Of a stretch of DNA of 27,069 nt, positions 1-27,069 are shown in pieces (position 1 is the stretch's first letter; every line of letters begins with the position of its first letter). The DNA lies in IMG/VR virus record IMGVR_UViG_3300018420_000085, positions 1-27,069 of that record. One strand, given 5' to 3'. The position numbers were made by a program, and so were the translations under genes. Origin of the DNA: a virus. The notes below the pieces were generated by a model that was not told where the DNA came from, made no database searches, and was given only the letters and a program-made list of their open reading frames with translations.

Positions 1-278
1 CTTTCAAAAGTTACCTCATACTTTTGCTGTAACTCTTTTTTGATTTCACGCACTCTATCCAAAACCTGTGGATAGCTACGTCCATTAAGCATATGACTTG
101 CAATAGAGTGTGCATTAGATTCAGCGTACCCTGCCCTGATCGCTGCTTCCGTTTGCGTAACTTCTTCTGTAGCATAGATCATTGCAAACTTTTCCTGCAT
201 AGGTGTCAGCCCTTTTTCCACCCGAGGATTAGCTACAATGTCCAAACTGTTTTTGTGAGTGACTTTTGCCTTTGCCAT
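1..278 (-). CDS. terS: Terminase small subunit, N-terminal part (gene runs off the window)
   Basis: Recognises viral DNA and, with the large subunit, starts headful packaging into procapsids. The visible 92 or so codons are open to the window edge. After a basic N-terminus (MAKAKVTHKN) comes LTPMQEKFAMIYA, then a helix-turn-helix with TQTEAAIRAGY and the S-A-H-S-IAS region; this pattern is typical of the Terminase_2 small-subunit family. The start ATG is at 278, with a weak upstream GAAAAG as ribosome site. The C-terminal oligomerisation part is missing because the gene is cut by the window, not because it is broken. It follows the tRNA and an AT-rich promoter region, and the large subunit is expected just outside the window. 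Confidence 0.82.
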   Translation of the reverse strand, partial: MAKAKVTHKNSLDIVANPRVEKGLTPMQEKFAMIYATEEVTQTEAAIRAGYAESNAHSIASHMLNGRSYPQVLDRVREIKKELQQKYEVTFE

Positions 279-361
279 AAAGTCATACTACTTTTCTATA
301 ATAGGAACGTAAATAGAAATCGAGTCATTTCCAAAAACCAACCGCTTCAAGTCGCGTAGCT

Positions 362-377
362 GTCTAAAGTTTTAGAC
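362..377. promoter_or_regulatory. Near-perfect 16-bp palindrome upstream of terS
   Basis: GTCTAAA and TTTAGAC face each other across two bases. The site lies about 85 bp upstream of the terminase start, in an AT-rich intergenic stretch (279-546) that holds no convincing gene. It looks like an operator or a small hairpin, but nothing shows which protein would bind it. Confidence 0.35.
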
Positions 378-482
378 ATAATATATGATTTAGTGATATA
401 ACCCTTTGATATGATTGTATAGCCAGATAATGTATATTTGAATATCGGATAGAGTGCCATACTCCATATTTCATTTCTGGTA

Positions 483-497
483 CTATATATAAAAGTG
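483..497 (-). promoter_or_regulatory. Promoter-like motif CACTTTTATATATAG before terS
   Basis: On the minus strand this 15-mer is identical to the one at 20257-20271 on the plus strand ahead of the SNF2 helicase. Two exact copies, each upstream of a transcription unit and pointing toward it, support a promoter. No good -35 box is evident, so it may be an extended -10 element or a phage-specific promoter. Confidence 0.45.
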
Positions 498-546
498 ATG
501 CAATATCAGAGAGAGCCATGATCCGTAGACCATGACCCTCGGTTAT

Positions 547-620
547 TGGCAGAGGCGGTAGGAATTGAACCCACTCCCTCAGGGTTGGAACCTGATGTGC
601 TACCGTAACACTTCGCCCCC
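547..620 (-). tRNA. tRNA-Trp (anticodon CCA)
   Basis: On the minus strand the sequence folds as a full cloverleaf: acceptor GGGGGCG with CGCCTCT (two G-T pairs), D stem GTGT/GCAC, anticodon stem TCAGG/CCTGA with loop TTCCAAC, a 4-nt variable region, and T stem GTGGG/CCTAC around TTCAATT. Discriminator G and an encoded CCA complete the 3' end. The loop places CCA at positions 34-36, reading UGG. Overall form and the G73 discriminator resemble bacterial tRNA-Trp. It is the only clear tRNA in the window. Confidence 0.9.
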
Positions 621-627
621 ATTATTT

Positions 628-687
628 TTACAGAAGTTGAATTAGCACAGCGATGATTACTGGCATTGTATCCCAGATTAAATCCAT
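628..687 (-). CDS. 19-residue hydrophobic peptide
   Basis: A very short ORF, MDLIWDTMPVIIAVLIQLL, starts 3 bases after the stop of the preceding gene, with GGTGG five bases before its ATG. Nearly the whole peptide could form one membrane helix. It lies between the conserved 134-residue gene and the tRNA. No family is recognised. The spacing, ribosome site and hydrophobicity argue for translation, but an ORF of this length could occur by chance. Confidence 0.35.
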   Translation of the reverse strand: MDLIWDTMPVIIAVLIQLL

Positions 688-689
688 AA

Positions 690-1094
690 CTACCACCAAC
701 AAGAGTAAACGACTTTTTGCCCATCGTCCAGTGCGGTTTGAGCTGCAACTACGAAGTCTTGGTCTTGCTCTAGATATGCGTACATTTGTTCTTCTTGGAT
801 TTGGTGACCATAGAAGAACCCGCCTTCGCTGTGATTGAAGGCAAACCGCATTTGGATGGCTTCCCAGAGGCGTTGCACATCCTCTTTGTCTAGCTCCATA
901 TCTGTGCAGTTTAGGTCAACTGCATCTTTGCCAGTTTTTTCCACCCACAGAATCTCCATAAAGTCTTGGAGCCGAGCATGTTTACGCCAGTAAAACTCTT
1001 GGTCGGCCATTTTTACAGTATACTCTTTACCAGTAACCGCATCTTCGCGTTTTTCGGTTTTAACGCCAATCATACCGTATTGATCAAGTCCCAT
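690..1094 (-). CDS. Conserved phage protein beginning MGLDQYG
   Basis: 134 residues. It resembles a family widespread in phages (sometimes mislabelled phosphoglycerate kinase in databases). Features I associate with that family are the MGLDQYG start, FYWRKHARLQDFMEILW near residues 34-50, a conserved NC (62-63), GFFYG around 92-96 and the C-terminal WW. The function is unknown. GGAGG lies six bases before the ATG. The start overlaps the end of the upstream zinc-binding gene by 11 bp, so the two are probably translated together. Confidence 0.85.
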   Translation of the reverse strand: MGLDQYGMIGVKTEKREDAVTGKEYTVKMADQEFYWRKHARLQDFMEILWVEKTGKDAVDLNCTDMELDKEDVQRLWEAIQMRFAFNHSEGGFFYGHQIQEEQMYAYLEQDQDFVVAAQTALDDGQKVVYSCWW

Positions 1095-1341
1095 TGTTAA
1101 CCTCCATTCTAAAAAGTTTAGCCCCTATATCTGCCGCTCTGTCGGAAGAGGTAACAGCTTCAAAAGCGGCAACCTCGCCACAATCAGGGCAGTTTAAGAT
1201 GGGGCATAAATAAGATACAGCAATACGATCATGCTGTGCCGCCATAACCCTGCGCTCATAGCGCAGGGGAAGATCAGGGGTGTTTATGCAACGAGGGCAA
1301 AACCGTGTTAAGACCTCTATGCGCTCCTGAATGTCGTACAT
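1084..1341 (-). CDS. Small protein with two Cys pairs (zinc ribbon-like)
   Basis: 85 residues from the ATG at 1341; an upstream in-frame GTG at 1350 is less likely because AGGTGG sits five bases before the inner ATG. It begins MYDIQERIEVLTRFCPRC and has a second pair in the ILNCPDCGE segment, so CPxC and CPxC knuckles could bind one zinc ion. Such ribbons often mediate nucleic-acid or protein contacts. It is packed between two other small genes. The specific family is not recognised. Confidence 0.75.
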   Translation of the reverse strand: MYDIQERIEVLTRFCPRCINTPDLPLRYERRVMAAQHDRIAVSYLCPILNCPDCGEVAAFEAVTSSDRAADIGAKLFRMEVNNGT

Positions 1342-1350
1342 AGCTACCAC

Positions 1351-1587
1351 CTAGATGTCCATGGTTTGGCTGTCAGCACGAAGCACAAGTGCTTCTTCAC
1401 AAATAGGACACGGTGTTTTATCCGCATCACTATATGCCCGAGCGTAGTTATTGCCGAGCATTGGCATACCGCAAAGAGTGCCATGCTCACCCGGAACACT
1501 GAAGTGCTGTTGGCCGAGTTTTTTAGTCCACTCAAATAAGCCAAGGTCATTGGCAACTTTGGAAACATAATTAATAACTTCAGTCAT
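1351..1587 (-). CDS. Small Cys-containing protein of unknown function
   Basis: 78 residues from the ATG at 1587, which has GGAGG five bases upstream; that GGAGG belongs to an in-frame extension to 1599, which is therefore rejected. The N-terminal half is helical and the C-terminal half has HGTLCGMPMLGNNYA followed by a CPIC knuckle (about residues 60-63). A His/Cys plus CxxC arrangement could bind zinc. It is the first gene after the promoter motif at 1629-1646. Function unknown. Confidence 0.72.
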   Translation of the reverse strand: MTEVINYVSKVANDLGLFEWTKKLGQQHFSVPGEHGTLCGMPMLGNNYARAYSDADKTPCPICEEALVLRADSQTMDI

Positions 1588-1628
1588 TGAAACCTCCATT
1601 GGTTGACTCTGTAAGCAACTGCCTACCC

Positions 1629-1646
1629 CTACATAATAAGGTGTGA
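1629..1646 (-). promoter_or_regulatory. Promoter-like motif TCACACCTTATTATGTAG
   Basis: On the minus strand this shares TCACACCTTATTAT with sites at 3364-3381 and 19625-19642, and differs slightly from the site at 2102-2119. It is about 40 bp upstream of the start at 1587 and is followed by GGGGTA, as is the plus-strand copy at 20257. TATTAT could act as a -10 box. Confidence 0.5.
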
Positions 1647-1649
1647 TGC

Positions 1650-1679
1650 CACATGAAGTAGTATTAAATACTCCATGTG
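1650..1679. repeat. Inverted repeat between two small operons
   Basis: CACATG and CATGTG bracket a palindromic AGTATTAAATACT core. It lies just upstream of the promoter-like motif at 1629-1646 and downstream of the 20-residue peptide ORF. No T run follows on the minus strand, so it may be an operator, an mRNA-stabilising hairpin or a weak terminator. Confidence 0.4.
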
Positions 1680-1688
1680 ACTATTTTG

Positions 1689-1751
1689 TTACTCAAGTAC
1701 CCATACAGCGATGAGCAGTGCTATCACACCTAAAATGGAAAAGAGTATCAT
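1689..1751 (-). CDS. 20-residue single-pass membrane peptide
   Basis: MILFSILGVIALLIAVWVLE, almost entirely hydrophobic. The ATG overlaps the TGA stop of the preceding gene (ATGA at 1751-1748), a typical coupled arrangement. No separate ribosome site is needed for coupling, and none is clear. It ends just before the hairpin and promoter motif. No family is recognised; its size suggests a small membrane regulator or an anti-host peptide, which is inference. Confidence 0.45.
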   Translation of the reverse strand: MILFSILGVIALLIAVWVLE

Positions 1752-2059
1752 GCCGCACGTTCCTCAGCCACAGATATAATGTGGTCAAGTATTATTTGCT
1801 GATGCTCTTCTTCATGGGCATGAATAATCTTGTAACATACATCAAGCCCATGACCGTCAAAGCCGCCATCTACCATTAAATAATGTGATACATAGCCTAC
1901 TTCTTGTGGCACTTGTATTTCGGTCACAACAATATACTGGTCATCAAATACATCCACTGATGCAACATTTTCAGTCAGTATAGGGTCGTGCATAAACCTA
2001 CCCATGAGCGAATTAGCTTGCATGACAGATTGCACTTTTTGTAAGAACTCAGTAGCCAT
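1748..2059 (-). CDS. Hypothetical protein, 103 residues
   Basis: The ATG at 2059 is chosen because AGGAGG lies five bases upstream; an in-frame start at 2092 would place the ribosome site inside the gene. The protein is mixed helix and strand with an acidic, His-rich C-terminal half (HAHEEEHQQIILDH). No membrane segment, signal peptide or recognised motif. It is the first gene after the promoter-like motif at 2102-2119, and its stop overlaps the next small ORF. Confidence 0.75.
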   Translation of the reverse strand: MATEFLQKVQSVMQANSLMGRFMHDPILTENVASVDVFDDQYIVVTEIQVPQEVGYVSHYLMVDGGFDGHGLDVCYKIIHAHEEEHQQIILDHIISVAEERAA

Positions 2060-2101
2060 TGCTACCTCCTTTAGTTGAATCGTAGCCACCATTGGCTACC
2101 A

Positions 2102-2119
2102 TTATATAATAAGGTATGA
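2102..2119 (-). promoter_or_regulatory. Promoter-like motif TCATACCTTATTATATAA
   Basis: A close match to the motif at 1629-1646 and 3364-3381. It lies between an intrinsic terminator (2153-2182) and the gene starting at 2059, which is the expected place for a promoter of a new transcription unit. Confidence 0.5.
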
Positions 2120-2152
2120 GAGCCATAGAGGTTGGTCATAATACTCATCGCG

Positions 2153-2182
2153 AATAAAAAGACGGCCACCGAAGTGACCGCC
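2153..2182 (-). terminator. Rho-independent terminator with TTCG loop
   Basis: On the minus strand GGCGGTCAC pairs with GTGGCCGTC (two G-T pairs) around a TTCG tetraloop, and the stem is followed directly by TTTTTATT. It is a textbook intrinsic terminator. It lies just downstream of the gene ending at 2206 and closes the operon that began near 3332. Confidence 0.9.
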
Positions 2183-2205
2183 AGTGCTCTAAGGGAGGAA
2201 CCTTA

Positions 2206-2421
2206 TCATTGCTCATCTTTTAACATCGCGCAAGTAGCATCCGCAAGATTCTGTGCGCGGATACCAGTATGCTCATCTATGAACATTTCTATTTCATCAG
2301 GATCCATCAATCCACATTTATTAAGTTCTTCAGCACAATGCCGTGCATCAATCTCACCATCGATGAATTGGTTTTGGATATGCTCCGTAACTTCCATCGC
2401 CCATGCTTTGATTTTACCCAT
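2206..2421 (-). CDS. Small acidic helical protein, 71 residues
   Basis: Starts MGKIKAWAMEVTEHIQNQF and is predicted to be mostly helical and acidic, with several EL and DE pairs and two cysteines. No known motif. The start overlaps the end of the preceding 47-residue gene by eight bases, and GAAGGA lies just upstream of the ATG. It is the last gene before the strong terminator. Function unknown. Confidence 0.72.
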   Translation of the reverse strand: MGKIKAWAMEVTEHIQNQFIDGEIDARHCAEELNKCGLMDPDEIEMFIDEHTGIRAQNLADATCAMLKDEQ

Positions 2422-2557
2422 TATCCTTCAGCCTTTCTAAGCAGTCCTCTGCTTCTTCTTTAGTGTTAAAATCATAAGAGGTGCTGCGGTCGCCGACTGG
2501 ACCATCGGAAACTTGCCACTCTCCATCGGCGTACACAATAATCCAGTCTTTACCCAT
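2414..2557 (-). CDS. Small protein, 47 residues (DUF2188-like size and pattern)
   Basis: Translates as MGKDWIIVYADGEWQV, then an SDGPVGDRSTSYDF segment and a helix KEEAEDCLERLKDNG. A short beta sheet followed by a helix recalls small DUF2188-type proteins, but the match is by eye and weak. AGGAGAG lies five bases before the ATG. The start overlaps the stop of the upstream gene (TAATG) and the end overlaps the next start. The tight fit between two genes supports it. Confidence 0.75.
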   Translation of the reverse strand: MGKDWIIVYADGEWQVSDGPVGDRSTSYDFNTKEEAEDCLERLKDNG

Positions 2558-2943
2558 TAGTACTCTCCTGGAAGCATAAGTACGCCATCTTGTAAGAAGA
2601 AACGGTAAGGTGTTTCCATCCGTGGTAAATCAGTATACTCAATATGGCGAGTATGCAGAGTTACTGGACCATCACCTTTATCACCATCTGTAGCTACTAT
2701 CAATGCACCATTAGCACTATCAACAGTTATACTGATAAAGATAATAGGGTTTTCCTCATCTAATAATTCAAGGAACTCAGTGGCTATAATATCCATAAGC
2801 CAGTAAGCCCCCATCGTATCAGCAAAATGTTTAGCACCCTCAGTAAGCCGCAACTCTGGTGTGAATGGCAACTTATGTGAGTATTGAGTTAGACCACCAG
2901 TAAAGGCATCTAAATCAAAAATTAGATCTCTTGCATTATTCAT
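2557..2943 (-). CDS. Conserved phage protein, DUF6876-like
   Basis: 128 residues from the ATG at 2943, which is preceded by GGAGGAG with nine bases between; an in-frame ATG at 2979 lies inside the upstream small ORF. The segment DAFTGGLTQYSHKLPF followed by LTEGAKHFADTMGAYWLMDIIATEF matches the pattern I associate with DUF6876 proteins, which are common on phages and plasmids and have no known function. The C-terminal half is beta-rich. Confidence 0.75.
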   Translation of the reverse strand: MNNARDLIFDLDAFTGGLTQYSHKLPFTPELRLTEGAKHFADTMGAYWLMDIIATEFLELLDEENPIIFISITVDSANGALIVATDGDKGDGPVTLHTRHIEYTDLPRMETPYRFFLQDGVLMLPGEY

Positions 2944-2944
2944 T

Positions 2945-3037
2945 TTAGTAAACTCCTCCTGGAATAAAATAGTAGTCAATCGCGACTGCCAAACAGCCGA
3001 AGAATATACCCCACATGATTAGGTAAAAGAGTGTCAT
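2945..3037 (-). CDS. 30-residue membrane peptide
   Basis: MTLFYLIMWGIFFGCLAVAI followed by DYYFIPGGVY: one clear membrane helix with a short polar tail. GGGAG is six bases upstream of the ATG, and the ORF fits exactly between the stop at 3039 and the next start at 2943. The last codons also contain the ribosome site of the next gene. Unknown function; one of several tiny membrane peptides in this region. Confidence 0.6.
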   Translation of the reverse strand: MTLFYLIMWGIFFGCLAVAIDYYFIPGGVY

Positions 3038-3038
3038 A

Positions 3039-3332
3039 TTAATCTCCCAATCCATATAAGATATTGTGGATAAAGGCTGGCTTACTTTTATCAAGTTTAA
3101 GTTTGCCATCCACCCAATCATAATAGCCATAGATCCGCGGCTTACGACTGCCTTTCATAACAACAATTTCTTGTATATCCTCGGGTGAAATATTTAGGGA
3201 GCGGTCAAGTAATCCAGCAATATAATTGCTGAGAGCCTTGAGTGTGGGCATCATGGGGAGTAAAACCCGTCCCCCCTGTTTACTGTGAAGAATTATCTGC
3301 CCGTGATAATTGTGAAAACCGATACGTGCCAT
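3039..3332 (-). CDS. Hypothetical protein, 97 residues
   Basis: Begins MARIGFHNYHGQIILHSKQG and is basic, with an internal stretch SRKPRIYGYYDWVDGKLKL. The mix suggests a small globular alpha/beta protein; no family is recognised. AAAGGAG lies five bases before the ATG. It is the first gene after the promoter-like motif at 3364-3381 and heads the run that ends at the terminator at 2153-2182. Confidence 0.75.
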   Translation of the reverse strand: MARIGFHNYHGQIILHSKQGGRVLLPMMPTLKALSNYIAGLLDRSLNISPEDIQEIVVMKGSRKPRIYGYYDWVDGKLKLDKSKPAFIHNILYGLGD

Positions 3333-3357
3333 CTAGACTCCTTTCTGCGAGTTTAGG

Positions 3358-3432
3358 TTATAGTTTAATAATAAGGTGTGACCCTATGATTACAATAATA
3401 AAATTATCTAAATAATCGTTTAGGTGTTCCAC
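3358..3432 (-). CDS. Possible 24-residue hydrophobic peptide (GTG start)
   Basis: A GTG start with GGAGG seven bases upstream gives VEHLNDYLDN followed by a hydrophobic FIIVIIGSHLIIKL. The 3' part overlaps the promoter-like motif at 3364-3381, which can explain its sequence without any coding role. The ribosome site is good but the length is minimal, so this is a weak call. Confidence 0.28.
   Translation of the reverse strand: MEHLNDYLDNFIIVIIGSHLIIKL
3364..3381 (-). promoter_or_regulatory. Promoter-like motif TCACACCTTATTATTAAA
   Basis: Shares TCACACCTTATTAT exactly with the sites at 1629-1646 and 19625-19642. It lies about 30 bp upstream of the start at 3332. TATTAT or TTATTA could serve as the -10 element. 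Confidence 0.5.
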
Positions 3433-3600
3433 GGATTATCCTCCAATGATTTAAGGTAGAAAAGGATTTACTCATGCCATCCTGCATAATTATTCAGGCG
3501 AGGGGCAGAATGGTTAGAGATCCGTGGCCTTGTGTTCCGCAATCCTTAGGAGCATCCATCTAGATTGCTAGGACGTCGTCAAACCTAATACACGTCGCCC
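3429..3600. other. Non-coding stretch rich in inverted repeats, possible structured RNA
   Basis: No convincing gene occupies 3433-3623. Short complementary segments are frequent: CCACGGAT (3429-3436) with ATCCGTGG (3520-3527), AGGAT (3463) with ATCCT (3479), GCAATC (3539-3544) with GATTGC (3563-3568), GACGT (3572) with ACGTC (3592), and GGCGA (3497) with TCGCC (3595). The stretch is visibly more GC-rich than the intergenic gaps nearby. It could be a phage RNA, a decayed tRNA or a degenerate gene. No canonical cloverleaf could be drawn on either strand. Confidence 0.3.
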
Positions 3601-3623
3601 AGAAAGGTTAACTTCTACCCCCT

Positions 3624-3890
3624 CTATCTCGGAACAGGATTATTATCATCCTGTCCATATTTGTACTGTAGACCCCAAAACTCCGAAGCTGGACCATCAT
3701 CATATCTAATACGCAACTCATTATTATCAATGATCCAAACTTGTTTATCAGCGGGACGAAAGCATATCCTAGCATGTAGGTTATCCTTAATATCAAAAGC
3801 ACTGCACTCAGCGGCAGTCGGGCTAGACCAATCAAACGAAACAATTAGTTCCAGATTGCTTGGATCCCTCTCCAAATCTTTATTATCCAT
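3624..3890 (-). CDS. Hypothetical protein, 88 residues
   Basis: Acidic; starts MDNKDLERDPSNLELIVSFD and continues as a likely beta-rich fold, with ARICFRPADKQVWIIDNNELRIRYDDG in the middle given here only as a region (about residues 40-66). No motif is recognised. AAGGAGG is five bases before the ATG, which fixes the start. A different frame at 3608-3844 is a shadow. It precedes the non-coding structured stretch. Confidence 0.75.
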   Translation of the reverse strand: MDNKDLERDPSNLELIVSFDWSSPTAAECSAFDIKDNLHARICFRPADKQVWIIDNNELRIRYDDGPASEFWGLQYKYGQDDNNPVPR

Positions 3891-3938
3891 CGTTCCCTCC
3901 TTGGGGTAGCCGTTAAAATATGTAGACCAACTAGGTGA

Positions 3939-4136
3939 TTAACCCCAGTCTTTGTGATCCTCTTGGGCATGAAACGCATCATGATACTCCTTTACTTGAG
4001 CCTCGGTCATTTGTGGTGGCACAATCCGCTCACCAACATATGTACCCTCAGGATAGTAGTGGGGGGAGTACTTACGTTCATAGTAAGCATCTGCCCCACC
4101 ACGATCCGCTGGCGAACCATGCTTAGGAAGCAACAC
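3939..4136 (-). CDS. Conserved small phage protein (HGSPADRGGAD...YY type)
   Basis: 65 residues from a GTG at 4136 that has GGGAG seven bases upstream; the longer frame to 4334 is only a shadow of the upstream gene. The motif PKHGSPADRGGADAYYERK, then PHYYPEGTYVGERI, an MTEAQVKEYHDAF helix and a C-terminal KDWG, matches a small protein family I have seen in many phages, where it has no assigned function. It overlaps the end of the upstream gene by 14 bp. Confidence 0.78.
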   Translation of the reverse strand: MLLPKHGSPADRGGADAYYERKYSPHYYPEGTYVGERIVPPQMTEAQVKEYHDAFHAQEDHKDWG

Positions 4137-4356
4137 TTTGTGTCTCCCTAGCCTCACGGTCTTGAGCAATACGCTCCGCACATAACATAGCTTCTTTATG
4201 CACTTGCGGATACCGTGCTTCAACATAACCTTGATAAGCAAGTAACTCGCCATACAAATAAGATAGATGCGATATTTGGTGGGCAGCATCTGCAATATCA
4301 TGATGAACACGAGTAAACTGCTCAAGATTCTCAATAAAATCTTTATTGCTTGTCAT
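4123..4356 (-). CDS. Small helical protein, 77 residues
   Basis: Starts MTSNKDFIENLEQFTRVHHD and reads as two or three helices with heptad-like spacing, rich in Glu, His and Ala. GGAG lies six bases before the ATG. The C-terminus overlaps the next gene. No family is recognised and no membrane segment is present. Confidence 0.7.
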   Translation of the reverse strand: MTSNKDFIENLEQFTRVHHDIADAAHQISHLSYLYGELLAYQGYVEARYPQVHKEAMLCAERIAQDREARETQSVAS

Positions 4357-4394
4357 GGCTTGCTCCTTTCTCTAACAATATGCCATAATTAACT

Positions 4395-4721
4395 TTAAGT
4401 ATTTACAGCCTCATGTGCAAGCCGTAATTTATCACGCCGATAAATATTATAAATAAACTGTCGGCTCACACCATAATCATTTGCGATACTTTGATATGTC
4501 TCACCAGCATCACGTCTATTGCGAATATCAATACGACGAGCAGTAATCCAATCGGCATCTTGCCGCGTATGTCTAGCATCGGGGATATCTAAATTATATT
4601 GCATCTTCCATCGGAGAACGGTCGGTGGTGCAATATCAAAATGATCGCGGAACTCTTTATGGCTACCGACGGTAGCTGCTACTTCACGCAATGTTTCTAC
4701 ATCAATCGGAGTTTTTGGCAT
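4395..4721 (-). CDS. DNA-binding protein with two helix-turn-helix segments
   Basis: 108 residues from the ATG at 4721, which has GGGAGGAG four bases upstream; an in-frame start at 4781 overlaps the upstream gene too far. The first helix-turn-helix is around residues 21-43 (SHKEFRDHFDIAPPTVLRW) and the second around 75-95 (TYQSIANDYGVSRQFIYNIY), the latter resembling resolvase or sigma-like HTHs. It is likely a phage transcription regulator or a DNA-targeting adaptor. There is no catalytic domain. Confidence 0.75.
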   Translation of the reverse strand: MPKTPIDVETLREVAATVGSHKEFRDHFDIAPPTVLRWKMQYNLDIPDARHTRQDADWITARRIDIRNRRDAGETYQSIANDYGVSRQFIYNIYRRDKLRLAHEAVNT

Positions 4722-4971
4722 CTTGCTCCTCCCAATATCCATCCGGCCTATCATACGGATGTTTAGGTGTACTGGAATCACCAGACCGTAGCTTTGTCAC
4801 TTTACGATATGTCGATACAGGATCTTGGTGATATGAACGTATATAGCGTTGCATCTCAGATAAGGAGTGGAAGAGTAATGGTCGTTGAACCATCGGTCCA
4901 TCCAATAACCATACTTTTTGTCCTGTATCAGTTATATCATCTGCGTGATATATTTCCCATATTGGCTTCAT
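4702..4971 (-). CDS. Hypothetical protein, 89 residues
   Basis: Starts MKPIWEIYHADDITDTGQKVW and has a strand-helix pattern with LFHSLSEMQRYIRSYHQ near the middle, then a polar tail ending EEQDAKNSD. No known motif. AGGAGG lies eight bases upstream, and the ATG overlaps the previous stop (ATGA). It sits between two DNA-binding-type genes and is presumably co-transcribed with them. Confidence 0.72.
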   Translation of the reverse strand: MKPIWEIYHADDITDTGQKVWLLDGPMVQRPLLFHSLSEMQRYIRSYHQDPVSTYRKVTKLRSGDSSTPKHPYDRPDGYWEEQDAKNSD

Positions 4972-5414
4972 GATGCCATCCTCCTAGCTACTACTGCATT
5001 ATAAGAACGGATACCCTGTAGTGTGATATGGTAATAGTAAGGACGTGTCCTACTAACCAGTTCTAAATCACCGCGAGCACGGAGCGTAGACATTATTTTA
5101 GATGGGTCACACTCAAGAGCGATATCAGTAAAATCATCTTTACACATTGTTGCTCGTGTCTGTGCAAATCTAGCAAGTATTTTAGAAGTATAGTTTTCTT
5201 GCAGACGCATCGCTCTGCGGTGTACCACTTCTTTTTTCTTACGTTTTACAGGAACGGCTGGTGTCATTGGTTTGAGATCAGCGAGCATTGGCATTTGTTT
5301 GATTAGCCATTGTATCTGACCACCAATACTACGGCACTCATGCTCAGCGACTTTTGCCAAAATATCGTATGTTTCTATATCAATAGAGACAGATTTAAAT
5401 TTTGTGGTGTCCAT
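4968..5414 (-). CDS. Putative ribbon-helix-helix plus winged-helix regulator
   Basis: 148 residues from the ATG at 5414 (AGGAG seven bases upstream; the longer start at 5432 is less well placed). Residues 6-42, FKSVSIDIETYDILAKVAE and onward, fit a ribbon-helix-helix (Arc/MetJ-like) fold. A basic linker (PVKRKKKEVVHRR) follows, and residues about 75-140 look like a winged helix with a DPSKIMSTLRARGDLELV recognition region and a YYYHITLQG wing. Two DNA-binding modules suggest a transcription regulator. Domain calls are by eye. Confidence 0.6.
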   Translation of the reverse strand: MDTTKFKSVSIDIETYDILAKVAEHECRSIGGQIQWLIKQMPMLADLKPMTPAVPVKRKKKEVVHRRAMRLQENYTSKILARFAQTRATMCKDDFTDIALECDPSKIMSTLRARGDLELVSRTRPYYYHITLQGIRSYNAVVARRMAS

Positions 5415-5424
5415 ACTCTTTCTC

Positions 5425-5898
5425 CTATGCACACAAGTCTTTTACAAAATCAGGGATAGGGCGACACTCCCACTCAAAGAGGTGTTGCTTTTCCCCACGG
5501 TAGTAATCACGATAAGCTGTTACGACATCGTGATGTTTGTACTCATCTGGCATAGCTTGAGGGAAAGGTGTAAACCCTCGTGCTTTTAATGCTGGAGGAG
5601 CACACCGCACAGCAAAGAATACAGATTCTGAGCCATGTATTTTGCCACGCCTATATCGGAACTCTTTAAATAACTCATAACCTAAGTTCCATGCTATGCG
5701 GTAATTCTCAACTGTTTGAGCCACCCATTGAGTACATGGGTGGTGGTGATAAGCTGGTAGCCACGGTGCATCATTACCATGCGTCCAATGAGCAGTGCAT
5801 AACATTTGCACCATCTCAGTAGGCATCTTACTGATGTGGCTTTTAGTATGCATTTGAGCACACTGCTGTAGATCCATAGATAACCAGAATATATTCAT
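5425..5898 (-). CDS. Conserved phage protein, often annotated pyrimidine dimer DNA glycosylase-like
   Basis: 157 residues. Starts MNIFWLS and carries CAQMHTKSHISKMPTEMVQML, HHPCTQWVAQTVENY, a Y..RRGKIHGSE region and FPQAMPDEYKHHDVVTAYRDYY near residues 113-134. This set of conserved blocks is shared by a common phage family sometimes named after pyrimidine dimer DNA glycosylases. The link to T4 endonuclease V is weak by eye, so the repair role is uncertain. The ATG overlaps the previous stop (ATGA), with GAGG about ten bases upstream. Confidence 0.7.
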   Translation of the reverse strand: MNIFWLSMDLQQCAQMHTKSHISKMPTEMVQMLCTAHWTHGNDAPWLPAYHHHPCTQWVAQTVENYRIAWNLGYELFKEFRYRRGKIHGSESVFFAVRCAPPALKARGFTPFPQAMPDEYKHHDVVTAYRDYYRGEKQHLFEWECRPIPDFVKDLCA

Positions 5899-6137
5899 GG
5901 CATACGATCCTCGGGTAATGGCAAGCTGACAGTAAGCAAACGGTTAGGAGGCTGGCACACAGCGTACATGAGTACCCTGCGCTGTGGCTCCTCATCTTTT
6001 AGTTTGCGTATTGCCATACTGCAATCCTGTAGATCATCATAACGCCATGTGCTGTACTTGGCGCGACCATGAAACTCTGTAATTGTGTAATAGACTACAT
6101 GGCTAAACATGTAGTCTTCATATTGTTGCCAATCCAT
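5895..6137 (-). CDS. Hypothetical protein, 80 residues
   Basis: Starts MDWQQYEDYMFSHVVYYTITEF. It has a beta strand, then a WRYDDLQDCSMAIRKLKDEE helix and a beta-rich C-terminus, suggesting a small alpha/beta fold. AAAGG is seven bases upstream. It is the first gene after an 88-bp gap that carries a TATTATAAAT sequence (about 6165) that could be a -10 box. No family is recognised. Confidence 0.7.
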   Translation of the reverse strand: MDWQQYEDYMFSHVVYYTITEFHGRAKYSTWRYDDLQDCSMAIRKLKDEEPQRRVLMYAVCQPPNRLLTVSLPLPEDRMP

Positions 6138-6225
6138 AAGTAAACCTTTCTACGTTTAACTTATTTATAATAGCATAACTATTTACAGGATTGCACTCTT
6201 GGCACTAAAAAATTTATCTTTTTTA

Positions 6226-6753
6226 TCAAACGCTTAAATTATAATGAGTTAGGACTTTATTTACTGGCTCAAAATCATCTAAATCACTAAATTTTTTGTA
6301 CAGATAATTGATACCTGTATGCATTATCACTTTCATCTGGTCGCTTTGATTTGAATGGCGATGGGAGTAGAGTACGAGTTCAAGCATATCTGCCATTTTT
6401 AATCTGTTCTTTTCTTCAGGCGATAATACAAACACTAATCCTAAATCATCCATTACTTTCTTTTCTGCATCCTCAAATGCTTTTTGCACTTCAGGATAAG
6501 ACCATTTAGCTGTAGCTGGTATATCACCAAGTATTAATTCTGGTACATCATGATACAGAGCAGCCATGATGAGTTGTTTACTACTATCAGGCCAAAGCTG
6601 GTCAATCAATATACTTACTGCGTATGAATGTGCTCCCACTGTCTGTCTCTCTGCTTGCATGGCAACTGTATGGAAGCGCAATAGAAATTGTGCATCCCAC
6701 GCTGTTGTCAAAGTTTTAATGTTCGGTATTATCTTGCATTGGCGTTGCGCCAT
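6226..6753 (-). CDS. HD-domain 5'-deoxynucleotidase (YfbR-like)
   Basis: 175 residues. The family removes phosphate from deoxynucleoside monophosphates in a metal-dependent reaction. Residues that fit: R26-F-H, H42 in GAHSYAVS, H68-D69 with E72 in YHDVPE, D77 in GDIPATAKW, and the later KMADMLELV aspartate. This is the YfbR arrangement. The ATG at 6753 has GAGGGG six bases upstream and overlaps the end of the polymerase gene by 38 bp. Together with the thymidylate-synthase homologue, it suggests that the phage manages its own nucleotide pool, perhaps removing an unwanted host nucleotide. Confidence 0.8.
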   Translation of the reverse strand: MAQRQCKIIPNIKTLTTAWDAQFLLRFHTVAMQAERQTVGAHSYAVSILIDQLWPDSSKQLIMAALYHDVPELILGDIPATAKWSYPEVQKAFEDAEKKVMDDLGLVFVLSPEEKNRLKMADMLELVLYSHRHSNQSDQMKVIMHTGINYLYKKFSDLDDFEPVNKVLTHYNLSV

Positions 6754-8635
6754 CGCTTACCCCTCTTAACCACGGTTTATCACTAAATGTCTTTTTAGCT
6801 TCACCCCAACTCGGACCAAACTCTGCATCTACTACACTTGGTATCTGCATATCAACACAATCCTGCATTATTTCTTGTATTTTCAAACCCATATCAGGTT
6901 CGGCTACCGATATATCTAATTCATCATGCACTTGTATGAGCGGTACTATCCCCTCTTTATGCAAAGCTACCATCGCTGCTTTAGTCTGGTCAGCAGCACT
7001 ACCCTGTATCAATCTGTTTAATGCTTTATATGTAAAAGAACGTTTGATAGCTGGACCATGTTCAGCATATGCATCCTCATAACTCATTGGTTTGTATGTC
7101 CCATAAGCATTAGGTTCCCACTTATTAAATCTACATTTCCTACCAAGCAGAGTGCGTATCACACCTTTATTAGATGCACGGTTGACTACATAATCTGCAA
7201 GCTGTTGGACAAAAGGAACTTTACCATGATATTCGGCAAATAAATCTTTTGCATCGCCAAACTCTAATCCTAATTGTTCAGCCAGTTTATTTTTACCCAT
7301 CCCATAAAACAGACCAAGGTTTATATCTTTAGCTTGCTTGCGTGGCACTCCTACAATATCAGCAGCCATTTGATGAAAATCTGTATTAGCATCTACATTG
7401 TATTGGTCAGCAAACTCTTGTGCGCCTGTCAGTTTTAATAGGCTGGCATAATGAACAACGAGCCGTGGTTCTTGGCTACTATAATCAAAAGCACCCCATA
7501 GTTCACCCTCTTCAGGTAAAAACAATCCGCGTATCATCGGACCTATCTCAGCATTCCGTGCTGGCACTTGTTGTAGATTAGGATTGCTGTAACTGAATCT
7601 ACCTGTCACCGTGCCACCATCATCACTGCGTAAACTGTGTGCTTCAGCATGGATACGACCATTATGCTGATGCTTTAGTATAGTATCGATAAAGGTGGTT
7701 CTAGCTTTATTCAGCTCACGAGCTCGAACCACGGCCTGAGGAAGTGCGTGGGCATGGTTGGCTAGAAAGTTTTTAGTAAAGCTAGGCTGTCCTGATTTAG
7801 GAGTTTTAGGGTATCGTAACCCCTGTGCATCAAATGCTTTAGCGATACTTGCCGCCGCCCATATATCAATATCCTGACCGCCAGCATCATGTAATACCTT
7901 TTCTTCTTCTTGTTGCAGATATACTTTTAGCTCTTCAGCTTTGCCTAAATCAACACGCACACCCTTCTTACGCATATCAAATACAACTTTGAGTACATTT
8001 AATTCTAAATCAAATATATCGGCCACATCTTCTTTGAGTATGAGACCCTTGAAGAACTGCCATAATTTCAGGGTAAGTGCCGCATCCTGTTCTGCATACG
8101 CACCGACAAAATGTGCTGGTAATTTGTACATCTCACTCTTGGCATTTACACCAAATGATTGCGCTGCATCATACAAATCACGCTCACTCTTACGTTCATT
8201 GAGATAATCTCTACCGAGAGCATTGAGTGCATAACTAAATCTGTTTTCATCAAGTAGCGCGGCTACAATCATTGTATCTACAATACGGCCTTTTACTTCT
8301 ATACCCTCAGCCCATAACCATCCAAGGTCATACATAGCATTATGCATAATGTAATCACGCTCAACAGAGCATACATCAGCTAACCAACGGAGTGTTTGTT
8401 TTACATCAAGGTTACTACCATTATCGTGTCGTATAGGAAAATACCAAGCTGCACCATCAACGGCTACTGCCACGCCAATAACATAACCATCTTTACGAGG
8501 CCATCCGCTACCACGAGATGTGAGATTAGGGTCGCATGTTTCTAAATCAATAGATACTTCCCTAGCTTCCGACAAGTCGGGATAGCCATCAGGCATGACC
8601 CACTCAGTCGGCGGTGTGAATAAGGGGAACTGCAT
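6716..8635 (-). CDS. polA: DNA polymerase I family (family A) with 3'-5' exonuclease
   Basis: 639 residues; the replicative polymerase of the phage. The exonuclease domain has DLE at 30-32, HNAMYD at 98-103 and YAEQD ending at D184, so proofreading looks intact; the 5' nuclease domain is absent, as is usual in phages. The polymerase domain has TGRFSYSNPNLQQVP (344-358), motif A DYSSQEPR (384-391), the O helix RKQAKDINLGLFYG (432-445) and motif C VHDE (569-572). The position equivalent to E. coli Phe762 is leucine (L440). AAAGG precedes the ATG, and the start lies within the end of a small zinc-ribbon gene. Confidence 0.96.
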   Translation of the reverse strand: MQFPLFTPPTEWVMPDGYPDLSEAREVSIDLETCDPNLTSRGSGWPRKDGYVIGVAVAVDGAAWYFPIRHDNGSNLDVKQTLRWLADVCSVERDYIMHNAMYDLGWLWAEGIEVKGRIVDTMIVAALLDENRFSYALNALGRDYLNERKSERDLYDAAQSFGVNAKSEMYKLPAHFVGAYAEQDAALTLKLWQFFKGLILKEDVADIFDLELNVLKVVFDMRKKGVRVDLGKAEELKVYLQQEEEKVLHDAGGQDIDIWAAASIAKAFDAQGLRYPKTPKSGQPSFTKNFLANHAHALPQAVVRARELNKARTTFIDTILKHQHNGRIHAEAHSLRSDDGGTVTGRFSYSNPNLQQVPARNAEIGPMIRGLFLPEEGELWGAFDYSSQEPRLVVHYASLLKLTGAQEFADQYNVDANTDFHQMAADIVGVPRKQAKDINLGLFYGMGKNKLAEQLGLEFGDAKDLFAEYHGKVPFVQQLADYVVNRASNKGVIRTLLGRKCRFNKWEPNAYGTYKPMSYEDAYAEHGPAIKRSFTYKALNRLIQGSAADQTKAAMVALHKEGIVPLIQVHDELDISVAEPDMGLKIQEIMQDCVDMQIPSVVDAEFGPSWGEAKKTFSDKPWLRGVSDGATPMQDNTEH

Positions 8636-8777
8636 CTCTTACCTTTATCTTCATAGGTTGATTACATTTAGAACAATGAGGCCATTTATTTTTAAGAGCA
8701 CGGAAGGTCATAACTTTACTTTCCCTTCCGCACTCACACTCAGCCAATACTTCTTTATCTAGCTTTTCGTTTGCCAT
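8604..8777 (-). CDS. Small zinc-ribbon protein, 57 residues
   Basis: MANEKLDKEVLAECECG has a CxC knuckle (C14, C16), and WPHCSKCNQ has CxxC (C35, C38); together they could form one zinc site. The ORF overlaps the end of the DUF1599-like gene by 23 bp and the start of the polymerase by 32 bp. A weak GAG lies before the ATG. The paired cysteines and the exact fill of an otherwise empty gap support it. Its role near the polymerase is unknown. Confidence 0.7.
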   Translation of the reverse strand: MANEKLDKEVLAECECGRESKVMTFRALKNKWPHCSKCNQPMKIKVRDAVPLIHTAD

Positions 8778-9168
8778 TTTGTCTCATGCGTACTTCAGCT
8801 TCAACTAAAAACAAATATCTACGCAGGTCACTAATATCATCAAGGATACCTTCCTCACGCATATCTTCAGCCGCCGCTTGGAATACATCATAATTATATT
8901 CGGTTACTTGTTTTTCAAGCCGATCCCATTTACGAGCCAGCATCATAAATGCACCAACACCGCCACGTTGTTTCCAGCTATCACCATAAGATTGTTCAGC
9001 TTCTTCTAACTTTACATGATCTAGTACGGTGAGCTTACCAACTTGTTTTATGATAGGGCTTTGTTCTTTAGGTTCTGTCTCTTTATCTTTTACCATTATA
9101 TCATACTCTCCCCAATCTAACTCACGCATACGACGTTTCATGTATTGTTCGTGACTTTCTCTTGCCAT
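8755..9168 (-). CDS. DUF1599 / MazG-like protein (nucleotide-modification-associated type)
   Basis: 137 residues. The N-terminal 50 residues are polar. The core has EEAEQSYGDSWKQRGGVGAF, RKWDRLEKQV, then GILDDISDLRRYLFLVEAEV near the C-terminus. This helical E-x-x-YGDSW ... KxDRLE ... DDxxDL pattern is that of DUF1599, also called nucleotide modification associated domain 1, and resembles MazG-type folds. A role in modified-nucleotide metabolism is inferred from family and neighbours. It overlaps the thymidylate-synthase homologue by 31 bp, indicating coupled translation. Confidence 0.7.
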   Translation of the reverse strand: MARESHEQYMKRRMRELDWGEYDIMVKDKETEPKEQSPIIKQVGKLTVLDHVKLEEAEQSYGDSWKQRGGVGAFMMLARKWDRLEKQVTEYNYDVFQAAAEDMREEGILDDISDLRRYLFLVEAEVRMRQNGKRKAR

Positions 9169-10166
9169 TTTTCTCTCCTACGCTCAAGCCATTCCCAAGT
9201 GGCTAAATGCCAATCATCAGGCTTTATGTCTGCACAATGGTCAAAAGCTAAAGCTAATTCTTTAGCTTTCCATGCTTGCCAGACTTTGTGCATAGGTTGT
9301 GCCAAATCAGAAAAAGTGGAGTTAATATATGGTCTTGGTTTTTCAGGGTCTTCCATAAACCAACCAAGCTCTTCGTCAAATGATTCTATATTATTTACAA
9401 GAGCATCTGGCCTGATCATGCGTGTATTGTATGATTCATAATCAGCAACCATACCATCTAACTTTTTTAATACTTCTGTATAAGCGTGGAGGTTATTACT
9501 AAACTGTGTATAGATACCAACACTCGCGCCGATACGTGAGGCTATATACTCTTGAAGAATGGACATATGGACAGCATTAGCTCCCAATGCACCCCAGATC
9601 ATATCATTACTGCGATTGCATACTGTCATATCAAGTATATTATCACGCACACTAAAATAGATATGAGTATTGCAGGGATGATCTTTACAGCTATTACTCA
9701 TGCGTAAATCTTCTTCAGCATCCCACATTGCAAGCACTGCTCGTCTATCATTTGCATGTGTCATCAATCTGTGAACGATTATATCAATCTGGTCTTGGTA
9801 GAAATAATTACGCCAACGATATCCGTAAGCTCCCTGTAATTTTTTACCATCATCGCTGTACTCACTCATCCGTGCATTATAACGCTGTATCCATGCAAGA
9901 TCATTACGCCCTGCTAACATCCACAGGCTTTCCATAAAATGAAATATAGGATTAGCATCACGCTCAGGGTAAAACAGTACACGCTCTCGTGGGTTGTTGT
10001 AGACAATAGCGCATGGTTCACGGAACTCAATCGCTTTACCATTGCGAGTTTCTACTTCTACACCATCTGCTTCTAATGCTTGCTTCACAACGTACAGTGC
10101 TTCGCTTACATTTGTGACTGTAAAAGTATGCACACCCCTCATAGGTGCTTTACCAAATAGTGCCAT
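9138..10166 (-). CDS. Thymidylate synthase homologue (possibly dUMP hydroxymethylase)
   Basis: 342 residues. The ThyA family transfers a one-carbon unit to C5 of dUMP or dCMP. Visible features: ESLWMLAGRNDLAWIQRYN (79-97), GAYGYRWR (112-119), nucleophilic Cys165 in HPCNTH, NRSND (184-188) in place of QRSxD, an Asn in GALGAN (N197) expected for uracil selection, and LHAY (226-229). The C-terminus lacks the canonical ThyA tail, and the usual His after the catalytic Cys is Asn, so it is a divergent member. Next to a 5-hmdU kinase-type gene it may make hydroxymethyl-dUMP rather than dTMP. GGCGG precedes the ATG. Confidence 0.85.
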   Translation of the reverse strand: MALFGKAPMRGVHTFTVTNVSEALYVVKQALEADGVEVETRNGKAIEFREPCAIVYNNPRERVLFYPERDANPIFHFMESLWMLAGRNDLAWIQRYNARMSEYSDDGKKLQGAYGYRWRNYFYQDQIDIIVHRLMTHANDRRAVLAMWDAEEDLRMSNSCKDHPCNTHIYFSVRDNILDMTVCNRSNDMIWGALGANAVHMSILQEYIASRIGASVGIYTQFSNNLHAYTEVLKKLDGMVADYESYNTRMIRPDALVNNIESFDEELGWFMEDPEKPRPYINSTFSDLAQPMHKVWQAWKAKELALAFDHCADIKPDDWHLATWEWLERRREKWQEKVTNNT

Positions 10167-10190
10167 ATTGAACCGCCTTTCTATGGGGTT

Positions 10191-10210
10191 ATAAAGCCGC
10201 TCGAGCGGCT
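10191..10210 (-). terminator. Perfect GC-rich hairpin followed by TTTAT
   Basis: AGCCGC and GCGGCT flank TCGA at 10195-10210, and TTTAT follows on the minus strand. It lies in the 101-bp gap between the radical SAM gene and the thymidylate-synthase homologue. The T run is short, so this may be a weak terminator or attenuator. The rest of the gap shows nothing else clear. Confidence 0.5.
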
Positions 10211-10267
10211 GAAGTTAACTTGCCCTAGTATGCCAGCAAAAGCAACCTTCTAACGGCTGTAGGGGCT

Positions 10268-11269
10268 TTAAATAAAGTCATAATGTTTCTTTACTCTTTT
10301 TGTGTATGTGCCTCCACCCAATGCCTCTCTAATTGCAGTATTTGTTTCCTCCGTAGGCTCGGGTAACGTCTTACGTCCCATACGGTCAGGTAACAATCCA
10401 TTACGCAGAGTGGTATTATCGCAGCCATTGCAAGGACCGAAGTCACGCTGTCCGTGATACAACTTTTGTCGTGCCGCATGAAAAGCCTCTCCCTGCCATA
10501 TTTCATCTATAGGTGTATCAATAACATTGCCACACTTATACCATCCTACCCAATCATTACAGCATACCGCAACATTACCATCCCAACGTATAGACATCTC
10601 ACGGAAAGGTTTTGCACAACGCTTACCATCTTGTTTATGGTTTAGAGGGAAAGAGTTACCAGCGTGGTTACTGACTTGTGCGTGGGTTCCGCTAGTAGCG
10701 AGCGTAAGATCAAGTCCAACAACGATATGATGCTCTGTAACCTTTCTTCGTCGGTGGGGGTTGGCGTCACGTTCAGCGGGATATTCAAATACGGGATATG
10801 GACCATTGTATCTCTCCTTTATTTTGTCCACTATTTTTATGCGATCATAATTGTCAAGGAATAAAACATTTAGCCCTGCTTCCATCAACATATTTACACT
10901 TTTCTGTGTATCTCTTAATAGACCACCACCATTACTGGTCATCATCAAAGGTGTTTTAGGTAACTCTTGTCTGAACAACCGTATCATATCAATGAAGAAA
11001 GGGTGCATAGTAGGCTCACCATGCATGGCAAACTCTAACCGTGGGTTCCATCCAGCTTCTTTAATACGGCTACAGATAGCCCTAGCCCTTTCTATTGTTA
11101 AATATCTATAAGGGGCAGAAGCCTTACCATGAATATTTAATGGACCGTGGGCTTTATTATCACGTATCGCTTGTATACCGCAAAACGAACAAGCAAGGTT
11201 ACATCCCTCAGTTAATTCTATCTGTATAGAATTAGGTGGGTCTTGGTAATAGTTAGATACAGTTTCCAT
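10268..11269 (-). CDS. Radical SAM enzyme with SPASM-type C-terminal domain
   Basis: 333 residues from the ATG at 11269 (AAAGG nine bases upstream); an in-frame ATG at 11302 lies deeper in the previous gene. The cluster motif CNLACSFC (C23, C27, C30) binds the 4Fe-4S cluster that cleaves S-adenosylmethionine. A GEPTMHP segment fits the SAM-binding GxE region. The C-terminal part has further cysteines: CAKPF, VAVCCNDW, YKCGN and PCNGCDN, the pattern of SPASM auxiliary clusters. The substrate is unknown. It overlaps the glycosyltransferase gene by 17 bp, so a joint role in base modification is inferred. Confidence 0.85.
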   Translation of the reverse strand: METVSNYYQDPPNSIQIELTEGCNLACSFCGIQAIRDNKAHGPLNIHGKASAPYRYLTIERARAICSRIKEAGWNPRLEFAMHGEPTMHPFFIDMIRLFRQELPKTPLMMTSNGGGLLRDTQKSVNMLMEAGLNVLFLDNYDRIKIVDKIKERYNGPYPVFEYPAERDANPHRRRKVTEHHIVVGLDLTLATSGTHAQVSNHAGNSFPLNHKQDGKRCAKPFREMSIRWDGNVAVCCNDWVGWYKCGNVIDTPIDEIWQGEAFHAARQKLYHGQRDFGPCNGCDNTTLRNGLLPDRMGRKTLPEPTEETNTAIREALGGGTYTKRVKKHYDFI

Positions 11270-12038
11270 CTTTAGCGGCCTTTCGCCATTGTACGCGGAC
11301 ATCCCAACGTGTTTTCATACCATCCCAACCAGTCTTAGTTTGCTTTTGTACAGCTTTCACATAATCAGGAAACTTTTCAGCAAGGGCTAGGCTGGCTTGT
11401 TCTTGTAGTTCAGCATTACGGTAAGAACTACACCCTCCTGCCGCACCAGAAGCACCACGCTGATCCCATGTCCAATCTACAATAACATAATTAGGATAGC
11501 CCTTACTGAACAGGCTGAGGGTTACATAGTAATCTTCCATCAGCTGCATTGTATCGTACCGTATATTTTCTTTATGCAGAACTTTTGGCTGTATCCCATG
11601 CACAGCATTTTGGCGCATACCTTCTTTGAATTCATGGGGGAAATGTTTATCATTCATCTGCCTTGGGCTAACACCCACATGAACATATGAATCTAACATC
11701 TTACTCATGCGCTCCCATAACTCATGCATTTCTTCCTGATTTGTTTTTCTTAAGTTGGGAGCCAACCCATGTATGCGGCGACCAAATATAAGATCATCAT
11801 CCAGAATAATAATTTTATCATGCTTCTGCTCCACGGCATGTTCTAATATGAACTGCCTTACATTATTGATGCCTTTTAAATCACCACGGTTTAAACAATA
11901 GCGACCTTGTTTAGTGTGCCAATTTACTTCTTCTTGTGGGCATACAAGAACGGCATGTTCTCTGCCCTCCGGACCAATGCTTTGCCAAGTAACTTGGTTA
12001 TTCATCCTGCCCCTAGTTGGAATATATATCGGTATCAT
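11253..12038 (-). CDS. GT-A-like glycosyltransferase (resembles TET-associated family)
   Basis: 261 residues. MIPIYIPTRGR opens a nucleotide-sugar-binding fold. IIILDDDLIF supplies the metal-binding DDD at 80-82, MEDYYVTL (167-174) is a likely catalytic acidic motif, and GGCSSYR (201-207) and VQWRKA near the C-terminus are conserved-looking. The arrangement resembles the TET-associated glycosyltransferase (TAGT) family described from phage base-modification clusters; that match is from memory. It would add a sugar to a modified pyrimidine in DNA or nucleotide. The ATG overlaps the previous stop (ATGA), with GAGG seven bases upstream. Confidence 0.75.
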   Translation of the reverse strand: MIPIYIPTRGRMNNQVTWQSIGPEGREHAVLVCPQEEVNWHTKQGRYCLNRGDLKGINNVRQFILEHAVEQKHDKIIILDDDLIFGRRIHGLAPNLRKTNQEEMHELWERMSKMLDSYVHVGVSPRQMNDKHFPHEFKEGMRQNAVHGIQPKVLHKENIRYDTMQLMEDYYVTLSLFSKGYPNYVIVDWTWDQRGASGAAGGCSSYRNAELQEQASLALAEKFPDYVKAVQKQTKTGWDGMKTRWDVRVQWRKAAKDGNCI

Positions 12039-12328
12039 AGTTCATCCTCATCAAATCGTACTTGCCCTTCAAGCACTGCTCTTTCTAATTCTTCATCAGT
12101 CATGTTGTCAAGCTCAAACATTGTTGGTTTTCTTTTGGGCTTTAACACTCGTTTTCTGGTTTTGGGTTTTGGCTCTGGCTTCGGTTTCGGCGGCTCTTGC
12201 GGCTCTAATTGTTCCAATGTCCGATAATTGTATTTGCATTTCGGACAGTTCCTCTTCCTCCGTATCGTGCCTTGATAAGGACGACTGTCTACGACCTCGG
12301 ATTTGCCATTGCATTTTGGACACAACAT
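12035..12328 (-). CDS. NrdR-like zinc-ribbon protein without ATP-cone
   Basis: 97 residues. The N-terminal 40 residues, MLCPKCNGKSEVVDSRPYQG then IRRKRNCPKCKYNYRTLE, match the zinc ribbon of NrdR (two CPxC knuckles, a V-x-DSR motif and basic residues). NrdR normally continues with an ATP-cone that senses nucleotides; here it is replaced by a Pro/Lys-rich linker (PPKPKPEPKPKTRKR) and an acidic helix (NMTDEELERAVLEG). It may be a DNA-binding or adaptor protein, not a true ribonucleotide reductase regulator. It lies inside the modification cluster. Confidence 0.75.
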   Translation of the reverse strand: MLCPKCNGKSEVVDSRPYQGTIRRKRNCPKCKYNYRTLEQLEPQEPPKPKPEPKPKTRKRVLKPKRKPTMFELDNMTDEELERAVLEGQVRFDEDEL

Positions 12329-12330
12329 AA

Positions 12331-13227
12331 TTACGCCACCGTCCCAACTGGAGCCTCCAGCACTGAGCTCTGTAGTCCATTATACTTACTACGCGGAGTG
12401 CCTTGACCAAGCCTAACGCGCTCATATTTATCCCACTCGCATAAGCTGTGTTCAATACAGCGCATATCCACTGCCAAAGTCGGGATATGTTTGCCAAGAT
12501 AACGGTGTGAATTTTCGAGTAAATCTTGCATCTCCCTATTACTTTGATAAGCACCTAATGCTTTTGTGAGCGGCCTATCGTGGATCCTGTTGAGGCCGCG
12601 CTTTGCTCCTGGACCAGCGTTTGCCCATTTGTATTTATCTTCGGCTTTAGCAAGGACTGGTGTGTAGTTGAGGTCTGTGACAACCTCGTATGACATAAAA
12701 CCTCCCCCACCCCATCCTTTATACGTCGCCAATGCTTTGTGTACTTCTTCCAGCGATTGCGTGTCGGCGGCAATCTGCGCCAACGCTTCTCTGTTCTCCC
12801 ATATTGGCGAAAGGAAGTGGTCAACAACTACCTCCGATTTAGGTGCTTTGAGTCCTTGGTTAGTGATTATATATGCACCAGTAAAAGTCCGTAAACCCTG
12901 CTTCAACCTTTCTTCAATCAAAGATTTAGTACGCTCAGGATTAAACTCTTCCACCCAACCGTGCGCCTCAGCAAACTCACTAGTGCCAACCATACGAAAC
13001 ATACAACAGTTAAATATCATCTCACCATGTGGGCGGTTATCATTTGGCTTTGTCCAGTTTTGCCGCATCCAAACAGTTACCCTATCATTCTCACGGAAGG
13101 GGTTTGTGAATTTATATTGTTGTAGGATAGTATCCTCTGTCCAAGGGGCAGGAAGCCCCTTGGCTCTTTTTTGATAAATAGCGTGACGCTCATTAATCCA
13201 GTAGCAGAACCTTTCTATGTTCTCCAT
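12331..13227 (-). CDS. 5-hmdU DNA kinase helical-domain / alpha-glutamyl-putrescinyl-thymine pyrophosphorylase family protein
   Basis: 298 residues, all-helical. The conserved blocks are clear: FCYWINERHAIYQKR (7-21) with GLPAPWT (24-30) and YKFTNPFRENDRVT (38-51); then TFTGAYI (114-120), a glycine-rich turn (171-176), WANAGPGAKRGLNR (201-214) and EHSLCEWDKYERVRLGQG (259-276). This is the HMUDK-helical family, known from phages whose hydroxymethyl-dU in DNA is phosphorylated and converted to hypermodified thymidines. No P-loop kinase domain is fused here. AGGAG is seven bases before the ATG. It heads the presumed modification cassette. Confidence 0.85.
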   Translation of the reverse strand: MENIERFCYWINERHAIYQKRAKGLPAPWTEDTILQQYKFTNPFRENDRVTVWMRQNWTKPNDNRPHGEMIFNCCMFRMVGTSEFAEAHGWVEEFNPERTKSLIEERLKQGLRTFTGAYIITNQGLKAPKSEVVVDHFLSPIWENREALAQIAADTQSLEEVHKALATYKGWGGGGFMSYEVVTDLNYTPVLAKAEDKYKWANAGPGAKRGLNRIHDRPLTKALGAYQSNREMQDLLENSHRYLGKHIPTLAVDMRCIEHSLCEWDKYERVRLGQGTPRSKYNGLQSSVLEAPVGTVA

Positions 13228-13229
13228 AA

Positions 13230-13847
13230 TTATTCTCCTAGCTTGATAGCACCTTTTTCAATAGCAAGGCGAATATCAACACTATTGCCTCCTGGAGTTA
13301 AAGCCTTCATAGCGGCTAGAGCTTCGCCCACAGTAGCTGATTTAACCAAGGCTTCAAAATTATGCCAACGATTACTACCCTCACGGTAAGGGTTTTGGTA
13401 CACGCCAGAAGCACCAGCTTGTACAAGAATCTTAGCATTTGAATCATATTTAGATTTTGCCACACGCTTTGGCTTTTCTGTAGCAACAGCCTCAATACCC
13501 TGTGGTTCAGGCGTAATATCTACTATTTCAGCAGTCATTTGTTTCTCCTTTGAAACAGGTTTATATTTTCTAGCTCGCTCATGTACAAACTCTGCAAAGT
13601 TTTTATGGAAGCTAGGATAATTTGGTAAGGCACACTCACCAACTGTAGCGGCAACTACACTCCGCAACTCTTCCTCACTGTAGGTATCTTGTAATTGTTG
13701 AACTTCAGCAAACACAATACTATACTCGTTAAGTTCTTTACACGCTTTCAACTCACGCAAGGATTTGAATACAAAGTAAGAATACGGATCATTACGGTTA
13801 CTGTTATTATCATTTTCTAGCACCGCATAAGTTTTGATAGCTGCCAT
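13230..13847 (-). CDS. Hypothetical two-part phage protein, 205 residues
   Basis: The N-terminal 90 residues form one region (KTYAVLENDNN onward), followed by a polar linker rich in Pro and Lys. A C-terminal region of about 65 residues has QNPYREGSNRWHNFEALV, TVGEALAAM and VDIRLAIEKGAIKL, which looks like a small helical domain found in other phage proteins, possibly DNA-binding. GGAGG lies five bases upstream, within a CCATAGAAAGGAGG leader. It is first after a promoter-like motif and immediately precedes the hmdU-kinase-family gene. Confidence 0.7.
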   Translation of the reverse strand: MAAIKTYAVLENDNNSNRNDPYSYFVFKSLRELKACKELNEYSIVFAEVQQLQDTYSEEELRSVVAATVGECALPNYPSFHKNFAEFVHERARKYKPVSKEKQMTAEIVDITPEPQGIEAVATEKPKRVAKSKYDSNAKILVQAGASGVYQNPYREGSNRWHNFEALVKSATVGEALAAMKALTPGGNSVDIRLAIEKGAIKLGE

Positions 13848-13886
13848 GAGTGCCTCCTTTCTATGGGGCTAATATAAAAACTCTAA

Positions 13887-13902
13887 CTATATATAGGGAA
13901 TC
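13887..13902 (-). promoter_or_regulatory. Promoter-like sequence CCCTATATATAG
   Basis: On the minus strand TTGATTCCCTATATATAG lies about 40 bp upstream of the start at 13847, right after a strong hairpin. TATATATAG matches the end of the motif at 483-497 and 20257-20271. It would start the operon that contains the modification genes. Confidence 0.35.
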
Positions 13903-13923
13903 AAGCAAGCACTAAATACTCCA

Positions 13924-13957
13924 ATGCCCCACTAAAAGTTCTCTTTTAGCAGGGCAT
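13924..13957 (-). terminator. 15-bp hairpin after the DUF932 gene
   Basis: On the minus strand ATGCCCTGCTAAAAG pairs with CTTTTAGTGGGGCAT (two G-T pairs) around AGAA. It lies between the DUF932 stop and a promoter-like site. No T run follows, so it may act as an mRNA end or processing and stability structure instead of a standard intrinsic terminator. Confidence 0.5.
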
Positions 13958-13992
13958 CGGGCGAGAGGTGAGCTTCTGCCCACCCCCACATC

Positions 13993-15018
13993 TTATGCGG
14001 CGTACTCAAGTGCTTTGGTCATAGCCTTACGTTTAGTAATAGCGGCTGAACCAAACCATGCAGAGTTTAATGCATGGTCACGAGTCTTAGCTCGCTTTTG
14101 GTGATCCATAACATATGTCACACCATTGAGTGCTCCCCACCAAGTACCTTTAGCAGATTTAAGGTCATGTCCTGGAGATGTTTCAATAGCCTCCAGTATT
14201 GACTGTGATGTTTTGCTAAACTCCTCATGCAGTGGTGGTAAGTCAGACTCTTTAGACTTAGCACGTTCAATAAGTAATTTAGGCTGGAACAACTCAGCAA
14301 TATAGTTATCTATCTGCTCTTTAGTAGCTCGCTTACTGGCAAGGAACTCTGACTGTTCTTGGAACTTAGTCATTTGCTCACCACTAATACCAAGTGCAGT
14401 CTCAGCGGCTTGCATAATTTCCTCGTCAAACATTTGCAGATGCAATACACGGAACTTGCCAGTCATACCCTCTTGGTTGAGAGCCAAGGTTATTGTGTTA
14501 TTGCACACGACACGGATGGGCGTGAACATAACTGTCATAGCTGTGCCAACTTTGTGACTGTTAGCCATAAGCAAGTAACCTTCAATATCGTCACCGCCAG
14601 CTAGTTTGAAGCCCTTCTTGATTTTAGCCAAGCCCCAGACACGCTCGCCATCACTTAGGCTACCAGCAGTATCCATCTCCATATGCCCTGCCTCAGTAAA
14701 CTTTTTAAAGAAGGACATTGTTTCGTGGTTTTGGAAAGGTATGAACCCCTCACCGCAGTGAGATAATACGCGGTTATCTGTATCACGAACAACCACATAA
14801 TGTTCATTAGCGCGAAGCAAAGCTGCTTCACCGCGTGGGTCATTAAGATCCCATGTATTTGGTTTATCAGCATAGTAAACAGGACGTTTACTTACTGTCC
14901 AGTCAAGCCCTGCGGCTTTGAGCATCTCATCAGGTGTAAGGTTATGCTCAACTTTTTCACCAAGCCCATGCCAAGGAACCTGTCCTGCATAAGCCATTGT
15001 TTCTACCATATGTGCCAT
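13993..15018 (-). CDS. DUF932 phage/plasmid-like protein
   Basis: 341 residues. The N-terminus MAHMVETMAYAGQVPWHGLG and internal segments YVVVRDTDNRVLSHCGEGF, PFQNHE, MFTPIRVVCNNTITLAL and the C-terminal WWGALNGVTYVMDH are hallmarks of the DUF932 (TIGR03299) family, frequent on phages and plasmids. Its function is not known; members are often near replication genes, as here. AAAGGAG precedes the ATG by seven bases. It reads from the replication operon and is followed by the 15-bp hairpin. Confidence 0.9.
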   Translation of the reverse strand: MAHMVETMAYAGQVPWHGLGEKVEHNLTPDEMLKAAGLDWTVSKRPVYYADKPNTWDLNDPRGEAALLRANEHYVVVRDTDNRVLSHCGEGFIPFQNHETMSFFKKFTEAGHMEMDTAGSLSDGERVWGLAKIKKGFKLAGGDDIEGYLLMANSHKVGTAMTVMFTPIRVVCNNTITLALNQEGMTGKFRVLHLQMFDEEIMQAAETALGISGEQMTKFQEQSEFLASKRATKEQIDNYIAELFQPKLLIERAKSKESDLPPLHEEFSKTSQSILEAIETSPGHDLKSAKGTWWGALNGVTYVMDHQKRAKTRDHALNSAWFGSAAITKRKAMTKALEYAA

Positions 15019-15042
15019 AATATATCTCCTTTCTACAAGATG

Positions 15043-15306
15043 TTACGCACTGGTGTCAACCGTAGGCAATACATCAAAGTCGGACAAAGTAATGTCCAAC
15101 CAGCATGTGCTACCCTCGGAACTGGTTGCGATGTGGCAACGCATCTCCACATCATTATGTAGCAGTGTTTCAATAATCGGAAACTTTAAGCCCTCTGACA
15201 AATTGTCAATAAATTTAGGCTTTACCGTGCGGTTAGCACTACGCTGGATAGCGCGGTTGTTTAGCCGCTTGAACTGCTCTTTGGTAAGGTATTTTACTTC
15301 TGACAT
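15043..15306 (-). CDS. Hypothetical protein, 87 residues
   Basis: Starts MSEVKYLTKEQFKRLNNRAI; the first 30 residues are basic and helical and the rest is likely beta-rich. AAGGGG is nine bases upstream. It lies between the UvrD-like helicase and the DUF932 gene. No family is recognised. Confidence 0.7.
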   Translation of the reverse strand: MSEVKYLTKEQFKRLNNRAIQRSANRTVKPKFIDNLSEGLKFPIIETLLHNDVEMRCHIATSSEGSTCWLDITLSDFDVLPTVDTSA

Positions 15307-15340
15307 AATAATAAGCCCCTTCTATGGCTGTTGTGGTTAT

Positions 15341-15360
15341 GCCTATATTTAATAGGTGCA
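15341..15360 (-). promoter_or_regulatory. Palindromic promoter-like site TGCACCTATTAAATATAGGC
   Basis: CCTAT and ATAGG face each other across TAAAT, and the minus-strand sequence resembles the CACCTTATTAT promoter-like motif. It is 35-50 bp upstream of the start at 15306, in the 92-bp gap after the helicase gene. It could be a promoter with an overlapping operator. Confidence 0.3.
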
Positions 15361-15398
15361 GCTTTTGGAGCGCAACCATAAACAGGTCGCTATGACAA

Positions 15399-16916
15399 TT
15401 ATGCTGGGATTTGATAACCCCTGCTATGCATAGGATGTATTAAATGAAGATGTTGTAAAGCGCGAGTAAGACCCACATAAAACACGCGAGCTTCATCCAA
15501 ATGTTCGTTCTCAAACTTACGCCACATAGAATAGGAACGACGCATAGTATCAGTGAGAAGCATAACATTATCTGCCTGTGCGCCTTTAGCTGAATGAATG
15601 GTAGAGATCCGTATACGAGGTTCCTCTGTCAAAGATTCTCCTTTACGCAGACAAGCCTTAATATAACGCTTATCTGTTTCTGATATCTTACCTAATCCTT
15701 CATCCCACGGCAAAGTATGTAGCAGACCGTAAAAATCTTGTAGGTCTTGCATACTGTATCTTTGGTCTGATTGTCCCTTATTAAATGTCTTATGTCCATA
15801 CTCTACTTGACTGCCTAACAACATCTGACTATATACGATACGCACTTGTTCTGCTGTGAGTGTACTACCATTACGCATATTTTCCCAGAGTCGCACTGCT
15901 TCAAGAACTTTACCATCAATTGATTTACTGCCATTGTAGACATATAGATGACCTCGGCGGCGTACCTCTTCTTCTATTTGCTTTGCACCTCGTGTTGTAC
16001 GGCTTAGTAAAAGCCACTCGCCATTGGACATATCAACTTGTTCGGAGTGCCGATGCCAATGGACAAAACCTTCCTCATCCCGCGGATTGAACTCTTTGGG
16101 TCTACGGTCGACGACGCGTTGGATGACTTTTTGACTAAGTGTGTGATGGAGGGATGGAATCCTATAACTTTGGTCGAGTACAGTCACACTACCTTCGAGT
16201 CCTATAAAGTAATCTACATCTGCTCCCGCATAACGGAATATGGCTTGGTCATCATCGCCAGCCACGAACATCTCTTTAGAATTGGCCTCTAATAAATGCA
16301 CCATCTTCCATTGCAGAGGTGATAGGTCTTGTGCCTCATCAATAAATACCACCTCAAGTTTTGGTGCTAACTCTCTATAGCAAAACTGCTCAAGCATATC
16401 AGTATAATCAAATAACTGATATCTATCCTTCCATGCCCTTAAACCTCTATCAACATAATCCACTCTTGCCCAATCTGTTTTTAGTGGCACAGTAGATTCA
16501 TTATAGGCTTTGCGTAGCGGCTGTTGCAGTATCCTGGATATATTTATTATCTCTAAAAATTTATCACCATAACCAAAATCTTTGTACGGACCTTGGTCAG
16601 TCAACCCTGAGTTAAAAAAGCCACCAATCTTTAACCACTCACCAATCTCAGGAAACTTATCAGCAGTCATAATCTGGTTATGATTGATACCCATCTGCAT
16701 AAATGCCAAGCTATGAAGGGTACGGAAAAAAGGTAAATCACGTCTGTGTAGTTTAAACTTTTCACAAGCACGATCAATAGCTTCACTTGCCGCACGACGA
16801 GTAAAACCAAAATAACCTATGCGATCTGGTGGGATACCCTTTTGTAAATACTCTTCAACCTTGTTTAGTAGATAGGTTGTTTTACCTGTCCCTGGAGGTC
16901 CGAGTATTATATTCAT
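15399..16916 (-). CDS. UvrD/Rep-like superfamily 1 DNA helicase
   Basis: 505 residues. ATP-driven strand separation at the replication fork or in recombination. Motifs in order: Walker A GPPGTGKTT (6-14), motif Ia FGFTRRAASEA, Walker B DEAQDLSPLQ, motif III AGDDDQAIFRYAGA, motif IV QSYR, motif V STIHSAKGAQ and motif VI FYVGLTRAL near the C-terminus. It is smaller than bacterial UvrD (about 720 residues), as phage members commonly are. The ATG overlaps the stop of the primase (ATGA-type junction), so primase and helicase are made together. It is the only clear unwinding helicase seen in the window. Confidence 0.93.
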   Translation of the reverse strand: MNIILGPPGTGKTTYLLNKVEEYLQKGIPPDRIGYFGFTRRAASEAIDRACEKFKLHRRDLPFFRTLHSLAFMQMGINHNQIMTADKFPEIGEWLKIGGFFNSGLTDQGPYKDFGYGDKFLEIINISRILQQPLRKAYNESTVPLKTDWARVDYVDRGLRAWKDRYQLFDYTDMLEQFCYRELAPKLEVVFIDEAQDLSPLQWKMVHLLEANSKEMFVAGDDDQAIFRYAGADVDYFIGLEGSVTVLDQSYRIPSLHHTLSQKVIQRVVDRRPKEFNPRDEEGFVHWHRHSEQVDMSNGEWLLLSRTTRGAKQIEEEVRRRGHLYVYNGSKSIDGKVLEAVRLWENMRNGSTLTAEQVRIVYSQMLLGSQVEYGHKTFNKGQSDQRYSMQDLQDFYGLLHTLPWDEGLGKISETDKRYIKACLRKGESLTEEPRIRISTIHSAKGAQADNVMLLTDTMRRSYSMWRKFENEHLDEARVFYVGLTRALQHLHLIHPMHSRGYQIPA

Positions 16917-18430
16917 CAGAGTATTTCTTCTTGCTCAGGTAAGTCTGGTAACTCCAATGGCTCTTGGCTATCTGCAAAATAATCCTGTGGCAATGACCAT
17001 ACATGCACACCTTTATTTTTCACACGCCAAAACATTTTTTCTGCTTCCAACCCTTGGAGTCTTAATGTTATTTTGTTTGAGGTATAATGGTTAAAGTCGT
17101 TTACGGTAAGATGCTTTTTAATATCTTTAACTTGGAAAAATACTTTCCCATCAAGCCATACAGCAACGCCTTGTAATACATCTTCACGCTCTGTACCTTT
17201 AGCTCTGTCAGTACAAAACTGTGATAGTAAATCCTCAAACTCGCCTTTTATTGTAGCGTCCGGCGGCACTTCTACAATAGTTAAGTTATCTAACAATAGC
17301 TGTATTCTGGTCTGCCATGCTCTTTGGCTAACAGCTATCGGTAATTTATTTATCTGTGCCACACAATCTTTTTGAAACCTTGTCTGGCTAATCAAACCAT
17401 CAGTGCTAAGTTCTACACGCTGACCATCTACATCAAGTATCCATATAGGTGGGTCACCATCTATCTTAGTAAGGCTAGACATCTGGTTTTGCACACCAGC
17501 CGGACCAACACCAAATTTACGAGTGACACATATATCCTTATTACAAAAAGGTTTGATGGGTTGATCTTCACATTTGTAATAATAATCTTTGCGTTGTAAC
17601 TGCTTGATTACCGCTCCAACTTCAGTATGACTAAGTGGAGGATGTAAATAATCTACATTATACCGTTGTACTAATGCTTCCCAATTATCTGAGTCAAACA
17701 TTCGTGCGTACACACCCAAGTTGAAGAGAGCATTGTTTCGTGAGCCTTCACCAAACCCTTGCTCACAAAGTGCATTTAAACAGGGTGGACCATCCTTTAA
17801 TTTTGGTTCTGGTTTAGATATACGATACTTTTCAAAATCCTCAGGTGTTATTAAGTATCTTGCAGCTTTGCTTACAAAATCCTTTGGCGACATAAGCTCG
17901 CCCTTAAAATCATAAACAGAGCGTGTACTTAAATCACCTTTGAAGTACGGCATATTCAACCCATTACCAGTATCTCCACGGTCAACTAATATAGTTGTTT
18001 GTTTAGGGAATATCTCACCTTCCGCATGGCCTAATGATGCAGCTAGTTCAGTAAGTTTAGATTGTACAAACTCAGCTTTCAGCGCATCTTTAAAGAAAAA
18101 ATAAATATGAGCACCGCCGCTTTTACTGCGACCCACCCAACCAATGATCTTTGCTTCCTTTAATTTATTAACTAATGATTTATGATCTACATCATATGTA
18201 TCAATATCAATCGCACCCCATTTACATAAACTATCATCTCGTATGGGTATAATGCCAAGTCCTTGCTTACCATCTAAATGCTGTTGCCAGAGTTCTTCTG
18301 TGGGTGGTTCTTTAATTATTTTATATACGCCTAGACGTTTACCATCACCACGTTGCTCATCAGGATTAAATACACCATGAGCACGTTTATTACCGTCAAA
18401 TAGCTTTAGAAACTGTTCAGCTAATGTCAT
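16916..18430 (-). CDS. Primase of the archaeo-eukaryotic (AEP/PrimPol) type
   Basis: 504 residues from the ATG at 18430 (GGAG six bases upstream; the TTG at 18442 is rejected). It would lay down primers for the polymerase. The catalytic set is GAIDIDTYD (D75, D77), SKSGGAHIYFFF (103-112, with H108) and EIFPKQ (139-144), the DxD/SxH/h motifs of AEP primases. A middle segment with CLNAL, GSRNNALFNLGVYARM and HTEVGAVIKQ looks like a PriCT-type helical domain. The last 200 residues are a further unrecognised region, possibly winged helix. No DnaG-type zinc finger is present. Confidence 0.85.
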   Translation of the reverse strand: MTLAEQFLKLFDGNKRAHGVFNPDEQRGDGKRLGVYKIIKEPPTEELWQQHLDGKQGLGIIPIRDDSLCKWGAIDIDTYDVDHKSLVNKLKEAKIIGWVGRSKSGGAHIYFFFKDALKAEFVQSKLTELAASLGHAEGEIFPKQTTILVDRGDTGNGLNMPYFKGDLSTRSVYDFKGELMSPKDFVSKAARYLITPEDFEKYRISKPEPKLKDGPPCLNALCEQGFGEGSRNNALFNLGVYARMFDSDNWEALVQRYNVDYLHPPLSHTEVGAVIKQLQRKDYYYKCEDQPIKPFCNKDICVTRKFGVGPAGVQNQMSSLTKIDGDPPIWILDVDGQRVELSTDGLISQTRFQKDCVAQINKLPIAVSQRAWQTRIQLLLDNLTIVEVPPDATIKGEFEDLLSQFCTDRAKGTEREDVLQGVAVWLDGKVFFQVKDIKKHLTVNDFNHYTSNKITLRLQGLEAEKMFWRVKNKGVHVWSLPQDYFADSQEPLELPDLPEQEEIL

Positions 18431-18444
18431 TGCTTTCTCCAATG

Positions 18445-18492
18445 AAAAAGGTGGGAGAGTAGTGTTAGTTGATACCTAGACGCTACTCTCCC
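18445..18492 (-). terminator. Intrinsic terminator after the SSB-like gene
   Basis: GGGAGAGTAG and CTACTCTCCC pair perfectly over 10 bp around a 20-nt loop, and the stem is followed by ACCTTTTTC. A second hairpin (CAGGG/CCCTG plus CAAC/GTTG, 18495-18525) lies just upstream in the transcript. Together they would reduce read-through from the abundant SSB-like gene into the primase gene. Confidence 0.75.
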
Positions 18493-18528
18493 GAGCAACT
18501 ACAGGGCGATCAACCCCTGCGGTTGTAC

Positions 18529-19332
18529 TTAAAACGGCACATCATCATCGCCGCTATCATCTTGTTGAGAGGTGCTTGGCTCAGGTGCAGTTTCCTTTAC
18601 CTCAACTTCGCCAGCTTTTACTGATTTAGCAAAAGCAACTGCCATCTCAAAAATATTAGCTTCCTCAGCATCACCAAGACTAATCGGACCGATCTTAGCA
18701 ATATCCCAACCAAACCAATTACCTTTATCATTGCTTTCAGCAACAGTGGTCATTTGGTATTTATGAGACATCATAGGTAAAGTGTACGGACCGTTTTTAC
18801 CTTGAGCAGTGAGTGCTTGCATTTGTGTCACCCACTTACGCGCCTTCTTTAACTGTGTGCTAGACATAGTAATCAGGCAACGCTGTGGACCATCACTATC
18901 AAGTAGGATTACGAAAAACTGCGCTGTATTTGTAAGAATATTACCATTAGGCAATATATCTTCACCGCGCTCATTTTTAGTAGTGGTATTGACAATAGGG
19001 TCATCAGGATTGTATGAACCAAAATATCCACCACCTTTTTCCCTAGGAGCCCACTCAACATACCGACGGTTATAATAGCATGGCACAACTGTCACACCCT
19101 TTTCACCATCGTATACTTTATTAGCTACCGTATTGAACATCATGCCAGCTTCAGCACCTTCTACATACGCACCATCACGCTTATTTACCTGAGGACTGAG
19201 CTGTGCAAGTATCCGTAGAAACGGTACTGCCATATCTTGGGATGTGGTTTCTTCAAAACCCAACCCGCCAATATCTTCAAACTGTGCTACTGCTACAGCA
19301 GAAGACTCTTTCTTAGCTACTTCTGTTGCCAT
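18529..19332 (-). CDS. Putative single-stranded DNA-binding protein
   Basis: 267 residues. The N-terminus is polar, followed by a beta-rich core (VPFLRILAQLSPQVNKRDGAY, GVTVVPCYYNRRYVEWAP, AQFFVILLDSDGPQRCLITM). The C-terminus ends in an acidic tail, DDSGDDDVPF, the hallmark of SSB tails that recruit partner proteins. It is not an obvious OB-fold Ssb by sequence and resembles divergent phage SSB-type proteins. It is followed by a strong terminator before the primase. A promoter-like motif lies upstream, inside the previous gene. The SSB role is inferred mainly from the tail and context. Confidence 0.75.
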   Translation of the reverse strand: MATEVAKKESSAVAVAQFEDIGGLGFEETTSQDMAVPFLRILAQLSPQVNKRDGAYVEGAEAGMMFNTVANKVYDGEKGVTVVPCYYNRRYVEWAPREKGGGYFGSYNPDDPIVNTTTKNERGEDILPNGNILTNTAQFFVILLDSDGPQRCLITMSSTQLKKARKWVTQMQALTAQGKNGPYTLPMMSHKYQMTTVAESNDKGNWFGWDIAKIGPISLGDAEEANIFEMAVAFAKSVKAGEVEVKETAPEPSTSQQDDSGDDDVPF

Positions 19333-19334
19333 AT

Positions 19335-19877
19335 CTACCTCCGTATTTTGGCTCGCTGCCCCACGAATATACCCAACAGGTCATACGGCAAATTCTCACC
19401 TTTTTCTACCTGTTCCTTTACAAAAGACTTGAGTGTCATGGGTTCAACCCAAGTTTTTGTCTGCGTTTGCAAACCGCGCTGTCCTAGCTCGGCAAGCAAA
19501 TCTTTGGCAAGGTTATCCTCACCGCGACCAAAAGCCGCTGTGACATGATTCTTAATTAGCGAACCATGCCCTGCCGCAGTAAGCCACTGAAAGGCTTCCT
19601 CAGCTCGGTCTTTGGCAATGCTGGCACTATAATAAGGTGTGACACTAATTTCACTGCCATCGTCCATTTTGAGTTCAGTAACACCATGCTCTTGTAACGC
19701 AGCCGGAAGTAAATCTTCCGATACTTTACGCAACTCACGCTTGGTTTCCTTTAACTCTAACTCAAGATCAGCGACACGTTGTTCCAACGTAATCTGTTGC
19801 TTACATAGGTTACTAACAGTGCTGATACCCGATTGATTTATGCTGGTTAGGTCTCCAGCTACACTTTCAAAGTCCAT
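19335..19877 (-). CDS. Coiled-coil protein beside SSB, unknown function
   Basis: 180 residues. Residues about 27-56 (QQITLEQRVADLELELKET and onward) form a likely coiled coil. Then come an LLPAALQEHGV turn, a DDGSEISVTPYYSASI strand pair and a helical C-terminal half with LKSFVKEQVEK. Proteins with this arrangement appear next to SSB genes in other phages, which suggests a replication or recombination partner; this is from memory. GGAAGGAG lies seven bases upstream, and the start overlaps the preceding gene. Confidence 0.75.
   Translation of the reverse strand: MDFESVAGDLTSINQSGISTVSNLCKQQITLEQRVADLELELKETKRELRKVSEDLLPAALQEHGVTELKMDDGSEISVTPYYSASIAKDRAEEAFQWLTAAGHGSLIKNHVTAAFGRGEDNLAKDLLAELGQRGLQTQTKTWVEPMTLKSFVKEQVEKGENLPYDLLGIFVGQRAKIRR
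19625..19642 (-). promoter_or_regulatory. Promoter-like motif TCACACCTTATTATAGTG inside a gene
   Basis: It lies within the coiled-coil gene (codons for VTPYYSA) and shares TCACACCTTATTAT exactly with the intergenic sites at 1629 and 3364. The SSB-like gene starts about 290 bp downstream. It may be an internal promoter that boosts SSB expression, or a coincidence of coding sequence. Confidence 0.35.
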
Positions 19878-20199
19878 TACTAGACTCCTTCCTATGGTAT
19901 AGATCTACTTCCAATGGATAGTAGCGTTCCTCTAGCCTATCCCACTTCAATGCTTTGAACTTACCCATATTCAGGCGAGCTGCTTCTGCACAAGCAATGC
20001 CTATGCATAAGGGGTCTCCTGATAGTAGTAAGTAATCATTATCATTAAAGTTACGAAGGCCACGAGCAATCCTACGAACCGTTGGCTGAGTGCTGAATGA
20101 AACCTGTTCCTTGGCCGGAACAAGTATCTGCAAATCACCAAAGGCAACTGCATCTGTGATATCTCTACCACGCACTTCTTGTGTTATGTAGACTGTCAC
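19867..20199 (-). CDS. Conserved phage protein, 110 residues
   Basis: GTG start at 20199 with GGAG nine bases upstream; begins VTVYITQEVRGRDITDAVAF. The segment LRNFNDNDYLLLSGDPLCIG, then IACAEAARLNMGKFKALKWD, is reminiscent of small conserved proteins from many phages near SSB and polymerase genes. Function unknown. It is the first minus-strand gene of the replication block and is divergent from the SNF2 helicase. On the minus strand, CCCCTATATATAAAAG about 70 bp upstream could be its promoter. Confidence 0.75.
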   Translation of the reverse strand: MTVYITQEVRGRDITDAVAFGDLQILVPAKEQVSFSTQPTVRRIARGLRNFNDNDYLLLSGDPLCIGIACAEAARLNMGKFKALKWDRLEERYYPLEVDLYHRKESSNGL

Positions 20200-20256
20200 G
20201 GCTTTCTACTCCGCTTGCTTTCTAGTCTGGCGTTATTACCAAACAATGCCACCTTA

Positions 20257-20271
20257 CACTTTTATATATAG
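20257..20271 (+). promoter_or_regulatory. Plus-strand promoter-like motif CACTTTTATATATAG
   Basis: An exact copy of the minus-strand 15-mer at 483-497, here facing the lone plus-strand gene and followed by GGGTA. It lies in the 260-bp divergent gap at 20200-20459. A second possible -10 box, TATTAT, lies at about 20428, nearer the gene start. Confidence 0.45.
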
Positions 20272-20306
20272 GGGTAAAACAAAAAAGTTATCATTGTGAT
20301 CCATCC

Positions 20307-20336
20307 GATATTTTAATATCTGATATCTGATATCTG
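20307..20336. repeat. Three 7-bp tandem repeats plus a palindrome in the divergent control region
   Basis: ATATCTG is repeated three times in perfect tandem (20316-20336), directly after GATATTTTAATATC, a 14-bp inverted repeat (20307-20320). The rest of the 20200-20459 gap is AT-rich and without genes. Clustered short repeats between divergent genes fit an operator array or part of a replication origin; nothing here decides between them. Confidence 0.5.
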
Positions 20337-20459
20337 GGTTTTATTCTTTTACAAATACTTACTTTGAGCCCCTACGCGAGATATAACAAGAACATAAAAC
20401 GGTATACAGGATTTTGTTTCTTGTGCTATTATACAAAGTACCCAATAGAAAGCGGTGTC

Positions 20460-21896
20460 ATGCGTTACAAATTTAAATACCAGCCATACGAGCATCAGCT
20501 CGAGGCTTTGAAAATGTCTTGGAATAAGAAAGAATTTGCTTACTTCATGGATATGGGGACGGGCAAATCAAAAGTTCTTATTGATAATATGTGTGTCCTC
20601 TACGACCGTGGAGAGATTACTGGTGCATTGATCGTTGCCCCTAAAGGTGTATACCGAAACTGGGAGCAAGGCGAACTGCCCACGCATATTCCTGAACATG
20701 TTATGTACGATACAGTATTGTGGAATCCTAGCCAGACAAAAACACAATTAGAAAAACAAAAAAAGTTATATCAGGTAGATGATAACCTTAAAATATTTGT
20801 TATGAATGTAGAAGCCTTTAGCACTAAGAAAGGTTGTGGTGAGGCTGAGCGTTTTTTAAATGCACATCAATCACTTATGGCTATTGATGAAAGCACTACT
20901 ATAAAAAATAAAGATGCTAAACGCACTAAGAGTATTGTAAAGATAGGTAAATCGGCTCACTACAGACGTATACTTACAGGCTCACCAGTAACTAAAAGCC
21001 CAATGGATTTATACACTCAAGCAGAGTTTCTTGATGAATGGTTATTGGGACATAGCAGCTATTTCAGTTTCCAATATGAGTATGCCATTGTGCAACGCCG
21101 TAGTATGGGAGCGCATAGTTTTAATCAAGTAGTGGGCTATCGTAATCTGGATAAGCTAAATGGTATTCTTGAGAACTTTAGTTTTAGAGTTAAAAAGGAG
21201 GATTGTTTGGATTTACCAGATAAAGTTTACATTAAGCGTAGTGTAGAACTTACTGATGAACAAAAGTCTGTTTACAGTAGTTTAAAGACATTTGCTTTAG
21301 CAATGCTTGAAGAAGGTTCGGTAACTACTGATACTATCCTTACACAATTACTCAGGCTGCAACAGGTATGCTCAGGCCATGTAAAACTTGATGATGGTGA
21401 AATGAAAACATTTAACTCAGCTAAATTGCCAGAACTAATGTCTGTGCTTGAGGAAGTAGATGGTAAAGTAATTATATGGGCTAACTTCACTCATGATATA
21501 AAAACTATTGAACAAGAAATATCAAGAGTGTATGGTGCAGATTCTGTAGCTACCTATTATGGTGAAACAGAGAGTGATGATCGGCAAGCTATTGTCAACC
21601 GTTTCCAAGATCCTGATGACCCCCTTATGTATTTTGTAGGCCAGCCACGGACAGGTGGCTATGGTTTAACACTGACAGAAGCTAAGACAGTGGTGTACTA
21701 CAGTAATAATTTTGACCTTGAAATACGGTTGCAAAGTGAGGATAGAGCACACCGCATTGGACAAACAAGTAAAGTTACTTATATAGATATTGTAGCAGAT
21801 AAAACTGTAGATGACCGTATTCTCAAAGCCTTACGGAATAAAATTAATATAGCGAGCCAAGTGCTTGCCGAAGATTTTAGAGAATGGATAGTGTAA
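20460..21896 (+). CDS. SNF2-type (superfamily 2) DNA helicase or translocase
   Basis: 478 residues from the ATG at 20460; an upstream in-frame TTG at 20364 adds 32 residues with no conserved character. The Q-like QPYEHQLEAL comes first, then Walker A MGTGKSK (32-38), motif Ia VAPKGVYRNW, Walker B DEST (143-146), motif III LTGSP (172-176), VIIWANFTHD in the second lobe and motif VI QSEDRAHRIGQ near the end. It would remodel DNA-protein complexes or branched DNA; small phage SNF2 proteins of this kind are common. It is the only gene on the plus strand, has its own promoter-like motif, and its 3' end overlaps a convergent gene by 20 bp. Confidence 0.93.
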   Translation: MRYKFKYQPYEHQLEALKMSWNKKEFAYFMDMGTGKSKVLIDNMCVLYDRGEITGALIVAPKGVYRNWEQGELPTHIPEHVMYDTVLWNPSQTKTQLEKQKKLYQVDDNLKIFVMNVEAFSTKKGCGEAERFLNAHQSLMAIDESTTIKNKDAKRTKSIVKIGKSAHYRRILTGSPVTKSPMDLYTQAEFLDEWLLGHSSYFSFQYEYAIVQRRSMGAHSFNQVVGYRNLDKLNGILENFSFRVKKEDCLDLPDKVYIKRSVELTDEQKSVYSSLKTFALAMLEEGSVTTDTILTQLLRLQQVCSGHVKLDDGEMKTFNSAKLPELMSVLEEVDGKVIIWANFTHDIKTIEQEISRVYGADSVATYYGETESDDRQAIVNRFQDPDDPLMYFVGQPRTGGYGLTLTEAKTVVYYSNNFDLEIRLQSEDRAHRIGQTSKVTYIDIVADKTVDDRILKALRNKINIASQVLAEDFREWIV

Positions 21897-22392
21897 AAGC
21901 GGTTGCTTGAGCGATTGTTACAAATAAAAATATAAATAAAGCGAGTGCTACTATGATAGACCCACCTATCATTAGAGCTTGTTTTAAACTTTCCTCAAAC
22001 TCTTTTTGTTTTTGAAGAGCTGCTTTTCGTGCAGCAGCCTCAGCTTCTTTAGCTTCGCGTATACGTTTAGCTCGCTCATCTACAATACTGCGCCAAGTGC
22101 CATGACCAAAACGCATATCAACCATACTAGCTATTTCTTGCATTTGTTCTTGTGCTAATTTGGCATCGATTATTTCTTGCGCTACTGTTTTGATGCCGAA
22201 CTGATCACCTACACTACCTACGCCAGACTTTTGGTTACGACGTTGTTGGACTTGTTTTTCCCCTTCAAAAAGGTTGTCCAAGTAACCAGCAATCTCTCCA
22301 ACATCATTAGCAGTGCTTATTGCGCCTTTTATACCATCTACCGCGCTTTTAAATAACGCGATACCAGCAAGAGCAGTGGATATTGGTTCCAT
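21877..22392 (-). CDS. Membrane-anchored protein of unknown function
   Basis: 171 residues. The N-terminus MEPISTALAGIALFKSAVDG is weakly hydrophobic. The middle is charged, with a likely coiled coil (about 105-137, rich in Ala, Glu and Lys), and a strong membrane helix follows at about 140-163 (IGGSIIVALALFIFLFVTIA). The position directly after the lysozyme suggests a lysis-related or virion membrane protein, but it does not look like a classical holin. The ATG follows the lysozyme stop by one base. Its 3' end runs into the end of the plus-strand helicase gene. Confidence 0.75.
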   Translation of the reverse strand: MEPISTALAGIALFKSAVDGIKGAISTANDVGEIAGYLDNLFEGEKQVQQRRNQKSGVGSVGDQFGIKTVAQEIIDAKLAQEQMQEIASMVDMRFGHGTWRSIVDERAKRIREAKEAEAAARKAALQKQKEFEESLKQALMIGGSIIVALALFIFLFVTIAQATAFTLSIL

Positions 22393-22393
22393 A

Positions 22394-22834
22394 TCATACT
22401 GCCCTCATCCTTTGAACCAACCGTTCGGCACGATTGGTTACTTGTCTATACCACTTTGAGTCAACCATCTCATCTGCTGCTTGTTGCCAATCACGTGCAT
22501 CGACACCAGCTTTCATACCTTTGAATTTACTCAAACGCGGATAGCCCATATTGAACATCATATTTGCTATTATTAGTTGCACTTCTTCTGGTAAGGAATC
22601 AAAGTCGGGGTACAATCGTTCACAATCTTCGAGGACTGTTCCAACATCTGTATTAAAGCACTCTGCGACTCTATCTGCTGTGATAGTTGTTCCGACTGGT
22701 TGGTTATATTCTTCGTCAGCTTCAGTGACCAAGTGACCAATCCCAAAAGTAGGCAGACCCAAATGATCCAAGTATATTTCATACTTACACCCCTCATCTG
22801 CTTCAATTTGTTCTCGTAATACTGCAAGATCCAT
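22394..22834 (-). CDS. T4-type lysozyme (glycoside hydrolase 24 endolysin)
   Basis: 146 residues. It cleaves the glycan chain of peptidoglycan for host lysis. Residues equivalent to the T4 E-D-T triad are present: E14 in EADEGCKY, D23 in YLDHLG and T29 in PTFGIGHL. The C-terminal lobe has NMMFNMG..RLSKFKGM and a final basic RAERLVQRMR region. The length is near T4 lysozyme (164). There is no signal peptide or N-terminal membrane anchor, so export would need a holin. GAGG lies about nine bases upstream, and the ATG overlaps the previous stop (TAATG). Confidence 0.92.
   Translation of the reverse strand: MDLAVLREQIEADEGCKYEIYLDHLGLPTFGIGHLVTEADEEYNQPVGTTITADRVAECFNTDVGTVLEDCERLYPDFDSLPEEVQLIIANMMFNMGYPRLSKFKGMKAGVDARDWQQAADEMVDSKWYRQVTNRAERLVQRMRAV
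22573..22782 (-). CDS. Possible nested membrane protein inside the lysozyme gene (spanin- or holin-like)
   Basis: In another frame of the lysozyme gene, an ATG at 22782 with GAGGGG seven bases upstream opens 69 codons. The product begins MKYTWIIWVCLLLGLVTWSL, a convincing single membrane helix, followed by a Gln/Ser-rich, heptad-like segment (NITNQSEQLSQQIESQSALI) and a short tail. This is the topology of an inner-membrane spanin subunit or a one-helix holin. The GAGGGG also encodes the conserved DEG of lysozyme, so it could be coincidental. No separate spanin or holin gene is obvious nearby. Confidence 0.4.
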   Translation of the reverse strand: MKYTWIIWVCLLLGLVTWSLKLTKNITNQSEQLSQQIESQSALIQMLEQSSKIVNDCTPTLIPYQKKCN

Positions 22835-25800
22835 TACACTAAACCTCGGATACCTTGGTTACGACGATTTGCTATAGCACCACCTAACTCATCTTGCGGA
22901 AATAAATTAGCAAAATTAGTAATACCTGTTCCCATTGCTGGGCTTGGTGATGGTTGTATTTGTGGTAAATTCATACTTGGCATAGGAGCAGCAGGAGGTG
23001 GTGCGCTCACTACTTGTGTAGGTGTGGGTGCAGGGGGAGTAGCAACAGCGGCAAACTCATCACCCATTTCAGGTGGTTGTCCTGTGCGCTCAACTTCTTC
23101 TAAAGGTGTTTCTATATCTTCACTAAAACTCTCACCCAGCTGATTTAGTATATTAGAATAAACACTTGCGCTTCTTTTATTCCAAGTTCTTTTAACTGCA
23201 CCTTTAAAACCCTCACCCTGATAACCATGAATTTTTTTAAGTTGACGTACAGAGGGTGGAGTTGCAAAAATATATGCTAAAAGATCATTAGTTACGAGTG
23301 TTCTATAAGCACCTATATCTAATCTAGATAAACCAGCCCTTACAGCTCCTGCTTGCATCGGACCACCGACATCTGGTTTATAACTCGCTAAAAAGGCCGA
23401 ATAAGTTCTCATATCTAATAGATCTTGTAGATATGGTGAACCCTTTGCATCATATATAGGGTTATCTCCTTTTAATGATGACCCTATAAATAAAGGTTTT
23501 AATCTTGCATAATCTCCAGAAAAATTACCTAACTTATTTAAGGCTTCTGCCATAGGTATAGGATTTACAACATTTAATGCTTGCTCATCAAAAGTACTGT
23601 TATTATCTAATATTTTCTTGAATACTGCTGCTCGCATATCCATGGCGACTTTGCCATCTATGCCACCATTCCTGCCTATGAACTCTATTAACTCGGCCTC
23701 ACCCATATTGTCAATAGCTAGTAAAGCTCTTTCGCCTACTGTCAACCTACGTTTTACAGTGGACTGTATGCCACTATTTTGCACCCAACTCGTCGCTTGC
23801 GCTAACTCTTCTAAAGCCGCACGATCAGCTGCATTGGGGACCATTTTGGCAAATAAATCACCATCTGCATCCATAATTTGACGTATACGTTCTTGTGTTT
23901 TTGCAGGGTTTTGATACAGCCATGTAATGAAACCGTCCTGAACATCTGCAATTAATTGTTGCGCGGCGATTTTTGCTTCGGGTTTATTACCAGCAGCATT
24001 TTGCGACATTTTGGTAAAGAAATCCCAATCTTTAGATGTAAATTCACCTTGCCAAAATTTTTGCGCTAACTCATTTGGCATGACTTCTGATTTACGAGAA
24101 AACATACTAGCAATATTAGAAGCATTAAGTGTATCAGCTTTAAGTTTAGCTAATGTTTTTGCCTCATCATAAAAAGTTAAAAACTCTTTACTGCCGCCTC
24201 TGGGGTTATTTAAAACTTGATCTATTGCTTCTACTAATTCTCTACCAGCTTTACTATCATCTGTTTGTATTAGTTTACTTGCCCTATCCCTTAAAGCCTT
24301 CAACTGTTTCAATGAGTCAAATGCTGTTTTTGCATTTGTTTTACCATCTTTTACTACAAGTTTAGAAACATTAGGATCAATAATATTAATGAGAGCATTG
24401 GTTATTGCTTGCAGCTCACCACTTAACTCACCTTCAGCCCGAGTAGTAGGGGCTGCGGTTTGTCTGCCTTGCGCGTCAATAGGTCTTCCTATACTATCTG
24501 TGCGTGGTGGACGCGTCCGTATCTGCGTGCCTTGTTGTATTCTTTGTGCAACTTTAACCGCTGGAGTCAGATCAAAAACAACATTTTGAGATCCAGCTGT
24601 ATTAAAGGCTTTTTGATATGCTGCATCAATAAGTTCATTATGAGATGTTTGTAAATCACCAGCTAGTTTTCTTATATTTTGTTCAAGTTGTTCTAAACTC
24701 ATATTATCAGGCAGTTTGCCACCAAAACGAGCTGTCAGTATTTTATAAATTTCTTCTTGTATTGCTTCTTGCTGAAGTTTTGTGTAGGTACTCAGCTCCT
24801 TAGCGTTGAATGAATCGAAATTACTTTCAGCTTTTCTTTTTAATCTTTCATACAATTTACGTTGTTGATTATTAAGTAAACGTCCGGGGATATTAGATGT
24901 ACCAGCCGTTTGTGAAAAAGTGCCGCGCACCACATTACTATCTGCTAGTTGTGCTGCACTAAAAAGAGGCAAACCTAATCGCTCCGCTGCCTCTTGCGCG
25001 ACTAATGCTCTTGGACCAGTTTTACGAGCTAGTACAGAACCACCTACATCACCCGTACCAAGTGCTTGCCTAAATTTATTACCAGCTCCAGGAAGGAATT
25101 TTGTTATAAGTCCATCAACGAGTCCAATAGTTGCAGCATCACCAACACTTAATTTTTCCATCAGTTCTGCTTGAGACATAGAAGTCTCATCAAGGATAGC
25201 TTGATCAACAAGATTACCTAAAGTAGCTCCTGCAAATGTCCCGAAAAAAGGCGCAAATATTGTCCCTATTAAACTTCCCGCAGTTGTGTAATTTAAGACA
25301 TTACCAGTAAAACTAGCGACCTCATTACTTACATCATTAAGACCTGTAGGGTCAACATTGAACACATCACCCTCTGGTGTGATACTGTAAACTTCTGAAA
25401 ATTTGCCACCACCTGTGGGTATACGAGCATATTTACCATCAGGGTAATGTTTTTTGAAATATGCTTCACGGTCAGCAAATGTACCAGTCATACGCCTACG
25501 AGCTAAACCATCCGATACACTAAAACTCATAGGACCGACAGATTTACCACCTTGGTATTTGCCGCCGACAGCTTCTCCAACGACTTGGTCAATACGCATA
25601 AGTTCTACATTCAAGAACTCATTAAACTCGTCCATTGCTTGTGCATCGCGAGCACCAGCTATATTGATATCTAAAGGTTGGAACTCATTAGGGTCAGGTT
25701 CACCAAGTCCTATTGCCTGTAAATCTTGCTGTATTTGTGCTTCCATAGCGGCAGCATCAAGATCATCATCTGGACCTGTAGCGACAAACTCATCTGCTGA

Positions 25801-25953
25801 AAAAGGTGTAAACCTTGCACCTCCAGGAGTAAACTCTAGGTCAGGTGCTGCATCAGGTTGAGGTTGTTCAACTCTTGGAATATTGAGAGTCTGCGCTGTA
25901 GTAGCTCCAGTGGCCGAAGCACCAACACGCGGGATGGTTAAAGTTTGTGCCAT
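22834..25953 (-). CDS. Large putative internal virion protein
   Basis: 1039 residues. The N-terminus repeats AQTLTIPRV and AQTLNIPRV at the start, then an acidic region. Around residues 205-255 a Gly/Ala-rich hydrophobic stretch (AGSLIGTIFAPFFGTFAGAT) could insert into membrane. A long helical middle follows, then a Pro-rich C-terminal linker (TPPAPTPTQVV) and a final LFPQDELGGAIANRRNQG. The size, composition and position beside lysozyme suit an internal (ejected) or tail-associated virion protein of a podovirus-like phage. No enzymatic motif is seen. Only a weak AGG precedes the ATG. Confidence 0.65.
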   Translation of the reverse strand: MAQTLTIPRVGASATGATTAQTLNIPRVEQPQPDAAPDLEFTPGGARFTPFSADEFVATGPDDDLDAAAMEAQIQQDLQAIGLGEPDPNEFQPLDINIAGARDAQAMDEFNEFLNVELMRIDQVVGEAVGGKYQGGKSVGPMSFSVSDGLARRRMTGTFADREAYFKKHYPDGKYARIPTGGGKFSEVYSITPEGDVFNVDPTGLNDVSNEVASFTGNVLNYTTAGSLIGTIFAPFFGTFAGATLGNLVDQAILDETSMSQAELMEKLSVGDAATIGLVDGLITKFLPGAGNKFRQALGTGDVGGSVLARKTGPRALVAQEAAERLGLPLFSAAQLADSNVVRGTFSQTAGTSNIPGRLLNNQQRKLYERLKRKAESNFDSFNAKELSTYTKLQQEAIQEEIYKILTARFGGKLPDNMSLEQLEQNIRKLAGDLQTSHNELIDAAYQKAFNTAGSQNVVFDLTPAVKVAQRIQQGTQIRTRPPRTDSIGRPIDAQGRQTAAPTTRAEGELSGELQAITNALINIIDPNVSKLVVKDGKTNAKTAFDSLKQLKALRDRASKLIQTDDSKAGRELVEAIDQVLNNPRGGSKEFLTFYDEAKTLAKLKADTLNASNIASMFSRKSEVMPNELAQKFWQGEFTSKDWDFFTKMSQNAAGNKPEAKIAAQQLIADVQDGFITWLYQNPAKTQERIRQIMDADGDLFAKMVPNAADRAALEELAQATSWVQNSGIQSTVKRRLTVGERALLAIDNMGEAELIEFIGRNGGIDGKVAMDMRAAVFKKILDNNSTFDEQALNVVNPIPMAEALNKLGNFSGDYARLKPLFIGSSLKGDNPIYDAKGSPYLQDLLDMRTYSAFLASYKPDVGGPMQAGAVRAGLSRLDIGAYRTLVTNDLLAYIFATPPSVRQLKKIHGYQGEGFKGAVKRTWNKRSASVYSNILNQLGESFSEDIETPLEEVERTGQPPEMGDEFAAVATPPAPTPTQVVSAPPPAAPMPSMNLPQIQPSPSPAMGTGITNFANLFPQDELGGAIANRRNQGIRGLV

Positions 25954-25955
25954 GA

Positions 25956-27069
25956 TTATTGCCTACTCAAAGGGAAAAGCGTATCGTAACCAGCACTCGG
26001 ATCCAAAGTTGCTATTGTTGGATTAGCTGCCTTAATATTAGGCCAATCTGCTAGGAAAGCAGCTTTTGTAGGATACTGTTTAACTTGTTCAAATAGGATT
26101 GCTTCTGCTGGTGGTAAAGTAAATGCCGCGCCGCTAGTATCTACTACATTAATACTTCCTGCTGCTGCTGTTTCTGCAACTTGTTCAGCACCGCTAATAT
26201 CATCTTGAGTTATTACAGCATTTTGTGATCGTATTTCAGCCAAACCTTCATTAAATTTAGCATACTTTGCTTCTGGGCTGAGAGATCTATACTCTTCATT
26301 TTTTGCAAAATTGATTGCATACTCTTGTTCTCTAACCGCTCTTGCAGCCGCTTTTTCAAATGCTTTTTGTAATACCCCAAGACCTTCTCTGCTAACACCT
26401 ATATTAGACCCTGCTGTTCTAATTAACTCAACCTCTGATTGATTCAAGTTTCCTGGGAATGCTTCTGCTAACATAACTGCAAACCGTGCTCCTACAGATT
26501 TTAAAAGCTCACCAGAAGGTACATCATTATTGGCAGGATCAAATACAGAGTTGTAACTAGATTCACCCATAAGAGATTTCAGTTTATCTCTGCCGCCTAA
26601 AGCATCAGCCATTTTAAGCAAACTTAAACGAGTTTCTGCAAAAGCTCCAGTTTGGAATCTTTCAGCAGCTATTGTTGCTTGCTCGGATAAACCAGCTAAT
26701 TGTTGAGCACTTGCAGCACCCTCTTGTATACCTTTGATTTGTGTGCCGTACAGCTCTGCAAACTCTTTATCTATAGCTTCATTAGGATTGTACTGTTGAG
26801 ATACTGTTTGTTTAGCAGTGATATATTTATCTATAGCTGCCATACGGAATTTATCTGCTGCTTGTTGTTTAGCTTCAGCAGAACCTTGGGTAGCATTGTA
26901 AACACCTTGTGTTCTTTCCGTAAGTAATCTTTCAAACTCACTGCCTTTTATAGGCGTGAGTTCTGCAGCTAAAGTTTCAACTGTGCTTTTTGTATTGATA
27001 TAATCTTGATTAGTAGTAGGAGTATTAGCTTCAATCAGCCCTGCTAATTTTGTTCGTGATTCATTTAAA
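25956..27069 (-). CDS. Helical virion-associated protein, 5' end outside the window
   Basis: The reading frame stays open from 25956 to the window edge (about 371 codons), so the internal ATG at 26843 is not the true start; it has no ribosome site. The visible part is largely helical, rich in Ala, Gln and Glu, with segments such as QLAGLSEQATIAAERFQTGA and QEYAINFAKNEEYRSLSPEA. No membrane helix or catalytic motif is visible. It is directly upstream of the large internal virion protein (2-base gap), which suggests that it is another structural or internal virion component. The family is not recognised. Confidence 0.65.
   Translation of the reverse strand, partial: LNESRTKLAGLIEANTPTTNQDYINTKSTVETLAAELTPIKGSEFERLLTERTQGVYNATQGSAEAKQQAADKFRMAAIDKYITAKQTVSQQYNPNEAIDKEFAELYGTQIKGIQEGAASAQQLAGLSEQATIAAERFQTGAFAETRLSLLKMADALGGRDKLKSLMGESSYNSVFDPANNDVPSGELLKSVGARFAVMLAEAFPGNLNQSEVELIRTAGSNIGVSREGLGVLQKAFEKAAARAVREQEYAINFAKNEEYRSLSPEAKYAKFNEGLAEIRSQNAVITQDDISGAEQVAETAAAGSINVVDTSGAAFTLPPAEAILFEQVKQYPTKAAFLADWPNIKAANPTIATLDPSAGYDTLFPLSRQ

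Follow-up and report, generated by a model that had tools for sequence, protein, structure and literature searches.

A phage gene cassette that may place a sugar on 5-hydroxymethyl-deoxyuridine without a kinase

What does a phage make of its thymines when it carries a gene named after a 5-hydroxymethyl-deoxyuridine (5-hmdU) DNA kinase together with a glycosyltransferase, a radical SAM enzyme and a thymidylate-synthase homologue? The question is raised by a marine phage fragment, IMG/VR record IMGVR_UViG_3300018420_000085, of which positions 1 to 27,069 (27,069 nucleotides) form the window analysed here. The features of the locus are the following.

13921 to 13960, minus strand: terminator-like hairpin of 18 pairs between the DUF932 gene and the cassette's gene run, from a consensus scan only
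13230 to 13847, minus strand: 205-aa protein that opens the gene run, separated by 2 bp from HMUDK_hel
12331 to 13227, minus strand: HMUDK_hel (aGPT-Pplase1), 298 aa (PF18723, E 4e-52)
12035 to 12328, minus strand: NrdR-type zinc ribbon, 97 aa, four Cys (PF22811, E 1e-10)
11253 to 12038, minus strand: TAGT-family GT-A glycosyltransferase, 261 aa (PF20691, E 2e-15; phrog_842, E 2e-46)
10268 to 11302, minus strand: radical SAM enzyme with Twitch domain, BtrN-like (PF04055, E 1e-8; SPASM PF13186, E 7e-13)
9138 to 10166, minus strand: thymidylate-synthase homologue, predicted dUMP hydroxymethylase (PF00303, E 2e-20; phrog_5131, E 3e-104)
8755 to 9168, minus strand: conserved 137-aa gene overlapping the synthase (no Pfam match)
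6716 to 8635, minus strand: family A DNA polymerase in the same neighbourhood (PF00476, E 6e-58)
6226 to 6753, minus strand: HD-domain YfbR-like 5'-deoxynucleotidase (PF12917, E 2e-9; phrog_6047, E 6e-35)

The preliminary description had outlined a cassette of six genes, and all six open reading frames lie where it placed them, in one direction on the minus strand. The recomputed spacing agrees with the overlaps, tiny gaps and 101-bp gap that it reported: +2 bp from HMUDK_hel to the zinc ribbon, −4 bp to TAGT, −50 bp to the radical SAM gene, +101 bp to the synthase and −31 bp to the 137-aa gene. Profile searches uphold five of the family labels (HMUDK_hel, NrdR-type zinc ribbon, TAGT, radical SAM and thymidylate-synthase homologue). 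The sixth, "DUF1599-like" for the 137-aa protein (DUF1599 being nucleotide modification associated domain 1), does not hold, with no Pfam match even at E 1 and only weak phrog matches; its relative in locus L209 has no Pfam match at E 0.05. The zinc ribbon, found in this slot only in nearer relatives, is accessory. Most near relatives retain the 205-aa gene ahead of HMUDK_hel, and the hairpin before it is a possible upstream transcription boundary of the gene run. A tRNA is the sole match to known RNAs within the window.

The identity of the base is indicated by the synthase homologue, which carries the catalytic C165, the uracil-type N197 and the RSND..WG..GAN signature, the motif of dUMP hydroxymethylases of the SPO1 gp29 type. 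The base-specificity Asn is present in 75 of 77 aligned sequences, including those of the window and phage M6 and the SPO1 enzyme, an established dUMP hydroxymethylase; T4 gp42 and MilA, the two that lack it, are cytosine enzymes. Hydroxymethylcytosine in place of the uracil derivative is ruled out by this test, and the predicted formation of 5-hydroxymethyl-dUMP from dUMP is well supported by sequence. A 2-aminoadenine (Z-genome) polymerase was also considered and rejected: the window polymerase scores 338 bits against the DpoZ profile NF038380 (cut-off 500), and those of M6, Pam3 and HTVC027P score 266-333 bits against the same profile. Because a uracil-type synthase, HMUDK_hel and a member of a DNA-modification glycosyltransferase family adjoin a DNA polymerase and a 5'-nucleotidase, we regard modification of a DNA base as well supported and the locus as one of the thymidine type.

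The gene labelled as a kinase is a confident member of HMUDK_hel (177.7 bits against a curated cut-off of 25), comprises the helical domain alone with no P-loop, and matches the stand-alone HMUDK_hel proteins of PhiW-14 and RSL1. The P-loop kinase PF18748, which adjoins HMUDK_hel in M6, Pam3, Ab18 (weak match) and Sonora, is neither fused nor adjacent to it here and is absent from the window, and none of 84 related virus records has it. In five relatives of greater length (57-69 kb), an unfiltered kinase-profile search yielded no kinase, and there was no convincing small P-loop protein. We also considered whether the upstream 205-aa protein might conceal a kinase; it contains no P-loop and matches no kinase profile. 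Thus, of the HMUDK-type activation that had been proposed, the setting in thymidine-type modification is supported, and the phosphorylation of 5-hmdU is not, since the protein has no P-loop, the PF18748 gene is missing, and no locus examined combines a kinase with a glycosyltransferase. The amino acid:DNA transferase (ADDT, PF18724) of M6/ViI-type hypermodification likewise appears in the window only as a weak touch inside HMUDK_hel (E 0.11); 0 of 45 related records exceed its cut-off, and two have weak matches, of which one or both fall within an HMUDK_hel open reading frame.

Across 30 diverse members, the charged residues R14, R45, D48, R78, K130, D185, D197, E264 and K267 of HMUDK_hel are invariant. 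Searches of solved structures with this protein, including Foldseek of its predicted structure (pLDDT 90) against the PDB, returned nothing significant; among the Foldseek rows listed, the highest match probabilities (0.12-0.14, E 3-4) belong to the DNA glycosylases EndoIII-3 and MagIII, so that a glycosylase-like fold is a lead only. In our proposal, HMUDK_hel is a subunit that binds 5-hmdU in DNA, flips out the base or acts as a transferase.

The TAGT family consists of glycosyltransferases for DNA modification (PMC13390438), and the window protein is a clear member (57.6 bits against a cut-off of 27.5) with a DxD-type motif, Asp-Asp-Asp at 80-82, of which D80 to D82 are invariant among 25 diverse members. 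Sugar transfer to a hydroxymethylpyrimidine in DNA is accordingly a predicted activity of this enzyme, judged from its family and motif. In T6-like phages, TAGT is thought to extend glucosyl-hmC (PMC13390438), and by analogy the window enzyme may add a second sugar, not the first. In sister phages, GT-B glycosyltransferases of two types, which align to each other at E 7e-9, take the place of TAGT and the radical SAM enzyme between HMUDK_hel and the synthase. Solved-structure searches with TAGT and with the GT-B slot enzyme that lacks a Pfam match gave no significant match. The three interchangeable glycosyltransferase slots offer a ready natural experiment on the role of each part.

The radical SAM enzyme had been described as a SPASM protein. 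Both the radical SAM (PF04055) and SPASM (PF13186) profiles match, yet its cysteines, CxxxCxxC (C34, C38, C41) followed by C229, C247, C291 and C294, form the four-Cys auxiliary site of a one-cluster Twitch enzyme and not of a full two-cluster SPASM. Its closest counterpart is BtrN, which leads both the profile comparison (E 5e-22) and the structural one (E 2e-8), with only 16% identity in the latter alignment. Ranked below BtrN are the sugar enzyme DesII, whose substrate is a nucleotide sugar, and the dehydrogenase SpeY, whose substrate is an aminocyclitol. BtrN itself, 2-deoxy-scyllo-inosamine dehydrogenase, catalyses the oxidation of an alcohol group in an aminocyclitol, and its auxiliary cluster is held by four Cys (PMC9012708). 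These relationships suggest that the window enzyme may oxidise a secondary alcohol as BtrN and SpeY do; the predicted structure is of low confidence (pLDDT 64), and the substrate class therefore rests on homology and on pairing with the glycosyltransferase. An M6-type radical SAM enzyme was also compared and has no similarity to this one beyond chance. SPASM/Twitch enzymes also act on peptides.

The gene order of the cassette is found in more than 30 related contigs and the gene set in many distant ones, so the arrangement is not due to chance. In a set of 228 loci, HMUDK_hel is accompanied by a glycosyltransferase and no kinase in 181, by a kinase and no glycosyltransferase in 9, by neither in 13 and by both in 0; these loci were fetched by similarity to the window, and the counts are therefore not population frequencies. 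The environmental contigs are linear and possibly fragments. Grouped at 60% identity, the radical SAM proteins form 24 groups, with a glycosyltransferase recognised in 22 (weak in one more), HMUDK_hel in 19, the synthase in 22 and the kinase in 0. Of 43 TAGT loci picked regardless of the radical SAM gene, 31 have HMUDK_hel, 30 also the synthase and 0 the kinase. TAGT, HMUDK_hel and the synthase recur in shuffled order, in many cases accompanied by this radical SAM enzyme, in phages whose enzymes are only about 40% alike. Locus L196 combines a GT-B enzyme and the radical SAM enzyme with TET/JBP, synthase and HMUDK_hel not being found there, which shows that the pairing of radical SAM enzyme and glycosyltransferase survives a different hydroxymethyl source. 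The union of sugar transfer with radical chemistry that the preliminary description had suggested is thus supported, and is conserved far beyond this phage. A scan of GTDB gave six MAG matches, four of them with a kinase, and no firm host from these.

With moderate confidence, we propose that the phage DNA contains glycosylated 5-hydroxymethyl-deoxyuridine made by a kinase-free route, the sugar then being radically edited; the phage would thus probably swap some thymines for a sugar-bearing base. The synthase homologue would turn dUMP into 5-hydroxymethyl-dUMP, and the polymerase would incorporate hydroxymethyl-dU after further phosphorylation, while the HD nucleotidase may lower dTMP, possibly keeping it out of the pool. 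HMUDK_hel, freed of an M6-like P-loop kinase, would then recognise and probably flip out 5-hmdU in DNA, and TAGT would attach a sugar directly to the hydroxymethyl oxygen without phosphorylation, a step that we infer from gene association. Homology and pairing point to a last step in which the BtrN-like Twitch enzyme would abstract hydrogen from one of the sugar's carbinol carbons, oxidising or epimerising it, and the resulting sugar would be strange to restriction or glycosidase defences. More tentatively, the cassette may represent a widespread kinase-free branch, in which HMUDK_hel serves generally in the handling of 5-hmdU in DNA, as a subunit partnered by either a P-loop kinase or a glycosyltransferase, and BtrN-like radical SAM enzymes oxidise or epimerise the DNA-attached sugar.

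The rival that deserves most attention, although we consider it unlikely, is that HMUDK_hel itself transfers some group to 5-hmdU, TAGT glycosylates that group, and the linker, instead of the sugar, is what the radical SAM enzyme rearranges. A weak relation of HMUDK_hel to ADDT in profile (E 5e-4; also weak by hhalign) and structure, the many invariant charged residues and the different radical SAM gene in the M6 thymidine cassette (PMC9476957) speak for it; however, no gene that could supply a linker (PLP enzyme or amino acid transferase) is apparent, the window radical SAM enzyme is nearest to BtrN and unlike that of M6, and its pair with a glycosyltransferase is also found where HMUDK_hel is not. 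That same pairing, which persists while the base-side enzymes vary, could mean that an activated nucleotide-sugar donor is produced or altered by the radical SAM enzyme before transfer, the base still being glycosylated 5-hmdU, and the presence of DesII among the structural matches fits this. We consider it improbable, given that the cassette has no other nucleotide-sugar gene, none occurs among the neighbour-gene families listed, and SpeY acts on an aminocyclitol. So does BtrN, the nearest match (PMC9012708).

The presence of HMUDK_hel and an M6-like synthase would also suit the known pathway of M6 or ViI, the kinase being encoded elsewhere in the phage genome or borrowed from the host. This is made very improbable by the 84 related records, none of which has PF18748 (five of them, 57-69 kb long, were also searched by other methods), by the lack of ADDT and by the mutual exclusivity of kinase and glycosyltransferase; a host kinase may still contribute. 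We give least credence of all to the reading that the part of the cassette concerned with DNA is limited to the synthase and HMUDK_hel, and that a surface glycan or small molecule is what the glycosyltransferase and radical SAM enzyme modify. Phages do carry surface-sugar glycosyltransferases, and locus L216 has an APS kinase after TAGT and the radical SAM gene; nevertheless, TAGT stays fixed beside HMUDK_hel and the synthase across phages with different polymerases, the neighbour genes listed belong mostly to replication, nucleotide and nuclease families, and the TAGT family is one of DNA modification (PMC13390438).

If the kinase-free route to a glycosylated 5-hmdU holds, it predicts a class of sugar-bearing thymines, with swappable sugar enzymes, in marine and other phages. 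Such bases could shield DNA from restriction and CRISPR and could distort the sequencing of native virus DNA, and the sugar cassette could supply new DNA-labelling enzymes. The annotation "5-hmdU DNA kinase, helical domain" also needs a new meaning, since in the environmental phages examined the domain usually occurs with a glycosyltransferase and without a kinase.

A sugar-bearing, thymine-derived base in DNA has chemical precedent in base J of kinetoplastids, SP-15 and YerA41. The synthesis of base J differs from what this cassette encodes. SP-15 carries dihydroxypentyluracil with glucose, and its published gene set differs from the window cassette (PMC5977210); YerA41 has a large thymidine adduct, of which neither structure nor genes are yet defined (PMC9023294). 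The T6-like and TET-linked TAGTs belong to the same family (PF20691/phrog_842), whereas the window enzyme is linked to HMUDK_hel and to a uracil-type synthase, not a dCMP hydroxymethylase, with no TET. BtrN shares one four-Cys auxiliary cluster with the window enzyme but works on a free aminocyclitol in antibiotic biosynthesis. M6 (5-aminoethyl-dU), Pam3 and SN1 have in common with the window a uracil-type synthase, HMUDK_hel, a radical SAM gene, an HD nucleotidase and DNA polymerase A, all in one cluster (PMC9476957); the window differs in lacking the P-loop kinase, ADDT, PLP enzyme and Nmad5, in having a glycosyltransferase instead and in the family of its radical SAM enzyme. Partial prior art comes from pelagiphages (PMC9599517), which, like the window, have the trio of TAGT, HMUDK_hel and synthase beside DNA polymerase A; the sections of that paper drawn on here report no radical SAM enzyme, do not remark on the absence of a kinase and state that the function may be broadened. 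The nearest named relatives of the window polymerase are of the same pelagiphage lineage.

All six open reading frames named in the preliminary description are present on the minus strand at 8755-13227, spaced along the run by +2, -4, -50, +101, and -31 bp, and Pfam confirms the family labels given for HMUDK_hel (PF18723), the NrdR-type zinc ribbon, the glycosyltransferase TAGT, the radical SAM enzyme with its SPASM domain, and the thymidylate synthase homolog. The label "DUF1599-like" for the sixth gene (137 aa) found no support. In PHROGs, TAGT belongs to phrog_842 ("beta-glucosyl-HMC-alpha-glucosyltransferase") and the synthase to phrog_5131. The window is an IMG/VR contig of 27,069 bases, classed as linear and probably a fragment.

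The run represents a real, widely conserved DNA modification cassette. Near relatives display a nearly constant frame of DUF932, a 205-aa gene, HMUDK_hel, a variable slot, the synthase, the 137-aa gene, DNA polymerase A, and a YfbR-like 5'-deoxynucleotidase, with the slot in these relatives filled by zinc ribbon, TAGT, and radical SAM enzyme or by TAGT and radical SAM enzyme. Two other slot types among them consist of a GT-B glycosyltransferase of ~430 aa, with Pfam Glycos_transf_1 near the cutoff, and a GT-B protein of ~330 aa lacking a Pfam match, which aligns with the former at an E value of 7e-9. In one case (locus L092), an FkbM methyltransferase comes next. Loci L339 to L343 hold ~1 kb between HMUDK_hel and the synthase that matches no known slot enzyme and is possibly a further slot type. 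A protein lacking Pfam and PHROG matches (L176:9196-10023) has 27 to 44% identical copies near the cassette in L182, L198, L199, and L210.

Scanning with the radical SAM alignment reached relatives of ~40% identity, on contigs of 5 to 178 kb with differing polymerases and shuffled gene order, most of which retain TAGT, HMUDK_hel, and the synthase. Of 24 radical SAM groups (60% identity), 22 include the synthase, 19 HMUDK_hel, and 20 TAGT; TAGT or a GT-B type occurs in 22, one more (L174) has a weakly recognized GT-B protein, and none has a kinase or an amino acid:DNA transferase. Scans not started from the radical SAM enzyme agree with this association: HMUDK_hel is found at 31 of 43 distant TAGT loci, 30 of them also with the synthase, and 50 further HMUDK_hel loci include TAGT (32), a GT-B enzyme (5), or a kinase (1).

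In phage M6, whose DNA contains 5-aminoethyl-dU (PMC6449724), the neighborhood comprises an amino acid:DNA transferase, a PLP enzyme, a radical SAM enzyme, a P-loop kinase (PF18748), HMUDK_hel, Nmad5, and the synthase; a gene set of this kind also occurs in its sister phage SN1 (PMC9476957). Kinase and HMUDK_hel are likewise paired in Pam3, Ab18, and Sonora, whereas in the window HMUDK_hel stands without the kinase. No match to PF18748 emerged in 84 related virus records (43, then 41 further). This model scores above its cutoff in M6, Sonora, and Pam3 and below it in Ab18; since the Ab18 result indicates that its sensitivity can be limited, we built a profile from four kinases. Neither an unfiltered search with this profile across every ORF of 60 aa or longer nor a P-loop motif scan revealed a kinase in five relatives of 57 to 69 kb, in which a UvrD-type helicase is the only convincing P-loop ATPase. 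These five are likely, if not provably, complete, though none has an exact terminal repeat; complete named relatives span 57.6 to 61.5 kb.

Of the 228 loci tallied, 181 combine HMUDK_hel with a glycosyltransferase but lack a kinase, 9 combine it with a kinase but lack a glycosyltransferase, 13 hold it with neither, and none holds it with both; these counts indicate exclusivity rather than true frequency, as the loci were chosen by similarity and include near-copies. A quick HMUDK_hel tree, rough and with long branches, requires a minimum of 36 changes in partner label and of 12 in glycosyltransferase type, and thus partners have been swapped repeatedly.

This distribution is best explained if HMUDK_hel is a base-flipping module serving either a kinase or a glycosyltransferase. 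The main rival is that HMUDK_hel is a transferase in its own right. Its structural model, of good quality (pLDDT 90), matches amino acid:DNA transferases in BFVD (E value, 5e-4), along with the SP10 kinase, further HMUDK_hel proteins, and, weakly, an endonuclease III; no significant match was found in the PDB, and amino acid:DNA transferase profiles match HMUDK_hel weakly. Many charged residues are invariant across 30 diverse members, which argues for a probably active or DNA-binding protein rather than a remnant.

Asn occupies the position that distinguishes uracil-type from cytosine-type enzymes in 75 of the 77 sequences aligned, among them the SPO1 dUMP hydroxymethylase and the homologs of M6 and the window (N197); the remaining two, the cytosine enzymes T4 gp42 and MilA, have Asp at or beside this position. 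Together with the signature RSND..WG..GAN, which is of SPO1 gp29 type and not ThyA, this leads us to expect a dU derivative, hydroxymethyl-dUMP or dTMP, as the synthase product.

In the radical SAM enzyme, the CxxxCxxC motif is accompanied by four Cys typical of one auxiliary cluster. Against solved proteins, its profile places BtrN far ahead (E value, 5e-22; next, 1e-5), and a low-confidence model (pLDDT 64) also matches BtrN first (E value, 2e-8), followed by anSME, with DesII and SpeY lower. The substrate of BtrN is an aminocyclitol, in which it oxidizes a secondary alcohol, and four Cys ligands hold its auxiliary cluster (PMC9012708). The resemblance of the window's enzyme to the radical SAM protein of M6 does not exceed chance. 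The pairing of radical SAM enzyme and glycosyltransferase persists where base-side enzymes differ, which points to a sugar or sugar donor as substrate; the radical step would probably act on the sugar. In L196 (8458-11374), a GT-B glycosyltransferase, the radical SAM enzyme, and a TET/JBP oxygenase are consecutive, and neither synthase nor HMUDK_hel was found; here, TET may be an alternative source of the hydroxymethyl group. L216 to L219 (L216:8386-11556) consecutively encode TAGT, a 260-aa protein, a radical SAM enzyme of the same family, and an APS kinase (PF01583; E value, 2e-57), with no HMUDK_hel or synthase found, and possibly yield a sulfated sugar. Two TAGT and two radical SAM genes lie together in L298 and L299, which lack HMUDK_hel and synthase, and in L204, which has both; a disaccharide or two-step editing is possible.

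The predicted form of thymidine hypermodification, in which glycosylation would replace phosphorylation, would be new. No report of the gene combination was found in the literature searched, where coverage of central papers was incomplete. Partial prior art comes from a pelagiphage paper (PMC9599517), which mentions no radical SAM enzyme and, in the passages covered, makes no comment on the lack of a kinase.

Elsewhere in the window, DNA polymerase A (6716-8635) matches the DpoZ model below its cutoff (338 bits), which is no sign of aminoadenine DNA because the polymerases of M6, Pam3, and HTVC027P do likewise. A tRNA-Trp gene (CCA anticodon) lies at 547-620, and an SNF2-type helicase (20364-21896) is the sole large plus-strand gene, the rest of the contig being on the minus strand. 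Three adjacent genes (18529-20199) match the families of cyanophage Pam3 gp34, gp33, and gp32, despite the kinase-type modification cassette of Pam3 itself. Finally, a 1039-aa protein (22834-25953) with no confident Pfam match adjoins a lysozyme and may be a virion component co-injected with the DNA.
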